Positions 1 through 64,000 of a stretch of DNA of 64,000 nucleotides are shown here, piece by piece. The notes beneath the pieces are model-generated. The model was given only the letters and a program-made list of their open reading frames with translations, had not been told where the DNA came from and searched no databases. Position numbers and translations under genes: made by a program. How positions within the stretch are numbered: the first letter of the stretch is position 1; every line of letters begins with the position of its first letter. The stretch covers positions 186,001 through 250,000 of the forward strand of contig JAQTZA010000003.1 of NCBI GenBank assembly GCA_028687995.1, written 5' to 3'. This stretch comes from Bacteroidales bacterium. Lineage in GTDB: Bacteria > Bacteroidota > Bacteroidia > Bacteroidales > UBA7332.

Positions 1-1535
1 TTCGGCAAGCCTAGCAATGCAAGCGCAGTATTCGCACCAGAATATCCCAAAAATGGACGATTATTTACATCTTCGATTGAATAGTTGACTTTTGCATCCA
101 ACGTCAAATTCTTCCACATCCGCATAAATCCATTCACATTGAATGTATTACGATGCAGATTACTATTGGGAACGATATCGGTCATCTTATTATCCGCAGC
201 CGAAAAGTGGAAATTGGTCAACTCATTACCACCAGAAAACGAAACCGTATTCTGAATGTTAGAACCCGTTTGAAAAAAGCTCAACATATTGTTGTTTTTC
301 AACCCATAATCTCTTTGTTTTCCATCAAACGAAATAAACTGCAACTCAGGATTGAGTTTATCACCCCAGCTCCACATATAGGTAGCATCGACCAAATCTT
401 TCGGAGGAGAACCAATTCCTTGTCCATAAGTGTGTTGAATATCACCATATTGCCCAACCACCTTATCGAAAGACATGTTTGAATTAAACTCTGCGCTGAA
501 ATTATTGTTGGACGATTTATTCCATTTTTTTGTGGTAATCAAGATGACACCATTACCTGCTCTTGATCCATAAAGTGCAGCTGCGGCAGGGCCTTTCAGT
601 ACCGACATCGATTCGATATCATCTGGATTGATGGAAGAAATTCCATCACCCATATCCTGACCACCCCACTCGTCAGCCTCCCCTAAATTTGAGTTATCAA
701 TAGGCACACCATCCACCACATAAAGCGGTTGGCTGCTACCCGATATTTTTGAATTTCCTCGAATCAACACCTTTGACGAACCACCAACACCAGTATTGGA
801 TTGCATAATATCAACACCAGCCACTTTGCCCGAAAGAGAGTTGACGGCATTGATGCTTTTTACCTCTAGGATATCTTTCCCAGAGACTTTAGAAACTGAA
901 TAACCTAATGATTTTTCTTCACGACTTATACCCAATGCTGTTACGACCACTTCACTCAGATTCTTTGTGTCTTGCAAAAGGGTAATTTTGAAATTTGATT
1001 TATCTTCTGCGCTAATCTCCTGTGTGACGTATCCTAAGTATGAAACTGCAACTTTGGAAGTGGCAGGAACTTCTAATTTGAATTTTCCATCAATATCAGA
1101 AATTGTGCCAATCGCTGTTCCTTTCACGAGTATATTTACACCCATTAGAGGTTCGCCTAGATCATCTAACACAACACCTGATAGAACGCGTTTTTTGGAT
1201 AAATTTTGTTTTCGAATGACAACATTATTTCCAGTGATTGTATATTCTAGCTTTGAACCAATTAATACACTATCCATCAGTTGATTAATAGTCCAATTCT
1301 TTGCTTCTACATCAATTTTATTGTCATCGTATTTTTTTAAATCTGCATACGAAAAACGATATATTGACTGCTTCTCAACTTGATCAAACAAGTTTGTTAA
1401 GGAGACTTGATGTAGCGAAATAGTAATTCTATTTTTCGTTTGTGCTGTCGATAATTGCACAGCTGCAATGAATAAGAAGAGAACAAGGATTCTAAGAAAA
1501 GCGTTCGCTCTTCTCTGATAGGTTTGTTGTTTCAT
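1..1535 (-). CDS. SusC/RagA-type TonB-dependent outer-membrane transporter, partial
   Basis: About 511 residues are visible; the reading frame stays open to the left edge, so the beta-barrel C-terminus lies outside the window. Order seen: signal peptide (residues 1-31, ending LSTAQ), STN/secretin-TonB N-terminal domain (about 38-110), carboxypeptidase-regulatory-like domain (about 117-205), then a plug domain with the family signature LYGSRAGNGVILITT. SusC proteins import large ligands such as glycans across the outer membrane, usually with a SusD lipoprotein; SusD would be expected further left. The STN domain is the part that contacts FecR in signalling transporters, and FecR and sigma genes lie directly upstream on the same strand (33-nt gap to FecR). 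The ligand cannot be read from sequence. The frame is intact, so this is an edge truncation and not a pseudogene. Confidence 0.95.
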   Translation of the reverse strand, partial: MKQQTYQRRANAFLRILVLFLFIAAVQLSTAQTKNRITISLHQVSLTNLFDQVEKQSIYRFSYADLKKYDDNKIDVEAKNWTINQLMDSVLIGSKLEYTITGNNVVIRKQNLSKKRVLSGVVLDDLGEPLMGVNILVKGTAIGTISDIDGKFKLEVPATSKVAVSYLGYVTQEISAEDKSNFKITLLQDTKNLSEVVVTALGISREEKSLGYSVSKVSGKDILEVKSINAVNSLSGKVAGVDIMQSNTGVGGSSKVLIRGNSKISGSSQPLYVVDGVPIDNSNLGEADEWGGQDMGDGISSINPDDIESMSVLKGPAAAALYGSRAGNGVILITTKKWNKSSNNNFSAEFNSNMSFDKVVGQYGDIQHTYGQGIGSPPKDLVDATYMWSWGDKLNPELQFISFDGKQRDYGLKNNNMLSFFQTGSNIQNTVSFSGGNELTNFHFSAADNKMTDIVPNSNLHRNTFNVNGFMRMWKNLTLDAKVNYSIEDVNNRPFLGYSGANTALALLGLP

Positions 1536-1568
1536 TGTGTTTTTGATAAGGCTTAAGGTTGTATCAAC

Positions 1569-2588
1569 TTATTTATTTCTAGCGCTCAACGTGATTGATT
1601 TGTTTATTTTTTTGAATTCAATTGGATACAGTTGTGTCAGAACTTTTAAAACATCATCAACACTTCCGTTTTCAAATCTACCAGTAAAAATTTCGCTATT
1701 AATACTTTTATTAGATTTTGGATAATCAATATTTACTCCATAAAATCGCTCTATCCGAGCCAAAACCAGTTTGAGCGGCTCTCTCCGAAAGATCAACTCT
1801 CCTCTCATCCATGCAGTTTCAATATTTGTATCCGATTTGGTTACTCCAAATTCTGAAGTTGCATTATTAGAGATGTATTTCTCGTTTGGTTTTAATATAA
1901 CAGGATTGCTATCTCCTTCCTTTTTAACCACTTTCACTTTGCCCGAAAGAAGTGTTACCTCAAATGTCTGTTCGTTTTGATAACTGAATACATTAAAACG
2001 GGTACCCATCACCTCAATATCTTGATGTTTTGTTTTTACAACAAACTTGTCTGTTTTACTTTTTCTAATATCAAAGAAAGCTTCTCCATCCAACTCAACA
2101 CTACGGTTTTTCTGATTAAAATTAGAAGAGTAAGTAAGTTTGGAAGCTGAATTTAGCTGAACCATTGACCCATCTGGCAATTCAATCATCGCTCTTTCCC
2201 CAGTTTTGGTTACAATAGAAATATTCTTTCCTTGAGGAGTGATGATGTTCGTCCAATCAAACAGATAATTGGATGCTACAAATAGCAGAAAAACAGCAGC
2301 GACTTTCCAAGCGATACTGATGCTTCTTCTAAAATTAAAACGTCTGACCGTAGAAACTTTAATTTTTTGATCAATCGCCAGTTTTACATCTTGCAATTGT
2401 GTCTCAAATTCATTTGGGCTACTTTCATATTCATTCCAAATCTGTGACAAGGCACTATAAGCCTCTTCATCTTGGATTTTTAATAAAGATTCGTTGAGAT
2501 TTTTCACATCATCAACATTTGCCTCTTTGTTAAAAATTTTATTCAGTAATATTGTTATTTTCTCTTTCATCTTGTTCGATCTTATCAT
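1569..2588 (-). CDS. FecR-family anti-sigma factor
   Basis: Inner-membrane anti-sigma/sigma-regulator that passes a ligand signal from the STN domain of the neighbouring transporter to the ECF sigma factor. The N-terminal cytoplasmic part (1-90) is helical and charged; one membrane segment sits near 91-108 (WKVAAVFLLFVASNYLF); the periplasmic FecR domain (about 118-215, with IELPDGSMVQLNSAS and VMGTRFNV) is followed by a C-terminal DUF4974-type domain (about 262-335). At 339 aa it is the usual length for the family. The start is uncertain: ATG at 2588 or an internal ATG at 2570 (MKEKITILLN); a TTG just upstream of 2588 is less likely. It lies between sigma (35-nt gap) and SusC (33-nt gap), so the three are probably one operon. 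Confidence 0.93.
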   Translation of the reverse strand: MIRSNKMKEKITILLNKIFNKEANVDDVKNLNESLLKIQDEEAYSALSQIWNEYESSPNEFETQLQDVKLAIDQKIKVSTVRRFNFRRSISIAWKVAAVFLLFVASNYLFDWTNIITPQGKNISIVTKTGERAMIELPDGSMVQLNSASKLTYSSNFNQKNRSVELDGEAFFDIRKSKTDKFVVKTKHQDIEVMGTRFNVFSYQNEQTFEVTLLSGKVKVVKKEGDSNPVILKPNEKYISNNATSEFGVTKSDTNIETAWMRGELIFRREPLKLVLARIERFYGVNIDYPKSNKSINSEIFTGRFENGSVDDVLKVLTQLYPIEFKKINKSITLSARNK

Positions 2589-2623
2589 CAATTGTAATAC
2601 ACTAAAGGAGGTAAATCATCACA

Positions 2624-3217
2624 CTATAAATTTATGTTGTTAAACATATTTAGCAACATTATATAAAAATTAAACACTGCTATTTTATTCAGATTTTCTT
2701 TCAAAATTCGCAAAGCTATGGATAGTTGATTGCTAACAGATTGTTCTGTAATTGATAATTTTTCGGAAATCTCATGTATTGAAAAACCATCCTCTTTGCT
2801 TAATCTAAATATTTCGAGTTGTCGTGGAGATAATTTAGACTTGGCAGCTCTCAAATTCTTAACAAAGTCATCGTAATCTATTTTCGTTTCGGTCGCATTT
2901 TCTGAGAGGGAAGCTGTATCTGCAAATTCAATATAATCGATAAATTGTTTATTGCCTGTTTGATTCCTTATCTCATTTAAAAGCTTATTTCTAGCTATCA
3001 TAAATAGAAATGATTGGAAAGAGAGATCTGGATTTAAGTCGGCTCGTTTTTCCCAAACTTTAATAAAGGTCTCCTGCACTATCTCTTTTGAAGTAGTGTG
3101 AGAGCGGATTAATCCAAATATGAATCCATAAAGTTTTGGGAAATACCGATGGTAAAGAATGGTGAAGTCATCATAAGATCCTTCTTTTAATCTCTGTACG
3201 TTGTGCGTGTCTTCCAT
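2624..3217 (-). CDS. ECF (sigma-70 family) RNA polymerase sigma factor
   Basis: A 197-residue sigma factor containing only regions 2 and 4, the definition of the ECF group. Region 2 spans about 15-85 (YHRYFPKLYGFIFGLI, then QETFIKVWEKR); region 4 spans about 130-180 with the helix-turn-helix IHEISEKLSITEQSVSNQL. It directs RNA polymerase to its target operon when released by FecR. The target is not shown by sequence; the adjacent SusC gene is the usual one, and the divergent secreted beta-helix genes starting at 3453 are another candidate. It is the first gene of a sigma-FecR-SusC block, the standard Bacteroidota arrangement. Confidence 0.94.
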   Translation of the reverse strand: MEDTHNVQRLKEGSYDDFTILYHRYFPKLYGFIFGLIRSHTTSKEIVQETFIKVWEKRADLNPDLSFQSFLFMIARNKLLNEIRNQTGNKQFIDYIEFADTASLSENATETKIDYDDFVKNLRAAKSKLSPRQLEIFRLSKEDGFSIHEISEKLSITEQSVSNQLSIALRILKENLNKIAVFNFYIMLLNMFNNINL

Positions 3218-3383
3218 GGCTGTTTAATCAACATTTTAAATTCGCGAAATACGGAATCAAAAATTCTCATAATGAAATACACTTCAATCACGATAATCTA
3301 ACATTTCAGAATATATGTTTTACAACATAATAATTTCATTGTTAGAAATATACTCTTTCCGTGTAATAAGATAGTGTAATTCC

Positions 3384-3398
3384 AATTCTTTGAGAATT
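3384..3398. promoter_or_regulatory. 15-bp perfect palindrome in divergent intergenic region
   Basis: AATTCT-TTG-AGAATT, 55 nt before the start of the beta-helix gene at 3453 and 167 nt from the divergent sigma gene. It has the shape of an operator for a dimeric regulator, but it is AT-rich and could be chance. No clear TTTG/TAnnTTTG promoter was seen for either flanking gene in the 235-nt gap (3218-3452). Confidence 0.3.
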
Positions 3399-3452
3399 TG
3401 AATTATAAAGATAATACATCAACTATTTAATTAATCATTTAAACCAAACATC

Positions 3453-5924
3453 ATGAAAAAAAATGTATTCTTTCTTTCTCTTGTCATGTTTGCCGGACTT
3501 TCTATATGGCAAGCAAATGCACAAATCAGTGCGACATCAACAGGTGGTGGTTCTGGATCTTACTCCACTCTAAAAGCCGCTTTTGACGACGTAAACGCTG
3601 GAGTTTTAACAGGGGACGTAACACTGCAAGTGACTGCAAGTACTTCTGAAACAGCAACAGCTTCACTAAGTGCAAGCGGCACAGGAGCTGCAAGCTACAC
3701 CTCGGTTGTGATTTATCCTACATCAGCCGACCTTTCAATTCTAGCAGACGGAACACTTCCAGCATCTTCACATTTAATAGTATTGGATGGTGCAGACAAT
3801 GTCACTATCGATGGACGAGTGAATCAATCTGGAGCAAGAGATAACGCTCATAGCTTGACTATTGCATCAACATCACTTACTGCTGCTACAATTGTTTTAC
3901 AATCTGACGCATCTACGAATACAATTAAAAATTGTATTCTAAAAGGAAATGCCACTTCGTCAAAAGGAATTGTTTGGATTGCTTCGAGCGCGACATTGGG
4001 CAACAACAGTAATTTAATTGATAATAACCTGATAACCAATAATGGCACTCGCCCTTTATATGCCTTCTATGCCAGCAACAATACACTAACCGCCCCAAAT
4101 ACAAACAATACAATTAGAAACAACGACTTCCAAGATTGCCTACCTTATGGAGCTGGCTGTATGGTCATTTTTGTAGCAGGGCATGCATCAAGCGTGATTT
4201 CTACTGGCTGGACTATTTCGGGAAATAGCTTCTACGAGACTGCCACTTATACTACAACAAATGGTGCTTCTGCAGCAATAAACTTTATCAATTTTGGGAC
4301 AAGTGGTACTACATCTACTGGAGATGGTAATGTAATCAGCGGTAATTATTTTGGTGGTACAGCTACACATTGTGGAGGCGGTACTTTTACCAAGACAAGT
4401 AGTACTTCTTTTGCAAATAACTTTTCCGGAATAAATGTCTACTCAATAACTGGAACAACTACGAGCATTCAAAACAATACATTTCAAAAAATAAGTTGGA
4501 CAAACAACACTGGAAGCTCAAACTGGAGAGCAATTGATGTGTATGGTACAGGTAGCTTCAATATTGGAACTGAAACTGGAAATACAATCGGAGACAACAC
4601 AACTACAGGTTCTATCGTTTTTGTGACCAACGTCAGTACTGCTGTGAATGCAAGTGTTTTTCCTATTCAAATTGGCAATACAGGAACAACAGTCTGTAAA
4701 AACAATAAAATTGGATCAATCACAGCATCCAATACCATTGCCGCGGCAACGAATGTGTCTCCTATTGCAGCAATCACAAAAGCTAGTGGTGCGGGTATTG
4801 TCGAAATTAGCAACAATATGATTGGAAGTTTAAGCACAGCGAATAGCATCTCTTCAGCTTTATCAACATCCGGAAGCGAAACTACAGGAATAAAATGCTA
4901 CAGTAGTGTAACCGGTAACAAAATTGAAAACAATACCATTGCCAACTTATCTTCTGGTGGAAGCACTGGTTTAATAAATGGAATTATGACTGGAAATACT
5001 GGTACAACAACCGTCAATGCCAACTTAATTCATAGTCTTTTTTCTTCTTCAAATAGTAACGGTGCTCAAGTAACAGGAATTTATTTGAACACAACTACGA
5101 ACACTGTTTGCACAAATAACATCATTGCCTTGAGTGCAATTGAGAATGGAACTGCTCAAACTCAAGTGTGTGGATTTCAAGAACAATCATCTGCAGCTGC
5201 GACTAAGCTATATCATAACACGGTTTATATCTACGGCACTGTTGATGCAGGAACTAGAAGATCTGCTTGTTATTACTCAGTGGCAACTGGAGCAACAAGC
5301 AATAGAGACATTCGCAATAATATTTTTATGAATGCGCGAACAGGTGGTGGATCACATAGCGCAATCAATTTTGCGACTACAGCAAATGGAACAATTTTAT
5401 CAAATTACAATGATATATATTCTGCTACCGCAAGCTCAATATGCGTTTACAATAGCGGTGGAAAAACCTTGGCTCAGTGGCAAGCTTTGGCTTTGCCAGT
5501 GACAGGTGGATCAACTTATGCACCTGATGCAAATAGTATTAGTCAAGATCCCGTATTCTACAATGCAGGTGGAACAACAGCTTTATCATATTCGGTAGTT
5601 CCTTCTCTTACAGGTACTCCTATCGCAACAGTTCCTACAGATTTTTCTGGCGTAACAAGATCAGGATCTACACCAAGTATGGGTGCATTTGAGAATAATT
5701 CAATCATTACAAAATTGAATGATATCAACGAAAATAACACTCGCATCATTCGTAATAGCGATGGTATCGTTGTTAATTTCGATGGACGTGCTTCAATAGA
5801 GCTCTATTCAATGAGTGGGAAATTAATTGAAAGAACGAATGCCGTTGGAAGTTACAACCGCAAATTAGAAAGTGGTGCTTATATCATTCGCGTGAACGGT
5901 AAATCTAGTAAGTTTATCAAATAA
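3453..5924 (+). CDS. Secreted parallel beta-helix protein with T9SS sorting domain
   Basis: An 823-aa exported protein. The signal peptide is 1-23 (cut after QANA). Residues about 24-110 form a distinctive module starting ISATSTGGGSGSYSTLKAAF and containing VTIDGR. The long middle (about 110-745) is built of Asn-rich turns such as NNTI, NNNLITNN and GNTIGDN, as in right-handed parallel beta-helices (pectate-lyase/NosD/autotransporter-like folds). The last ~60 residues (ELYSMSGKLIERT and GAYIIRVNG ... KFIK) match a type A T9SS sorting domain, so it should be carried across the outer membrane and anchored or released. The region from 24 on is clearly paralogous to the C-terminal halves of the genes at 6149 and 10029. 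No catalytic residues could be assigned; glycan binding, adhesion or polysaccharide cleavage are all possible. Confidence 0.85.
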   Translation: MKKNVFFLSLVMFAGLSIWQANAQISATSTGGGSGSYSTLKAAFDDVNAGVLTGDVTLQVTASTSETATASLSASGTGAASYTSVVIYPTSADLSILADGTLPASSHLIVLDGADNVTIDGRVNQSGARDNAHSLTIASTSLTAATIVLQSDASTNTIKNCILKGNATSSKGIVWIASSATLGNNSNLIDNNLITNNGTRPLYAFYASNNTLTAPNTNNTIRNNDFQDCLPYGAGCMVIFVAGHASSVISTGWTISGNSFYETATYTTTNGASAAINFINFGTSGTTSTGDGNVISGNYFGGTATHCGGGTFTKTSSTSFANNFSGINVYSITGTTTSIQNNTFQKISWTNNTGSSNWRAIDVYGTGSFNIGTETGNTIGDNTTTGSIVFVTNVSTAVNASVFPIQIGNTGTTVCKNNKIGSITASNTIAAATNVSPIAAITKASGAGIVEISNNMIGSLSTANSISSALSTSGSETTGIKCYSSVTGNKIENNTIANLSSGGSTGLINGIMTGNTGTTTVNANLIHSLFSSSNSNGAQVTGIYLNTTTNTVCTNNIIALSAIENGTAQTQVCGFQEQSSAAATKLYHNTVYIYGTVDAGTRRSACYYSVATGATSNRDIRNNIFMNARTGGGSHSAINFATTANGTILSNYNDIYSATASSICVYNSGGKTLAQWQALALPVTGGSTYAPDANSISQDPVFYNAGGTTALSYSVVPSLTGTPIATVPTDFSGVTRSGSTPSMGAFENNSIITKLNDINENNTRIIRNSDGIVVNFDGRASIELYSMSGKLIERTNAVGSYNRKLESGAYIIRVNGKSSKFIK

Positions 5925-5940
5925 GATTATAGCAAATTTT

Positions 5941-5992
5941 AGAAAAATGAACAACTCTCTTTCTTACAGAAAAAGTGGTTGTTCATTTTTCT
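5941..5992 (+). terminator. Intrinsic terminator-like hairpin after the 823-aa beta-helix gene
   Basis: A perfect 15-bp inverted repeat, AGAAAAATGAACAAC at 5941-5955 and its complement at 5978-5992, with the run of T inside the right arm. It lies 16 nt after the stop codon. The remaining gap to 6149 shows no other clear feature. Confidence 0.75.
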
Positions 5993-6148
5993 AATCTAAA
6001 AATAGACTGATGAAGAGTCTTCAGTTTCTGATCACAAGTATTTTCATACCTAAGAAACACCAATCAAAATTCAATAACATACACACACTGATTCAACTAC
6101 AATTAATTTTTTGATTATAACCTTAACATTAATCACCTAAAAAATTGT

Positions 6149-9100
6149 ATGATGAAAAACACAAAATTCTTGACCGTCTTCTTTTTTTTGAGCTTTACCT
6201 TTCTTTCTAGTAAAGCAACAAACTACTATTCCGATCCAGTATCGGGCAGCATGTCAAATCCAGGTACATCGGCAAGCCCATGGGCTAGTCTGAAGAGCAT
6301 TTTCGATGTTAATAAAACATTCACCGCTGGTGATACCATTTTTCTGAGAACGGGTAATCATGGATACGCTGTAGTAAAAGGTTCAAATACAAACTTTGTG
6401 GTCATCACACCTGAGGCAGGACAATCTCCGACTTTCACAAGAATACGGGTTGGAAATGGTGTAACTGCTGCCAATTATTGGAAATTGCACAAGCTGTATG
6501 TCGAAAGTGAAGCCTCTGGATTTCCCTATTCACTCATTGAAATTTATGCACCATCTACACACGTGACCATTAGCAATTGCACCGTAAAATCGAGTGCTAA
6601 TACTGCCGCTTGGACACGTGACGATTGGCGAACCCGATGCAACGACGGCATTTCGACCAGAGCGAATCTGAATGCATATCACATTTTAGAAGACAACATC
6701 ATTCAGAATACCAATCTCGGATTGCAGATTACATCTTCAAATACCATAGTCAGAAGAAATAAAGTGCAATATTTTACGCACGACGCCAGCAGAATAATGG
6801 CAAGCAACATCCTTTTCGAGAAAAATCAGATTATGGATTTAATCAAAGTGATGCTCTACACCGAAAACCATGATGACTTACTTCAAGCCTACACAACCGC
6901 TGGAGGAGGTGCTGGTATTGACACACTCAAAAACGATACCATCAGAGGCAATATATTTATCACCACAACCGATACTACTCGCGCTTTTAGAGGTTACACC
7001 CAGGGAATTGCATGCTTCGATGGCCCGTTGGTGAACTGGTCGGTAGAAAACAACATCGTGATGACCGACCATTGGCACGGAATTTCGCTTTATGGTGCTA
7101 CAAATTGCAGAATAGTCAATAACACAGTGCTGGATCCTTATGCTAAAACATTTGTCGATCCATACGATAACAATTCACCGAATCAAGGGCCAGCTTGGAT
7201 AAGTATCGACGAAAAGTCGTCGGCAATTCCAAGCACAAATAATTACATTGCAAATAACTTGGTAGCAAACAGTGTGTTGTTAGGCTCACCTTCAATGGCA
7301 ACCACTTCAAATAATATCATTGTTGGTGCAATCTCCAACTACAGCAACTATTTTGCAAATGTTTCTGATTTAGGGCAATTGCTAAATTTCGATTTACACC
7401 TTAAAACAGGATGCTCTGCTCTCGAAGCTGGAACAGCCATCAGCGGTTTGTCGAAAGATTACGACGACATCGCTAGACCAAAAGGTGACGCATTCGACGT
7501 TGGTGCTTACGAATACATTTATCCGGAAATCTCAGCATCAGGCACTACTGGCAGTGGCAATTACTCTACGCTGAAAGCTGCTTTCGACGACATAAACAAG
7601 GGGATTCTTACAGGATCTATCACACTCAAAGTAAATGTTTCGACCATCGAAACGGCTACAGCCCTTCTGAAAGCAAGTGGTACGACCACTGATGGAGGAA
7701 CATCTAGTTACACATCTGTGAAAATTTATCCTGCTTTTTCGAATCTTTCTATCAAAGGAGACATTCCATCAGGAAGTTTGATTGACCTGCAAGGAGCAAC
7801 TCATGTAACGATTGATGGAAGACAATACAGTGGTGCGAATCCTATAAACAACAACAAATCACTCACGATAGAAAATAGTGGTAATACTGCAGCAATTGCG
7901 GTCAATTTGAGTAGCCATGCAGAGTATGATGTGGTGAAATATTGCACAATAAAAGGTTACTCTGCATCAGCTTTGGGTGTAGTCAATTTCCAAACGCCAA
8001 CAACTTCAGGAAATGGAAATAGTCACAACAAAATTTGTGACAATACAATCACTGGAAACACATCAGGAAAACCATATTACGGGGTTATTTCTACAGGATT
8101 TTCGGGCTATCCGAGCATTGCGGACACAATCAGCAATAACGATTTTTCGCAGTCGTTTCAAGAAGGTGTTCCTTCTTCGGCTCTTTGTCTTTCGGGTGCA
8201 TTCAACAACAGTTGGGTTATTTCTGGTAACAGTATTTTCGACACAAGTTCGTCTATTGTTCCCTCAGCAGCCTCGGCGTATTATCCAATCAATATTTTGG
8301 GAGGCAATGGCTACACAATTACCGATAATTACATCGGCGGACAAGCTACTCAATGTGGCGGTAGCTCATTAAACAAAACGAATGCCGACAATAATATTTT
8401 TGCAGGAATTTATATAAAAACGGCATCGTCTGGTGCAGCATCGAGCATTCAAAACAACACAATCAAAAACATCTCCTGGTCAAATAACGGTATTGGCAAC
8501 TGGTACGGTATTTGGATTGATGGTGGTTCGGTAACGGATTTCAACATTGGAAACACAACTGGCAATACAGTTGGTTCTGATACAGGACCGGGATCCATCA
8601 ATTACACAGCAGCAACAAGTGGAACAGGCAATCTCTTTGGTATATACATCGGAACATCTGGTGCCACAAATTGCCAAAATAACAAGATTGGTTCGATTAC
8701 AGGATCAAACAGCTCAACTGGATTGGTATATATCTATTCGCTTTACAAATCGGGAACGGCTGGTGCAACCACCATTAGTGGAAATACTATTGGAAGCACC
8801 TCTACTGCCAATAGTATAAATTCGACCAGTGCAGTGGCTTCTCAAAACGTGTTTGGAATATATTGTGCTGGCACTTCTGCCTCAAATGCAATTAGCAACA
8901 ACACCATTGCAAACCTCGCAAACAGCACTACTACTGGCGCGATTTATGGCATATACCTCTCTGGCGTAGGAACGACTACATTGAACGCAAATCTGATTCA
9001 TACATTATCGATGTCATCCAACCTCACAACCGGTTTAATTACAGGTATTCTGCTAGGATCTTCGGTTAGTTCGACTTGCTCAAACAACATTATTCTGCTT

Positions 9101-9895
9101 GGAGGAAATAATCCTGCAACAATCTATGGATTCAACGAATCTGCCTCAGCTAAAGCGAATAATTTGTATCACAATACAGTCTATATCGACGGTGCTCCAA
9201 CCTCCAAATCGTTGAAATCGTATTGCCTTTATAGCGCAGGAACGGGATCAACAAATGCACGTAATTTCCTAAACAATATTCTGTACAACAACAGAGTAAA
9301 TGCAGGGGCTACAGGCAATAACTATGCGATTGGATTGGCGACTTATGGTTCGGGAACATTGGTGAGCAACTACAACGATTTGTATGTAGCAAATGCAACA
9401 AACAACTACGTTAGCATTTACAACACTTCCAATAAGAAAACACTGGCAAACTGGCAAACAACACTAATCAATGGTGGATATTTGGACCTTAATAGCCTAA
9501 ACATTAACCCATCTTTTGCTAGTGCGGGCGGTAAATTGGCTTCAAACTACATTCCATCGGCAGGTTCGTTGGCTGCAGGTGCTACAGGCACAGGCATTAC
9601 CGTCGATTACGGAGTTGGTACAAGAAGTTCAACAGTTCCATCTATCGGGGCTTTCGAATTGGGATCGACTTACAACAAAGTCGTTCGCCGTCAACAACCT
9701 GAAATGCCAACAACCGTGACTTTCACTAAAACAGGAGTTGAAGCCAATTTTAGCGAACCAAGTATCGTAGAAATCTATTCCATTCGCGGAGAATTGATTG
9801 AAAGAACAAGTTTGGTAAAAACTTATTCACGAACTCTATTGCAAGGAATCTACATCCTACGCATCAATGGAAAAGCAACTAAATTCAAAATATAA
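6149..9895 (+). CDS. Large secreted two-module beta-helix protein with T9SS sorting domain
   Basis: A 1248-aa exported protein. Signal peptide 1-23 (cut after SSKA). Module A (about 24-455) opens NYYSDPVSGSMSNPGTSASP and has GDTIFLRTGNHG, like right-handed beta-helix polysaccharide lyase/PL6-type and 'choice-of-anchor Q' proteins; it closes with DDIARPKGDAFDVGAYEY, a hallmark end of that module. Module B (about 460-1170) repeats the arrangement of the 823-aa neighbour (YSTLKAAFDDINKG, VTIDGR, many NNTI turns). A type A T9SS sorting domain ends the protein (EIYSIRGELIERT, GIYILRINGKATKF). Two adjacent ATGs (6149, 6152) could start it. It is probably a surface or secreted glycan-active or adhesive protein; the lyase idea rests on fold only, because a catalytic Lys/Arg pair could not be identified by eye. 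Confidence 0.85.
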   Translation: MMKNTKFLTVFFFLSFTFLSSKATNYYSDPVSGSMSNPGTSASPWASLKSIFDVNKTFTAGDTIFLRTGNHGYAVVKGSNTNFVVITPEAGQSPTFTRIRVGNGVTAANYWKLHKLYVESEASGFPYSLIEIYAPSTHVTISNCTVKSSANTAAWTRDDWRTRCNDGISTRANLNAYHILEDNIIQNTNLGLQITSSNTIVRRNKVQYFTHDASRIMASNILFEKNQIMDLIKVMLYTENHDDLLQAYTTAGGGAGIDTLKNDTIRGNIFITTTDTTRAFRGYTQGIACFDGPLVNWSVENNIVMTDHWHGISLYGATNCRIVNNTVLDPYAKTFVDPYDNNSPNQGPAWISIDEKSSAIPSTNNYIANNLVANSVLLGSPSMATTSNNIIVGAISNYSNYFANVSDLGQLLNFDLHLKTGCSALEAGTAISGLSKDYDDIARPKGDAFDVGAYEYIYPEISASGTTGSGNYSTLKAAFDDINKGILTGSITLKVNVSTIETATALLKASGTTTDGGTSSYTSVKIYPAFSNLSIKGDIPSGSLIDLQGATHVTIDGRQYSGANPINNNKSLTIENSGNTAAIAVNLSSHAEYDVVKYCTIKGYSASALGVVNFQTPTTSGNGNSHNKICDNTITGNTSGKPYYGVISTGFSGYPSIADTISNNDFSQSFQEGVPSSALCLSGAFNNSWVISGNSIFDTSSSIVPSAASAYYPINILGGNGYTITDNYIGGQATQCGGSSLNKTNADNNIFAGIYIKTASSGAASSIQNNTIKNISWSNNGIGNWYGIWIDGGSVTDFNIGNTTGNTVGSDTGPGSINYTAATSGTGNLFGIYIGTSGATNCQNNKIGSITGSNSSTGLVYIYSLYKSGTAGATTISGNTIGSTSTANSINSTSAVASQNVFGIYCAGTSASNAISNNTIANLANSTTTGAIYGIYLSGVGTTTLNANLIHTLSMSSNLTTGLITGILLGSSVSSTCSNNIILLGGNNPATIYGFNESASAKANNLYHNTVYIDGAPTSKSLKSYCLYSAGTGSTNARNFLNNILYNNRVNAGATGNNYAIGLATYGSGTLVSNYNDLYVANATNNYVSIYNTSNKKTLANWQTTLINGGYLDLNSLNINPSFASAGGKLASNYIPSAGSLAAGATGTGITVDYGVGTRSSTVPSIGAFELGSTYNKVVRRQQPEMPTTVTFTKTGVEANFSEPSIVEIYSIRGELIERTSLVKTYSRTLLQGIYILRINGKATKFKI

Positions 9896-9906
9896 AAATT
9901 AATTCC

Positions 9907-9951
9907 AACCGTCAATAATCGGTGTCAGATCTGATTATTGACGGTTTTTTT
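9907..9951 (+). terminator. Rho-independent terminator
   Basis: A 12-bp perfect stem, CCGTCAATAATC (9909-9920) with its complement GATTATTGACGG (9933-9944), followed by seven T (9945-9951). Adjacent A/T extend it. It ends the upstream beta-helix transcript 12 nt after its stop codon, so the next paralogue needs its own promoter. Confidence 0.88.
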
Positions 9952-10028
9952 ACAAAAAGACCAAAGATTTTGATTCCGAAAAAAAACACACAAATAAAAT
10001 TTTAAAATATACAATTAACACCATAAGA

Positions 10029-13000
10029 ATGATGAAAATTTGGTCACACAAGAAATCGCTATTTCTATTACTAATTATGTTTGGTTTGTTTGCGAAAACA
10101 AGCCGCGCAACAAACTATTACTCCGATCCAACTGCCACTGGAAAAATGACAAATACAGGCACTGCTGCAAGTCCATGGGGTAGCTTGAGTGCTATTTTTG
10201 CAGCAGGCAAAACTTTTATAGCAGGCGATACGATATTTCTAAAAACTGGTAATCACGGTTACGCAGTAGTGAAAGGATCAAATACAGGCTTTGTAGTAAT
10301 TACACCCGCCTCGGGTCAAAATCCGATTCTAACTCGATTAAGAGTTGGCAATGGCACAAATCAGACGGATTATTGGAAAATTTACAAGTTAAACATTCAA
10401 TCTATATCGACTACAGTTGGCTCAACAATAGGTGTCCCACTTGTCGAAATTTATGGGCTTAGCTCGCACGTCACCATCAGTGGATGCGCAATTTCGTCCA
10501 CATCAAATACAACGACTTGGAACCGAGCTGAATGGAGAGATAGCTGCAATAGCGGACTTTCTACGCGAGCCAATCTGAATGCGAACCACATCATTGAAAA
10601 TAATACGATTACCAATGTGGCATTTGGCATTCAAATATCATCCTCAAAAACAATCGTTAGAGGCAATACTGTTCAAAACTTCACACACGATGCCAGCAGA
10701 GTACTGGGTAGTAATATCATCTTTGAAAAAAATAAACTGTTTGATTTAATCAAGGTAATGGCATACTCCGAAAACCACGACGATTTGTTTCAGGCTTTTA
10801 CCACAGCAACACCGAATATAGGAATTGACACGCTTAAAAATGATACAATTCGACAAAATATTTTCATAAATACGACTGATACTACTCGCAACTTTCGTGG
10901 TTCTGCACAAGGAATTGGCTGTTTTGACGGACCTCTAGTGAATTGGTCTGTAGAAAATAATATTGTGTTAACCGACAATTGGCATGGAATAACGCTTAAT
11001 AGTGCCACAAACTGTCAGATAATAAACAACACTGTTTTAGATCCTTACCTCTATACCCCTGTCGATTCAGTCGATCAGAATGCGACCAGTGTAGGTCCCA
11101 CGTGGATAAGTATTTCCGAAAAATCTGGAATCATAAGTTCCAATAATGTTGTAAAAAATAATTTGGTGGCAAATACCGTGACAATTGGATCCCCAACGAT
11201 GGGAACAGCATCAAACAACATCATAGTCGGAGCAATATCCAATTACAGCACCTATTTCAAAGACGCATCAAATTTAGAACTGCCTGGCAATTTTGATTTA
11301 CACCTCAACACAGGTTGCGCCGCCGTCGATGCGGGCGTTGCCGTCACTTCTCCAACAAGCGATTTCGACGACATTCCCCGACCTCAAGGAGCAGCATATG
11401 ACATCGGTGCTTACGAATACAAAAATGCAGAGTTAGCTGCCACATCATCGGGTGGTGGTAGCGGTACGTATGGCACACTAAAAGCCGTTTTCGACGATAT
11501 AAATAACGGAAAATTGACAGGAAATATCACTGTTCAGGTGAAAGCCTCAACCATAGAAACTGCTTCGGCAGTACTGAAAGCCAGTGGAACGACAACTGCT
11601 GGCGGAACATCCAGCTACACGTCTGTGAAAATATTTCCTACTTCAGCCAATCTTTCGATAAGCGGGAACATCGCCTCCGGAAACTTAATCGATTTGCAAG
11701 GAGCCGATCACATAACAATCGACGGACGAATGTACGTTGGCGGAATTCCGAGCTCCGATTCAAAATCGCTGACTATCGAAAATAGCGCAGCCACAGCGGC
11801 CGTTGCCATTAATCTGGGAATTCACGCTGAATACAATTCTGTGAAATTCTGCACCATCAAAGGATATTCTGCAACTTCAAAAGGAGTGATAAATTTTCAG
11901 GCACCATCCACTGTCGGAAATGGAAATAGCCACAACTCAATCAGCGACAATACCATCACCGGAAATTCGACAGGGAAACCCTATTATGGAATCGTTTCCA
12001 CAGGATTTGCAGGTTCACCTAGTACTGCCGACACCATTCAATCGAATGAATTTCCTCAAATCCTGCAGGCTGGAGTTCCATCATCGGCTATTTGCTTATC
12101 AGGGGCATCTAACGACAGTTGGAAAATCTCGGGAAATAGCATCTACGACACCTCTTCGTCGTTCGCTCCAACAAGTACTTCTGCCTATTACGCTATCAAT
12201 ATTTTGGGTGGTTTTGGATACGAAATTACTGACAACTACATCGGTGGACAAACCGCACAATGCGGAGGAAATCCATTGACCAAAACGAATGTAAATAACA
12301 ATGTTTTTGCAGGGATCTATTTAAAAACGGCTGTTGCAGGAGCCGTATCGTCAATTCAAAACAACACCATTCAAAATTTTCTTTGGAAAAACAGTGGTAC
12401 TGGTCAATGGTACGGAATTATGATTGATGCCGGATCAGTTACCGATTTTAATATTGGAAACGTGAGTGGAAATACAATCGGCGACAACTCAACCACAGGC
12501 TCAATCAACTATACAGCAGGTGCTACAGGCGGAAATCTGTATGGAATCTATATTGCCACAACTGGAACGACATCTTGTCAAAACAATAAAATCGGATCAC
12601 TGTTAGGCAATAATAGTAAATCAGGAACTGGAGGAACAACCGCCGTAACTGCCATCTACAAATCAGCAACAGGTGGAACAACGAACATCAGCAATAACAC
12701 GATTGGAAGCCCAACAACAGCTAATTGCATTCTTACCACAAAGGCCATTGCTTCTCAAAATATTTATGGAATCAACTGTGCAGGAACTGCAACCACAAAT
12801 GTAATCAACAACAACGTCATTGCGAATTTGAAAGATAGCACGACAACCGGTACAATATATGGCATTTCGTTGACTGGTGGCAAGACTACTGTAAATGGGA
12901 ATCTAATTCACAGTCTCTTCTCCACGGCGGCTTCTACAGGAGCTATCACAACAGGCATTTCACTCGGAGCAACAGTGAGCACAACCTGCAGCAACAACAT

Positions 13001-13799
13001 TATTCTTTTAGGTGGAAACAACGCTGCAACCATTTATGGATTTAACGAAGCTGCAACCGCAGTAGCCAACAATATTTATTTCAACACAGTCTATATTGAT
13101 GGTGCACCAACGTTGAAAACACTGAAATCGTATGGCCTTTACAGTGCTGGAACCGGAGCGACAAATGCCAGAAACTTTAGAAATAACATCTTCTTCAACA
13201 ACCGGATTAATGCCGGAGCAACCGGAAATAATTATGCAATAGGTCTTGCTACTTACGGCACTGGAACGTTGGTTTGCAACTACAACGACCTGTTTGTTTC
13301 CGCTGCAACGAACAATTATGTTGGGATATACAATACTACAAATAAGAAAGCATTAATTGACTGGCAATCTACCGTCATTACTGGTGTTACGCTTGATGCT
13401 AATAGTAAAGGAGATGATCCTATTTTCGACAATGCTGGAGGCAAATTAGCAATTGATTATATTACTGCTACTTCATCGATTGTATCAGGAGCTACAAATT
13501 CAGGCATTTCAACTGACTTTGAGGGTATTTCGAGGAGTAATATTGCTCCAATAATGGGAGCTCTCGAAACCAGATCGCTAACAACTAATCTCAATGCTGA
13601 AAAACACCTTGAACCGAGTTTTAGAATCACAGAAAATGGCATTACCGCTGTTTTTAACGACCCGACTCTAGTGGAACTTTACACAATAGATGGTCTAAAA
13701 ATAGATCTAATAAAAACCACAGGAACATATTCCAGAAATCTGAAAAATGGAATTTACATAATTAGAATAAATGGAAATGCAACTAAATTCATTAAATAG
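10029..13799 (+). CDS. Second large two-module beta-helix protein with T9SS sorting domain
   Basis: A 1256-aa paralogue of the preceding gene with the same order: signal peptide 1-27 (cut after KTSRA), module A about 28-462 (NYYSDPTATGKMTNTGTAAS, GDTIFLKTGNHGYAVVKGSN, ending DIGAYEYK), module B about 467-1180 (GTYGTLKAVFDDINNGKL, ITIDGR), then a type A T9SS sorting domain (ELYTIDGLKIDL, GIYIIRINGNATKFIK). By eye more than half of the positions match the 6149 gene across the whole length, so this is a tandem duplication. It leads the closely spaced run of genes continuing to 17779 (13-nt gap to the protease). Function is inferred only from fold and export signals: surface glycan interaction or depolymerisation. 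Confidence 0.85.
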   Translation: MMKIWSHKKSLFLLLIMFGLFAKTSRATNYYSDPTATGKMTNTGTAASPWGSLSAIFAAGKTFIAGDTIFLKTGNHGYAVVKGSNTGFVVITPASGQNPILTRLRVGNGTNQTDYWKIYKLNIQSISTTVGSTIGVPLVEIYGLSSHVTISGCAISSTSNTTTWNRAEWRDSCNSGLSTRANLNANHIIENNTITNVAFGIQISSSKTIVRGNTVQNFTHDASRVLGSNIIFEKNKLFDLIKVMAYSENHDDLFQAFTTATPNIGIDTLKNDTIRQNIFINTTDTTRNFRGSAQGIGCFDGPLVNWSVENNIVLTDNWHGITLNSATNCQIINNTVLDPYLYTPVDSVDQNATSVGPTWISISEKSGIISSNNVVKNNLVANTVTIGSPTMGTASNNIIVGAISNYSTYFKDASNLELPGNFDLHLNTGCAAVDAGVAVTSPTSDFDDIPRPQGAAYDIGAYEYKNAELAATSSGGGSGTYGTLKAVFDDINNGKLTGNITVQVKASTIETASAVLKASGTTTAGGTSSYTSVKIFPTSANLSISGNIASGNLIDLQGADHITIDGRMYVGGIPSSDSKSLTIENSAATAAVAINLGIHAEYNSVKFCTIKGYSATSKGVINFQAPSTVGNGNSHNSISDNTITGNSTGKPYYGIVSTGFAGSPSTADTIQSNEFPQILQAGVPSSAICLSGASNDSWKISGNSIYDTSSSFAPTSTSAYYAINILGGFGYEITDNYIGGQTAQCGGNPLTKTNVNNNVFAGIYLKTAVAGAVSSIQNNTIQNFLWKNSGTGQWYGIMIDAGSVTDFNIGNVSGNTIGDNSTTGSINYTAGATGGNLYGIYIATTGTTSCQNNKIGSLLGNNSKSGTGGTTAVTAIYKSATGGTTNISNNTIGSPTTANCILTTKAIASQNIYGINCAGTATTNVINNNVIANLKDSTTTGTIYGISLTGGKTTVNGNLIHSLFSTAASTGAITTGISLGATVSTTCSNNIILLGGNNAATIYGFNEAATAVANNIYFNTVYIDGAPTLKTLKSYGLYSAGTGATNARNFRNNIFFNNRINAGATGNNYAIGLATYGTGTLVCNYNDLFVSAATNNYVGIYNTTNKKALIDWQSTVITGVTLDANSKGDDPIFDNAGGKLAIDYITATSSIVSGATNSGISTDFEGISRSNIAPIMGALETRSLTTNLNAEKHLEPSFRITENGITAVFNDPTLVELYTIDGLKIDLIKTTGTYSRNLKNGIYIIRINGNATKFIK

Positions 13800-13812
13800 A
13801 AAATTACAAAAA

Positions 13813-14970
13813 ATGAAAAAATTAATCAGTTTGCTCATCATCGCATCGACAACATTCTCCATATACGCGCAAGATTGCACTCCAGACGCTAACGGCAATG
13901 TCACGTGCAACGACTTTAATGCCAATGCAATGCTGAACATCGATTTACGCATAGAAAACAAACACAACGCAAGTGCGAATATGCCGATTTTTACAACCCA
14001 AAACCATTATGGCGGAAAATATGTACGCAATACCAATTGTTGGGCATATAACCTTGATTTGACCTGTGCCAGTCCGTGGAATTCGAAAGGAATCAATCTT
14101 CGGGCAGGGACGTTGATTACCCCTCGTCACGCCATCTTGGCGGCACATTACAATATTCAAACCGGAGATTCTATTCGTTTTATTACAAAAGATAATCAGA
14201 TTGTGCGTCGGAAAGTAATTGCCTTCTCGGTAAATACAGATTACAACATTACCTTTCCTGATATCGAAGTGGTAACATTGGATTATGATGTACCACCAAC
14301 CATCTCCCCCTGCCAGTTGTTACCTTCGAATGCGAAAGATTATCTTGCTAATGACGGAGCAGGATTACCTGGATTCTTTTTGGATCAAGATGAAAAAGCG
14401 ATAGTGGCAGATGTGAAATATTTGGGATTGAAACAGAGTGAAAATTTTGAATTTCAGGTACCAACAAAGGCTAATCGCGTTTCACTCTACGAACCAGTTG
14501 CTATGGGCGATAGCGGAGATCCAGTTTTTGTGGTATTGAATGGAAATCCAGTTTTAGTTGGTGTAATTACCTCTTATGGACCCTGGGGATATTCATTGAA
14601 TTATTTCTCTAACCTTCCTTCTGGAAATGCACAACCATACCAACGAATAGACGATTTGATAAAAGCTACTGATCTGAAAGCAGGCATAAATACTGGCTAC
14701 AAAGTTTCTTTCTTCGATTTTTCAGCCACAGCAATACCAACTGCAAAAGAGAATAAAGATCGAATTTTTGTACTAAATCGAGAACTAAACGTAAATTTGT
14801 CATCTGAAAATCAAGCTCAGATAATCGTTACAGATTTTACTGGAAGGCGTATATTGAATAAAATCTATAACAGTAAATTATCCAACTACACGCTACCAAC
14901 TTCAGGGATTTACATCGTAACAATCATAAAAGAAAAGACAAAAGAATCGTATAAAGTAATCGCAAAATGA
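13813..14970 (+). CDS. Secreted trypsin-like serine protease with T9SS sorting domain
   Basis: The ATG at 13813 is chosen because it gives a clean signal peptide (MKKLISLLIIASTTFSIYA, cut before Q20); longer in-frame starts overlap the previous gene. The 385-aa protein carries a plausible chymotrypsin-fold triad: His112 in ILAAHY, Asp150 in PDIEVVTLD and Ser234 in GDSGDPVFVV, followed by the VGVITSYG strand that normally precedes the end of the domain. The last ~75 residues (IIVTDFTGRRIL, SGIYIVTII ... YKVIAK) look like a T9SS type A domain. It overlaps the next gene by 4 nt (ATGA), so the two are translationally coupled. A role in processing the neighbouring secreted beta-helix proteins or in substrate digestion is inference. 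Confidence 0.82.
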   Translation: MKKLISLLIIASTTFSIYAQDCTPDANGNVTCNDFNANAMLNIDLRIENKHNASANMPIFTTQNHYGGKYVRNTNCWAYNLDLTCASPWNSKGINLRAGTLITPRHAILAAHYNIQTGDSIRFITKDNQIVRRKVIAFSVNTDYNITFPDIEVVTLDYDVPPTISPCQLLPSNAKDYLANDGAGLPGFFLDQDEKAIVADVKYLGLKQSENFEFQVPTKANRVSLYEPVAMGDSGDPVFVVLNGNPVLVGVITSYGPWGYSLNYFSNLPSGNAQPYQRIDDLIKATDLKAGINTGYKVSFFDFSATAIPTAKENKDRIFVLNRELNVNLSSENQAQIIVTDFTGRRILNKIYNSKLSNYTLPTSGIYIVTIIKEKTKESYKVIAK

Positions 14971-16811
14971 AAAAACTAAGTGTTTTTGTTTTCCTAATGC
15001 CGCTATTTGTTTCAGCTCAAACCCACTATTGGAACGAGAAAACACAACTAATTCCCTGGCGTTTACCCTTGGTATCTGACAGCAAAAACATCGAATACAT
15101 CGACCTCGATAAAGACGGCGATCCCGACATTCTGAAAACCACTATTTTGGATGGCATTCCGATTATGTGGATCGACGACGACGACGATATGAAATACGGT
15201 GATTTGGAAGGAGATCAAGACAACGATTGCCTTTTAGTGGATAAAAATCGCGATGGGAAATTTGCCGGACCAATGGATTTAAGCATCGACTGGACTGACA
15301 CAAACGGCGACGGAATTGCCGATGTTCAATTGTTGGTCATCAACGGAGATATCAACACGCGCAGTTTCTTCGATTGGAAATCAGACGTCATGTATATGAT
15401 TGATTTTGGAGAAAAAGACGGAATACACAATTTTATCAATTGGAACGATTTGGTAATGGGAGGTTGGGAACACAGCGGCTACTCTAATTTCTATACCGAT
15501 TATCACGGGAATACCCTTTTCCTGAAAATGAGCGCATCTTCATTTAGAATCAACGACTTGCGCTACAGTTGGGAAAACCCATTTATTTTCTACGATGAAG
15601 ACAATGATGGATTGTCGGAGATGGCAATCCGATTGGTCGATATGCCAATTTTCAGGCCTTCTAAAGATTACGTTGGAAAGGTAAATTATCCGTATGGAAT
15701 GACCGACACTCAAAAGAATAATCCAAAGATGGATTCGCTTTTCAAAGGTGTGGATTCGGAACGCGACATACAATTCTCTAAACAGATAAGTTGGGTGAGC
15801 ATTGCTTGGGATTTGGATAACGACAACGGACAAAGCAACGAATTTGACTTCGATATGAGTCTCTGCTTCTCCGGCGAAGGTTTTAATTATGCCGATCAAG
15901 TCCACACATTCAAAAATATGAAAGGACTCGCTGCTGCCGACTCACTACTCTACGACTCGCGTTGGCGACACAACGACCAACTGATTTATACCGATCAGAA
16001 GAGTGCTTATCCCTCTATTTTCAAAAAAGGCAAATGGAACTCTTGCTGGATGACTTTCGACGAAGACGACGACTGCAACCGTTGGGAGCGCGTCGAACTC
16101 TATGAACCCAAAAATTTATGGAAAATAGGTCGTTCCTCTGGTGGATTAGATAATAACAATCAAGCCGATGCCATAGGCGATCGTGGCGAATTTGACGCAG
16201 ATAATTCAGGGAAAGGAAGGTTGTACATCGCACCATTTGACGGACGAATCCACTTATTAGGTGCCGAATGGGGAACTTGGCGAATCGATATGAGTGCGGC
16301 TTGTTTCCAAGGATATGGTGGTTTGTATGCACCAGCAACTTCGTTTGAGCGACTGACCAAAAATCCCGAACGCTGCGCCACCATTCGTTACTCTGATACC
16401 AACAAAAACGGGTTTATCGATTGCATCGAATATGATTTAGATGGTGATACGATTTTCGAAGATAAGGTTTCGTTAATGGAGTTGGGCATCGACGACAAAG
16501 CATCCATCATCGAGACCGGAAATATGAATTACCGCTCGATGAACAAGCTTTTCAGCAAACTCACCAATGAAATGTGGATGAGAGCCGAAAAGGTCGTAAA
16601 AATTGCAGAAAAACAAGGTATAAGTTCCTCGTGGTACGCCTTTTGGAAACAGCCTCGCACGATCAATGAGCACTACCAATATGCTTATTGGTTGACATTC
16701 TACCTCTACAAAGATATGTGCCACAAAGCGTTGTTAAGTGGAGATAAGTCGCTTAAAATAAAACTCGACAAGGCATACTATTCGGGCGATTGGGGGACAT
16801 TTCACAACTGA
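14967..16811 (+). CDS. Secreted Asp-rich (calcium-binding-type) protein of unknown function
   Basis: A 614-aa protein with signal peptide 1-17 (MKKLSVFVFLMPLFVSA). It carries many DxDxDG-type loops like EF-hand, dockerin or thrombospondin type 3 repeats: DLDKDGDPD at 46-54, then DKNRDGKF, DTNGDGIAD, YDEDNDGLSE, DLDNDNGQSNEFD, FDEDDDCNRWE, DTNKNGFIDCIEYDLDGD. These probably bind Ca2+. Between them are aromatic-rich stretches (APFDGRIHLLGAEWGTWRID), and the C-terminal ~110 residues look helical. No T9SS sorting domain or lipobox is evident, unlike its upstream neighbours, so it is probably periplasmic or exported another way. I do not recognise the family. It shares 4 nt with the protease gene before it and is 5 nt from the aldo/keto reductase after it, so it is surely in one operon. 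Confidence 0.7.
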   Translation: MKKLSVFVFLMPLFVSAQTHYWNEKTQLIPWRLPLVSDSKNIEYIDLDKDGDPDILKTTILDGIPIMWIDDDDDMKYGDLEGDQDNDCLLVDKNRDGKFAGPMDLSIDWTDTNGDGIADVQLLVINGDINTRSFFDWKSDVMYMIDFGEKDGIHNFINWNDLVMGGWEHSGYSNFYTDYHGNTLFLKMSASSFRINDLRYSWENPFIFYDEDNDGLSEMAIRLVDMPIFRPSKDYVGKVNYPYGMTDTQKNNPKMDSLFKGVDSERDIQFSKQISWVSIAWDLDNDNGQSNEFDFDMSLCFSGEGFNYADQVHTFKNMKGLAAADSLLYDSRWRHNDQLIYTDQKSAYPSIFKKGKWNSCWMTFDEDDDCNRWERVELYEPKNLWKIGRSSGGLDNNNQADAIGDRGEFDADNSGKGRLYIAPFDGRIHLLGAEWGTWRIDMSAACFQGYGGLYAPATSFERLTKNPERCATIRYSDTNKNGFIDCIEYDLDGDTIFEDKVSLMELGIDDKASIIETGNMNYRSMNKLFSKLTNEMWMRAEKVVKIAEKQGISSSWYAFWKQPRTINEHYQYAYWLTFYLYKDMCHKALLSGDKSLKIKLDKAYYSGDWGTFHN

Positions 16812-16816
16812 TTATT

Positions 16817-17779
16817 ATGTACAAAATCGAACTCGGACAAACTGGCGAATACATCAGCACCATCGGACTTGGCACAATGTATTTTGGATCGAAAATTGAT
16901 GAGCAACGCTCGTTTGAACTATTAGACAAATACACTAAATATGGCGGCTCGTTGTTCGATTCTGCTAATAAATATGCAAGTTGGATTCCGGGATGTAAGG
17001 GCGGAGAAAGCGAACAATTACTTGGCAAATGGATTAAAGAACGTGCAAACAGGCAACAGATTTTCGTCACTTCGAAAGTCGGGTTTCCGTATGGTGAAAT
17101 CCCTAAATCGCTCAAGAAGGAGATTATCATTTCGGAATGCGAGAAGAGTCTTAAAAGATTAGACATCGAAACAATTGACCTCTATTTTGCCCATTCTTTC
17201 GATAATGAAACTCCAATAGAAGAGTCTATGGAAGCATTCTTTCTCCTCAAAAAAGAGGGGAAAATCAGATTTGCTGGAGCGAGCAATTTCTACAGTTGGC
17301 AGCTACAAAAAGCAAATTTAGCCGCGAAAAATCAAGATTGGGAAGGTTTTTCGGCTCTACAACAAAGACACACTTATCTTGAACCGACTCTTCGCGTTGA
17401 TTTTGGTACTCAAGTGATATTAACTCCTGAAATGGAACAATTTTGCAACGAAGAACAAACAACTATTATGGCATACTCACCTCTTTTAGGAGGGGCATAC
17501 TCGAAGAGCTTTTCATCGCTTCCTATACAATATCAGCATCCACTTTCAGTTCAAATGTTCTCAGTACTTAAAAATGTGGCAGACGAACTCCAAGTTTCAC
17601 AAAATGCAGTGGTTTTGGCATGGATGATGCAAAACACTCCGACCATAATACCTCTGATTAGCACCAGTTCAATCGCACAGCTTGAGGAAAACCTTAAGGT
17701 GCTATCTGTTACTCTTTCTAAAAATCAACTGGATCAATTAAATCAAAACAGAGAACAGATTGTCCCTGTTTTTAGCTAA
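16817..17779 (+). CDS. Aldo/keto reductase
   Basis: A 320-aa NADPH-dependent (beta/alpha)8-barrel oxidoreductase without signal peptide, hence cytoplasmic. The start at ATG 16817 gives MYKIELGQTGEYIS, the normal N-terminus for the family; an upstream in-frame start would overlap the preceding gene. The catalytic tetrad is intact: Asp48 (LFDSAN), Tyr53 (NKYASW), Lys87 (TSKVG) and His126 (YFAHSFD). GASNFYSWQL and the C-terminal LISTSS segment fit the cofactor-binding part. The substrate is probably a sugar or other carbonyl compound; its place at the end of an operon of secreted glycan-type proteins would suit metabolism of a released unusual sugar, but that is inference. The last 8 nt overlap the convergent amidotransferase gene. 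Confidence 0.92.
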   Translation: MYKIELGQTGEYISTIGLGTMYFGSKIDEQRSFELLDKYTKYGGSLFDSANKYASWIPGCKGGESEQLLGKWIKERANRQQIFVTSKVGFPYGEIPKSLKKEIIISECEKSLKRLDIETIDLYFAHSFDNETPIEESMEAFFLLKKEGKIRFAGASNFYSWQLQKANLAAKNQDWEGFSALQQRHTYLEPTLRVDFGTQVILTPEMEQFCNEEQTTIMAYSPLLGGAYSKSFSSLPIQYQHPLSVQMFSVLKNVADELQVSQNAVVLAWMMQNTPTIIPLISTSSIAQLEENLKVLSVTLSKNQLDQLNQNREQIVPVFS

Positions 17780-19565
17780 AAACACGATTTTTCATCTTCT
17801 GATACCACGTCTTTTGACTATCCAAAATAGATAGATCTTTGTTCTTCAACCACTCTTCGATTGGCATTGAAAAACCTTTTTTGCCCATTTCAAAGATCTT
17901 CTCAGGAAGAATTTGCTGCACATATTTTCTGAAAACAGGTTTCAAATGAAGATTCAAATCATGGAAAATATCTGCTTGATTAAAGTACTTCTCTATAAAA
18001 AGATGATCTAAAAAGGGGAAACGCATCTCGATGGATTGCTTCATCGATGGCTGATCGCTCCGAAAGGTATGATGAGAAGAGATGTAATAGAAAATTTCAA
18101 GGTATGAAACTCTTTTCAGCAAGGGTAATTCACGAAATTCCGCGAATTGATGAAGAACCTGACTTTGGATATATTCTATCGGATGAATTGGAATTTCTTC
18201 TCCTTTTTCCTTCAAAAAACCACGAATCTCCTCCCACGAAAACAGTCTCCGACTCAACATTGGAAATGATTCTACGCCAAATCGGTTGAGCTCCCGAAAT
18301 TTAGATTGATATTTTTTTGGCAATAAAAAAACAGGTACAAAAGAAAAAAATGATTGATATTTCTGAATCTTAGCAACTGTTCTAAAATAGGAATATCCGC
18401 CAAAAATTTCATCTGGTCCTAATGCATTATAAAGCACTTTTATCCCCATCTCTTTTGCCTTTTCACTTAAAAATAGTGCCGCTTCAGGCGAAGAGTTTGG
18501 TTCTTCTTCAGCCGTCAAAAATTGCTCCAACACTTCGGATGAAGGATGAGAAGGTATTTCTAAAAAATGAATTTTCAATCCTACATTTCGAGCATTTTCT
18601 GCTGCGTATTCTCGCTCATCTGTAGAGTGACTTTCGGCGAAAATATTAAGGCATTTCATCTTCGGGTCGAATTGGCTAAAATAATAGGCTAATGTGCCAC
18701 TATCCATTCCACCACTCAACATCATTGCTTTTTCGACATCTCCCGTTTGATGCAGGCGACAAATCTCTTTCAAATCAGCATCAAATTCAGAAAACTGAAT
18801 CTCTCTTTTTGATGGAGAATAGGTAAGATGCCAATATGATTTTGTGATGATCTTTTTTTCACTTAACGAGAACTCCAACGTGTGAGCGGCTTGTAACGAA
18901 TGGATATTTTTGAAGATTGTCAACGGAGCTGGGCAAGTTGTCAGATACATCGAATAGGCTAATCCTTGATAATTTGTCTCTTTTGCAACCAATCCTGTAG
19001 CGAAAATACCTTTCATTTCAGATGAAAAAATAAAAACATCGTCAACAAAGGCATAATAAAATGGTTTCATGCCCAATCGATCGCGCCACGCCTTGAGGCG
19101 TTTACTTTTTGCATCGTACAGCACAATGGAGAACATTCCTCGCAAATGATGCACAAATTCGTCTCCTAGTTTCAGATAGAGCCGAAACGCAACCTCACTG
19201 TCTGTGTCTGAAATAAACAGTTCTTCGCTCAAAAACTGGGTTCGCAATTCAACATAATTATAGATTTCACCATTCAACATGAACGAAATTTGTCGCTCAG
19301 AATCGCAAAAAGGCTGCATGCCATGTTCCGACAAATCAACAATAGAGAGTCGGTTAAATCCGAAGAAAAATGGAGAAACAATATTTGAAACTGAAGGATA
19401 TTTTTGTTGTGTGGTCGCGTTCGAAATAGCGCAGGAATGGAAACTGGATTCTCCTGTAAAAATCAACGTATCATCAGGGCCCCGATGTTTAATAGAGGTG
19501 ACACTTTTGACAATCAATTCAGAATCGACCGAGTTATCCGAAATTATTCCGCTAAATCCACACAT
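17772..19565 (-). CDS. asnB: Asparagine synthetase-type glutamine amidotransferase
   Basis: A 597-aa two-domain cytoplasmic enzyme. The N-terminal class II glutaminase begins MCGFSG with nucleophile Cys2 and has RLSIVDLSEHGMQPF and NGEIYNY; the C-terminal synthetase has the PP-loop LSGGMDSGTLAYYF around 281-294 and GPDEIFGGYSYF. The general reaction is glutamine- and ATP-dependent amidation of a carboxylate, for example aspartate to asparagine. Members of this family are also common in polysaccharide clusters, where they may amidate sugar acids; the divergent MBOAT/SGNH acylation pair makes that alternative worth keeping. Its 3' end overlaps the aldo/keto reductase by 8 nt, tail to tail. Confidence 0.9.
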   Translation of the reverse strand: MCGFSGIISDNSVDSELIVKSVTSIKHRGPDDTLIFTGESSFHSCAISNATTQQKYPSVSNIVSPFFFGFNRLSIVDLSEHGMQPFCDSERQISFMLNGEIYNYVELRTQFLSEELFISDTDSEVAFRLYLKLGDEFVHHLRGMFSIVLYDAKSKRLKAWRDRLGMKPFYYAFVDDVFIFSSEMKGIFATGLVAKETNYQGLAYSMYLTTCPAPLTIFKNIHSLQAAHTLEFSLSEKKIITKSYWHLTYSPSKREIQFSEFDADLKEICRLHQTGDVEKAMMLSGGMDSGTLAYYFSQFDPKMKCLNIFAESHSTDEREYAAENARNVGLKIHFLEIPSHPSSEVLEQFLTAEEEPNSSPEAALFLSEKAKEMGIKVLYNALGPDEIFGGYSYFRTVAKIQKYQSFFSFVPVFLLPKKYQSKFRELNRFGVESFPMLSRRLFSWEEIRGFLKEKGEEIPIHPIEYIQSQVLHQFAEFRELPLLKRVSYLEIFYYISSHHTFRSDQPSMKQSIEMRFPFLDHLFIEKYFNQADIFHDLNLHLKPVFRKYVQQILPEKIFEMGKKGFSMPIEEWLKNKDLSILDSQKTWYQKMKNRVFS

Positions 19566-19611
19566 TATCTGTCTTTTTGAATTGGGATATTATTCAAACA
19601 TTTTCTTGTTG

Positions 19612-19619
19612 CAAATATA
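19612..19619 (-). promoter_or_regulatory. Candidate -7 element for the amidotransferase gene
   Basis: On the minus strand the sequence reads TATATTTG, matching the Bacteroidota -7 consensus TAnnTTTG, 47 nt upstream of the start codon. No well-spaced -33 TTG was found, so this is a weak call. Confidence 0.4.
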
Positions 19620-19656
19620 CCAAAATTACCCAATCTGACTTTATAAAATTTATTCA

Positions 19657-19686
19657 TTGACAAAACGCTGGATTTATTTATCTTTG
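19657..19686 (+). promoter_or_regulatory. Bacteroidota-type promoter for the MBOAT operon
   Basis: TTG at 19657-19659, a 19-nt spacer, then TATCTTTG at 19679-19686. Both boxes and the spacing fit the Bacteroidota housekeeping promoter. The start codon follows 52 nt after the -7 box. Confidence 0.65.
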
Positions 19687-19738
19687 CTCATCAAATATTA
19701 TCGTTAAAATCCAACACAAACGAATCTGACGTACAAGG

Positions 19739-21175
19739 ATGCTTTTTAACTCGATCAACTTTATATTCTTTTTCTTCGCGGTCGTTTTCATTTACTTTGC
19801 ATTGCCTCATCGATTTCGGTGGTTGCTCCTGCTTCTGAGTAGCTGCTATTTCTACATGGCTTTCGTACCTGTTTATATTTTGATTCTTGGTTTTACGATT
19901 GTGATTGACTATTTCGCTGGTATTTTTCTGGAATCGGCTGAAGGCCGAAAACGAAAACTATATTTAATTATCAGTCTTTGTGCCAATATCGGCGTACTTT
20001 CCATTTTCAAATATTTCAATTTCCTAAATGATAATTTCACTGCATTATTGGACAGTTTTAGTCAGAATAATCCGATTCCAAATCTCTCCATTTTGCTTCC
20101 TATTGGACTTTCTTTCCATACGTTTCAGGCAATGAGCTACACCATCGAAGTCTATCGCGGGAAACAAAAAGCGGAACGCCATTTTGGTATTTATGCGCTC
20201 TATGTGATGTTTTTCCCTCAATTGGTGGCTGGTCCAATCGAGCGCCCGATGAACCTATTACCTCAGTTTTATAAAGAACACGATTTTGACTCCAATCGTA
20301 TCATTGCTGGACTAAAATTAATGGTGTGGGGATTCTTCAAAAAACTGGTAATTGCTGATAGATTAGCCATTTATGTAAATACGGTTTACGATAATCCGGC
20401 GGGTCATACTGGATTGACATTGATTCTCGCAACCACCTTTTTTGCTTTTCAGATCTACTGCGATTTCTCTGGATATACCGATATCGCCATTGGAGCCGCT
20501 AAAGTGTTAGGTTTCGATTTGATGAAAAACTTCAACCACCCTTATCTCTCACGCACAGTTGCAGAGTTTTGGAAACGGTGGCACATCTCTCTCTCCACAT
20601 GGTTCAAAGATTACCTCTATATTCCGCTCGGAGGAAATCGAGTTTCAACAATCAGACTATTTCTCAATTTACTTATTGTATTCTTAATCAGCGGATTGTG
20701 GCACGGGGCAAACTGGACGTATGTAATTTGGGGTGGCTTAAACGGAATCTATTTGATTTTTGCAATGCTCACAGGAAAAATCCGAAGCAATATTTCTGTT
20801 AAGCTTGGATTTCATAAAATCCCTCATATTTATCACGCATTTCAAATTCTTAGTACGTTTGTTTTGATTTGCATTTCATGGGTTTTCTTTCGGGCAAAAA
20901 ATGTTAGCGATGCCTTTGTGGCACTCAAAAATATGAGTCATTTCGACGGTCCAATTTTTTATGATCGTGCTGATTTTTCCTCCGTCGCTTTTGCTCTAAT
21001 GGGACTATTCTTTCTCATAATGGTGGAAGCTAAAAGAGAATACTATCCTTTACGATTTAATCTACTTAGCCACCAAAATCGATGGATTCAAAACATTTCG
21101 TATGCTTTGCTCATTCTTGGTATCGTTCTTTTTGGTGTATTCGATGGTGGTCAATTTATCTATTTTCAGTTTTGA
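19739..21175 (+). CDS. MBOAT-family membrane O-acyltransferase (AlgI/DltB-like)
   Basis: A 478-aa polytopic inner-membrane protein with roughly ten hydrophobic segments. The MBOAT hallmark His is His322 in SGLWHGANWTYVIWGGLNG, and the upstream block AEFWKRWHISLSTWFKDYLY is also typical of AlgI-type proteins. These enzymes move an acyl group, usually acetyl, across the membrane for transfer to an extracellular polysaccharide or teichoic acid. It is followed after 2 nt by an SGNH-type partner, the usual second half of such a machine. The glycan acceptor is unknown; the large polysaccharide locus 17 kb to the right is one candidate. Confidence 0.93.
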   Translation: MLFNSINFIFFFFAVVFIYFALPHRFRWLLLLLSSCYFYMAFVPVYILILGFTIVIDYFAGIFLESAEGRKRKLYLIISLCANIGVLSIFKYFNFLNDNFTALLDSFSQNNPIPNLSILLPIGLSFHTFQAMSYTIEVYRGKQKAERHFGIYALYVMFFPQLVAGPIERPMNLLPQFYKEHDFDSNRIIAGLKLMVWGFFKKLVIADRLAIYVNTVYDNPAGHTGLTLILATTFFAFQIYCDFSGYTDIAIGAAKVLGFDLMKNFNHPYLSRTVAEFWKRWHISLSTWFKDYLYIPLGGNRVSTIRLFLNLLIVFLISGLWHGANWTYVIWGGLNGIYLIFAMLTGKIRSNISVKLGFHKIPHIYHAFQILSTFVLICISWVFFRAKNVSDAFVALKNMSHFDGPIFYDRADFSSVAFALMGLFFLIMVEAKREYYPLRFNLLSHQNRWIQNISYALLILGIVLFGVFDGGQFIYFQF

Positions 21176-21177
21176 TA

Positions 21178-22137
21178 ATGATGGAAAATACTAAGATAGG
21201 AAAATCAAAATTCAACAAATATCGTCCATTCTTCGTCAAAGGATTCTATTTTATTCTGATACTTTTTGTGTTGGATTTTGCTATTGGTTCTTTATTTCGA
21301 CACTTTTTCGACCAACAAAAATATGGGAGATTGTACCGTGCTGGTTATGTGATGAATGATACAAAAGCTGATATCTTAATTCTAGGTTCATCCAGAGCAA
21401 TCCATCACTATATTCCTTCAATTTTTGAAAATCGACTTCAAAAAAGCTGCTATAACGGGGGAAGTGTCGCGCAATACTTAGTATTTAACTACATCCAATT
21501 TAGTGGTGCAATAAAACGATATTCTCCAAAAATAGTCATCCTTGATTTAATTCCTAGCGAATTCATCTATAGATCTGACGAATATGCAAGGCTTTCCTTG
21601 CTCTTGCCTTACTACAAAGATCATCCCGAAATTCGCTCCGTTTTAGAAAAAAGAAGTTCGTTCGAAAAATACAAATTCTACTCTGCCTGCTATCCATTTA
21701 ATTCACTACTAGTTTTGATTACGGCAGGCAATTTAGATGCTTTTGGGAAATCTCGACCAACTGACAATGGTTATTCTCCGCTTATTGGTCAGTGGAAAGA
21801 GCCAATTAAGAATTTCAAATCAGAAAATTTGCCGATTGATTCTTTCAAGATTGAACTTTTACAAAAAATAATTGCACAATGTAAAACTTCACAAACAAAA
21901 TTGATTCTTGTCTGCTCTCCAATTTGGGAATCAAATGTGGAAGTAGATTCATCGATGCAGATTTTAAAATCAATCGCAATAAAACAGAATATTTCCTACT
22001 ATAATTTTTCTGAAGATACTACATTTACCAACCACATCTCGTTATTTTATGACCAGGGTCATCTCAACGAGAATGGGGCGATACGCTTCACCAACAAACT
22101 GATTGATAAACTAGAACAAGAAACCATCATCCAATAA
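21178..22137 (+). CDS. Membrane-anchored SGNH-type acyltransferase/esterase partner (AlgX/DltD-like)
   Basis: The start is ATG 21178 (or the adjacent ATG at 21181); longer frames overlap the MBOAT gene. The 319-aa protein has one N-terminal membrane segment (about 19-37) and a periplasmic SGNH-hydrolase-like domain: ILILGSSRA with the nucleophile at Ser71 or Ser72, a central SGGNxx-like NGGSV, and DQGHLNENG giving Asp292 and His295 of the catalytic dyad. Such proteins accept the acyl group from the MBOAT partner and place it on the glycan. Only 2 nt separate it from the MBOAT stop, so co-expression is near certain. Confidence 0.82.
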   Translation: MMENTKIGKSKFNKYRPFFVKGFYFILILFVLDFAIGSLFRHFFDQQKYGRLYRAGYVMNDTKADILILGSSRAIHHYIPSIFENRLQKSCYNGGSVAQYLVFNYIQFSGAIKRYSPKIVILDLIPSEFIYRSDEYARLSLLLPYYKDHPEIRSVLEKRSSFEKYKFYSACYPFNSLLVLITAGNLDAFGKSRPTDNGYSPLIGQWKEPIKNFKSENLPIDSFKIELLQKIIAQCKTSQTKLILVCSPIWESNVEVDSSMQILKSIAIKQNISYYNFSEDTTFTNHISLFYDQGHLNENGAIRFTNKLIDKLEQETIIQ

Positions 22138-22178
22138 AAAAGCGGATAATTAACTCTTGAGAGTCAACTATCCGCTTG
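22138..22178. terminator. Shared terminator between the SGNH gene and asd
   Basis: Stem AAGCGGATA (22140-22148) with TATCCGCTT (22169-22177). Read on the minus strand it is followed by a run of T and so is a good terminator for asd; on the plus strand the T tract is weaker. Confidence 0.75.
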
Positions 22179-22197
22179 ATTTATAAGTAAATTGCTT

Positions 22198-23205
22198 TTA
22201 CAAAGCGTTTTCTTTAATCAAGTATTCTGCAATCTGAACAGCATTCAACGCAGCCCCTTTTTTGATTTGATCGCTTACACTCCAAAAACTTAATCCGTTT
22301 TCATTGGTCAAATCTTTACGGATACGACCTACATATACTGGGTCAACTCCCGCCAAAAACAATGGCATCGGATAGGCTTTCTTTTCTGGTTCGTCCATCA
22401 AAACAACACCTTCTGCTTTTGCGAATGCTTCACGTGCCTCAGCAACAGAAATAGGTCTTTCAGTTTCTATCCAAATCGATTCTGAGTGAGCACGCATAAC
22501 GGGAACACGCACGCAAGTTGCACTTACTTTAATATCGGAGTGCATAATTTTACGTGTTTCATGATACATTTTCATCTCCTCTTTGGTATATCCGTTTTCA
22601 GTGAAAACATCTACCTGAGGAATCACGTTGTACGCCAACTGATATGCAAATTTCTCAACGGTTGGCTCATCGCCACGTCCCAATTCTGCATATTGCTCTA
22701 CTAATTCGTCCATAGCTGCCGCACCTGCTCCGCTTGCTGCTTGGTAAGTAGAAACATGCACGGATTTGATATGTGTTAAATCTTCAATCGCCTTCAATGC
22801 CACTACCATTTGAATGGTGGTACAGTTTGGATTTGCAATAATGCCACGCGGACGTGATTTTGCATCTTCCCCATTCACTTCAGGAACAACCAAAGGAATA
22901 TCATTTTCCATACGGAAAGCGCTAGAGTTATCAATCATAACTGCGCCATATTTTGTGATGGTTTCGGCAAACTCTTTTGAAGTGCCGGCTCCTGCCGATG
23001 TGAAAGCTATGTCAATTCCCTTGAAGTCGTCGTTGTGCTGAAGAAGTTTTACCTCGAGTTGCTTACCTCCGAATGTGTACTTGGCTCCAGCGCTTCGAGC
23101 AGAACCGAATAATACTAACTCATCCATAGGAAAATCTCTCTCTTCGAGTACACGTAGAAACTCTTGTCCTACGGCACCACTTGCACCTACAATAGCTACT
23201 TTCAT
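22198..23205 (-). CDS. asd: Aspartate-semialdehyde dehydrogenase
   Basis: A 335-aa cytoplasmic enzyme making L-aspartate-4-semialdehyde from aspartyl phosphate with NADPH, the branch step towards lysine/diaminopimelate, threonine and methionine. The Rossmann motif [14 protein letters not shown] is at the N-terminus, the catalytic Cys128 lies in [10 protein letters not shown], and the substrate-binding block [17 protein letters not shown] follows. Length is normal for the family. It is transcribed alone, divergent from the lamin-tail gene, with a terminator 20 nt after the stop. Confidence 0.97.
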
Positions 23206-23260
23206 TTAATTTAAAAATTAATTTATGACTTCAACCTGTTTATTATTCCCAAAATTCAAC

Positions 23261-23268
23261 TATTTTTG
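23261..23268 (+). promoter_or_regulatory. Candidate -7 element for the lamin-tail protein gene
   Basis: TATTTTTG, matching TAnnTTTG, 82 nt before the start codon at 23351. The -33 element is not clear. It lies upstream of the minus-strand -7 box for asd, so the two promoters face away from each other and overlap. Confidence 0.45.
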
Positions 23269-23313
23269 CTTTTCAGAGAATAGCTAAAACACCGATATAA
23301 AGGAAATTGAGTG

Positions 23314-23321
23314 CAAAAATA
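23314..23321 (-). promoter_or_regulatory. Candidate -7 element for asd
   Basis: The minus strand reads TATTTTTG, matching TAnnTTTG, about 108 nt upstream of the asd start. A -33 TTG at the right distance was not found. Confidence 0.4.
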
Positions 23322-23350
23322 CAACAAATTAGAGAAAAAATCTGCCAACC

Positions 23351-25924
23351 ATGAGAAATTTTGTTATACTTATTGCACTTACGTGCTCTATTTCACTCTA
23401 CGCCCAATGGAATGAAGACTTTAACGACGGTGATTTATCTCAAAATCCAACATGGAGTGGAAATAGAGATTTGTTTACAATAAACAGTTCACTACAGTTA
23501 CAACTGAACGCATCATCTGCTGGAAATGCTTATTTATCGACCAATCATCCGTTTTACAAAGGTAACATTTGGAGTTGTTGGCTAAAATTGGGATTCACTC
23601 CATCTTCAGCAAGTTTTGCCCGAATCTATCTTTCAGCAGACAATGAAAATCTGACCACTGCTCAATCGGCCTATTATATTTTAGCCGGCGGTACTTCAAA
23701 ACGAATCAGTCTTTTCAAAAAAAGCATTAGTGGTACGAACGAAGTGATAGTGGGGCCAGATAATGAGTTAAGCTCCGGAGTATCGGCAGACATTAAAGTT
23801 GAATTATCACACGACCATATTTGGCGACTTTTTGTAAAATACAGCACCAACGTTGATTATGTTTTGAAAGGTGAATATAAAGATCCGTCACTTTTGAATG
23901 GGAATTATTTAGGCCTCAATTGCGCCTATGCCACAAGCTACAGCAAATCAATCTATTTCGATAATTTTCGAGTAGATTCAATCCCTGAATTTGACACGAC
24001 TCCCCCTCAAGTTTCAAATCTTAACGTGATAAATTCTCACACTATTAATTTACAATTTTCAGAATCTTGTGATTTTAGTATTGCCCAATTCTCTATCAAT
24101 CAAGAGAATAATTCAATAACAAAAACAATCTCAACAGATGAGAAATCAATTGAACTAAGCTCATCCATTCCATTTACCGAAGGAAATCAATATATCGTAA
24201 CGATTACAGGGGTGAAAGATAAAGCGGGAAACGAAGCTCTAACGGCAACCTTGCCATTTACCTACTGGAGCATTTTGGGCAATGCAAAAATAGGCGATGT
24301 GGTTATCAGCGAAATTATGGCAAACCCCTCCAGTTCCAGTGGCTTACCAGATGCTGAATACGTCGAGATACACAACAACTCTTCATCGAGGGTGAATCTT
24401 TCGCAATGGAAGTTTTATTATGGCGATAAGGAATATTCTATTCCCGATTACTGGCTGTTACCCGACAGTTTTGTGGTGATTGCAAACCCGACGGCGATTG
24501 CAAAAATGGCTACAAATATTCCGAAATTAGCAGTAACGTCATTTCCAGTATTAGCTAACAGCGGGAAATTACTCTATCTCGAAAGTCCTGAAGGCGAATT
24601 AATATCATTTGCTAATTATACCGACCAATGGTACAACGATGATTTCAAAGCTGGCGGTGGCTTTTCACTCGAATGCATCGATCTGAATAATATCAGCGGA
24701 GGAAAAACAAATTGGTCAGCGACAAAAAACAGCTTAGGCGGTACTCCCGGAAAGCAAAATAGCATTACAGCATCTAATCCTGACTATCAAATACCAACTC
24801 TACTTCAATCGTCTTTGATAAGTTCCGACACGATACGGTTAACCTTTAGTGAAGTGATGAATAAGCTTGATTTGGTGGATTTGGCCCATTATGCCACCTC
24901 TTCTGATTTTCAAATTAAAAATGCAATAGCCTTAAATCCTCTACCAACATCGGTTACTTTGATTCTGAATAAATCCATAGAACAAGGTGATATTCTGAAA
25001 ATTGAATTGACAAACCTACATTCTATCTCAGGAATTTTAATAGAAAATATTGATCCTATACGATTGGCTATTTCAGAGCAGGCCGCTCCGCAAGATGTTG
25101 TGATCAACGAAATTCTCTTCAATCCAAGACCAAATGGAGGGGATTATGTAGAAATTTTGAACCGCTCTCAAAACATAATAGACTTGTCAAAACTCTATTT
25201 ATCCTCGAAAAAATCAGATGGATCTTTTCAAACCGGAGTTAAATTGGCTGATACTTCAACTCCATTTTTTCCTAACGAAATTCTTGTTTTTACTACCGAC
25301 AAATCAAATATTATCAATGAATACCCTACCTCGATCGATAAAAACGTCGTTCAGCTCTCGTCTCTTCCTTCGATGCCCGATACGGAAGGAAATATCCAAC
25401 TCATTAATTCATCGGCAGAGGTTATCGATGGACTTTCATACAGTGAAAAGATGCATCACCCATTCGTGAAAAATCCCGAAGGTGTTTCTTTAGAACGACT
25501 TAACTCTGAACAACCGACATCTGACTCGAATAATTGGCAATCAGCCTCAAGCGAGGCTGGCTGGGGAACTCCCGGCAGAGAAAATTCTCAGCAATCAAAA
25601 GAGAGTAATGAATCGAAAGAATTTTGGCTAGAGAACGAAACCGTAACACCTGATAACAATGGACAGGACGACCAACTTCGGATTCACTATTCACTCTCAG
25701 AAAGTGGTTATACAGCTAACATTCGCGTCTATTCACCTTCCGGGAAATTGATTTCAGCAATTGTTTCAAATTCAATTTTGAGCTCAGAAGGATTGATTGC
25801 TTGGTCGGCAACTGATACGACAGGCAGACTGCTAAACCCAGGGCTTTATCTGCTTTTCATCGAATATTATAGATTTAATAAATCACCGACTCGGATAAAA
25901 TTACCAATTGTTATAGGAAATTAG
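23351..25924 (+). CDS. Secreted lamin-tail-domain surface protein
   Basis: An 857-aa exported protein with signal peptide 1-19 (ending ISLYA). Order: an N-terminal beta-sandwich-like region (about 20-210), an Ig-like domain (about 217-310, opening DTTPPQVSNLNV), a first lamin-tail domain (about 315-465; VVISEIMANPSSSSGLPDAE and GGTPGKQNS), a second Ig-like domain (about 476-570), a second lamin-tail domain (about 578-740; VVINEILFNPRPNGGDYVEI and WGTPGRENS), and a C-terminal FlgD/CHU_C-like beta domain (about 757-857; NIRVYSPSGKLI, NPGLYLLFIEYY) that may act in surface attachment. Bacterial lamin-tail proteins are usually surface proteins, some linked to nucleases or adhesion; no enzyme domain is seen here. 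Convergent and divergent neighbours give no functional hint. Confidence 0.85.
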   Translation: MRNFVILIALTCSISLYAQWNEDFNDGDLSQNPTWSGNRDLFTINSSLQLQLNASSAGNAYLSTNHPFYKGNIWSCWLKLGFTPSSASFARIYLSADNENLTTAQSAYYILAGGTSKRISLFKKSISGTNEVIVGPDNELSSGVSADIKVELSHDHIWRLFVKYSTNVDYVLKGEYKDPSLLNGNYLGLNCAYATSYSKSIYFDNFRVDSIPEFDTTPPQVSNLNVINSHTINLQFSESCDFSIAQFSINQENNSITKTISTDEKSIELSSSIPFTEGNQYIVTITGVKDKAGNEALTATLPFTYWSILGNAKIGDVVISEIMANPSSSSGLPDAEYVEIHNNSSSRVNLSQWKFYYGDKEYSIPDYWLLPDSFVVIANPTAIAKMATNIPKLAVTSFPVLANSGKLLYLESPEGELISFANYTDQWYNDDFKAGGGFSLECIDLNNISGGKTNWSATKNSLGGTPGKQNSITASNPDYQIPTLLQSSLISSDTIRLTFSEVMNKLDLVDLAHYATSSDFQIKNAIALNPLPTSVTLILNKSIEQGDILKIELTNLHSISGILIENIDPIRLAISEQAAPQDVVINEILFNPRPNGGDYVEILNRSQNIIDLSKLYLSSKKSDGSFQTGVKLADTSTPFFPNEILVFTTDKSNIINEYPTSIDKNVVQLSSLPSMPDTEGNIQLINSSAEVIDGLSYSEKMHHPFVKNPEGVSLERLNSEQPTSDSNNWQSASSEAGWGTPGRENSQQSKESNESKEFWLENETVTPDNNGQDDQLRIHYSLSESGYTANIRVYSPSGKLISAIVSNSILSSEGLIAWSATDTTGRLLNPGLYLLFIEYYRFNKSPTRIKLPIVIGN

Positions 25925-25979
25925 CCATTAAAGTAATGGAATTGAACCATCTATCAGTCTGTATGCACAAAATTATTGC

Positions 25980-25987
25980 TACTTTTG
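25980..25987 (+). promoter_or_regulatory. Candidate -7 element for rdgB-porZ
   Basis: TACTTTTG matches TAnnTTTG and lies 39 nt before the rdgB start at 26027. It supports the 26027 start over the longer frame, whose start would lie upstream of the transcription start. No convincing -33 box. Confidence 0.45.
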
Positions 25988-26026
25988 TCGGTTAGAATTA
26001 AATTTTCTGATCATTGTTCCGTTTAT

Positions 26027-26605
26027 ATGCATAAGATCGTTTTTGCCACCAATAACAGCAATAAATTAGAGGAAGTTTCTCAAATTCTGAAAGATAAAGT
26101 TGAAATTTTATCGTTGAAAGATATAGGATGTTTCGATGATATACCTGAAACAGCCGATACATTGGAAGGAAACGCACTCATTAAAGCACGATATATAAAA
26201 GAAAATTTCGGATTAGACTGCTTTGCTGATGATTCCGGACTTGAAATTGAAGCGTTGAATTCTGCTCCGGGAGTTTTTTCGGCTCGATATGCCGGAGAGC
26301 AGAAGAATCACAACGATAATATGCAAAAAGTGCTATCGGAATTAAATGGAATCAACAATCGTAAAGCTCAATTTCGAACAGTAATTGCAGTAGTAGAAGG
26401 AGACAAAGAATTGCTTTTTGAAGGAAAAATTGAAGGAGCGATTATCAAAGAAAAACGAGGAAATGGTGGTTTTGGATACGATCCAATTTTTACACCCGAT
26501 GGTTTTGAACAGACATTTGCAGAATTAGGTTCTGAAATAAAAAACAAAATTAGTCATCGCGCTAAAGCGGTGCAAAAATTAATTGAATATTTACAAGCCG
26601 AATAA
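26027..26605 (+). CDS. rdgB: XTP/dITP pyrophosphatase (RdgB/HAM1)
   Basis: A 192-aa cytoplasmic house-cleaning enzyme that hydrolyses non-canonical purine triphosphates (dITP, XTP) to monophosphates, preventing misincorporation. The N-terminus [17 protein letters not shown] holds the substrate-binding TNNxxK motif; [20 protein letters not shown] and GFGYDPIF are the other family signatures. Start 26027 is chosen over an upstream TTG-type start for length and for the N-terminal motif. The next gene starts 28 nt later, so the first porZ-like gene is probably co-transcribed. Confidence 0.96.
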
Positions 26606-26633
26606 AAGGTTTACCGAAATAAAATAATTGAAT

Positions 26634-28928
26634 ATGCACTTTTTTAAACAAGTTATACTCTTTCTTTTCCTTACTATATCGCTTAGCTCGTATTCTCAAA
26701 TTCCGGTTGGTTCTTGGCGCACTCATTTAACTTATGCTTCAGTTACACAGGTGGCAGAAACTCCCGAAAAAGTATATGGCATATCTGATGGCGCGCTTTT
26801 TTCTTACACCAAAGAGGATAATAATGTAGATGTTTACACCAAAATTGACGGGCTGAGTGACAACAAGATTTCGCTAATTTCTTATAGTGTGGAGAATAAA
26901 CTCTTGTTTATTATTTATGACAATGCAAATATCGATCTCTTGACCGATGATGGCAAGATTTTCAATTTACCTGACATTAAAAGTAAAAATGCGGCTCTAA
27001 ACAAAACGATAAATGGAGTGACTTTTATCGGCTCAAATGCCTATTTATCTACTGGATATGGAATTTCGATTATTAATTTAATAAAACACGAAATAGCGGA
27101 TACCTATCTTCTTAATAAAAAAACGTACTCTTCTATCTTATTTGAAAATAAGCTATATGCAGCTACCGAAAGTGGAATCATGGTTGCCAACGCTTCATCA
27201 AATTTAGTAGATCCAGGGAACTGGACACTCGCTTTAAAATTTGTCGCTCATCAATTGGTTGTCTTTAAAAATCAACTCATTGGATTGAATTATGAAGAAG
27301 GACTTGCGACAATCTCTGGCAATACTTACAATATTTTTTATCCGAGTAATGTCCTTTCTGGGTTAGTTGTATCTAATGATATGATGGTTGCCTACGGTCA
27401 ATGGCAAGTTTCGTATTTCACCTCAACGTCAGAAGAAAAATCTATATCTGTTACTGATCTATTTGGGATATCTGCATTATCTGCCAATCAAACTACGTGG
27501 CTGGCGAATGGCTCAAACGGTATTACGAAAATTACAAAAACAGCAGATGGTTTTGAAAAGGTGGATGTAGGAATTAGACCGGATGGACCTCTAGCCAACA
27601 GTCCGTACAAATTACGTTTTAGTAAAAATAAATTGATGATAGTCGGTGGTGGTGCATGGGATGATCGATTTGACACTAAAGGGCTAATGATGTTTTTCGA
27701 GAATAATAAGTGGAGCTTTCAAAAAGTGGACACTATTATAATGGATAATGTAGCTCGTGATTTCGTAGATATTGTAGAAGATCCTCGAGAAGTTGGTCAT
27801 TATTTTGTATCGTCTTATGGAGAAGGCCTTTACGAATTCAGAAATCAAAGACTCGTAAAAAAACATGACCACACAAACAGTATCATCGAAACGCACGAGT
27901 TAGTTAAAGGGGCCGACCATTATGACCGCGTATATGCGCTTCTATACGATAAAGACAACAATCTCTTTGTGTCGAATATGCACACGGCAAAAACATTTAA
28001 AGTCCTCACAAAAGATGGACAGTGGATTGCTTTAAATTATGCACCGATTGCAAACAAAGAGACGGTTTTTGAAATTATTCAGAACAAACGAGGTGTTTAT
28101 TGGTCCTTAAATTCTACAGGTGGAACGGGATTATTCGTATTCGATACAAAAGGAACACTCGCTAATCAAGCCGACGATCAATACAAATTTCTGACAGAAA
28201 TAAATTATTTAGATAATCTTGAAACGAAATCTATCTCTCCCGAAATTTTCTTCTGCTTAGCAGAAGACAAGAATGGAGCTATTTGGGTAGGGACAGATAT
28301 GGGACCAATAGTTTTTAACAGCCCATCTAAAGTTTTCACCGACAATTTCCTTGGATCTCGCATAAAAGTACCTCGAAACGATGGTACACAACTTGCCGAT
28401 TATCTACTTGAAGGAGAAAAGATTAGAGTAATATGTGTGGATGGTGGAAATAGAAAATGGATCGGAACTGAGGAAAACGGTGTGTATTTAGTGAGTGAAA
28501 ACGGGCAAGAGACTCTTTTTCACTTTACATCTGACAACAGCCCATTACTATCAAACAAAGTATTATCCATAGCTATTCATCCACTTACCGGAGAGGTTTT
28601 TATAGGCACTGACAAAGGGTTGGTCTCTTACCGAAGTGATGCCATTGAAGGAAAAAAAAGCTATTCGAATGTGTATGCATTTCCTAATCCAGTACAACCC
28701 AACTATGAAGGGTTGATTACAATAACTGGATTGATTGCCAATTCTACGGTTCGAATCACAGACATTACAGGAAATTCCATTTTTGAAGGTCAATCTGAAG
28801 GAGGTCAAATATCATGGAACGGACGGAATCGAAAAGGAGAACATTTGGCAAGTGGCGTTTACTTAGTCTATTCTGCAATAAGCGAGGCTCTTGACGGTGT
28901 TGTTACAAAAATTCTGATTATAAAATAA
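26634..28928 (+). CDS. porZ: PorZ-like T9SS attachment-complex protein (copy 1)
   Basis: A 764-aa exported protein with signal peptide MHFFKQVILFLFLTISLSSYS and mature start QIPVGSWRTHL, the typical PorZ N-terminus. The body (about 25-670) reads as two-component-regulator-type beta-propeller blades (VYGISDGALFSYTKEDN, IDGLSDNKI, AIHPLTGEVFIGTDKGLVSY). The C-terminal ~85 residues resemble a sorting-domain fold (AFPNPVQPNYEGLITITGL, ASGVYLVYSAI). In Porphyromonas gingivalis PorZ sits on the cell surface with PorU, PorV and PorQ and delivers anionic LPS for attachment of cargo. That role fits the many T9SS cargo genes in this window. A second copy follows directly. Confidence 0.85.
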   Translation: MHFFKQVILFLFLTISLSSYSQIPVGSWRTHLTYASVTQVAETPEKVYGISDGALFSYTKEDNNVDVYTKIDGLSDNKISLISYSVENKLLFIIYDNANIDLLTDDGKIFNLPDIKSKNAALNKTINGVTFIGSNAYLSTGYGISIINLIKHEIADTYLLNKKTYSSILFENKLYAATESGIMVANASSNLVDPGNWTLALKFVAHQLVVFKNQLIGLNYEEGLATISGNTYNIFYPSNVLSGLVVSNDMMVAYGQWQVSYFTSTSEEKSISVTDLFGISALSANQTTWLANGSNGITKITKTADGFEKVDVGIRPDGPLANSPYKLRFSKNKLMIVGGGAWDDRFDTKGLMMFFENNKWSFQKVDTIIMDNVARDFVDIVEDPREVGHYFVSSYGEGLYEFRNQRLVKKHDHTNSIIETHELVKGADHYDRVYALLYDKDNNLFVSNMHTAKTFKVLTKDGQWIALNYAPIANKETVFEIIQNKRGVYWSLNSTGGTGLFVFDTKGTLANQADDQYKFLTEINYLDNLETKSISPEIFFCLAEDKNGAIWVGTDMGPIVFNSPSKVFTDNFLGSRIKVPRNDGTQLADYLLEGEKIRVICVDGGNRKWIGTEENGVYLVSENGQETLFHFTSDNSPLLSNKVLSIAIHPLTGEVFIGTDKGLVSYRSDAIEGKKSYSNVYAFPNPVQPNYEGLITITGLIANSTVRITDITGNSIFEGQSEGGQISWNGRNRKGEHLASGVYLVYSAISEALDGVVTKILIIK

Positions 28929-28952
28929 TGACCTAATTTATTAAAAAATAGC

Positions 28953-28960
28953 TACTTTTG
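28953..28960 (+). promoter_or_regulatory. Candidate -7 element for the second porZ-like gene
   Basis: TACTTTTG matches TAnnTTTG, 50 nt before the start at 29011, suggesting that copy 2 can be transcribed separately from copy 1. No clear -33 box. Confidence 0.45.
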
Positions 28961-29010
28961 TCCATTCGACTTTACTGAAATCTCAATTAATATCTATTTC
29001 AAACAATTAT

Positions 29011-31299
29011 ATGAAAAAAACAATCCTCCTTCTTCTATCTTATATCTCACTCACTGTTTCGGCACAATTACCTAGCGGAACTTGGAGAACTCATCTTTCG
29101 TACTCATCTGTAACACAAGTTGCAGAAACTCCAACAAAAGTATTTGGTTTGGCAGATGGCGCGCTGTTTGCATACAATAAAGCGACTCAAAATATAAATT
29201 TATATAGCAAGGTCGATGGTTTGAGCGATAATAAAGTAACACTCATTGCGTACAGCTCAACGAATAGCACACTGATGATTGTTTATGACAATTCCAATAT
29301 CGATTTGTTGACTGAAGATGGGCATATATACAATATTCCTGACATAAAAGACAATCAAAAGCCGTTTAACAAGACTATCAATAAAGTAAATTTTGAAGGC
29401 TCAATCGCTTATGTTGGAACGTATTATGGCATAACGACAATTAATCTAACGACTCGTTTAGCTGAAAATACATATCTATTAAAAAAGAAAGTGCTCTCAA
29501 CAGCCACATTCAATGGAAATATTTATGCAGCTACCGATCAAGGTATTGTTTCTGCCTCTTTGTCGTCAAATCTTGCGGATAATAACAATTGGACGTTAAT
29601 TAATGCCTTAAAAGCGACAGATTTAGCGGTATTCCAAAACACCTTGGTTGGAGTTGTTACTAGTAGCGGACTCTACTCTATTACTCCTAGCAGCTATCAA
29701 TTATTGAAAACAAACACAGCATTTACAAATCTTTTTGTTGTAAACAACGTATTGATTGTATTTGGACTCAAACAGTTAAGTTATTTTACCTCTCTTGCTC
29801 AAGAAACTATTGTTTCAGGAACAACCTATTATGGACTTTCAGCGCTTGATCCCACTATAACGACATGGCACGCAGCAGGAACAGCAGGGATTAATCGTAT
29901 TGATAAATCGGGTAGTAGCTATACAAAAGTGACGCTTGGTTACAAACCGACGGGTCCAATGGCAAATAATCCATACCGCATGAAATTTAGCGGTAATAAA
30001 CTAATGGTCGTTGGAGGTGGAGCATATTATGATCGATACAAAACACCTGGTCAGATGATGTTTTTCAATAATGAGCAATGGAGTTTTCAAAAAGTAGATA
30101 CAATTCTAGCTCAAGGAGCAACCGCACGAGATTTTATGAATATCGTAGAAGATCCTCGCGAAACGAACCATTACTTTGTCTCATCATATGGAGAGGGAGT
30201 CTATGAGTTTAGAAATCAAAAATTGGTAAAAATACACGATCATTTTAATAGCTCTATCCAAGCACACGCATTAGTGGGAACTGCTTCACATTACGATCGT
30301 ACATTTGGTCTTTGTTATGATAAAGATACAAATCTGTATGTGACCAATATGCATGTCAGCAATGCAGTGAAAGTATTCTCAAAAAATGGTACATGGACAT
30401 CGCTGAACTATCCTTTGATTGCGAATAAAGAGTTACTGTTCGAAATTGGACAAACAAAAAAAGGGTTATTTTGGGTGATAAGTGTAGAGGTGGAAACTGG
30501 TGTATTTTTCTTCGACACCAAGGGTACATTGACTAACCAAAGTGACGACCAATCGAAGTTTTTTTCAACAATCGATTATCTCGAAAACGGTGAACAAAAA
30601 TCTTTAAAACCTGCCAACTTCCTCTGTCTTGCAGAAGACAAAAAGGGTGAATTGTGGGTAGGGACAGACAAAGGACCTGTAATCTTCAAGAATCCTTCTC
30701 AAATTTTCGATGCAAATTATATGGAATCTCGTATAAAATTGCCTGCCACAGCCGCTTCCCCGATTACTGGATATCTTTTAGAAGGCGATAATGTAACCTC
30801 TATAGCTGTGGACGCAAATAACAGAAAATGGCTAGGAACGGATGCTAATGGTGTATATTTCGTAAGCGAAGATGGTCTTCAAACTATTTTTCACTACTCT
30901 ACAGACAACAGTCCATTGCCATCTAATAAAATTCTTTCGATCGCCATTCATCCTACAACTGGAGAAGTATTCATTGGAACAGACAAAGGGCTTGTTTCTT
31001 ATACAAATGAAGCTTTAACAAGTCAAAAGAAATTTACAGAAGTATATGCAACTCCCAATCCAGTAAGACCAGAATACGACGGATCGATCACAATATCAGG
31101 ATTAAAGCTCAATTCATCTGTCAAAATTACAGACGCTAGTGGGAAGACCGTTTTCGAAGGCACTTCTACCGAAACTCAGATTGTTTGGGATGGATTAGAT
31201 AAATCCGGTAATCGCGTAGATACAGGAGTCTATTCTGTCTATGCCTCAACAAGCGATTCCTTAGAGTCGTTTGTCACTCAAATTGTTGTTGTAAAATAG
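29011..31299 (+). CDS. porZ: PorZ-like T9SS attachment-complex protein (copy 2)
   Basis: A 762-aa tandem paralogue of the preceding gene, same architecture: signal peptide MKKTILLLLSYISLTVSA, mature QLPSGTWRTHLSYSSVTQV, propeller region (GLADGALFAYNKA, KVDGLSDNKVTLIAY, AIHPTTGEVFIGTDKGLVSY) and a C-terminal beta domain (TPNPVRPEYDGSITISGL, DTGVYSVYAST). By eye it is more than half identical to copy 1 over the full length, with no gaps of note. Most T9SS genomes are described with one PorZ, so one copy may serve a different cargo class or carrier glycan; sequence alone does not say which is the ancestral form. It has its own upstream -7 box and a hairpin after the stop. Confidence 0.83.
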   Translation: MKKTILLLLSYISLTVSAQLPSGTWRTHLSYSSVTQVAETPTKVFGLADGALFAYNKATQNINLYSKVDGLSDNKVTLIAYSSTNSTLMIVYDNSNIDLLTEDGHIYNIPDIKDNQKPFNKTINKVNFEGSIAYVGTYYGITTINLTTRLAENTYLLKKKVLSTATFNGNIYAATDQGIVSASLSSNLADNNNWTLINALKATDLAVFQNTLVGVVTSSGLYSITPSSYQLLKTNTAFTNLFVVNNVLIVFGLKQLSYFTSLAQETIVSGTTYYGLSALDPTITTWHAAGTAGINRIDKSGSSYTKVTLGYKPTGPMANNPYRMKFSGNKLMVVGGGAYYDRYKTPGQMMFFNNEQWSFQKVDTILAQGATARDFMNIVEDPRETNHYFVSSYGEGVYEFRNQKLVKIHDHFNSSIQAHALVGTASHYDRTFGLCYDKDTNLYVTNMHVSNAVKVFSKNGTWTSLNYPLIANKELLFEIGQTKKGLFWVISVEVETGVFFFDTKGTLTNQSDDQSKFFSTIDYLENGEQKSLKPANFLCLAEDKKGELWVGTDKGPVIFKNPSQIFDANYMESRIKLPATAASPITGYLLEGDNVTSIAVDANNRKWLGTDANGVYFVSEDGLQTIFHYSTDNSPLPSNKILSIAIHPTTGEVFIGTDKGLVSYTNEALTSQKKFTEVYATPNPVRPEYDGSITISGLKLNSSVKITDASGKTVFEGTSTETQIVWDGLDKSGNRVDTGVYSVYASTSDSLESFVTQIVVVK

Positions 31300-31315
31300 C
31301 TCAACTATATTGTGG

Positions 31316-31343
31316 GGAGATAGAGTTTTCAGATTTTATCTCC
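31316..31343 (+). terminator. Hairpin after the second porZ-like gene
   Basis: GGAGATA (31316-31322) pairs with TATCTCC (31337-31343). The stem is short and the following sequence is only modestly T-rich, so termination may be partial. Confidence 0.5.
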
Positions 31344-31425
31344 TCATAATTTATCTCGTTCTTTATCATCGAAAACTAGAAAATGTTTCGCAGAAATTAT
31401 AAAATTTCCCCTTAAAATCCAACCT

Positions 31426-33228
31426 ATGGCCACCCTGTTTTCAAACATTATACCTCAGCAAGCTGAGAAGTATGGCGATAAAATTGCGTACCGACTCAAA
31501 GACGAACACACCAATCAATGGATTCCTACATCTTGGAATCAATTCTCAAAAAAAGTAGTGTTGCTGGCCAAAGCTCTTGAAAAATTAGGAGTAAAAGTGC
31601 AAGACAATGTGGCTATTTGCTCTCAAAATAAGCCCGAAATTCTTATTTCAGAATATGCGCTGTATACGATTAGAGCTGTTTCTGTACCACTTTATGCTAC
31701 TAGTTCTACGACTCAGATAGAATATATTCTAACAGATGCTGAAATCTCTTTTATCTTGGTTGGAGAACAAGAGCAGTATGATGTGGTGTTTCCTCTCCTT
31801 TCAAGCAATAAATTCCTAAAACAGATAGTTATTTTTGACCAAAACGTCAAAGTTGATTCAGAAGACAAGAACTCCTTGTATTTTGAAGACTTGTTGCAAA
31901 TGGGAGAGACAGCTGATAATAATTCTGAAATTAACAAACGAACAGCAGAATCAAACGAAGAGGATCTTGCCACTCTGATCTACACCTCTGGAACAACTGG
32001 CGTACCGAAAGGAGTGATGTTGACTCATAGCAATTTTACAGAAGCAGTTCGCATTCACGAAATACGCCTTGATGACGTAACAGATAAAGATGTATCGATC
32101 AGTTTTCTGCCTATGTCGCACATTTTTGAGAAAATGTGGTGCTACTACTGCCTTATCAGAGGAGTCAGAATCGAATTCAATCTTCGTCCGATGGAGATTC
32201 AAAAAACATTACAAGAAATCAGACCAACTCTGATGTGCAGTGTGCCTCGCTTATGGGAAAAAATATACGCTGGAGTAGAGGAGAAAATGGAAAAATCAGG
32301 TGCGGTTAGTCGTTTCATTATGAAACAAGCGATCAAAACTGGAAAAATCAGAAACCTGAATTACATAAGATTAGAAAAACGTCCTCCTTTTTTGGTGGAG
32401 GCACGCTATAAACTTTTCGAAAAACTCGTTTTCACCAAACTTAAAAAAGCAATTGGTATCGAAAACGGAAATTTTTTCCCCGTTGCAGGAGCTCCTTTAG
32501 CAGATCATTTGAATGAATTTTTCCATGCGTGTGGTATCGAAATCCGTTATGGATATGGCTTAACAGAAACTACAGCATCTGTCTCTACCTATTTCAAAAC
32601 CGGCTACGTAATTGGCTCTGTTGGTGTTGAAATGCCTGGATTAGAAGTAAAAATAGGTGAAGACAACGAAATCTTGGTGAAAGGCAAAACCATTATGAAA
32701 GGGTATTACAAAAAACCAGTAGAAACAGCCGAAGTAATGACTGCTGACGGATGGTTCAAAACGGGCGATGCTGGCACCCTTTCTGAGAATGGAGTGCTAA
32801 CAATGACCGAACGCATTAAAGATTTAATTAAAACATCGAACGGGAAATATGTGGCACCACAAGCGTTGGAGTTGAAAATTGGCGAAGATAAATTTATCGA
32901 TCAAATTGCGATTATTGGCGATGAGAAGAAATTCATTACCGCACTTATTATACCTGCTTACGAAGCCCTGAAAGAGTATGCTGCTACCAAACAAATTCAG
33001 TTTCGAAACATGGAAGAGTTGATCAAACACAGCGCAATTCACGATATGATTGTGCAACGAATCAATGCCCGCCAAAAGGATTTTGCGACCTACGAACAGG
33101 TGAAAAAATTCACACTATTACCTTATCCATTTACGCTTGAAGGTGGCGAACTCACCAACACATTAAAGTTGAAACGAAAAATGATTTTACAAAAATACAA
33201 CGCCCAAATAGAGGAGATGTATCGGTAA
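31426..33228 (+). CDS. Long-chain acyl-CoA synthetase (AMP-forming)
   Basis: A 600-aa cytoplasmic or membrane-associated ANL-superfamily enzyme that activates a fatty acid with ATP to an acyl-AMP and then acyl-CoA. The ATP-binding P-loop TLIYTSGTTGVPKGVML is near 183-199; GYGLTETTASVS is the adenylate motif; GWFKTGDAG and ERIKDLIKTSNGKYV are the hinge and C-terminal catalytic lysine region. Length and the insertion FIMKQAIKTGKIRNLNY match the bacterial long-chain class (FadD15/FAA1-like). prfB follows after 36 nt, probably on the same transcript. Confidence 0.93.
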   Translation: MATLFSNIIPQQAEKYGDKIAYRLKDEHTNQWIPTSWNQFSKKVVLLAKALEKLGVKVQDNVAICSQNKPEILISEYALYTIRAVSVPLYATSSTTQIEYILTDAEISFILVGEQEQYDVVFPLLSSNKFLKQIVIFDQNVKVDSEDKNSLYFEDLLQMGETADNNSEINKRTAESNEEDLATLIYTSGTTGVPKGVMLTHSNFTEAVRIHEIRLDDVTDKDVSISFLPMSHIFEKMWCYYCLIRGVRIEFNLRPMEIQKTLQEIRPTLMCSVPRLWEKIYAGVEEKMEKSGAVSRFIMKQAIKTGKIRNLNYIRLEKRPPFLVEARYKLFEKLVFTKLKKAIGIENGNFFPVAGAPLADHLNEFFHACGIEIRYGYGLTETTASVSTYFKTGYVIGSVGVEMPGLEVKIGEDNEILVKGKTIMKGYYKKPVETAEVMTADGWFKTGDAGTLSENGVLTMTERIKDLIKTSNGKYVAPQALELKIGEDKFIDQIAIIGDEKKFITALIIPAYEALKEYAATKQIQFRNMEELIKHSAIHDMIVQRINARQKDFATYEQVKKFTLLPYPFTLEGGELTNTLKLKRKMILQKYNAQIEEMYR

Positions 33229-33264
33229 ATCAGTTTAATAATCCAAATACGAATAAAATTACAA

Positions 33265-34381
33265 ATGATTACATCAGATCAACTACGTGAAGTAGTGGAG
33301 CGCGAGCAAGCGCTGAGGGGGTACCTTTGACATCGATACGAAGCTTATCCAAATAGAAGAAGAGGAACTAAGAACCCATGCACCCAATTTTTGGGACGAT
33401 GCCAAAACGGCTGAAGTGCAAATGCGGAAAATCAGAGAGCTGAAATTCTGGGTGAATGGGTATAATGAGGTAAAATCAGCTGTCGATGAGTTACAACTCG
33501 CCTTCGAGTACGTGAAGGAGGAGATTGTGACCGAAGAAGAGGTGGATGATGCATATTCCAAATTGCTGGAAACGCTCGAAAATCTTGAGTTGAAAAATAT
33601 GCTCCGCAACGAGGAAGATCACCTCGGAGCCGTCATCAAAATTGTAGCTGGAGCTGGTGGCACAGAGAGTCAAGATTGGGCATCGATGCTCTATCGGATG
33701 TATCAACGTTATTGCGATAGCCAAGGCTACAAAACCGAAATCACCAACTGGCAAGACGGTGACGAAGCTGGCATAAAAACCGTAACCATGCAAGTAGAAG
33801 GCAACATGGCGTATGGCTATTTAAAATGCGAAAACGGCGTGCACCGCTTAGTGCGCGTGTCTCCATTCAATGCTCAAGGCAAGCGAATGACATCGTTTAC
33901 ATCGGTGTTTGTGATTCCACTCATCGACGATTCTATAGAAATAGACATCAATCCGGCCGATGTCACCTGGGATACATTCCGCTCTGGTGGAGCTGGCGGA
34001 CAGAATGTAAACAAGGTGGAAACAGGGGTGCGCCTGCGCTACAAATACAAAGACGAGGAGACGGGCGAAGTCAAAGAGATTGCCATCGAAAATACGGAAA
34101 GTCGCTCGCAATTTGGCAACAAAGACAACGCCATGCGTTTGTTGAAATCGCAACTCTACGAAATGGAGCTCGAAAAACGCCGTGCAGCAACCGCGAAAGT
34201 GGAAGCCGGAAAGAAGAAAATCGAGTGGGGATCGCAAATTCGAAGTTATGTTTTTGACGATCGACGCGTAAAAGATCACCGAACAGACTATCAAACATCA
34301 AACGTGCAAGCTGTGATGGATGGCGATTTAGACGGCTTCATCAAAGCCTATCTGATGGAATTCGGCGGTGAAGAAAAATAG
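33265..34381 (+). CDS. prfB: Peptide chain release factor 2, with programmed +1 frameshift
   Basis: Reads as join(33265..33327, 33329..34381), 371 aa. The first 21 codons from ATG 33265 end at an in-frame TGA (33328-33330); skipping one T moves to the +1 frame and continues to 34381. RF2 recognises UAA/UGA stop codons and triggers peptide release. The downstream frame has the codon-recognition motif SPF (RVSPFNAQGKRM) and the catalytic GGQ (GGAGGQNVNKVETG). Length matches the family (about 365 aa) only if the frameshift occurs. The frameshift is autoregulatory: when RF2 is scarce, the ribosome pauses at UGA and slips. It is not a pseudogene. Confidence 0.97.
33316..33331 (+). promoter_or_regulatory. 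RF2 programmed +1 frameshift signal
   Basis: AGGGGG (33316-33321, Shine-Dalgarno-like), TAC, then the slippery CTT-TGA-C at 33325-33331. It matches the classical AGGGGG-TAT-CTT-TGA-C signal except TAC for TAT. Confidence 0.96.
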
Positions 34382-34387
34382 AATCAG

Positions 34388-34421
34388 AAAATGGATAGTT
34401 CACATTGAGCTGTCCATTTTT
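34388..34421 (+). terminator. prfB terminator
   Basis: AAAATGGATAG (34388-34398) pairs with CTGTCCATTTT (34410-34420) with one U-G pair, followed by T. It begins 6 nt after the prfB stop. Confidence 0.75.
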
Positions 34422-34440
34422 ATTTGATAAGTTTTTGGTC

Positions 34441-34467
34441 AAGGCGGATTTTGTTAATCCGCCTTTT
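34441..34467 (+). terminator. Second, perfect hairpin with T tract (hairpin A)
   Basis: AAGGCGGATT (34441-34450), loop TTGTT, AATCCGCCTT (34456-34465), then T. It is a strong rho-independent terminator and directly precedes the first copy of the 63-bp repeat. Confidence 0.85.
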
Positions 34468-34533
34468 CTCTACTATAGGAATCGAAGATCAGCGGAGTTA
34501 ATTTGCAATTCCGACAATAAGAAATACATTTGT
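34460..34533 (+). repeat. Direct repeat, copy 1 (63 bp perfect core)
   Basis: The core 34471-34533, starting TACTATAGGAATCGAAGATC and ending AAATACATTTGT, is identical base for base to 36765-36827. The eight bases before it (CGCCTTTT, 34460-34467) also match after a 3-nt mismatch (CTC versus GAA). It contains a complete promoter. No terminal inverted repeats. Confidence 0.95.
34502..34532 (+). promoter_or_regulatory. Consensus promoter inside repeat copy 1
   Basis: TTTG (34502-34505), a 19-nt spacer, TACATTTG (34525-34532): an exact Bacteroidota promoter on the plus strand. The transcript would start near 34538 and run into the 3' end of a minus-strand gene, so no coding target is visible. 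Confidence 0.7.
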
Positions 34534-34633
34534 TGACGGATCACAGTTCTTGATAATAGAAATAAGCGGGATAGCATATCCAGCTAACGGTCATCGAAAT
34601 TCTACGGTATATCCGATGTGAGGAGATGCTTTT
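34534..34633 (+). other. 100-nt stretch downstream of orphan promoter copy 1; possible small RNA
   Basis: No gene is seen. The region holds a small stem GGATA-GCA-TATCC (about 34570-34583) and ends in a run of six T just before the stop codon of the minus-strand FISUMP gene. A short transcript from the copy 1 promoter could end here, but no strong terminator stem precedes the T run. Speculative. Confidence 0.2.
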
Positions 34634-36121
34634 TTAATTCCCAGAAGGAATAACAGAATCTTTCAAGCATCTCACACAATAATAAGAATATTTATAGTTA
34701 ATTATATTACTTTGTCCATCATAAAATAATCTCGAGTCATCACTGACTATTGAAAAAATAAGACCTCCCAAAAACGTATCATAAGCTGAAAATTCCTTAT
34801 CTTCTGAACGAGTCCATATAGAAAATACAGAATTTGGATTAATGTAAGAAGAATATATAGAGAATAATGGACTTGGCATTGCCGAGAATCCAGTTTTGTC
34901 ATTTGCTCTTGTCGGGTTTGTATAGGGTGCCCTTGGCGAAAGAACAGCTTCATAAGAAGGATATTGAACACCATAATACTCTTTATAGCTAGGCCAATCT
35001 CTTGAGGCTAAATCGAGAGAGACGTAACCACTGTAAACATCAGGGCCTCCCCAGCTCACACCTGTATGATCAGTAAGCCATCTATCTAAAATATGAAATT
35101 CATCAATGCTTGGAACATGCCATCCTCTTGGGCAAATATTTCTACCGTGGTTACTTAGAGAGTCTACTGCATACCAATTATACATTGCACCATATTGTTT
35201 AAAGTAGAGATATTTATCATTTAGATACCAAGTAAAAGATGGTCTACGTAATGAATCATGAAGTGATGTTAATTTTAAATTATGGTCAATTTCATTAAGT
35301 GAATCTGTAACAACTTGAGTTCTTTCAATCGGCACATTTTTGTTCCACCATTCTTCGTCTGGCCAGTCTATACTTGGAGGAGTTGGCATTTTCTGTCCAG
35401 CATATTCTATCGCGGATCCATCATTATATCTAGTTGTCTTAAGGTTTTCCTTCATCCAAATTTGATCACCAATTTTGACTTCTGTGTATTCGTTCCCATC
35501 AATATCCTTAAAATCATATTTAGGAATTTTACTTTCTATCTCTGTTACTCTTGCAACGATTGCTTCTAATGATTTATTAACAGCCAACAATGAATCAAGA
35601 GTTTTTTGAGTGACAGCATCCTTGATTCCAAAACCCTCAACAGTTGATGGTTTATTTTGAATTGCATCGAAATTAATCCATTTCACCGTTTCCGCTGTTT
35701 GTGCTGTTTCCGCTGTTTGTGCATTAAAAGCAAAAGGGACGGAGACTAATTGATTCGTTGATTTTAAAGTATAATTTTGACCCCCATTTATATCTATTTC
35801 TGACTGTAGAAAGAGTGTTCCTGTCGACCAAGGAACTTCAGCTAAAGTTCTCGTGCTTAGTGGTGTTCCTCCTCCGATAAACAACGAAAGTATACCATTT
35901 TCATTTGTAGAAATTAAATGTTTTTCTGAAAATATTATATCTCCTGTTTGAATATTGTTCAATATACTAATTCGAACGCCGATAGATTTATTCCTAATTA
36001 ATTCCCCCGAAAAATCACGAATAACAGCTTGATAACTAATTTTAGAAGGAACTTCTGAAAATCCAACAGAAAGTAGGGTTAAAAAGTAGACAAAAAAATA
36101 AAATCTCTTCATAAAGCTCAT
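34634..36121 (-). CDS. Secreted FISUMP-domain protein
   Basis: A 495-aa exported protein with signal peptide about 1-22 (MSFMKRFYFFVYFLTLLSVG). Residues about 25-130 (KISYQAVIRDFSGELIRNKS, then GGGTPLSTRT) resemble the N-terminal region of many Bacteroidota surface proteins, followed by a short duplicated AQTAETAQTAET stretch and a coiled segment. Residues about 200-488 are a FISUMP (Fibrobacter succinogenes major paralogous) domain: DGNEYTEVKIGDQIWMKENL, GAMYNWYAVDS, CPRGWHVPSIDEF, and YYCVRCLKD at the end. FISUMP function is not established; surface display is usual. No T9SS sorting domain is seen. Its ATG overlaps the stop of the upstream small sorting-domain protein (TAATG), so the two are coupled. 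Confidence 0.85.
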   Translation of the reverse strand: MSFMKRFYFFVYFLTLLSVGFSEVPSKISYQAVIRDFSGELIRNKSIGVRISILNNIQTGDIIFSEKHLISTNENGILSLFIGGGTPLSTRTLAEVPWSTGTLFLQSEIDINGGQNYTLKSTNQLVSVPFAFNAQTAETAQTAETVKWINFDAIQNKPSTVEGFGIKDAVTQKTLDSLLAVNKSLEAIVARVTEIESKIPKYDFKDIDGNEYTEVKIGDQIWMKENLKTTRYNDGSAIEYAGQKMPTPPSIDWPDEEWWNKNVPIERTQVVTDSLNEIDHNLKLTSLHDSLRRPSFTWYLNDKYLYFKQYGAMYNWYAVDSLSNHGRNICPRGWHVPSIDEFHILDRWLTDHTGVSWGGPDVYSGYVSLDLASRDWPSYKEYYGVQYPSYEAVLSPRAPYTNPTRANDKTGFSAMPSPLFSIYSSYINPNSVFSIWTRSEDKEFSAYDTFLGGLIFSIVSDDSRLFYDGQSNIINYKYSYYCVRCLKDSVIPSGN

Positions 36122-36600
36122 TATTTTATGATTTTATATATAATTGTTTTTTTTAATTCTGTATTTAATATATTGATAACAAAATATCTATCTGACAAAT
36201 TCTTCATCGAAATAATGGTTAGTTTGTCACCTAATTTCCTTTCTAAAAGAATATTTCCATTAGAATTAAATAGCTGTAATATTTCTCCTTTGCTTTCAAT
36301 ATCAAACTTCTCAACAATTAACTGATCAGTGAGTTTATCATGGAAAACTCTAATTTTATACTGATTTTGTTTTTTTTCATCTACCGTTGTTAAAATTATT
36401 GTTTCATAAACTTGTATTATACCTTCAGTTAGTCTACCATCAAGGGAGTCAGAATTTTGAATAGCAACTTGGCCAACGGAAAAACTTACTGATGCAGATG
36501 AATTTGATAAATCACCTCCAGATGTAGAAATAACATATTGTGCTAAGCCAGTAGAGAAAAAACTTAAAATTAGCACAAAAAGTAATAAAAAAAATTTCAT
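36121..36600 (-). CDS. Small secreted protein with C-terminal T9SS-like sorting domain
   Basis: A 159-aa exported protein: signal peptide MKFFLLLFVLILSFFSTGLA, a short N-terminal region with STSGGDLSNSSASVSFSVGQ typical of small Bacteroidota surface proteins, and a C-terminal ~80 residues like a type A sorting domain (EILQLFNSNGNILLERKL, YFVINILNTELKKTIIYKII). Almost nothing lies between signal and sorting domain, so it may be a carrier or partner for the FISUMP protein encoded next on the same strand (1-nt overlap of stop and start). It is the first gene of this two-gene unit and has a well-formed promoter upstream. Confidence 0.78.
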   Translation of the reverse strand: MKFFLLLFVLILSFFSTGLAQYVISTSGGDLSNSSASVSFSVGQVAIQNSDSLDGRLTEGIIQVYETIILTTVDEKKQNQYKIRVFHDKLTDQLIVEKFDIESKGEILQLFNSNGNILLERKLGDKLTIISMKNLSDRYFVINILNTELKKTIIYKIIK

Positions 36601-36613
36601 GTGTTGTTTTTTA

Positions 36614-36643
36614 CAAAATTAATATTTCTACACTAAAATACAA
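36614..36643 (-). promoter_or_regulatory. Bacteroidota promoter for the two-gene secreted-protein unit
   Basis: On the minus strand: TTG (36643-36641), 19-nt spacer, TAATTTTG (36621-36614). The box ends 13 nt before the start codon, so the leader is very short. Confidence 0.6.
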
Positions 36644-36734
36644 CTATATTTTTAATATTTAACCCCTAGTGCAATTATATACACATGATTTCATCATCAA
36701 CACGGATATGAAGCAGTAGAATAAGATGTTGGTT

Positions 36735-36761
36735 GGCGGGAGATCTGTGCTCTCGCCTTTT
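36735..36761 (+). terminator. Hairpin B preceding repeat copy 2
   Basis: GGCGGGAGA (36735-36743) pairs with TCTCGCC (36751-36757), seven pairs with a 2-nt bulge, then TTTT. It occupies the same position relative to repeat copy 2 as hairpin A does to copy 1, although the stem sequence differs. Confidence 0.55.
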
Positions 36762-36827
36762 GAATACTATAGGAATCGAAGATCAGCGGAGTTAATTTGC
36801 AATTCCGACAATAAGAAATACATTTGT
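36754..36827 (+). repeat. Direct repeat, copy 2 (63 bp perfect core)
   Basis: The core 36765-36827 is identical to 34471-34533; CGCCTTTT at 36754-36761 also matches. The two copies are 2294 bp apart, start to start, and bracket the FISUMP two-gene unit. Confidence 0.95.
36796..36826 (+). promoter_or_regulatory. Consensus promoter inside repeat copy 2, driving the lipoprotein gene
   Basis: TTTG (36796-36799), 19-nt spacer, TACATTTG (36819-36826). The lipoprotein start codon at 36890 follows 63 nt later. Confidence 0.75.
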
Positions 36828-36889
36828 AGTCGGGATAATAAATGAATAGATTGAAACGGAATATAACACTAACCCCGACGAAGGCAACT

Positions 36890-37438
36890 ATGAATAAAAA
36901 TATATTTGTAATAATCTCACTTACTATTTCTACAATTTTATTTAGTTGTCAAGAGAAAACGGTTTATCCAGAAGTAACTCAATTGAAAATTTGCAATCGG
37001 AGTTTTATTGATGCATCTCGAGAAGTTTTAAATTCAGCTGAGATTCATAATAAATCACTAGATTCTGTTTCAGAAAAATACAATGAAGAAATATATAATC
37101 TTTTTGTTGTAGATGTTTTTAAACAAACGATTGAAGAAAAGACAGACACTTTTTTTCAATTCACAATGATTAATAAAGCAGATTTGAATGCAGAGAATAA
37201 ATATTACGGTTATTTTATGCTATCTGATAAGCCATTCTTTATTAATTCGGAATTAGAAAATAGTTTACTTAATTTAATGTTTGAAAAGCTTCCATTTAAA
37301 ACTAGATTTCGATATCTACACTATATCAAAAATCAAAAGAAAAGTAAATCAAATACGGTAACACCTTTGGTGGATGCAAAATATAGAACGTATCAATATG
37401 TAAATGGTAAGTTGATATTTTTTAGAGAAATGTATTAA
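36890..37438 (+). CDS. Small lipoprotein of unknown function
   Basis: The ATG at 36890 is chosen because it gives a clean lipoprotein signal: MNKNIFVIISLTISTILFSC with the lipobox Cys at residue 20. The mature part (about 162 aa) is hydrophilic, rich in Lys/Glu/Asn and without a domain I recognise; a likely alpha/beta fold with KYNEEIYNLFVVDVFKQTIE near the start and a basic stretch (HYIKNQKKSKSN) towards the end. It has its own promoter within repeat copy 2 and is followed by a decayed terminator-like repeat. Base composition is noticeably more AT-rich than neighbouring housekeeping genes, which suggests an accessory or acquired gene. Confidence 0.75.
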   Translation: MNKNIFVIISLTISTILFSCQEKTVYPEVTQLKICNRSFIDASREVLNSAEIHNKSLDSVSEKYNEEIYNLFVVDVFKQTIEEKTDTFFQFTMINKADLNAENKYYGYFMLSDKPFFINSELENSLLNLMFEKLPFKTRFRYLHYIKNQKKSKSNTVTPLVDAKYRTYQYVNGKLIFFREMY

Positions 37439-37488
37439 ATCTTCGAGCCACTGTGAGTTAAAAAAATGAACGATAAATCGCCAGTTCC

Positions 37489-37556
37489 CACAGATATGAA
37501 GCCTTAGAATATCGATATTGGACAAGGCGAATTTTGTTAATACTCGCATTTTTTAT
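37489..37556 (+). repeat. Degenerate third copy of the terminator part of the repeat module
   Basis: CACAGATATGAAG...TAGAATA and the following imperfect hairpin GCGAATT-TTGTT-AATACTCGC with a T run resemble 36701-36761 (CACGGATATGAAG...TAGAATA plus hairpin B) and hairpin A (shared GGCG-ATTTTGTTAAT). The promoter part of the module is absent here. It may terminate the lipoprotein transcript. Confidence 0.5.
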
Positions 37557-37600
37557 GCAAAAAAAGCGACCTATTTGTTTCTTTAGCGAAATTCTCCCCT

Positions 37601-38305
37601 TTACAAACTAGTCCGATAGCTTTTCAGTTCTTTCTTAAACTTGTCCGATTTGTTTTGTGCAAACTCATCTAACTTCGCCCAAAAGCGTGGGCTGTGATTC
37701 ATCTCAAGTGTGTGCGTTAGTTCGTGCAGCAGCACATAATCAATCAAATGCGAAGGTAAAAGCATCAGATAAAAGGAGAGATTAATGCTTTTCCGACCAC
37801 TGCAACTTCCCCATCGTGTTTTGCTGGAATTAATTTTCACTTCTGAGAATTTCAATCCTTTTTGATCGGCTAACATTTTTAGTCGTTCGGGCAGATGCAT
37901 TTTTGCGTCCGATCGAAGATAACGCTCAATGCCTTTGATTATCATTTCACGCACGGAAGCTCTGTTAAAGTCAGTTTGCATCGGACATGCGATGTAGAGA
38001 ACTCCCTCTTTACGGGAGAAATAGAAATCGGCACGATCGGTTCTCAGAATTTTTACTCGAAAACGGTTGGTTTGAAGCTCGGTATTCTCATCAAAGATGG
38101 TAGCCGGTTTCGCTTTTGTCTGTTTAAGCTTTAAGGTAGGGCGGTGATTTTCTAAAATCCGCTGAAACTCTTTTTGAGTACAATGTGCAGGCACCGTTAT
38201 TTTCAACTCATTGGGTGTTAAACGAAAGATAACACTCCTTGCTTTGGGGTTTATTTTGATAGTAATGGTGCCAAAATCAACATCAGAAAAAGAGCTATTT
38301 CCCAT
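37601..38305 (-). CDS. YgjP/SprT-like metal-dependent hydrolase (M48-type motif)
   Basis: A 234-aa cytoplasmic protein of the YgjP (DUF45) family, putative zinc metallopeptidases of unknown substrate. The zinc motif HELTH is near residue 193, followed by EMNHSPRFWAKLDEF, which provides the third ligand and the family's HSxxFW signature; upstream SSKTRWGSCSGRKSINLS is the other family hallmark. The start at 38305 (MGNSSFSDVDF) is preferred over 38326 because the promoter's -7 box covers 38324-38331. The role in the cell is not known. Confidence 0.88.
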   Translation of the reverse strand: MGNSSFSDVDFGTITIKINPKARSVIFRLTPNELKITVPAHCTQKEFQRILENHRPTLKLKQTKAKPATIFDENTELQTNRFRVKILRTDRADFYFSRKEGVLYIACPMQTDFNRASVREMIIKGIERYLRSDAKMHLPERLKMLADQKGLKFSEVKINSSKTRWGSCSGRKSINLSFYLMLLPSHLIDYVLLHELTHTLEMNHSPRFWAKLDEFAQNKSDKFKKELKSYRTSL

Positions 38306-38323
38306 ACTCGCAACTTGTTTTCG

Positions 38324-38353
38324 CAAAGTTATAAAAAGAAATTACCGACACAA
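38324..38353 (-). promoter_or_regulatory. Bacteroidota promoter for the YgjP-like gene
   Basis: On the minus strand: TTG (38353-38351), 19-nt spacer, TAACTTTG (38331-38324). It decides the start at 38305 and implies a leader of only about 10 nt. Confidence 0.6.
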
Positions 38354-38389
38354 GATGCTAATGTGATAGCAAAGATGGATTTTACGTGC

Positions 38390-38397
38390 TATATTTG
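38390..38397 (+). promoter_or_regulatory. Candidate -7 element for the plus-strand glycan genes
   Basis: TATATTTG matches TAnnTTTG, 56 nt before the glycosyltransferase start at 38454. The -33 box is not clear. Confidence 0.45.
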
Positions 38398-38453
38398 AAC
38401 TTTAACCAAAATATTCACTATTTTTAGCGGTTAATTCACAAAATCTGTTTCGT

Positions 38454-39290
38454 ATGATTAGTCTGAAAACGCCTAAAGAAGTGCACGAGCACTACTACTC
38501 TTTCAAAAGTTATGAAGAGATTCCCAACGAGGTTTTTGATAGAATAAAGGCAGGGTTTGAGTCGCAAAACAGAGAAAATCCACTCATTTCTGTCAATATA
38601 ATTGCGTGGAACGAAGAAGAAAGCATCCTAAACAACCTATCGTCGTTGAGCAAAATCAAAGCGCCATTCCCCATCGAATATGTATTTGTGGATAACAATT
38701 CGAAAGATCACACGAGCGATATTATTCGTCGGTGTGGCATCACACCCATTCTAGAAACACAACAAGGATATGGTTTTGCGCGGCAGGCAGCGATGAATAA
38801 TTCGAAAGGGAAATATATTCTCACAGGAGATTCCGACACAATCTATTTGCCCAAATGGCCAGAAAAAATGGTTGCACCGCTACTCGCGGGCAAAGCAATC
38901 GCCACATTTGGCAGATACGCATTCCTGCCACGAAATGGCGTCGATCGCTCAGAGTATATTCTGTATGAGTTTTTTAGAAACGTACTTCATAAAATCCGTA
39001 GTTTCAATCGTCCAGAATTAATTGTAGGCGGTGTAAACTTCTGTTTTCCAAGAGAATTGGCGCTCACCATCGGTTTTATAAAAACAGACGATCGAATGGA
39101 AGATGGACAGATGGCGCTACAAATGAAACTGCGCGGCAAACTGAAACGCATCACGCATCCGCAAACCATCGCTTGGACGATTCCTCGTCGGGTGCAAGAA
39201 AGTGGATCGCAACTGTCGGCTGTGTGGCTTCGACTTAAAAAAGAGGCTCGCCAATTTCATCTTTACTTCACCCGAAAACCACTGAAATAG
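38454..39290 (+). CDS. Family 2 glycosyltransferase
   Basis: A 278-aa GT-A fold enzyme without clear membrane segments, acting on the cytoplasmic face. ISVNIIAWNEEESILNNLSS is the nucleotide-sugar-binding start; EYVFVDNNSKDHT and GDSDTIY (the DxD metal/sugar-nucleotide motif) follow. It leads a three-gene plus-strand group with a flippase (12-nt gap) and another GT2 (4-nt gap after that), part of the same polysaccharide pathway as the minus-strand genes to the right. Donor sugar and linkage cannot be predicted. Confidence 0.9.
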   Translation: MISLKTPKEVHEHYYSFKSYEEIPNEVFDRIKAGFESQNRENPLISVNIIAWNEEESILNNLSSLSKIKAPFPIEYVFVDNNSKDHTSDIIRRCGITPILETQQGYGFARQAAMNNSKGKYILTGDSDTIYLPKWPEKMVAPLLAGKAIATFGRYAFLPRNGVDRSEYILYEFFRNVLHKIRSFNRPELIVGGVNFCFPRELALTIGFIKTDDRMEDGQMALQMKLRGKLKRITHPQTIAWTIPRRVQESGSQLSAVWLRLKKEARQFHLYFTRKPLK

Positions 39291-39302
39291 CCTCAACACT
39301 CC

Positions 39303-40829
39303 ATGGCAAAAAAGCAATTAGCGATTAATATGACCGCCAATTTTGTGGCATTTCTTGTCCAATTTGGTATCAATTTCTTCTTTACGCCGTATCTGATAAA
39401 TACAGTAGGCAAAGAGGCTTATAGCTTTTTCCCATTGGCAAGCAGTTTTATTGGTTACGCTGGTATCATCACCGTGGCACTCAACTCGATGGCAAGCCGA
39501 TTTATCACCATCCGCATTCAACAAAACGATACCGAGGGCGCTAATATCTACATGAATTCGGTGCTGTATGGCAACACCATCATGGCTGTCGCGCTGACCA
39601 TCCCTTCTATCTTCATTTTGCTCTTTCTGAATAATATCCTGAATATCCCGGCTGCCATTTTTGGCGACATACAGTGGCTTTTCGGGTTGGTTATGCTCAG
39701 CATGATTCTCAATATTCAGCTTTCGGTATTCGGCGTGGCAACGTATGCGACCAATCGGCTCGATCTCTCTTCGCTGCGAAATGCCGAATCGAATATTCTG
39801 CGTGTGATTTTGCTCGTGTTGCTGTTCTACTTCTTTCGCCCGTCGGTAGCATATATCGGAATTGCGAACTTGATTGTGGCAGCATTTATTCTGATGACGA
39901 ACGTATATTACACCAAAAAGCTGCTGCCTCAAATCACGTTCGATCGTAAATTCTTCAGGATTGAAGCGATTAAAGAGCTACTCGGCGCTGGGGTGTGGAA
40001 CTCCATCAACCAACTCAGCATCGTGCTGATGTCGAATCTCGATCTGCTCATCGCCAATATCTACCTGGGAGCATCGATGACTGGAGAGCTCGCAATTGTG
40101 AAAACGGTACCGATTTTTATCAACACCATCATCATCACGCTGGTTACGGTATTTGCACCAGAATTCACCATACTTTATGCCAAAAACAAGACCGAAGAGT
40201 TGATTCAAAGCATCAAAACATCCCTCAAATTTATGAGTTCGCTGATGACTCTACCTATCGGATTTTTGCTGATAATGGGGTCAGATTTCTTCACTCTATG
40301 GGTTCCGGGACAAGACTCTTCGATGCTTTTTATCTTGTCGAATCTGACACTTGTGCCATTGATTGTTTCCACGAGTATCGAAACGCTTTTTCATGTCTTT
40401 AGCGTGACAAATAAGCTAAAAACACCGTCTATCGTTTTTGTGTTATCGGGCGTAGTCAATGTGATTCTCGTCATTGGTTTATTGAAGTACACAAACATTG
40501 GTGTTTACGCCATTCCAATTGTGGGAATGGTTTCGGCAGTACTTCAGCACTCGATTTTCACACCAGTTTATGCGGCAAAATCACTCAATGTAAATCCATT
40601 TACATTCCATTTTGCCATTGTACGCGGGTTGCTCAACTGCGGAATTATGATGCTCGTCACCTATCTGTTGAGCAAAGTCATTTTCCAACACGATTGGAAA
40701 TCGTTCATCATTCTTGCCTTCGTCAGTTCTGTTATCACACTGATTATCAATATGCTCATTTTCTTTAGTCGAGAAGAAAAAATCACTTTTGCGAGAAAAC
40801 TGAAGCTCATTAAAAAAGTAGAATTATAA
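39303..40829 (+). CDS. Wzx-type polysaccharide flippase
   Basis: A 508-aa polytopic inner-membrane protein with about 12-14 hydrophobic segments, starting LAINMTANFVAFLVQFGINF. It resembles MOP-superfamily lipid-linked oligosaccharide translocases, which flip undecaprenyl-linked repeat units to the periplasm for polymerisation by Wzy. The arrangement with glycosyltransferases on both sides and a Wzy-like polymerase at 51118-52602 supports this. Specificity is unknown. Confidence 0.88.
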   Translation: MAKKQLAINMTANFVAFLVQFGINFFFTPYLINTVGKEAYSFFPLASSFIGYAGIITVALNSMASRFITIRIQQNDTEGANIYMNSVLYGNTIMAVALTIPSIFILLFLNNILNIPAAIFGDIQWLFGLVMLSMILNIQLSVFGVATYATNRLDLSSLRNAESNILRVILLVLLFYFFRPSVAYIGIANLIVAAFILMTNVYYTKKLLPQITFDRKFFRIEAIKELLGAGVWNSINQLSIVLMSNLDLLIANIYLGASMTGELAIVKTVPIFINTIIITLVTVFAPEFTILYAKNKTEELIQSIKTSLKFMSSLMTLPIGFLLIMGSDFFTLWVPGQDSSMLFILSNLTLVPLIVSTSIETLFHVFSVTNKLKTPSIVFVLSGVVNVILVIGLLKYTNIGVYAIPIVGMVSAVLQHSIFTPVYAAKSLNVNPFTFHFAIVRGLLNCGIMMLVTYLLSKVIFQHDWKSFIILAFVSSVITLIINMLIFFSREEKITFARKLKLIKKVEL

Positions 40830-40833
40830 CACT

Positions 40834-41847
40834 ATGAAGCCGCTAATCAGCATTATTGTACCGATCTACAACGTCGAAGCTTACCTCGAACGGTGTGTTG
40901 TTTCAATTCAAAACCAGACTTACCCAAATATTGAGATTATTTTGGTGGACGATGGTTCGCCCGACAACTGTGGGAAACTGTGTGATGAGATGGCGGCAAA
41001 AGACGAACGGATAAAGGTAATTCACAAACCAAACGGAGGGCTTTCTGATGCGCGAAATGCAGGAATTGATTTAGCGAAAGGCGATTACTTATCGTTTGTA
41101 GATAGCGACGACTACATCAATCCGCTGATGTTGGAAATTTTGCATCAAAATATGGTCGATGCTAAAGCCGACCTATCGTGTTGCGACATCAAAAATGCCT
41201 ATACGACCGAAGCCGAATATTTCGATTTCGACAACAAAGTGAAACTATACACCAATATCGAAGCGTTGGAGATGCTTTTCACCTACTATTGCCAGGTTTT
41301 TGTGATGGTGTGCAACAAACTCTATCGCAAAGAAGCGTTCACTGAATTTCGCTTTGCAAAAGGCAAAATTCACGAAGATGAGTTCCTAACATACAAGATT
41401 CTGCACCATTCCCCAAAAATTGTGTTTAGCGACGCTCGACTTTATTACTACTATCAGTCGCCCAACAGTATTATGCGATCGGCGTTTTCAGAGAAACGAT
41501 TGCAATACGCCGAAGCGATGGAGGAACGACTTGCCTATTTCGAAACTGAAAATCTATCGAAATTCTATGACCTTACCTTACAAAAATTCGGCATCTGGTC
41601 GCTTTTCTTTTATTATCTAAATCGTGCTTCGATGTCGAAAGAGACTCGGCAAAAAATGCTCACAATCATTCACAAAAATTGCGATTCAATACTTCAAAAA
41701 AAAATAGCCAAAAAGGGAAGTAAACTGGCATTTACGATGGCAAGAAAATGTCCATTTTTATTGGGATTTTTTGCGCATCAAAGTGTCTTTGGGCTAAATA
41801 TTGTTTCTCGATTTAGCCAAATTCTATTCGACAATAAAGGAGAGTAA
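40834..41847 (+). CDS. Family 2 glycosyltransferase (EpsJ/WcaA-like)
   Basis: A 337-aa enzyme with classic GT2 motifs: ISIIVPIYNVEAYLERCVVS, EIILVDDGSPDNCG, GGLSDARNAG and the metal-binding FVDSDDYI. The C-terminal ~100 residues are basic and helical, as in membrane-associated exopolysaccharide glycosyltransferases. It ends the plus-strand arm; its stop lies 1 nt from the stop of the convergent acyltransferase with no terminator between. Confidence 0.92.
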   Translation: MKPLISIIVPIYNVEAYLERCVVSIQNQTYPNIEIILVDDGSPDNCGKLCDEMAAKDERIKVIHKPNGGLSDARNAGIDLAKGDYLSFVDSDDYINPLMLEILHQNMVDAKADLSCCDIKNAYTTEAEYFDFDNKVKLYTNIEALEMLFTYYCQVFVMVCNKLYRKEAFTEFRFAKGKIHEDEFLTYKILHHSPKIVFSDARLYYYYQSPNSIMRSAFSEKRLQYAEAMEERLAYFETENLSKFYDLTLQKFGIWSLFFYYLNRASMSKETRQKMLTIIHKNCDSILQKKIAKKGSKLAFTMARKCPFLLGFFAHQSVFGLNIVSRFSQILFDNKGE

Positions 41848-41848
41848 T

Positions 41849-42943
41849 CTACCGAAGGAATTTGCCAACTGGCTTTTCGATAAACTTGAAATGAAGCATG
41901 CTAAATCCAATCAAGACAGCAATGACGGGTAATGGGAAGAGGTAGGCGTATTCGCCCCACGATGCTGCGTAACGGTTGATTAAAACGACACCAATGTTTT
42001 CGTGAATCAGATACAACGAATAAGAAGCGGCGCCTATATTTGTGAATAACCTCATATTCAAGAACTCCAACTTCTCTTCATAGAGAATCAACGCAAAAAA
42101 GGCAATCACCATCAAAACAATGGTCACTCGTTCTTCCCAAATATGACTCGAGAGAAATTGAACACAAATCAGCCCCACTAAACCAATCGTTACGTATCTT
42201 GAAAATCCTTTGGAATAGATTTTATAGAACAAAACACCCATCAAAAACCAATTGATAAACGTGGTGATACTGAAGACCTGAAACACCCAGAATTCAAGTT
42301 TTGTCAGCAAATCTGGTGTAGCGGTAATGTGTAGGAAATTGCTTCCATACTTCACATTAAAAAGCAATTTAAATGCAAAGAAGAGGGTCAATGATAAGAT
42401 ATAGAAATTGCGGACAAAATGTTTCTTGTTGAGAAAAAAAACTATACTTACCAGAAAATAGAACTGCACCTCGGCCCAAAGCGACCAATAACTGCCATTC
42501 ACATAGTCCCCCTGAATCGAGAAGTTTTTTAACAAAACATTGAGTAAATCTGGGCTCAAAAAAGTAATACTGTAGAAAAAACTGGTAAAACTTTGACCTT
42601 TAGGGAAAATTTGATTCGTATCGACCAAACTACAAACTAAAAGTGTAATCAATGAGCAAGTAATCATTGCTGGAAGGAGGCGAATCATCCGTTTTTTCCA
42701 AAAAACATGGAGTTTATCCGTTCCTTCAAGCGTAAATGCAATCACAAAACCTGATATAATAAAAAAGAATTCTACACCTAAATCTCCGTGGCTAAATAAG
42801 TTGAAAGTCGGTTTATAGGGGTAGAAACTAATGTCGTTATGAGGTGGAGCCCAACGGTGAAAATAGTGATAAAACATCACACCGATGATTGCAAAAAACC
42901 GGAATGAATCCAATACTTTTATCCGACCTGCATTACGCTCCAT
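41849..42943 (-). CDS. Acyltransferase family 3 membrane O-acyltransferase
   Basis: A 364-aa polytopic protein with about ten hydrophobic segments. The N-terminal KVLDSFRFFAIIGVMFYHYF contains the Arg and His conserved in the OafA/NodX-type family, which O-acetylate (or otherwise acylate) lipid-linked or polymeric surface sugars. It is the last gene of the minus-strand polysaccharide arm, 27 nt after the UDP-xylose synthase gene, so modification of this same polymer is the simplest reading. Confidence 0.92.
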   Translation of the reverse strand: MERNAGRIKVLDSFRFFAIIGVMFYHYFHRWAPPHNDISFYPYKPTFNLFSHGDLGVEFFFIISGFVIAFTLEGTDKLHVFWKKRMIRLLPAMITCSLITLLVCSLVDTNQIFPKGQSFTSFFYSITFLSPDLLNVLLKNFSIQGDYVNGSYWSLWAEVQFYFLVSIVFFLNKKHFVRNFYILSLTLFFAFKLLFNVKYGSNFLHITATPDLLTKLEFWVFQVFSITTFINWFLMGVLFYKIYSKGFSRYVTIGLVGLICVQFLSSHIWEERVTIVLMVIAFFALILYEEKLEFLNMRLFTNIGAASYSLYLIHENIGVVLINRYAASWGEYAYLFPLPVIAVLIGFSMLHFKFIEKPVGKFLR

Positions 42944-42970
42944 TTTTCTTATATTTGATACAATTGAGAC

Positions 42971-43909
42971 CTAAACGAAGTCTTTGAAATATTCGATTGT
43001 TTTCTTCAAACCCTCTTCCAATTGCACTTTAGGCTCCCAATCCAATTTCGATTTAGCTAAATCGATGTTCGGTTGACGTTGTTTCGGATCGTCCTGTGGT
43101 AGTGGTTCAAAAACCAATTCCGATTTTGAATTGGTCAGCTCTATCACTTTTTGAGCCAATTCTAACATCGTAAATTCATTTGGATTTCCAAGATTTACCG
43201 GACCGATAAAATCTTCGTCAGTCGCCATCGTGCGGATCATACCCTCAATCAAATCATCGCAATACTGGAAGCTGCGTGTTTGCTCGCCATTTCCATAAAT
43301 GGTAATATTTTCGCCTCGTAAAGCCTGCATGATAAAATTTGACACCACACGACCATCATTTGGGTTCATTCTTGGGCCGTAGGTGTTGAAGATGCGGATT
43401 ATCTTTATCTTCACATTGTTCTGTCTGTGGTAGTCCATAAAAAGCGTCTCAGCACAACGTTTCCCTTCGTCGTAGCACGAACGTATGCCATTTGGGTTCA
43501 CATTTCCCCAATAAGACTCTGGCTGAGGATGGATATTTGGATCACCATACACTTCACTGGTTGATGCTTGAAGTATTTTTGCACCCACACGTTTGGCTAA
43601 ACCCAACATGTTAATCGCTCCCATGACCGACGTTTTGATTGTCTTAATCGGATTGTGTTGATAATGAATGGGTGATGCAGGACAAGCCAAGTTGAAAATC
43701 TGATCTACTTCGGCATAAAATGGGGTAATCACATCGTGACGAACCAATTCAAAATACGGATTGTCCAAAAGGTGCACCACGTTTTGCTTTGCGCCTGTGA
43801 AATAATTATCTACACAAATCACATCGTGACCATCTTTCAATAAACGATCGCACAAATGCGAACCCAAAAAACCTGCACCGCCGGTTACTAAAACTCGTTG
43901 TTTTCTCAT
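42971..43909 (-). CDS. UDP-glucuronate decarboxylase (UDP-xylose synthase)
   Basis: A 312-aa extended SDR enzyme that converts UDP-glucuronic acid to UDP-xylose with NAD+. The Rossmann motif is GGAGFLG at 10-16; [19 protein letters not shown] and the catalytic CYDEGKR (Tyr/Lys near 145-150) match UXS enzymes closely, as does [20 protein letters not shown]. Length is normal. It indicates that xylose (or a derivative) is part of the polymer. No UDP-glucose dehydrogenase is in the window, so UDP-glucuronate must come from elsewhere. Confidence 0.93.
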
Positions 43910-43935
43910 ATAATTAGATTATTATTTCAAATAAT

Positions 43936-45117
43936 TTATGCTCTCTTGGCTCTTTCCCAAGCACCATTGGTTCTCTTTTTTCTTAAATAAGCAACTCCTT
44001 TATAGACACAAATGTTCATGAAAATAAAATAGTATGGAATAAAGAGTAATTTGAATCTGATTTTGCGTTGCTCCAGCAATTTACCAGCATGTCCAGCAAC
44101 ATAAAAGAGAATTTGTAGAATGAAGATGATAATATAAAGCAAATTTGACGGCTCAAGCGCTATTAAAAACACATTCAACGGCAACAAAAGAAACAACAGC
44201 AAAGGTGTCAATGTCCACCTCAACACACGGTGTGAGATGTATTGAAAACTCACCGTCCCGTATTTGAATACATTCAACAAAGCTCGAAGGCGCCAAACCG
44301 ACTGCAATCCGCCTGCTGCAATGCGTACTTTTCTTTTTTCTTCTTCCACCATTTCGGCAGATGAAGTCTCTTCCGCGTAGGCATCAGGTGTATAAGCCGT
44401 TTTGTAGCCTCTCATCACAATGCGAAGTGAAAGAATAAAGTCGTCTAAAAGCGTATCTTTTGGCATCTCTTCGAACAAATGTGTGCGAATAGCGAACAAC
44501 TCTCCGGCAGCACCGACCACACTACACAGCTCGTCGTCCCACGTTTTGAGTTTCGATTCGTATTTCCAATAAAAGCCTTCTCCGCTTGAGACCGCTTTGT
44601 CTTTTTCTTGTTGCATCACACGTTTTTCTCCTGCCACACAACCCACTTTCTGATCAGCAAATCGATTCACAATATTGATAACTGAATCGGCATTTAGAAA
44701 CGTATTCGCATCGGTAAAAACGATCAATGGTGTATTCACAAAAGTCACGCCACGCGTCATTGCGGCCGTTTTACCCAAGCGCTCAGGGCGGAAGTGAACG
44801 GTCACATCAGAATATGATTTGAGTTTTTCGTTGGTACTGTCGGTCGTGCCATCTGTCACCCAGAATATTTTCAGTTTATCTTTGGGATAATTGAGTGCTC
44901 GGCAATTCTCCATTTTTCCTTCAATCACACTCTCTTCATTCCAAGCCGTGATAAAAAGGGTCACTTCGGGTAGTTCATCAAAAGCAGGAGCCTTCTTTTT
45001 CCCCACAAAAAGTCTTTTGATGCGAACGAGCACATAAAGCAAAAGTCCATAACCCAAGTAGGTATAGAAGACAATGAATGCGGAAATCCAAAAAAACCAT
45101 TCCAAAAATTGTGTCAT
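43936..45117 (-). CDS. Membrane family 2 glycosyltransferase
   Basis: A 393-aa enzyme with an N-terminal membrane segment (about 5-30, WFFWISAFIVFYTYLGYGLL), a GT2 catalytic core (VTLFITAWNEESVIEGKMEN, WVTDGTTDSTN, VFTDANTFLN, LLDDFILSLR) and three or four C-terminal membrane segments. This layout is that of processive or lipid-acceptor glycosyltransferases. It lies within the minus-strand operon, 26 nt before the UXS gene. Sugar specificity is unknown. Confidence 0.9.
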   Translation of the reverse strand: MTQFLEWFFWISAFIVFYTYLGYGLLLYVLVRIKRLFVGKKKAPAFDELPEVTLFITAWNEESVIEGKMENCRALNYPKDKLKIFWVTDGTTDSTNEKLKSYSDVTVHFRPERLGKTAAMTRGVTFVNTPLIVFTDANTFLNADSVINIVNRFADQKVGCVAGEKRVMQQEKDKAVSSGEGFYWKYESKLKTWDDELCSVVGAAGELFAIRTHLFEEMPKDTLLDDFILSLRIVMRGYKTAYTPDAYAEETSSAEMVEEEKRKVRIAAGGLQSVWRLRALLNVFKYGTVSFQYISHRVLRWTLTPLLLFLLLPLNVFLIALEPSNLLYIIIFILQILFYVAGHAGKLLEQRKIRFKLLFIPYYFIFMNICVYKGVAYLRKKRTNGAWERAKRA

Positions 45118-45138
45118 ATATTATCAGTTTTTAGATTC

Positions 45139-45756
45139 TCATTTTGCTGATCGCACCCACTCATTTTTATCGAAATCGTACTCTTTTAATGGTTTTGCAG
45201 GAGTTCCACCCCATACAGAATACGAAGGAATTGATTTGGTAACGACACTTCCACCCGCCACTACACTGTGTTTCCCGATGGTAACTCCAGCAGTTATCAC
45301 ACTGTTTGCACCAATCCACACATTGTCTTCGATGGTAATTTGTGCCACACTGACGCCTTGCGAATGAATCGTTTTGGTGACATCTTCAAAATTGTGATTT
45401 AATCCGGAAACGGTGATATTTTGTGCCAACATGACATCGTTTCCAATCGTGACAGGACCAATAACGGTGCAACCAATGCCAATCCGGCTATTTGCACCAA
45501 TGATTAAATCACCAACACCATTATTTACCGTGGTAAAGTCCTCAATATAAGAGTGCTTTCCCAATTCAAATTTATTAAACGGAAACAAATCGAGACGGGC
45601 AGACCAGCGAATAACGCCTTTGCGTTTCTGAACAAGGGGATTCACAAACCAACGCACCCAAAAACGAGGACGCGCGCTATAAGGCGAAACAATCAAGTAA
45701 AGAATGAATTTTTTCAATCCTTCGTTTGATTTTAATTTCTCTTTTAATCCACTCAT
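45139..45756 (-). CDS. Hexapeptide-repeat O-acetyltransferase
   Basis: A 205-aa left-handed beta-helix acetyltransferase of the WcaF/maltose-acetyltransferase type, using acetyl-CoA in the cytoplasm. Hexapeptide repeats include IGANSRIGIGCTVIGPVTIG and VWIGANSVITAGVTIGKHSV; the catalytic His is probably in SGLNHNFED, and GGTPAKPLKEY is the usual C-terminal end. The start at 45756 (MSGLKEKLKSN) is preferred; a longer frame to 45819 overlaps the preceding glycosyltransferase gene. It would add acetyl groups to a precursor sugar. Confidence 0.9.
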   Translation of the reverse strand: MSGLKEKLKSNEGLKKFILYLIVSPYSARPRFWVRWFVNPLVQKRKGVIRWSARLDLFPFNKFELGKHSYIEDFTTVNNGVGDLIIGANSRIGIGCTVIGPVTIGNDVMLAQNITVSGLNHNFEDVTKTIHSQGVSVAQITIEDNVWIGANSVITAGVTIGKHSVVAGGSVVTKSIPSYSVWGGTPAKPLKEYDFDKNEWVRSAK

Positions 45757-45764
45757 CTTATGTT

Positions 45765-46892
45765 TTATTTCACCAACGATTGATAAATCTTGAGTACATC
45801 CTCTGCTGTCTTTCTCCACGAAAAGAGTTTAACGCGCTCTAATCCATACGCGCGCTGCTTTTGAGCTAATGCCGGATCATTTTCCAAATCAAGTATTTTT
45901 TGCAAAATATCTGCTTCGTTAAAGGGATCAATCAACAAGGCTCCTTCTCCTGCTATTTCGGGCATGGCTGATGTATTTCCAGTGATAATAGGGACTTCGC
46001 AAGCCATCGATTCCAAAATCGGAATACCAAAACTCTCCCTCAACGATGGATAGAGAAATATATCGGCCATCGAGTATATCGCAGGTAAATCTAAGTTTGA
46101 AACATACCCAAGGAAAACAATTTTCTTTCTAAACTCTTCGTCTTTCCAGACCTCAAAATCCGAAATAAACTCCTCTTTCAAATCCGCAATGACTAAAAAT
46201 GCTGGATTCGGTGTTTGGTTTACATAAGAGTAATAAGCCTGTAATACGCGCTGAGTGTTCTTTTTGGGATCTGTATTACCCAAGAAAAAGAAATAACGAG
46301 CCGGCAGGTTGTATTTACGACTAACCGCCTGATCAAATTCCCGATGAATAAAATGACTACTGTAACCGTTGTAAACAGCTGTCAATTTTTCTGCTGGTAG
46401 ATGTAACGCTTCAGTTATTCTTTTTTGCTCAAATTTTGAAACAGTAATGATTTTCGCTGCTTTTTTCAAAACTGGAGGAACGACCAATTTGCGATAATAT
46501 TTCCCAAATTTCTGATAAAGAGACTTGTTTTTCGCGCCTTCCTCATGTCCTTTTTCCAAGAAAATAATATCGTGAAGTGTGATTACCAATTTTGCATTGA
46601 CAAAGAGAGGAGCCGTATTACTCGTACAATGAAGGATGTCGGGATTCCACTGATTTACAGCTCGTGGCAGTGCCCACTGTTCCCACATTGGATATCCGCC
46701 AAAAGAAGGAAGTTCAATGATTTTAAAGTTTGGCGTTTCTGTCAAACATTTATCCGAATCAGGTTTTATATATATACGATATTCATTTACTGTATCTATT
46801 TTTTGCAACTCTCGAATCATTTCAAGAGCGACAAAATCCATCCCGTGTTTCTTCGGTCGGAAAATTCGTTGTGCTTCAATGGCAATTTTCAT
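45765..46892 (-). CDS. Family 4 (GT-B) glycosyltransferase
   Basis: A 375-aa retaining glycosyltransferase. The C-terminal nucleotide-sugar domain has FFLGNTDPKKNTQRVLQAY, and the E(x7)E motif in PSLRESFGIPILESMACEVP, followed by GNTSAMPEIAGEGALLIDPF. The N-terminal domain starts MKIAIEAQRIFRPKKHGMDF, as in mannosyl/glucosyltransferases of capsule clusters. It is 20 nt from the preceding GT2 gene and 8 nt from the acetyltransferase. Confidence 0.93.
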   Translation of the reverse strand: MKIAIEAQRIFRPKKHGMDFVALEMIRELQKIDTVNEYRIYIKPDSDKCLTETPNFKIIELPSFGGYPMWEQWALPRAVNQWNPDILHCTSNTAPLFVNAKLVITLHDIIFLEKGHEEGAKNKSLYQKFGKYYRKLVVPPVLKKAAKIITVSKFEQKRITEALHLPAEKLTAVYNGYSSHFIHREFDQAVSRKYNLPARYFFFLGNTDPKKNTQRVLQAYYSYVNQTPNPAFLVIADLKEEFISDFEVWKDEEFRKKIVFLGYVSNLDLPAIYSMADIFLYPSLRESFGIPILESMACEVPIITGNTSAMPEIAGEGALLIDPFNEADILQKILDLENDPALAQKQRAYGLERVKLFSWRKTAEDVLKIYQSLVK

Positions 46893-46912
46893 ACAATATG
46901 AATATTAATAAC

Positions 46913-48067
46913 CTATTTATCAATCGTTCCGTGGGGAGTATGGATAAAATGTTTGCCGGCTCCTTTCAGTTTAAAAAGGTTAGCAAACATCAACAGAAAT
47001 ACATAAGGGATAGATGATATTGCTTTTACGAGTTCGAAAGTATAAAGACGTTTAGGAACAGAGATGCCTAAAATTGTGAAGAATATCACAAATAATATCC
47101 ACCACTTCAAGCTAAGTTCTGGCGCAAACAGGGTAGTTACTGCTGTCAAGATGAATAATACACCAATCAGCAATATGCGTGGGGGAAACGCCATTTGTAT
47201 TACTTTATCACAGAAATCAATATTCTTAATTCGAATAGCATAGGTGAATTCCGGGAGAAATCGAGTTAAAATTTCCAACTGCGCCGAAAGCCAACGTTTA
47301 CGTTGATTTGCAAAATCAGCTGGTCGCTGTATTTTTTCATCTAACACTTCGGCGTGGTGTAAATAATGAATTTTAAATCTGTCTAAAAGTACCACATGCT
47401 CCAACTCTTTATCTTCACCACCAATGGATTTGATGTTATTGATAAGGGTTTTGTAATGTTCAAATTCGAAAGCCATGCCTGACCCAATCAAAGCAGCCGA
47501 CATACCTACATTGTAATGACCTTTTCTGAAGATCGAATTATTAATCTCTTCGCTAACTGCATCCAAAATAGCAAATTTTGTATTTGTGTTTTTGGCCGAT
47601 CGATGTGTTTGAACAATCTGATAGCCAGCCTCAAAAGCAGCATTGACCTTTTGCAAATAGAGTTTTTCGATTACATTATCAGCATCCAATACGATTGCAA
47701 TATCATAGCCTGAAAGTTGCTGCAGGGCGAAATCCAACGACTTAGCTTTCGTACTTTGGTCCAGTACAGCTCTGAATAGTTTAATAGGTAATTTTAAAAG
47801 ACGAAGATTAGTCTCTTCTTTCATTTTATCTGAAATCACAACGATGTCAAATTTGTCTCTCGGATAATCCTGATCCAAACAAGATTGTACACTCTCCTCT
47901 ATCACTCCGTCTTCTTTGTAAGCGGGGAGCAGAATAACAAATTTACGAGCATTTTGGAGAGAAGGAGCCGGCTCCTTTTTTCTGAAAACAGATGCTACTG
48001 CAAAAAATCCCAGATAAGAAACTGGAATCCAATAAAGCAGGTATAAAATTAAATCAATGATGTGCAT
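46913..48067 (-). CDS. Membrane family 2 glycosyltransferase (tandem copy 2)
   Basis: A 384-aa enzyme: an N-terminal membrane segment (LILYLLYWIPVSYLGFFAVA), GT2 core (KFVILLPAYKEDGVIEESVQ, IVLDADNVIEKLY, the acceptor block GGEDKELEHV, and QRKRW), then several C-terminal membrane segments and the end IHTPHGTIDK. It is clearly paralogous to the next gene upstream (same length, and shared blocks such as MSEEINNSIFRKGHYN-like and LIGSGMAF). Probably adds a sugar on the inner face of the membrane or extends a chain. Confidence 0.9.
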   Translation of the reverse strand: MHIIDLILYLLYWIPVSYLGFFAVASVFRKKEPAPSLQNARKFVILLPAYKEDGVIEESVQSCLDQDYPRDKFDIVVISDKMKEETNLRLLKLPIKLFRAVLDQSTKAKSLDFALQQLSGYDIAIVLDADNVIEKLYLQKVNAAFEAGYQIVQTHRSAKNTNTKFAILDAVSEEINNSIFRKGHYNVGMSAALIGSGMAFEFEHYKTLINNIKSIGGEDKELEHVVLLDRFKIHYLHHAEVLDEKIQRPADFANQRKRWLSAQLEILTRFLPEFTYAIRIKNIDFCDKVIQMAFPPRILLIGVLFILTAVTTLFAPELSLKWWILFVIFFTILGISVPKRLYTFELVKAISSIPYVFLLMFANLFKLKGAGKHFIHTPHGTIDK

Positions 48068-48078
48068 ATTTTTAATGT

Positions 48079-49233
48079 TTAGGTGGTACCATGTGGTGTG
48101 TGAATAAATTTTTTATTCGCATTTCTCAATTTAAACATATTCATTAGCACGATGATGAATATTTGAGGTAATGTGAAAAGTGCCTTGAATAGTTTAAAAG
48201 TGACCATTTTACGTGGTATTGCCACAAACAACGAAAGCAGTAAAGTTATCAATAATAATTGCCATTTAAATCCTATCGCTTCATCAATACACGTAAAAAC
48301 AGCTGTAGATAAAATTACTCCTCCCAAAATTAAAATCCGAGGCAAAAGCAACATTTGATATACTTTGTCACAAAAATCAAGATTCCTCTGCCTAACGCCG
48401 AGTCGAAACAATGGTACAAAACGGGCTAAATGCTCTATTTGCGCTGCCATCCATCTGCGACGTTGTTGCGTAAAGTCATCTTTCCGCTGGATTTTCTCAT
48501 CCAAAACAATTGCATGATGCAGGTAATGAATCTTTACCTTATTCATCAAATAAATATGCTCCAATTCCTTATCAAATCCACCTACAACATCTACGTTTGA
48601 CATGATGGATTTGAATTGGCTAAATTTGAAAGCCATTCCCGAGCCAATAAGTGCTGACGATAATCCAAGATTATAATGTCCTTTTCTGAAAATAGAGTTA
48701 TTTATCTCTTCACTCATTGCGTCCAATACTGCAATGCTGTTGTTCTGATTTTTTGCAGTTCTATGTCCTTGCACAATTGTTGCACCACGATTAAACATTA
48801 CATTGAATTTCGAAAGGAAATCCGGTTCCATAATATTATCGGCATCCAATACCAATGCAACATCGTATCCCGAGTAGTCCTTTAATGCTTTGTTTAACGC
48901 CTTTGCTTTTGTCCGTTTTTTTAGAATAACATTTTTTATTTTAATAGGTAATAGAGCCAATTTTTCCATTGTTTCATCACCCATTCCTTCTGCAATTACG
49001 AGAACATCAAACTTTTCTTTTGGATAATTTTGAAACAAACACGCTTCTACACAACCCAAAATAACACCGTCTTCTTTGTAGGCTGGTATTAAAATCAAAA
49101 ACGAATGAGGGTTTTCACTTGACGCTTGAGGCTCAGCCTTCGGCCACATCGATCCAATCGCAAAAAAAGCCAAATAGGCTACAGGAAATCCAAAAATCAC
49201 AAACAACAAAACATCAATCACACTTATCACCAT
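48079..49233 (-). CDS. Membrane family 2 glycosyltransferase (tandem copy 1)
   Basis: A 384-aa paralogue of the next gene in the operon, same order: membrane segment (LLFVIFGFPVAYLAFFAIGS), GT2 core (FLILIPAYKEDGVILGCVEA, LVLDADNIMEPDF, GGFDKELEHI, QQRRRW), C-terminal membrane segments, end IHTPHGTT. The start overlaps the previous gene's 3' end by 20 nt, so translation is coupled. The two copies differ mostly in the N-terminal and membrane parts, which fits duplication followed by change of donor or acceptor. Confidence 0.9.
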   Translation of the reverse strand: MVISVIDVLLFVIFGFPVAYLAFFAIGSMWPKAEPQASSENPHSFLILIPAYKEDGVILGCVEACLFQNYPKEKFDVLVIAEGMGDETMEKLALLPIKIKNVILKKRTKAKALNKALKDYSGYDVALVLDADNIMEPDFLSKFNVMFNRGATIVQGHRTAKNQNNSIAVLDAMSEEINNSIFRKGHYNLGLSSALIGSGMAFKFSQFKSIMSNVDVVGGFDKELEHIYLMNKVKIHYLHHAIVLDEKIQRKDDFTQQRRRWMAAQIEHLARFVPLFRLGVRQRNLDFCDKVYQMLLLPRILILGGVILSTAVFTCIDEAIGFKWQLLLITLLLSLFVAIPRKMVTFKLFKALFTLPQIFIIVLMNMFKLRNANKKFIHTPHGTT

Positions 49234-50110
49234 AGTTCATTATCATTTTCATTCCATCTATAAATCCTTTTATTGTCGCACTACACAAATCGAATCGCTT
49301 TTGAAGCAAGCTTTGAAAACAATTCTTAGTCAAAGATATTAATAATTGATAAACAATAGCAATCGGAATAGCAATACCTTTTAAATTTCTTTTGACGAAA
49401 AATAATCTATTCCGAGTCAAATAATATTGCTTCAAAGCACTCATTCTGCCGGTTGCGGCACTCTCTTTGTGGAAAATATATGCCATCGGTTCGTACCAAA
49501 TCGTAAACCCGACTTCTTTTATTCGTTCACTCCAATCCAACTCTTCATAATAGAGAAAATAACACTCCGGCATTTCTCCAGCTTTTTCTATTACTCGTTT
49601 ATGAGTCATCATTGCTGCACCCATCGCATAAGGTGTTGTATGAGCAATTTGGTATTGGCCTTCGTCTTTCTGGTTAAACCCTATCATGGCATTCCGCAAT
49701 GTAATGGAATGCAGCTCCGTATAGCCTGCAAACTGAATAGTGTCCGGAGCATATTCAAACATGATTTTAGGACACACCATGCCGATGTCGGACGTACTGT
49801 TCAATCGCTCAATCAATGGGATCCATATTTGTTCGGTAAGCGTCGTATCGTTGTTCAAAAAAAATAGATAGTCTCCTTTTGCCACTCTTATTCCTAAATT
49901 ATTGCCACCCGAAAATCCAAGATTTTCGTTGCTTCTAATAGCCGTTATTTTGGGATATTTCTCTGCAATCCATTTAGATTCATCTTCCTTCGATCCATTA
50001 TCAACAACAATTATCTCTCCGTCAAAACCGACTCGATACAACGAATCAATCAATTCGCATGTGATTGCAAATCCATTGTAATTAACGGTAATGATCGAGA
50101 TATTTTCCAT
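49214..50110 (-). CDS. Family 2 glycosyltransferase (rhamnosyltransferase-like)
   Basis: A 298-aa enzyme with ISIITVNYNGFAITCELIDS, EIIVVDNGSKEDES, ENLGFSGGNNLGIRVAKGDY and the metal site FLNNDTTL, typical of WbbL-type O-antigen transferases that often use dTDP-rhamnose. A C-terminal hydrophobic stretch suggests membrane association. No rhamnose synthesis genes are in the window, so the donor is a guess. It overlaps the next gene by 20 nt. Confidence 0.9.
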   Translation of the reverse strand: MENISIITVNYNGFAITCELIDSLYRVGFDGEIIVVDNGSKEDESKWIAEKYPKITAIRSNENLGFSGGNNLGIRVAKGDYLFFLNNDTTLTEQIWIPLIERLNSTSDIGMVCPKIMFEYAPDTIQFAGYTELHSITLRNAMIGFNQKDEGQYQIAHTTPYAMGAAMMTHKRVIEKAGEMPECYFLYYEELDWSERIKEVGFTIWYEPMAYIFHKESAATGRMSALKQYYLTRNRLFFVKRNLKGIAIPIAIVYQLLISLTKNCFQSLLQKRFDLCSATIKGFIDGMKMIMNYGDKCD

Positions 50111-50120
50111 TCAAACTAAC

Positions 50121-50999
50121 TCAAAAAATCTTTTTTATTTTTTCCAAAATATTTCCAATCTTCTTCAAATAACGCGCTGATTCTCCAATGGGTTTATGGT
50201 TACGCCAAGCTGTCTGGCCAAGGTATTGATTAAAAATAGTCAAATATGAAGGCACGTTGTCGTATGTTTTGTAAATTGGTTTTCGTCCGATAAAGTGAAT
50301 CAAAAATGGGTCTTCTATATCGTAACATGCAAAATGGTTCCACTTCGAATCCAACTCCACCCACTTATTTGCCAAAACCACATTCAATCCGTATTGATCG
50401 GGGTAATTAACAAATTTCTGATTATCATTAATGCATTCAACAGTACGTTCAGCAATTTTCAGATCTCTCCATTTTTTTGCATCCATCAGCAACAATCCGG
50501 AATTGAAATAATGTGTTTCGCCAACTATTCCTAATTCTTTGTGATTTTTGACTCCTCCCCAAGAATTATCGAATGTCAAAATACGAGGATCTTGTACTGC
50601 AGCGAGAATATTTTCACCTAAATCAATCGAAAACAGTTTTGCGATGTCGTGTCTGACAATCATATCCACATCAAGATACAACACCTTTTCTACCTCCTTT
50701 GGAATAAAACTCGGAATAAACAGCCTCAGGTAAATGGTCAAAGGATAGGTGCTTTTATCTAAAGGAAGAGAGATTCCCTTGGGTATAATTTCATCTACCG
50801 ATTTGAAAATCAACGTTGTAATATTCTTATCAATAGATTGTTCAAGTTTGACTTTTACCGATGATTTTATATGATCATCAATCACATATACATTAATCTT
50901 TTGATCCTTCGTTACCGAATCTTCAATCGATTTGATAAGCGGTGCAAGCAAAATTGTATAATGACTATCTGTTGCAACAACAATTGTGAATGGAGTCAT
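50121..50999 (-). CDS. Family 8 glycosyltransferase
   Basis: A 292-aa retaining GT8 enzyme of the LPS galactosyl/glucosyltransferase type. TIVVATDSHYTILLAPLIKS is the N-terminal nucleotide-sugar strand, the DxD metal motif is in VLYLDVDMIVRHD near residue 107, HYFNSGLLLMDAKKW and DQYGLNVVLANKW follow, and HFIGRKP binds the diphosphate. It has its own promoter upstream, so the operon may be split here. Confidence 0.92.
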   Translation of the reverse strand: MTPFTIVVATDSHYTILLAPLIKSIEDSVTKDQKINVYVIDDHIKSSVKVKLEQSIDKNITTLIFKSVDEIIPKGISLPLDKSTYPLTIYLRLFIPSFIPKEVEKVLYLDVDMIVRHDIAKLFSIDLGENILAAVQDPRILTFDNSWGGVKNHKELGIVGETHYFNSGLLLMDAKKWRDLKIAERTVECINDNQKFVNYPDQYGLNVVLANKWVELDSKWNHFACYDIEDPFLIHFIGRKPIYKTYDNVPSYLTIFNQYLGQTAWRNHKPIGESARYLKKIGNILEKIKKIF

Positions 51000-51067
51000 A
51001 TTGATATATTAAGATATTAATTACCAAAGAATTATAGAAAATAAATTATTGCTTTATTGACTTCACA

Positions 51068-51100
51068 CAAATATAAATATAAGTTGTGAAAAATTACAAA
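51068..51100 (-). promoter_or_regulatory. Candidate promoter within the polysaccharide operon, before the GT8 gene
   Basis: On the minus strand: TTTG (51100-51097), a 21-nt spacer, TATATTTG (51075-51068). The 118-nt gap 51000-51117 is the largest inside the minus-strand arm, which supports an internal promoter. Confidence 0.5.
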
Positions 51101-51117
51101 GATTCATCAAAAAAAGA

Positions 51118-52602
51118 CTAATCTTGAATCAACAATTCTTTTCTAGCATTTTCCTCATCAATTTCCCGCTGAAACAATGGTGCCATAAATATAAAAGAGA
51201 GACTCATATAGGTAATAAGACTCGTTGGTAGTTGTCCTAAAACGGTATTACCATAAGAGGCTCCAATTATGCCAATATAGCCACACAATAATGCAGTTAT
51301 TTTAAAGGACAATTCCCGATCTTTAATTCTAAAGAAGACAATCCAAATACCTCTCAACAAGCAGTACACCAAAATAGATATATGCAGCATCAATCCGACT
51401 TCTCCTTGCTCAACCCAAATGGCAACAAACCAAGAATCTGTAGGAATTTGAGCAGACAACAGATAAGGCGTATATTGTTGACCAAAAGAACCTGTTGTTC
51501 CTATTCCACACCCAAAAGGTTTATTCGCCATATACGTTTTCAACCTTTCTTGATTAACCAATCGTGTTTGCAATGAGGCGTCGTTGGTATCGAAAGAGGA
51601 TCGCATTCGCCTTATTTGATCATTTCCATTACCAATCGATGTGAATTTAAAAAATATAAACATCAACATCAACAGGAATAATCCGACAGTCATCAGTTTC
51701 CAATTTTTCGACAATATGATAAATAACATGAACCCAGCTGCCGGAACGGCCATTGCTCCTCGTGTGCCAGAAATCGACATTCCGTAGAAACACAACAAAG
51801 CAACAATTCCATAATATAATTTGGATCGCATTTCTTTTTTCCCAAGAGCAACAATAAAGAAAACAACGCCGCTATGTCCCATGGTTGCACCAAACTGACC
51901 AGCATCCGTATAAAACGAGAAAACCCGCAATCCCGACCAAATAATGTGAGTTAATGCACCTCCCGTATCAAGCCAACGCTGCTCAGCAAAATCCATCCCT
52001 ATATAAAGTTGTTGCAATCCTTTGAGAACTCCCAAAATGCTGAATATCGACCATAGTCGAATAATCATATTTAGGTCACGGTATTTATTGAAAATAACAA
52101 ACGTTACCGGTATTGTCAAAAAGAAATAGAGAGAAAATCCTCTCATGGCATACACCCAAGCAATGCGACTCTCTACAATTGGATTGAGTAATTCGAACAA
52201 GGCGTATAAATACCAAATAAGAGCAACCAACGACAAATCGTTGATCATTCGTGAAAATCCCACATCATTCTTGTAACTCTTAAACAAAAGAGCAACATAT
52301 GTTAGAACTAATAACCCATCTATACCGAGCCCCAATGGCGCGGGGAAATAGCGAGTTATTCCCATTGCAAAGTAATTGTAATAAAAAAGAGTGATGAATG
52401 CAAATCTTGGATTTGAGAAGAGAAAAGAAACAAACAAGATCGCAATAGGACCTCCAGCAAGCAGTACACCAGTGGACATTTCGGCATCTTTGAGCAAATA
52501 GACATAAATAGCAACTAATATCAGAATTGCCAATTTGACGATTGCCTTATCCCAAAGCTGATTCGTCTTTCCATTACGCAAACCCGATGTACTTTCAGTC
52601 AT
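51118..52602 (-). CDS. O-antigen polymerase/ligase-type membrane protein (Wzy-like)
   Basis: A 494-aa polytopic inner-membrane protein with about 12 hydrophobic segments and a larger periplasmic loop (about 320-400) with RLVNQERLKTYMANKPFGCG, the region where O-antigen ligase/polymerase (Wzy_C-type) proteins carry functional Arg and His. In a Wzx/Wzy-dependent pathway it would polymerise flipped repeat units. It could instead be a WaaL-type ligase; the presence of Wzx and a Wzz-like protein in the same locus favours polymerase. Confidence 0.87.
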   Translation of the reverse strand: MTESTSGLRNGKTNQLWDKAIVKLAILILVAIYVYLLKDAEMSTGVLLAGGPIAILFVSFLFSNPRFAFITLFYYNYFAMGITRYFPAPLGLGIDGLLVLTYVALLFKSYKNDVGFSRMINDLSLVALIWYLYALFELLNPIVESRIAWVYAMRGFSLYFFLTIPVTFVIFNKYRDLNMIIRLWSIFSILGVLKGLQQLYIGMDFAEQRWLDTGGALTHIIWSGLRVFSFYTDAGQFGATMGHSGVVFFIVALGKKEMRSKLYYGIVALLCFYGMSISGTRGAMAVPAAGFMLFIILSKNWKLMTVGLFLLMLMFIFFKFTSIGNGNDQIRRMRSSFDTNDASLQTRLVNQERLKTYMANKPFGCGIGTTGSFGQQYTPYLLSAQIPTDSWFVAIWVEQGEVGLMLHISILVYCLLRGIWIVFFRIKDRELSFKITALLCGYIGIIGASYGNTVLGQLPTSLITYMSLSFIFMAPLFQREIDEENARKELLIQD

Positions 52603-52631
52603 ATTTGCTTGAAGACTATTATCTGGGGATT

Positions 52632-54710
52632 TTAGAATTTTTGTTTCGCACTAAACTCCATATGCATTATCCTTATAAGCAAATTACCCAATTTAGATCT
52701 CTTTACAGGGAAATTTGCCCACTGAGTCTGCAACATGCTAAGGCCGACCCCATTGAGTAGTATAATTGGTTGTTGACCGGTTTGTTCAATCAATAGTTTG
52801 ACAATTCTATTATCAACCGTTTTCCATCCTCTATTGGCTCTGCAAACTAAAACATTAAGTGAGTTATCACTTACTTGGTTATTATCGAAATATTTGTCGC
52901 TTATTTCTGGCAAATCCTTTACAAGAATTTTCTTTGAAAGGTCCGTACCATTCTGTTCGTCCAGTTGAGCAAATGCTGTTTCAAGTTTATCTTTTATAAA
53001 ACTTTTCCCTTCTCCGCTATACAAACTCAATAAATTAATTTGAACGGCATCTTTATGGTCTTTCATTACCCTGAGTGTTTCCAATGCTAAATAATGAGCC
53101 GCTACAGTCTCCAGATTTTCAACTTTAGGTTTTTTTTCATTTAAAATCAGTGGATACACAAAACCAACTTTTAACCCAGAAAGTCTTTCTGTGCGAGTAA
53201 CATTATTAATGGTTGTATCCAAAAACTCAATAAGAATGATAAGAACAAGAATCAATAAGAAAACAGCTAAAAATGCAATTACAGCCTTCGTACTTGCCTT
53301 GTCAGGAAGTGTAGAAAATGGGAAACTAGGAGAATCTAATATAGTAATCGACCCAGCAGATAACTTCTCACTCTTCTCTTTAAGTTTTGCTGAATGCAAA
53401 CCGTTCAAAACAGTCAAGTATTGTTCTTCTGTAGCGCCAATTTCACGCTCCTGTTTTTTCACATTGGCTCCCACTGGTGAGTATTCATCGAAAAGCTGAT
53501 TAACCTCTTCGGTTCTTTTTTCAAGAATAGGAAGTTGTGCTTTTGCTTGATCATAAGCTATCACATTGGTTAGCCATTCCGACAAAATACTTTGTACTGT
53601 AATGCCTTCTGATGTGTTTTGCATTAAATATACCGAATCAATTGCTGCTCGAAGCTGCGATTTGAGATTGCCCAATTTGCCAGTATTTGAAATAATAGGG
53701 GCGACACCATCCTCTTCTGTGGAAGTTGGCGTTGTTTTTGAGTAAAATGTTTGCGCTGCAGCTTCTGCACTAATTTTGGAAATCTGATTGCGAATAAACA
53801 AAATCTGATCAGACTTCAATCTCAATCTATTTTGAAGCGTTAACCGCTTTTCCAATTCACTAATTGACTTTCGAGTCCCTTCAATAGCCATTTCTAGAAC
53901 GTCGATTCTATCCTCTATTCCGAATTTTTGAGATACAATAAGTTTACTCTGCTCTTCATAGTTTACTATGTTATTTTGCTGACTATAAACAAGCAGACTA
54001 TTCTCACGCTCTTCGAGCAGTTTCATCAAATCAGCCTTCTCTTGCTCAAAGTACTTAATCACTTCATTCGACTGACCTGTTTTCAAATCTTGAAAGTTCT
54101 GTTTGGTGGCATCAAATAAGATAAGCAGTGCTTGATAGCAAATACCTGGATCGTCGGCCTTGTACGAAACTTCAACTAAGTCGCTGCGATCTAAACGTGA
54201 AAGGGAGACGGACGATAATGCGGCTATGCAATACGGGTTTGCACTTTTGTACAATAAATTATAGAGAAAATTATCTTCACTTTTCTTGAGATACTGATAG
54301 AAATTAGCAAAGGTTTCTTCTTCCGATTTTTTATTTATTAGTTTCTTCAAATCAACGGGGGCATTGCTCATAAGAAACTGATAATGAACTTTATTCATAA
54401 ATTTCTCGTTCTTTTCGCCAAACATCATTGCTCGTACAATGATTCTCAATCCGACATCTTCAAGATTTTTTTGCGACTTAAGCACATTAATCAAATTATC
54501 GTAGGCTATCAACGCTTGGGAATAATCGACAGAACCTTGAACATCTAAGCTAACGCCTGATGTCAAAGCAGTATAAATTGTCATCGACGATTGATATGTT
54601 TTGGGTTGCTTGCGAGTAAAAAAGTAAATTGCAACAGCCGCAATGATTGGTAAAATCACCAACCACATCCATCGTCTAATCAATAACTTCAAAAAATAAG
54701 TTATGTTCAT
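52632..54710 (-). CDS. Wzz-type chain-length protein with degenerate kinase-like C-terminus
   Basis: A 692-aa polysaccharide co-polymerase. Membrane segments at about 14-32 (WMWLVILPIIAAVAIYFF) and 478-500 (AVIAFLAVFLLILVLIILI) flank a long periplasmic domain with coiled coil around 200-290 and a GNVR-like block. The cytoplasmic C-terminus (about 530-692) resembles a BY-kinase: GEGKS near 567 matches Walker A, and PIILLNGV fits the last strand. But the middle of the kinase, with the Walker A' and B aspartates, and a Tyr-rich tail are missing, so it is probably inactive as a kinase. It overlaps the OEP gene by 4 nt (ATGA). Controls polymer length and links to the exporter. Confidence 0.85.
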   Translation of the reverse strand: MNITYFLKLLIRRWMWLVILPIIAAVAIYFFTRKQPKTYQSSMTIYTALTSGVSLDVQGSVDYSQALIAYDNLINVLKSQKNLEDVGLRIIVRAMMFGEKNEKFMNKVHYQFLMSNAPVDLKKLINKKSEEETFANFYQYLKKSEDNFLYNLLYKSANPYCIAALSSVSLSRLDRSDLVEVSYKADDPGICYQALLILFDATKQNFQDLKTGQSNEVIKYFEQEKADLMKLLEERENSLLVYSQQNNIVNYEEQSKLIVSQKFGIEDRIDVLEMAIEGTRKSISELEKRLTLQNRLRLKSDQILFIRNQISKISAEAAAQTFYSKTTPTSTEEDGVAPIISNTGKLGNLKSQLRAAIDSVYLMQNTSEGITVQSILSEWLTNVIAYDQAKAQLPILEKRTEEVNQLFDEYSPVGANVKKQEREIGATEEQYLTVLNGLHSAKLKEKSEKLSAGSITILDSPSFPFSTLPDKASTKAVIAFLAVFLLILVLIILIEFLDTTINNVTRTERLSGLKVGFVYPLILNEKKPKVENLETVAAHYLALETLRVMKDHKDAVQINLLSLYSGEGKSFIKDKLETAFAQLDEQNGTDLSKKILVKDLPEISDKYFDNNQVSDNSLNVLVCRANRGWKTVDNRIVKLLIEQTGQQPIILLNGVGLSMLQTQWANFPVKRSKLGNLLIRIMHMEFSAKQKF

Positions 54711-55471
54711 TCTTCTGGTGTTTGATTATTATTCTCTCTAAAATCCATTCCAGATAACTGTTCGAAATAGAAAACGCCCAATTTACAATTTCTTTTCAAC
54801 GATTCGTAAGCAACCAAAGCACTACTATATTGCTGACGAGCCACAATTAATTTATCTATTCCAATCAGTCCTTGTCGATACTCTTTCTCCGAAATAACAA
54901 TTTGAGCATTACTCATCTCCATAATTAAGCTATTCTCTTTGAAAGCATTTAGATTCATCTCGAGCTGTGTGTATTGCTCAAACAGTTTATACTTGAGTTC
55001 TTGAAGTGAGTTATCTAGCTCATACTGAGTTTGATCTACTTTCGATTTAGCCATTTTCACTCGAGTCTTATAATTAAAAATCGAGCTAAGGTTTAATCCA
55101 ATGCCAAATCCTGCACCATAAGTACTCGATTGCTGATTCGAAACATTGAGAGCGGATGTAGTTGCTGCAGCGGAAGAGGAGGAAATCATGGCTCCATTGC
55201 CATAGCTGTAAGCAGAATTTAATGAAAAATAGTTCATCCAATCTTTCTTTACCATACCCAGATTCAGATTCGACTCGAAAACGACTTGTTTCAGTTTCAA
55301 AATCTGTGGAGAACGACTAACGATTGAATCGTATATCGCTGAAAAAGGAGGTAGTACAGGGAAGTTGTATTGGGCTGTATTATAGATAGAATCTATGCTC
55401 GCATCTTGAGCAGATAGACCCATTATTCTGATAAAAAAAATAAATAAAATAAAATAACGAACCTTCTTCAT
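54707..55471 (-). CDS. Half-length TolC-like outer-membrane protein
   Basis: The ATG at 55471 gives a signal peptide (MKKVRYFILFIFFIRIMGLSA); a longer frame to 55504 has none. The 254-aa protein has one OEP-type repeat: IVSRSPQILKLKQVVFESNL, a strand-rich middle and long helices (about 140-235, QTQYELDNSLQELKYKLF, YRQGLIGIDKLIVARQQYSS). Normal TolC-type proteins have two such repeats and about 450 aa. It sits between the sugar transferase and the Wzz gene, where Wza-type exporters usually lie, so it may form the outer-membrane part of the export route, perhaps as a hexamer of single repeats; that is inference. Confidence 0.8.
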   Translation of the reverse strand: MKKVRYFILFIFFIRIMGLSAQDASIDSIYNTAQYNFPVLPPFSAIYDSIVSRSPQILKLKQVVFESNLNLGMVKKDWMNYFSLNSAYSYGNGAMISSSSAAATTSALNVSNQQSSTYGAGFGIGLNLSSIFNYKTRVKMAKSKVDQTQYELDNSLQELKYKLFEQYTQLEMNLNAFKENSLIMEMSNAQIVISEKEYRQGLIGIDKLIVARQQYSSALVAYESLKRNCKLGVFYFEQLSGMDFRENNNQTPEE

Positions 55472-55519
55472 TTGAGCTATTGTACTTAAATTGGAGAAAT
55501 TCACAACCGAATAAAGACT

Positions 55520-56677
55520 TTAAACATCTTCTTTCTGTATCATTGCTGGAATGGTTTTGAGAATGATTTTAAGATCTCCCCAAAACGTATAGTTTCGTGC
55601 GTATTGTACATCCAATAATTTGCGTTCTTCTGGCGACATTCTTGAGTTTTGACCTCTTTTTTCTACTTGCCACAATCCGGTAAGTCCTGCTGGAGCTAGA
55701 AAACGTTCAAGATAATTATCCGTTGTAAGCAGCTCAGCTTCATAGAGCGGCAAAGGTCTGTTTCCAACAATCGACATCTCGCCCTTTAACACATTGAATA
55801 GTTGAGGAAGCTCATCTACACTCAATTTGCGAATAATTCTTCCCACTTTCGTAACTCGGGGATCATTCTGTAGTTTTACAAAAGCCTTTGTTTGAACAGC
55901 TCTTTTTCCTTCAATATACGAAGCTTCATCTACAGTGCTATCATCCGAATAAAGAATTGAATTCGCTTGTGTAGTGTCATCCACTTTGAGTTTAAAAACC
56001 TCGCTTTCATCAATCACATACTGATTCAAATTCGATAACTCTTTTAATCTTGAATCGGCATCAATATACATCGATCTAAATTTATAGAAGCCAAAAACCT
56101 TATACCCCGTTCCGACACGTTTCGATTTATAGATAGGTTTTCCCTTACTTTCTATACGAATCGCCAATGGAACAAGTATCCAAACTGGAATCAGACAAAC
56201 AATGGCTACGCTTACAAATACCAAATCGAAAGCCCTTTTCCACAAAGGCATCTCATATTCATATACATTCTTGTTGATTTCTCGTGAAATAATGGCAATC
56301 TCTGAACCATGTTTTTGAAGAAATTTTATTCTCGACATCAACACTTCTTTCGATTCTAGTGGGTTTATGATGTCATTGATCCCAAAAGATAAATATTTAC
56401 GACCCTCTTCTGGCGTAATTTTATCCTTTAACAAAATCAAAAAACAGGTGGAAGAGACCTGTTTGCGAATGTGACTAATCCAATGCTTATCACTTTCAGA
56501 ATCAGTAGGTTCAATAAACACGAAGGAGACATCTCTAATTTCTGACAACTTCAGTATCGCTTGCACTGAATTTTCAAAAGTAGTAATGTCTTCTTCAATC
56601 GATAAAGACTTTATTGCCTCTATCCAAGTGGGTTGTTTACTTATACAAACAATTTTCTTTGTTATGATTTGATCCAT
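55520..56677 (-). CDS. Initiating sugar-phosphate transferase with degenerate receiver domain
   Basis: A 385-aa phosphoglycosyltransferase that moves a sugar-1-phosphate onto undecaprenyl phosphate, the first step of repeat-unit synthesis. The catalytic part (about 140-385) has one membrane segment (LVFVSVAIVCLIPVWILVPL), FYKFRSMYIDADSR, DELPQLFNVLKGEMSIVGNR and LAPAGLTGLWQVEKRG, as in WcaJ/WbaP/PglC C-terminal domains. In place of the usual four N-terminal membrane segments there is a receiver-like domain (about 8-118) lacking the phosphorylation site Asp (FVFIEPTD) and conserved Lys. A ~45-aa insertion with DDTTQANSILYSDDST sits inside the catalytic domain. The start overlaps the response regulator gene by 16 nt. 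Confidence 0.9.
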   Translation of the reverse strand: MDQIITKKIVCISKQPTWIEAIKSLSIEEDITTFENSVQAILKLSEIRDVSFVFIEPTDSESDKHWISHIRKQVSSTCFLILLKDKITPEEGRKYLSFGINDIINPLESKEVLMSRIKFLQKHGSEIAIISREINKNVYEYEMPLWKRAFDLVFVSVAIVCLIPVWILVPLAIRIESKGKPIYKSKRVGTGYKVFGFYKFRSMYIDADSRLKELSNLNQYVIDESEVFKLKVDDTTQANSILYSDDSTVDEASYIEGKRAVQTKAFVKLQNDPRVTKVGRIIRKLSVDELPQLFNVLKGEMSIVGNRPLPLYEAELLTTDNYLERFLAPAGLTGLWQVEKRGQNSRMSPEERKLLDVQYARNYTFWGDLKIILKTIPAMIQKEDV

Positions 56678-57030
56678 TTTGCAATTCTTACTTTCAACTC
56701 TTCTGGGTTAAATGGCTTCAAAATAAAATCTGCAGCTCCCATTTCTAGCAATTTAATTTGATCAACACGACTCTCTACACTTGATAAGACAAAAACTGGA
56801 ATTGAAGAGAATAGTACACTCGATTTCAGTTGTGAAAGAAACTCAAATCCTGAAATTTCAGGCATATTGATGTCGGTAATGATAAGATTTGGCAAATTCC
56901 CTTTTTGCAGATAGGCCATTGCAGCAATCACATTTTCAAAATAGACAGTATCATAACTGCCTTTCAAATACATACTGATGACTTTTGCAATTTCAGGTCT
57001 GTCATCGACCAACATTATCAACGGCTTCAT
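56662..57030 (-). CDS. Single-domain response regulator (CheY-like receiver)
   Basis: A 122-aa stand-alone receiver domain with no output domain. All catalytic residues are present: acidic pair Asp9-Asp10 (MLVDDRPE), phospho-acceptor Asp53 (IITDINMP), Ser83 (FVLSS) and Lys105 (FILKPFNPEEL). It is the first gene of the minus-strand polysaccharide arm and overlaps the sugar transferase by 16 nt, so the pair is co-made. The cognate histidine kinase is not in the window. It probably acts by protein contact, most simply with the receiver-like domain of the next protein. Confidence 0.93.
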   Translation of the reverse strand: MKPLIMLVDDRPEIAKVISMYLKGSYDTVYFENVIAAMAYLQKGNLPNLIITDINMPEISGFEFLSQLKSSVLFSSIPVFVLSSVESRVDQIKLLEMGAADFILKPFNPEELKVRIAKWIKS

Positions 57031-57114
57031 ACTTTATCAACGTATAGGTTTTGGAAACTTTGGTTAGAATCTCAAAAAAAATTACCTCATCAGAATTGGA
57101 GAATAATAATTCCA

Positions 57115-57122
57115 CAAATTTA
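57115..57122 (-). promoter_or_regulatory. Candidate -7 element for the polysaccharide operon
   Basis: On the minus strand TAAATTTG matches TAnnTTTG, 85 nt before the response regulator start. No -33 TTG at the right distance. The rest of the 57031-57303 gap holds AT-rich DNA and the plus-strand proA promoter element. Confidence 0.4.
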
Positions 57123-57261
57123 CACATATTCCAATTTTAAAGAAATTTTAAATGTTAAAATATTTAATATTGGTAAAATGAATGGTAAATATTAGGCAAA
57201 TATATAACATTATCTGATTACTCAATGAAACAGAACTTAATAGTTCATCCAAAAAAATGAG

Positions 57262-57269
57262 TATTTTTG
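57262..57269 (+). promoter_or_regulatory. Candidate -7 element for proA
   Basis: TATTTTTG matches TAnnTTTG, 34 nt before the proA start at 57304. Confidence 0.45.
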
Positions 57270-57303
57270 CAAATGAATAAGAATAGACTCAACATTGATT
57301 GAA

Positions 57304-58548
57304 ATGGATATAAAAACGACCTTCTCAAATGTATTGTCGGCAAGTAAAAGATTAATACTACTCACTGATGATCAAATAAATGAAATACTGCTTGCTGTTG
57401 CCGATGCAGCTGCGGAGCAATCTGACTATATTCTTGTCGAAAATGCAAAAGATTTGGCGCGAATGGACAAAACCGATCCGAAATACGACCGACTGCTTCT
57501 TACTGAAAAACGAATCAATGAAATTGCTTCTGATATGCGAAACGTTGCCACACTCACTTCTCCTCTCGGTCGGTTGTTGAGCGAAAACACCTTGCCAAAT
57601 GGTTTGAAAATATCGAAAGTGAGCGTTCCGTTTGGTGTGATTGGCATCATCTACGAAGCCCGTCCAAACGTCAGTTTCGACGTGTTCTCACTCTGTCTGA
57701 AGTCGGGCAATGCCTGCATTTTGAAAGGCAGCACCGATGCGTTCGACTCCAACTCGGCTATTCTGAAAGTCATCCACTCAGTATTGGATAAACTAAACAT
57801 CAGTCGAGATATTGTGGCTCTACTTCCGCCTGACCGCGAAGCCACTACTGCTTTGTTGAATGCAGTTGGACTCGTTGATCTTATTATTCCACGAGGAAGT
57901 CAAGGGCTGATTAATTTCGTGCGCGATAATTCCAAAATTCCTGTCATAGAGACTGGTGCTGGCATCTGCCACACCTATTTCGATGAATTTGGCGATACAG
58001 CCAAAGGTGCTGCGGTAGTCAACAATGCCAAAACGCGTCGCGTGAGCGTTTGCAACTCGCTCGATTGCCTGATTATTCACGACAAACGCCTCAACGACCT
58101 GCCTGCCATTTGCCAAAAGTTGGCAGAAAGCAATGTCATCATCTACGCAGACGAAAAGGCATTTGAGCAGTTAAATGGAAATTACCCTTCAACTCTGCTT
58201 GAAAAGGCAACAGATGAAAGTTTCGGCATTGAGTTTCTGGATTATAAAATGGCTATAAAAACGGTTACTTCGGTAGAGGAAGCGGTAGAACACATCACCG
58301 ATCATTCGTCGAAACACAGCGAAGCCATCATTAGCGAAAACGAAGCTAACCTTTCCTATTTTGAGAAAGTGGTAGATGCTGCTTGCGTCTATGCAAATGC
58401 TTCAACGGCTTTCACCGATGGCGGACAGTTTGGTTTCGGAGCAGAGATAGGTATCAGCACCCAAAAGCTACACGCCCGCGGACCAATGGCGCTCAACGAA
58501 CTCACCAGCTACAAATACATCGTTCGTGGTGAAGGTCAAATTAGATAG
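57304..58548 (+). CDS. proA: Glutamate-5-semialdehyde dehydrogenase (gamma-glutamyl phosphate reductase)
   Basis: A 414-aa cytoplasmic NADPH-dependent enzyme of the aldehyde-dehydrogenase superfamily, second step of proline synthesis. [20 protein letters not shown] and [11 protein letters not shown] are cofactor-binding blocks; the catalytic Cys250 is in [32 protein letters not shown] is the C-terminal signature. ATG 57304 is chosen over a TTG at 57295. No proB or proC is adjacent, so the proline genes are dispersed here. Confidence 0.96.
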
Positions 58549-58652
58549 GCCTCCCCAACCCCTCCCAAAGAGGGGCTTTCTACATACTATTCAATTAGAA
58601 TTCAAAGTACAAATCTTTAGATTTCCCCCTTTGGGGGATTAAAAGGGGGCTC
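58549..58652. repeat. REP-like inverted pair of G/C-rich elements before ybeY
   Basis: The left part (58549-58577) reads CCTCCCCAACCCCTCCCAAA then GAGGGGC; the right part (58617-58652), reverse complemented, has the same pattern (CCCC...AATCCCCCAAAGGGGG). Each can fold by itself, and the two can pair with each other. The sequence is much more G/C-rich than its surroundings and stops 3 nt before the ybeY start codon. It resembles the dispersed intergenic repeats seen in many Bacteroidota genomes. Confidence 0.6.
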
Positions 58653-58655
58653 AAT

Positions 58656-59066
58656 ATGATAAGCTATTTCACCGAAAACGTAAAAACACCCGCCATCAAA
58701 AAGAAGGCAGTGACTGAATGGATCAAAAAGGTGGCAGAAACGCACGGAAAGCGCGTGGGAGAAGTGAGCTATATCTTTTGTGACGATGCTAAAATTCTGG
58801 AAGTGAATAACCAATACCTGCAACACGACTATTATACAGACATCATTACATTCGACTACACCGAAGGAAAACGCATCGCAGGCGATATCTTTATCAGCCT
58901 CGATACGGTGGAAAGTAACTCCGAGCAATTCGCCACCGACTACCTCGAAGAGTTGCATCGCATTATTATTCACGGCATTCTGCACCTGTGCGGACACGAC
59001 GACAAATCGGACGAAGCCCGCGCCAATATGACACGATTGGAAGATGATGCGTTGAAGATAAGGTAG
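58656..59066 (+). CDS. ybeY: Endoribonuclease YbeY (rRNA maturation factor)
   Basis: A 136-aa zinc-dependent single-strand RNase involved in 16S rRNA 3'-end maturation and ribosome quality control. YLQHDYYTDIITFDY is the substrate-site block (usual form NxxYRxxDxPTDVLSF) and the metal site is IIIHGILHLCGHDD. In the common form (HGxLHLxGYDH) the third ligand is His; here Asp occupies that place. Length is normal. The gene starts 3 nt after the G/C-rich repeat element. Confidence 0.93.
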   Translation: MISYFTENVKTPAIKKKAVTEWIKKVAETHGKRVGEVSYIFCDDAKILEVNNQYLQHDYYTDIITFDYTEGKRIAGDIFISLDTVESNSEQFATDYLEELHRIIIHGILHLCGHDDKSDEARANMTRLEDDALKIR

Positions 59067-59085
59067 CTATACATAAAAATTACCA

Positions 59086-59129
59086 AAAACAAATCCGATG
59101 TAATTTAATTATTGCATCGGATTTGTTTT
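59086..59129. terminator. Strong rho-independent terminator after ybeY
   Basis: AAAACAAATCCGATG (59086-59100) pairs perfectly over 15 bp with CATCGGATTTGTTTT (59115-59129), with A and T tracts at the two ends so it can work on both strands. Confidence 0.9.
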
Positions 59130-59191
59130 ATCTAAAAATTAAAATCACTTAAACCAACAAAACCATTAATAGGCTGTTGTATATAAACCAC

Positions 59192-59199
59192 TATCTTTG
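59192..59199 (+). promoter_or_regulatory. Candidate -7 element for mnmG
   Basis: TATCTTTG matches TAnnTTTG, 17 nt before the mnmG ATG at 59217, giving a short leader of about 11 nt. A -33 TTG at the usual distance is not seen. Confidence 0.5.
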
Positions 59200-59216
59200 C
59201 AAAAAATTTCTTAATA

Positions 59217-61091
59217 ATGGATTTCAAATACGACGTAATTGTAATAGGCGCAGGTCATGCTGGTTGCGAAGCAGCATCGGCGGCAGCAAATCTCGGCTCA
59301 AAGACCGTACTTATTACGATGGATATGAATAAAATTGCACAAATGAGTTGCAACCCTGCCGTGGGAGGCATCGCCAAAGGACAAATTGTCCGCGAAATCG
59401 ATGCACTCGGCGGACAAATGGGAATCGTGACCGACAAAACTGCCATACAATTCCGAATGCTTAACCGTTCCAAAGGTCCTGCCATGTGGAGCCCACGAGC
59501 ACAAAGCGATCGAATGCGCTTCAGCGAACTTTGGCGATTGAAATTAGAGAACACCGACAACCTCGACATCTGGCAAGATTCGGTCGTTCAACTCGTGATT
59601 AACGACAACACCGTCGAAGGCGTTGTCACAGGTCTCGGGGTAACTTTCCGTGCCAAAACGGTGGTGATGACCAACGGCACTTTCCTCAATGGCTTGATGC
59701 ACATTGGCAAAACACAGTTGCGCGGTGGTCGCGTCTCTGAACCGGCATCTTACGGCATCACTGAGCAATTGATCGGCACAGGTATTCGCACCGACCGGAT
59801 GAAAACTGGCACTCCTGTCAGAATTGACGGCCGAAGCGTAGATTTCTCACTCACCGAAGAACAAAAAGGCGAGATAGATTTCCACAAATTCTCGTACCTC
59901 GACCATGCTCCCAAAACATTGAAGCAACTAAGTTGCTGGACCCTCTATACCAACGAAGAGGCGCATAATGTGTTGCGCAATGGATTATCAGATTCTCCCC
60001 TTTACAACGGACAAATTCAGAGCATCGGTCCGCGCTACTGCCCGAGCATCGAAACCAAGATTGTGACTTTTGCAGATAAGCTCGAACATCAACTCTTTCT
60101 CGAACCCGAAGGTGAGAACACGCAAGAGTATTACCTGAACGGCTTCTCTTCGTCTCTCCCACTCGAGGTGCAACTCAATGCGTTGAAGAAAATTCCTGCA
60201 TTCAGAAATATCCGCATCTATCGTCCGGGTTACGCCATAGAATACGACTTCTTCGATCCCACTCAGCTCAAGCATACCCTCGAAACAAAGGCAATCAAAA
60301 ACCTCTTTTTTGCGGGACAAATTAACGGAACGACAGGCTACGAAGAGGCGGCAGGCCAAGGCATCATGGCCGGCATCAACGCACACATCAATTGCCACGG
60401 CGGCGAATCATTTATTTTAAACCGCAACGAAGCCTATATTGGCGTATTGATCGACGATCTTGTAACCAAAGGAGTCGATGAGCCTTACCGCATGTTTACC
60501 TCTCGTGCCGAATACCGAATTCTGCTTCGCCAAGACGATGCAGATGCTCGTCTTACACCCAAGGGCAAAAAACTAGGTTTAGCTCGATCTGAACGGACGA
60601 ATCTATTGAAGGAAAAATACGAAGAGATAGACCGACTATTAAATTTCGCTCGAAACTACTCCATAAAGCCAGCTTTCATCAACGAAGGCCTCGAAAAACT
60701 AGGTACAACAGCACTCAAGCACGGATGCAAATTAATCGACTTAATCGCACGTCCTCAGGTTACAATAGAGAATATTGCCGAACTTATTCCTGCATTCAAA
60801 GAGGAGATAGAAAAAACAGCATCACGCAAAGAAGAAATTCTCGAAGCAGTAGAGATTCAAATCAAGTATAGCGGGTACATCGAACGGGAACGCATTATTG
60901 CGGACAAAATCAATCGCCTAGAAAATATCCATATCAAAGGTCGATTCGATTACAACTCCATTCCGTCACTTTCGACAGAAGCTCGCCAGAAGTTGACCAA
61001 GATAGATCCTGAAACCATTGCTCAAGCTGGTCGCATACCAGGCATTTCACCTAGCGACATCAATATCCTACTGGTTTTGATGGGAAGATAA
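59217..61091 (+). CDS. mnmG: tRNA uridine-5-carboxymethylaminomethyl modification enzyme MnmG (GidA)
   Basis: A 624-aa FAD protein that, with MnmE, forms the cmnm5 group on wobble uridine 34 of several tRNAs. The FAD-binding VIVIGAGHAGCEAASAAANL opens the protein; MSCNPAVGGIAKGQIVREID and GLMHIGKTQLRGGRVSEPAS are family signatures, the second containing the conserved region near the active site; the helical C-terminus ends GISPSDINILLVLMG. Length is normal. In many bacteria mnmG lies near oriC with the parAB genes; the parS site right after this gene fits that. Confidence 0.97.
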   Translation: MDFKYDVIVIGAGHAGCEAASAAANLGSKTVLITMDMNKIAQMSCNPAVGGIAKGQIVREIDALGGQMGIVTDKTAIQFRMLNRSKGPAMWSPRAQSDRMRFSELWRLKLENTDNLDIWQDSVVQLVINDNTVEGVVTGLGVTFRAKTVVMTNGTFLNGLMHIGKTQLRGGRVSEPASYGITEQLIGTGIRTDRMKTGTPVRIDGRSVDFSLTEEQKGEIDFHKFSYLDHAPKTLKQLSCWTLYTNEEAHNVLRNGLSDSPLYNGQIQSIGPRYCPSIETKIVTFADKLEHQLFLEPEGENTQEYYLNGFSSSLPLEVQLNALKKIPAFRNIRIYRPGYAIEYDFFDPTQLKHTLETKAIKNLFFAGQINGTTGYEEAAGQGIMAGINAHINCHGGESFILNRNEAYIGVLIDDLVTKGVDEPYRMFTSRAEYRILLRQDDADARLTPKGKKLGLARSERTNLLKEKYEEIDRLLNFARNYSIKPAFINEGLEKLGTTALKHGCKLIDLIARPQVTIENIAELIPAFKEEIEKTASRKEEILEAVEIQIKYSGYIERERIIADKINRLENIHIKGRFDYNSIPSLSTEARQKLTKIDPETIAQAGRIPGISPSDINILLVLMGR

Positions 61092-61154
61092 AAAAAACAC
61101 ACAACAAATAAACCGCGCCCACAAACAGGGCTTTACAGAGGTAAAACAAAGCGT

Positions 61155-61170
61155 TGTTTCACGTGAAACA
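61155..61170. other. parS centromere site (ParB binding)
   Basis: TGTTTCACGTGAAACA, a perfect 16-bp palindrome identical to the widely conserved chromosomal parS sequence. It lies in the 92-nt gap between mnmG and ade, 14 nt before the ade start. ParB loads here and spreads to organise origin segregation with ParA and SMC; such sites cluster around oriC. Confidence 0.93.
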
Positions 61171-61183
61171 TTAAGAGAAAAGT

Positions 61184-62812
61184 ATGAAAATTAAAAAGGG
61201 AAATCTGGTAGATATTGTCAATGACAAAATCTACCCTGCTGTGCTATACATTGAAAATGGCACAATCACAAAAATCGAAGAGAGTAAAGAACACTTCTCT
61301 TCCTATCTTCTACCAGGGATAATCGATTCTCACATCCACATCGAGAGCACACTCTTGACCCCAGAACACTATGCAAAGGAAGCTGTTCGTCATGGTGTCA
61401 TTGGCGCAGTAGCCGATCCTCACGAAATCGCCAATGTATTAGGCATCGATGGTGTTGACTTTATGATCAGCAACGGAAAACGCACACCATTCTACTTCTG
61501 CTTTGGAGCTCCTTCTTGCGTGCCATCTACACCTCTTGAACCAGCAGGCGCAGAACTTGGCAGCAATGAGATCGAACAGCTTTTGAGTCGCGACGACATC
61601 CACTTCTTAGCCGAAATGATGAACTATCCAGGCGTCATATCTGAAGACAAAGAGGTAACAAGCAAATTAAAAAGCGCAAAGAAACACGGCAAACCAGTGG
61701 ATGGACATGCGCCTATGCTCAATTCTGCTGATGTGGCTATTTATGCAAAAGCAGGAATAAGCACCGACCACGAATGCACAACAATCGAAGAGGCCATCGA
61801 AAAAATTGATCTTGGAATGAAAGTTTTGATTCGCGAAGGGAGTGCAGCTCGCAACTTCGACACCCTACACCCGCTTATTGCTTCTCACCCCAAACAGGTG
61901 ATGTTTTGTTGCGACGATATGCCAGCCGAAACCCTTCTCGAAGGCTACCTTCATGGCTCGCTCAAAAAAGCAATAAACCTCGGATACAATCTATTCGACG
62001 TGTTAAGAGCGGCATCCTACAACGTAGCACAACACTACAACATTCCTGTAGGAATGATTCAAAAAGGAGATAGTGCAGACTTTATCGAGGTCAACAATCT
62101 GCAAGATCTTGAGATTATTGAAACAACCATCAAAGGAGAACAGGTTTATGAAAGAAACACGGCTCCTACCCCAATCAATACCACGGTAAAGACCATCAAC
62201 AGATTCGATTGCGAACCAATCACACTCAACGACATTCGGGTAAAACCAACAGGTAAGAGAATCAAAGTGATTGACTGTGTTTGCGGCGATCTTTTAACAG
62301 AAACTCATCTTACCGAACCCAAAATTACAGAAGAGAACATCATCAGCAATCCAGACGAAGATATACTGAAACTGGTTGCAATAAACAGGTATTGCCCAAA
62401 GGAAATCGGTGTAGGATTTATTCGTGGAATTGGAATCAAATCTGGTGCGATGGCTACAAGTATTTCGCACGACAACCACAACCTCGTAGTGGTTGGCGCC
62501 TCTGACGAAGAGATTGTGAAAGCGACAAACATCTTGATAGAAAACAAAGGGGGAATGGTAGTTACTAACGGCGATAAAACTGAAATTTTGAGTCTCGAAA
62601 TCGCTGGGCTAATGACACACCGATCAGCAAATGATGTTGCACATATTCAAGAAAAAATCAAAGAGTTAGTCTTCGAAATGGGCTCAGAACTGGAAGATCC
62701 ATTTCTCACCCTATCGTTTATGAGTCTTATTGTCATTCCTAAAATCAAACTCTCGTCCAAAGGTTTATTCGACGTCGAAAAGTTTGAATTTACCTCACTA
62801 TTTGAGAAATAA
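61184..62812 (+). CDS. ade: Adenine deaminase
   Basis: A 542-aa metal-dependent amidohydrolase converting adenine to hypoxanthine and ammonia in purine salvage. The metal-binding HxH is in IDSHIHIESTLLTPEHYAKE, followed by GAVADPHEIANVLG, VDGHAPMLNSADVAIY, STDHECTTIEEA and CCDDMPAETLLEGYL, all diagnostic of bacterial Ade. Length is normal for the family. It is transcribed just after a parS site. No riboswitch-like structure was seen in the 92-nt leader. Confidence 0.95.
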   Translation: MKIKKGNLVDIVNDKIYPAVLYIENGTITKIEESKEHFSSYLLPGIIDSHIHIESTLLTPEHYAKEAVRHGVIGAVADPHEIANVLGIDGVDFMISNGKRTPFYFCFGAPSCVPSTPLEPAGAELGSNEIEQLLSRDDIHFLAEMMNYPGVISEDKEVTSKLKSAKKHGKPVDGHAPMLNSADVAIYAKAGISTDHECTTIEEAIEKIDLGMKVLIREGSAARNFDTLHPLIASHPKQVMFCCDDMPAETLLEGYLHGSLKKAINLGYNLFDVLRAASYNVAQHYNIPVGMIQKGDSADFIEVNNLQDLEIIETTIKGEQVYERNTAPTPINTTVKTINRFDCEPITLNDIRVKPTGKRIKVIDCVCGDLLTETHLTEPKITEENIISNPDEDILKLVAINRYCPKEIGVGFIRGIGIKSGAMATSISHDNHNLVVVGASDEEIVKATNILIENKGGMVVTNGDKTEILSLEIAGLMTHRSANDVAHIQEKIKELVFEMGSELEDPFLTLSFMSLIVIPKIKLSSKGLFDVEKFEFTSLFEK

Positions 62813-62873
62813 GGAATCAAACTTATTCACCAATTTCGAAGCATTGCAAGGGTAAAAGAATCAATTCTTTGCT

Positions 62874-62881
62874 TATCTTTG
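62874..62881 (+). promoter_or_regulatory. Candidate -7 element for uvrC
   Basis: TATCTTTG matches TAnnTTTG. Because transcription would start near 62888, an ATG at 62884 would lie upstream of the RNA, which favours GTG 62926 as the uvrC start. Confidence 0.5.
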
Positions 62882-62925
62882 TGATGCTTCGAACATTTAT
62901 ACCAAGCCATAATAGAGAAACAAAC

Positions 62926-64000
62926 GTGGACAACAGAGAGGAAAAACTCAAAAACATAGTCAGTAGCCTTCCTGATTCGCCGGGAGTTTATCAATATTTC
63001 GACGAAAACGACACCATCATCTATGTTGGTAAGGCGAAGAATCTAAAGCGTCGAGTAGCCTCTTACTTCAACAAAAACCACGACTCTCCCAAAACAAGGA
63101 TTCTAGTCGGCAAAATTCAAAATATTCACTACATCGTTGTCAACAGCGAAGAAGACGCACTACACCTCGAGAATAGTTTGATCAAAAAACTTCAGCCGCG
63201 ATACAACGTGATGCTGAAAGACGACAAAACATACCCTTGGATTTGCATCACCAACGAGCCCTTTCCGCGCATATTCCAAACCCGCAATGTGATTCGAAAT
63301 GGCTACCTCTATTTTGGCCCCTACTCCAACGTCTATCTGGTGCGCACGATGCTCGAGTTTATTCGCAAAATCTACCCGATTCGCTCCTGCAAACTTCTAC
63401 TTTTACCAGAAAGCATTCGTCAGAATAAGTTCAAAGTCTGTCTCGAATACCACATCAAAAACTGTCGTGGAGGATGCGAAGGATATGAAACTGAAGCAGA
63501 ATATGCAGTACACATTGCTGCCGCAAAACGTATTCTAAAAGGTGAAATTGATGTAATCAAAGACGACCTCTCCACGCAGATGAAGGAAGCTGCGGCCAAA
63601 CTCGAATTTGAAGAAGCTCATCGAATCAAAGAAAAACTGCAACTCATTGATAGCTATCAATCTAAATCAGTAATTGTTAGCCCAACGATTCAGGACACAG
63701 ATATATTTTCGTGCATTGAAGAAGATAATATGCTGTTTGTGAACTATTTACACGTTACAAATGGCTCAATCAATCAGGCATACACCTTCGAAATGAAGAA
63801 AAAGCTCGACGAACCCAAAGAAGAGCTTCTCGGCCTTGCTATCGTAGAGATGCGCGAACGATTCAAAAGCTTTGCTAAAGAGATTATTCTCCCATTCTAC
63901 CCCGATGTTGAATTTCAGAATATTCTTTTCACCATTCCACAGCGCGGTGACAAGAAAAAATTGCTTGAACTATCGGAACAAAACGTACGACAATACAAGG
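62926..64000 (+). CDS. uvrC: Excinuclease ABC subunit C, partial (3' end beyond window)
   Basis: About 358 residues are visible; the frame is open at the right edge. UvrC makes the two incisions around a lesion in nucleotide excision repair with UvrA and UvrB. The N-terminal GIY-YIG nuclease has LPDSPGVYQYFDENDTIIYV and GKAKNLKRRVASYF; a four-Cys region follows (CKLLLLPES, KVCLEYHIKNCRGGCEG), then the UVR motif AKLEFEEAHRIKEKLQLID, which contacts UvrB. The GTG at 62926 is chosen over ATG 62884 because of promoter position and the normal length before the GIY motif. The C-terminal nuclease half lies outside the window. Confidence 0.94.
   Translation, partial: MDNREEKLKNIVSSLPDSPGVYQYFDENDTIIYVGKAKNLKRRVASYFNKNHDSPKTRILVGKIQNIHYIVVNSEEDALHLENSLIKKLQPRYNVMLKDDKTYPWICITNEPFPRIFQTRNVIRNGYLYFGPYSNVYLVRTMLEFIRKIYPIRSCKLLLLPESIRQNKFKVCLEYHIKNCRGGCEGYETEAEYAVHIAAAKRILKGEIDVIKDDLSTQMKEAAAKLEFEEAHRIKEKLQLIDSYQSKSVIVSPTIQDTDIFSCIEEDNMLFVNYLHVTNGSINQAYTFEMKKKLDEPKEELLGLAIVEMRERFKSFAKEIILPFYPDVEFQNILFTIPQRGDKKKLLELSEQNVRQYK

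Follow-up and report, generated by a model that had tools for sequence, protein, structure and literature searches.

Two tandem genes of a Bacteroidales bacterium encode putative surface proteins that fuse a candidate carbohydrate-active beta-helix to a second, longer beta-helix

Two adjacent genes of a Bacteroidales bacterium (GenBank assembly GCA_028687995.1) encode proteins in which two different modules, A and B, precede a tail of the type used for type IX secretion (T9SS). In the reading that we favor, to which we give a probability of roughly 0.6, both products are T9SS-exported surface proteins, module A being a beta-helix carbohydrate-active unit, likely an enzyme, and module B an arm or a polymer binder. 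The genes lie in a stretch of 64,000 nucleotides (contig JAQTZA010000003.1, positions 186,001 to 250,000), called the window here, whose relevant features are collected in Table 1. The initial annotation, made from the letters, had described a first gene with B and a tail followed by two with A, B and a tail, and the open reading frames and motifs were located as it had claimed. Module A ends in GAYEY at residues 452-456 of the gene 2 product and 460-464 of the gene 3 product. The opening motifs named for module B were likewise found in all three genes: a G/S-rich link, then YSTLKAAFDD in the 823- and 1248-aa genes or YGTLKAVFDD in the 1256-aa gene, and downstream of it VTIDGR or ITIDGR.

Table 1. 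Features of the window discussed in the text (window coordinates; ~ marks approximate ends)
Feature	Coordinates	Strand	Remarks
SusC-type TonB receptor	1..1535	-	start at 1535; runs past the window's left edge
FecR-type anti-sigma factor	1569..2591	-	
ECF sigma factor	2624..3217	-	divergent from gene 1
Gene 1 (B1)	3453..5924	+	823 aa; signal peptide, module B ~3513-5708, T9SS type A sorting tail ~5709-5921
Terminator-like hairpin after gene 1	~5939..5994	+	fold z -7.3; longer loop
Gene 2 (AB2)	6149..9895	+	1248 aa; signal peptide, A, B, tail
Module A, gene 2	6221..7516	+	predicted right-handed beta-helix; choice-of-anchor Q stretch closes the module
Conserved column of A, gene 2	6782..7078	+	D188, R191, H217, D219, Q222, Q261, D267, W273, H284, H286 (module numbering); presumed active site
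Module B, gene 2	7517..9673	+	predicted long beta-helix; closing motif IGAFE
Intrinsic terminator after gene 2	9907..9946	+	consensus scan; fold z -6.9
Gene 3 (AB3)	10029..13799	+	1256 aa; A + B + tail; sister copy of gene 2; A ~10113-11420, B ~11421-13583

A model of module A of gene 2, built from 82 sequences (pLDDT 94.3, pTM 0.93), is a right-handed beta-helix. Its best fold matches (Foldseek, VIA) were LnbX of GH136, Pel9A of PL9, rhamnogalacturonan lyase, XylC, PL6 and AlgE4; the beta-helix fold expected by the initial annotation, which had proposed a comparison with PL6 and other lyases, was thus borne out, but PL6 is one of several families that fit equally well. The best Foldseek match was the catalytic domain of the lacto-N-biosidase LnbX (E 3e-8; VIA Z 23.7 over 369 residues). 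GH136 enzymes carry an acid/base and a nucleophile Asp seven residues apart, D568 and D575 in E. ramulus (PMC7335108). The beta-helix catalytic fold is common to GH136 and A, whereas the Asp spacing is without equivalent, no seven-residue acid spacing occurring among the acidic positions conserved in at least 93% of 82 A modules. Searches of A against curated enzyme families gave no match above threshold and a profile search against PDB structures returned nothing at E up to 10, while a single-sequence search against solved structures yielded the N-terminal part of rhamnogalacturonan lyase alone (E 0.012).

Lyases of families PL6 and PL9 have a catalytic Lys/Arg and a calcium site. The PL9 pectate/rhamnogalacturonan lyases and the PL6 lyases have their fold and a generic N-terminal cap in common with A, but no profile match joins them to it. 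That A itself belongs to one of these two polysaccharide lyase families appears unlikely: Pel9A (Z 27.6) and PL6 enzymes (Z ~25) are among its Foldseek/VIA matches, yet epimerases and glycosidases score about equally well or better, and R191 is the sole near-invariant basic residue of the conserved column besides the histidines. The Chondroitinase B profile PF14592, which we take to stand for PL6, has weak matches (E of 0.01 or better) in 2 of 82 A modules, but the A modules of the window do not match it and hit only the generic Beta_helix model.

Module A also has a conserved column of ten residues (Table 1), each retained by 83-88 of 88 A sequences from about ten phylum-level names. All ten lie on or near predicted strands of neighboring turns and, in the model, can be read as one face, suggesting that the column is a probable carbohydrate active site. 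Module A would then be a complete carbohydrate-active unit, with catalysis its most likely activity.

Full-length A occurs at four places in the bacterium's own genome: the two fusions, a stand-alone protein on contig C3 (A544) and a further A-family protein (A727). A profile scan of named genomes gave 206 A relatives, and the 80 loci retained, mostly metagenome-assembled, fall by their record titles into about ten phylum-level groups. In all 80 loci (of the 206 candidates) the A frame is without B. Many A proteins from outside the Bacteroidota end no more than ~15 residues from the GAYE motif, and those of Bacteroidota usually run 80-100 residues past it, the length of a sorting tail. Since A stands in frame without B throughout these loci and proteins end near GAYE, module A is a complete unit, as was anticipated when GAYEY was taken for a complete protein end. 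A was found in 5 of 295 genomes of the order, own included, and within the family A or B was found, at the thresholds used, only in the own genome of four. No A+B fusion occurs in the 80 A loci (of 206 candidates), and none other than the bacterium's own among 395 genomes of the class, for which up to two candidates per genome were scored and read from the listed match ranges. A search for more A, B and A+B proteins, suggested at the outset, yielded further A and further B, but, among these loci and genomes, A+B in the own genome alone.

The end of module A matches the choice-of-anchor Q model (NF041518, cut-off 25 bits), with scores of 35.8 and 52.9 in genes 2 and 3, and 82 of 82 aligned A modules match it at E 0.01 or better. 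The model spans just 58 positions at the end of A and names no function. A similar closing motif is present in B, where a sub-threshold match was obtained only in the 823-aa protein. Literature searches on "choice-of-anchor Q" and on the combination of beta-helix, type IX, PUL and duplication found no paper.

A544, the nearest stand-alone relative, has a clear sorting tail and adjoins GH106, creatininase and GH3 genes, with a SusC/SusD pair in the neighborhood. Its GH106 and GH3 neighbors make plant cell-wall or rhamnose-containing glycans our first guess for the substrate of A. The same contig holds, at ~509-568 kb (L142-L144), a large polysaccharide cluster with SusC/SusD, GH106, GH3, GH20, a glucuronyl esterase, a SASA esterase and a Pel9A-like helix protein. 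Around other A loci (10 proteins from six loci; 206 frames listed from 22 loci) the neighbors are mixed and mostly not carbohydrate-related: five of the six loci scanned show genes such as peptidase, amidase, urocanase, phosphoglucomutase and helicase, and one, L051, has carbohydrate-active neighbors. In another genome of the order (L023), an A gene adjoins a frame that is GH28-like by motif reading. An asparagine-synthase-like gene at 17772-19565 of the window, used as a synteny probe, gave one match, at 29% identity, in three genomes of relatives.

Module B occurs at eight places in the genome: the three window genes and proteins of 783, 1974, 2625, 1647 and 1052 aa. The 783-aa protein (B783), on the same contig as the window, consists of B and a tail, and the 1974- and 2625-aa proteins of contig C3 show weak matches to BNR/glycosyl-hydrolase propellers. 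These two very large proteins (L017:5500-11424 and 11733-19610) combine B with Ig-like repeats, by our own reading, and a BNR/glycosyl-hydrolase-like propeller. Within the phylum B was found in 15 of 395 genomes, own included. The closing motif of B resembles that of A, taking forms such as MGAFE, IGAFE and MGALE in the eight own modules and recurring, with variations, in the majority of the 15 outside modules. The model of B from gene 2, built from three sequences, is of moderate confidence (pLDDT 69.6, pTM 0.80) and shows the strands of a long helix; a sequence search of B against solved structures returned nothing. This second, longer beta-helix may hold A off the surface or bind the same polymer. 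A parallel for the latter is offered by CBM89, a beta-helix that binds xylan and is attached to a GH10 (PMC8810776), which shows that such a helix can act within an enzyme as a carbohydrate-binding module without catalytic function.

The same module raises the possibility, which we consider rather doubtful, that the A+B proteins serve the cell surface as adhesins or fibers without catalysis, in which both helices bind or space only. Relatives of B in other Bacteroidota lie within open frames of ~1000 to 5600 aa, B stretches being repeated in several of them, and matches of the B model include the adhesin PfbA and tailspikes, but ten near-invariant residues of A across distant phyla exceed the needs of a passive spacer.

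Export by the T9SS is suggested by the tails. The tail of gene 1 scores 23.8 bits against the sorting domain TIGR04183, above the NCBIfam cut-off of 23; that of gene 3 falls below it at 17.3 bits, and that of gene 2 gives no match and was assigned by alignment to the other tails. Of the sorting domain ascribed to all three genes, only the copy in gene 1 passes the NCBIfam cut-off, that in gene 3 being sub-threshold and that in gene 2 dependent on the alignment. The tails of genes 1, 2 and 3 and of B783 are alike (37-48% identity), those of the two propeller proteins (1974 and 2625 aa) less similar (24-31%, one 36%), and the other B proteins' tails mostly less like this set. PorU (two copies) and SprA, the two components of the machinery searched, were detected in the genome above cut-off, and we infer that the products of genes 2 and 3 are T9SS-exported to the cell surface. 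The two PorU-type sortases of this one genome (L167, L168) are full-length.

To elucidate the history of the three genes, their modules were compared pairwise and in trees. The A modules of genes 2 and 3 (A2, A3) are 66% identical and their B modules (B2, B3) 67%, while that of gene 1 (B1) is 47% identical to B2 and 45% to B3, with E-values of the module matches in whole-genome searches far beyond chance. A2 and A3 are sisters in the A tree (SH-aLRT 95), which was made by a quick method from 38 of the 88 A sequences; two of the 88, G053 and L040, are separated by zero distance in this tree and probably come from the same genome. B2 and B3 are sisters (support 100/99) in a tree of 23 B modules, the outside ones hand-picked. 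The equal identity in A and B is expected if fusion preceded duplication, and the proposal that A was joined upstream of B and the fusion then duplicated is supported by these identities and by the sister positions in both trees. Third codon positions of genes 2 and 3 are 42% identical, which argues for an old duplication; NG86 gave no value of dS for this pair. By their sequences, then, genes 2 and 3 are sister copies of one A+B fusion whose duplication is old. In the proposed course of events, a stand-alone A, like A544, would have been joined ahead of a protein of B and tail, and the fusion would subsequently have duplicated.

The claim that all three genes form one tandem family did not survive the phylogeny that the initial annotation had itself named as its test. 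B2 and B3 cluster with the B modules of the 2625- and 1974-aa propeller proteins on contig C3 (100/99), and a tree constrained to unite the three window B modules was rejected (AU p 0.012), so that B1 is not the closest relative of B2 and B3. A single local tandem series, with the 823-aa gene having lost A or being the fusion's parent, would accord with the adjacency of the genes and with the likeness of their tails and that of B783, but given this rejection and the placement with the propeller proteins it is quite improbable. Gene 1 would instead represent a B lineage of its own whose tail is similar, a more distant cousin of genes 2 and 3. Since the B modules nearest to B2 and B3 carry other tails, the parts of the fusion would not have come from one simple donor.

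Genes 1-3 lie beside a divergent unit that had been described as ECF sigma/FecR/SusC; its adjacent genes agree with that description, although the receptor's match to STN, a domain that receptors of such signaling units carry, is weak (22.6 bits against a cut-off of 28.4). Away from gene 1 the order is ECF sigma, FecR, SusC, SusD, lipoprotein and, as the last gene, A727 (L015:2334-4517, contig C20:178334-180517, to the left of the window). A727 departs from the A family at 7 of the 10 conserved sites, whereas no other of the 88 sequences has as many as three departures; A727 is probably a non-catalytic binder. The neighboring sigma unit might control genes 1-3, a guess suggested by its position.

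A more far-reaching reading, itself improbable in our estimate, is that A founds an unnamed family of beta-helix carbohydrate enzymes spread over about ten phyla, the column-degenerate copy that closes the sigma/FecR/SusCD unit acting as a glycan-capturing or sensing partner to the intact copies fused to B in the divergent genes; such a live/dead pair would cut and sense the same polymer. Module A is common, was found under no curated functional name and has a sharply conserved column, so that one enzyme assay could name the function of stand-alone proteins at no fewer than 80 loci, with the degenerate A727 as a natural inactive control. In the modular picture that emerges, beta-helix units would recombine as whole pieces, a similar closing motif ending each.

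The separate terminators proposed for genes 1 and 2 were found as strong hairpins (Table 1), that of gene 1 being overlooked by the consensus scan and recognized from its fold z. Downstream of gene 3 there is no terminator hairpin (fold z 0.3); translation could next start ~14 bases further on, at a likely start codon at 13813. The frame that it opens, 13813-14970, encodes a secreted protein whose AAHY and GDSG motifs look like those of a trypsin-type protease; a Pfam search of this product gave no protease match, and its sorting tail scores over the NCBIfam cut-off and below that of Pfam.

Follow-up and report, generated by a model that had tools for sequence, protein, structure and literature searches.

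The receiver and transferase genes and their operon

The window, that is, the whole stretch of 64,000 nucleotides that was analysed, carries on its minus strand a receiver gene followed by a sugar transferase gene, and in the list of open reading frames the two overlap by 16 nt. The features of the locus are listed below.

56662..57030, minus strand: stand-alone receiver (single-domain response regulator), 122 aa (open reading frame; Pfam Response_reg, 1.1e-22; family alignment)
55520..56677, minus strand: initiating sugar-1-phosphate transferase (small monotopic phosphoglycosyl transferase) with an N-terminal pseudo-receiver, 385 aa (open reading frame; Bac_transf, 1.3e-55; AlphaFold2; Foldseek)
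56270..56656, minus strand: pseudo-receiver domain, transferase residues 8-136 (hhalign, 99.5%; model; Foldseek; conservation)
55538..56239, minus strand: transferase catalytic domain, residues 147-380 (Pfam; alignment of relatives)
55865..56068, minus strand: insertion in the catalytic domain, residues 204-271, a hairpin-helix module (length comparison; model; motif search)
54707..55504, minus strand: half-length outer-membrane efflux (OEP/TolC-like) protein, the next gene (Pfam OEP, 2.3e-18; neighbourhood count)
52632..54710, minus strand: Wzz-like chain-length/polysaccharide co-polymerase protein, same operon (Pfam Wzz, 4.7e-05, just under the cut-off)
51118..52602, minus strand: Wzy_C/O-antigen ligase-type polymerase, same operon (Pfam Wzy_C, 8.2e-14)

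The receiver/transferase pair is the head of a Wzy-type polysaccharide operon: 3' of the transferase, in the same direction, lie the half-length OEP, Wzz-like and Wzy_C genes and then a run of glycosyltransferase genes. The divergent gene upstream of the pair, identified by eye and not by a search, we take to encode glutamate-semialdehyde dehydrogenase. The OEP/TolC-like protein (54707-55504) is a single-repeat, half-length form; of 71 family loci, 36 have such a gene beside the transferase, mostly with a product of 222-323 aa. Since inspection by eye recognised no Wza-type export gene near the pair, this protein may provide an alternative outer-membrane exit.

Several repeated genes were observed elsewhere in the window. 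Two adjacent and very similar 384-aa glycosyltransferase genes (46913-48067 and 48079-49233) form an apparent tandem duplication. A further tandem duplication comprises adjacent genes for paralogous secreted proteins of 766 and 762 aa (26628-28928 and 29011-31299), which presumably resemble PorZ-like propeller proteins of type IX secretion. Three large secreted repeat proteins of related sequence (823, 1248 and 1256 aa) are encoded in succession at 3453-13799.

An intact receiver beside a decayed one

The stand-alone receiver is canonical. By Pfam and in the family alignment, D9/D10, D53, S83 and K105 are intact, D101, E111 and R115 are also present, and the protein thereby has the phospho-Asp, the S/T and the Lys of a single-domain response regulator. 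The original prediction had placed an intact receiver just before the transferase, with the 16-nt overlap, and the reading frames, the Response_reg match and the presence of D53 and K105 bear it out. Across the stand-alone receivers of the family, D53 is kept in 55 of 61, S/T83 in 61 of 61 and K105 in 60 of 61; one of the six lacking D53 (L017) is an apparently damaged reading frame.

Pfam detected only Bac_transf (147-380) in the 385-aa transferase, with no match in the N-terminal region. When the N-termini of 11 family members were combined into a profile, this aligned with the stand-alone receiver profile at 99.5% probability (E 7.6e-23, hhalign) and matched CheY and PhoB in a PDB search. 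The isolated N-termini of 9 of 11 relatives matched Response_reg, and in some relatives Pfam detected Response_reg and Bac_transf together. An AlphaFold2 model, computed from an input alignment of 41 sequences, shows the elements β1α1β2α2β3α3β4α4β5α5 in order at a pLDDT of ~90; the long α5 runs from 110 to 136, extending towards the catalytic domain. Foldseek matched this domain to the solved receiver 2qxy (TMt 0.86, 1.7 Å over 115 columns). The (βα)5 fold and the homology to receivers place the transferase N-terminus in the receiver superfamily, and the fold expected for residues 8-118 was found by both the model topology and the 2qxy match.

It is barely credible that the domain is instead the Rossmann-like DUF of the large transferases, shorn of its membrane helices. 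It does occupy the same position before the catalytic domain as the DUF of WbaP, whose structure (8t53) Foldseek matched over the full length; but profile, Pfam and fold results all indicate a receiver, and no CoA-binding/DUF match was obtained. We rejected a DUF/CoA-binding identity on the profile, the Pfam matches of the relatives and Foldseek.

The phosphorylation pocket of this receiver has decayed. In the alignment, the window protein has Glu56 at the phospho-site and has lost both the Lys and the acidic pair, so it lacks the set of residues of a phosphorylatable receiver. A receiver-like domain without phospho-Asp and Lys had been proposed, and the profile probability, the pLDDT of the model, the TM-score and these substitutions all agree with it. 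Counted in the reference frame of the window's stand-alone receiver, the phospho-site of 56 pseudo-receivers is E in 30, D in 11 and another residue in 15 (S in 3, N in 3 and Q in 2 among them), the Lys site is K in 5 of 56, and the first acidic position is mostly Gly. Besides Met1, the least variable positions include D101 (48 of 56) and R115 (41 R and 8 K of 56). They correspond to D102 and R116 of the window transferase and lie on the α4-β5-α5 face, by which OmpR/PhoB-type receivers and many pseudo-receivers dimerise (PMC12632262). Alternatively, D101 and R115 could form a bridge that holds the domain together internally.

The prevalence of Glu (30 of 56), which can act as a partial phosphomimic (review, PMC12632262), raises the question of whether Glu56 locks the domain in an active-like state that merely homodimerises the transferase, while the stand-alone receiver has other targets, such as export or chain-length proteins. 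Large transferases do function as dimers (PMC10942596). We nevertheless regard such a lock as improbable: residues other than Glu also occur at the phospho-site (D 11, S 3, N 3, Q 2, others), the Lys that would bind Glu is usually lost, and the receiver adjoins the transferase whatever lies downstream, the OEP gene being next in only 36 of 71 loci.

The catalytic part is a monotopic phosphoglycosyl transferase (Bac_transf, PF02397; 188 bits against a cut-off of 27). Its DX12P motif (D151/P164) and DE dyad (D288-E289) are intact in the window protein and invariant in 41 relatives, and Foldseek matched the C-terminal part of the model to PglC. The four N-terminal membrane helices plus DUF of a large transferase (WbaP/EpsZ type) were not found; in the model the N-terminus is a soluble receiver fold, and the remaining membrane helices are the catalytic domain's own. 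Catalytic fold and signature residues are the same as in PglC (8e37) and WbaP (8t53), but PglC has no extra domain and WbaP has membrane helices and a DUF where the window enzyme has the pseudo-receiver. The suggestion that the receiver-like domain stands in place of the usual membrane segments thus holds against large transferases such as WbaP, but not against small ones, which to our knowledge never carry the N-terminal membrane segments of the large enzymes.

The catalytic domain also contains an insertion between FRSM and DPRVT/DPRIT, a stretch of 68 aa in the window, with a median of 73 aa in the family and of 26 aa in 70 unrelated transferases. The unusual insertion of ~45 aa that had been noted is therefore real, but it is common to most of the family, and its supposed Asp/Ser-rich nature gave way to another description. 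Sorted by motif search and by eye, the insertions of 72 members include 27 with a C-x2-C...C...C motif (L012, L014, L015, L043, L121, L135, L140, L144 and L145 among them), 26 that are long without it and 19 that are short; the motif is absent from the window copy. In a four-cysteine member the insertion was modelled as a hairpin plus helix with moderate confidence. The same elements appear at lower confidence in the AlphaFold2 model of the window protein, where residues 228-237 are disordered. These comparisons make a degenerate four-cysteine module of zinc-knuckle-like, putatively metal-binding type the best reading of the window insertion; metal or redox sensing by the four-cysteine form is possible.

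Distribution of the pair in Bacteroidota

We drew relatives from 60 related genomes, from 395 that span the phylum and from scanned public genomes. Matches at E<=1e-60 occurred in 42 of the 395 phylum-wide genomes, and the public relatives include Bacteroides fragilis, Prevotella, Allomuricauda, Flavobacterium, Pedobacter, Mucilaginibacter and others. The catalytic-domain score delimits the family by a clean gap, with members at >=280 bits and the rest at <=205. Membership is accessory; in two further genomes of the genus to which the window belongs, all transferases fall outside the family. We found no family-specific paper on the Bacteroidota receiver/transferase pair in the literature.

Among 72 distinct members, 55 have both the pseudo-receiver and an adjacent receiver, 1 (L120) has the pseudo-receiver alone, 6 have the receiver alone and 10 have neither. 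A receiver gene thus lies directly upstream in 55 of 56 members with the pseudo-receiver, as predicted for a pair conserved together in other Bacteroidota, against 6 of 16 without it (Fisher p 1.5e-7, not corrected for phylogeny); when domain loss was tested against receiver loss with correction for the tree, the independent changes were too few to reach significance. The exception, L120, from the same locus as L169, retains the Asp in its N-terminal receiver and is immediately preceded by a gene for a HisKA/HATPase kinase.

Operon genes generally share phylogenetic signal, and the receiver and transferase might be functionally unlinked and merely keep their gene order. We consider such hitch-hiking very unlikely, because an adjacent receiver gene was found in 0 of 74 unrelated sugar transferases having enough upstream sequence, and because the pair persists while its upstream neighbours vary (uvrB-side, UDP-glucose dehydrogenase, kinases and others) and the downstream gene changes. 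Mirror-tree analysis gave a partial correlation of 0.54 between receiver and pseudo-receiver, the neighbouring export gene giving the same values; beyond the catalytic domain, their distance correlation was 0.64, and that of either with the export gene 0.65-0.68. As the export gene correlates equally, these values reflect operon co-inheritance and not specific receiver/pseudo-receiver co-evolution, and we rejected them as a sign of contact. Chemistry kept in one receiver and lost in the other, together with their near-obligate adjacency, points to a functional pair.

A receiver without a pseudo-receiver occurs at four places on the tree (L013; L133/L134/L141; L139; L047). In L013 (1498-2298), from the window's own family, the transferase has lost the entire pseudo-receiver while an intact receiver is still adjacent, and this locus is a natural deletion control for the domain. 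Given these lineages, the pseudo-receiver is not strictly needed, and the receiver may act directly on the catalytic domain. The ten members that have neither part weigh against the switch proposed below, and the receiver-only lineages against a strict receiver/pseudo-receiver dimer.

They also lend some weight to an arrangement in which the receiver contacts the catalytic domain or α5 directly and the pseudo-receiver serves dimerisation or stability instead of docking. The receiver-only lineages have a short transferase, α4-β5-α5 is the dimerisation surface of many pseudo-receivers, and in Myxococcus xanthus the regulator EpsW activates EpsZ, by a modelled contact, although EpsZ has no reported pseudo-receiver. 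We judge this arrangement unlikely on balance, as the receiver is retained far less where the pseudo-receiver is absent (6 of 16 against 55 of 56).

Proposed control of polysaccharide initiation

Two known systems offer models for the pair. In M. xanthus, proximity labelling and heterologous expression showed that EpsW~P interacts with EpsZ and stimulates it, and modelling suggests that it promotes the EpsZ dimer (PMC12802240, 2025). There a single-domain response regulator controls an initiating phosphoglycosyl transferase of a Wzx/Wzy-type pathway post-translationally (PMC12802240), as is proposed for the window pair. EpsZ, however, belongs to the large transferases, has four membrane helices and dimerises through a DUF, whereas the window enzyme is small and has a pseudo-receiver. 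Neither window protein scores as an orthologue (NCBIfam NF041866 and NF041877; 58.1 of 200 bits for EpsW, 157.3 of 800 for EpsZ).

Where the target of a receiver is itself a pseudo-receiver, the best analogue is PleD (receiver, pseudo-receiver, diguanylate cyclase). In both systems an intact receiver is paired with a pseudo-receiver beside an output enzyme, and in PleD phosphorylation of the receiver alters its contact with the pseudo-receiver, driving dimerisation and activity (PMC12632262). PleD is one polypeptide, whereas the window has two genes and a membrane sugar transferase as output. Pairing of a pseudo-receiver or atypical regulator with another regulator has also been proposed or shown for WhiI/BldM heterodimers and CmrR/CmrT, which are transcription factors without the enzyme output of the window pair.

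With both folds, the intact and the decayed pocket, the catalytic residues, the conserved pairing and the operon context established, we lean, by a little more than even chances, towards reading the pair as a switch of the PleD kind, divided over two genes, that would act where a Wzy-type polysaccharide pathway takes its first step. In this model, D53 of the stand-alone receiver would receive its phosphoryl group from a histidine kinase encoded elsewhere. So modified, the receiver would dock on the transferase through its α4-β5-α5 face. In the window protein the likeliest partner is the matching face of the pseudo-receiver, which would no longer be phosphorylatable (Asp to Glu) yet has retained D102 and R116 on that face. 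Binding might reposition the catalytic domain, linked by the long α5 helix, or alter how it pairs, and would most likely stimulate, not inhibit, transfer of sugar-1-phosphate to undecaprenyl phosphate. Gating of the transferase by the phosphorylated receiver is in this sense a plausible interpretation with strong precedent.

The likely source of the signal varies between lineages. No kinase gene adjoins the window pair or was found in the examined part of the window, and the genome has 22 HisKA matches, 21 of them over the cut-off. Among the 39 loci examined for upstream genes, about 10 encode a histidine kinase within ~4.5 kb. In L170 and L181 the gene immediately before the receiver encodes an HK-REC-Hpt protein, which supports phosphorelay input in such lineages. 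The active residues retained by the stand-alone receivers and the HK-REC-Hpt phosphorelay kinases encoded beside the pair in several lineages make control by phosphorylation plausible. An H-NOX (HNOB) gene and FIST proteins lie near the pair in L169 and L173, Flavobacteriia-type relatives, and HNOBA kinases in L169, L170 and L175; this neighbourhood suggests a nitric-oxide or heme-linked input to polysaccharide initiation in the L169, L173, L170 and L175 lineages. A search for an H-NOX domain in the window's own genome gave no match, while the positive control matched, and we set a nitric-oxide link aside for this genome.

Both the principle and the bare architecture were known already: control has been shown for EpsW/EpsZ, and receiver domains on small transferases have been noted (PMC12802240, citing O'Toole et al. 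2021). As described there, those enzymes apparently have the same architecture as the window enzyme; the discussion passage on them mentions no degenerate phospho-site, obligate adjacent receiver, receiver-only branches or kinase cassettes. The new elements here are a two-gene module that spans the phylum and has a degenerate receiver built into the enzyme, the natural variants of this module and its kinase neighbourhoods. In view of the similar enzyme-regulator pairing in Myxococcus (2025), the Bacteroidota pair looks like a new, widespread form of that control. Receiver control of initiating transferases has been proposed to be widespread, 'potentially beyond' myxobacteria (PMC12802240), and the family is a phylum-wide candidate for it with genetically tractable members in Bacteroides fragilis and Flavobacterium. 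Its natural variants (both parts, receiver only, neither) are ready-made controls, and as an intact partner nearly always adjoins, it makes a clean test case for pseudo-receiver function.

In many Bacteroidota the decayed receiver within the enzyme and the live one encoded just ahead of it would probably allow a sensor kinase to control sugar-chain production at its first step. We know of few examples of post-translational control of the initiating enzyme. More tentatively, and at somewhat less than even chances, in Bacteroidota, including gut Bacteroides and Prevotella, the phosphorylated receiver may heterodimerise with the transferase pseudo-receiver as a dedicated two-gene switch; two-component signals, perhaps including nitric oxide via adjoining H-NOX kinases in some marine lineages, would then gate the first committed step of surface polysaccharide synthesis. 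Such control bears on the way in which bacteria divide a limited supply of undecaprenyl phosphate between rival surface-sugar pathways.
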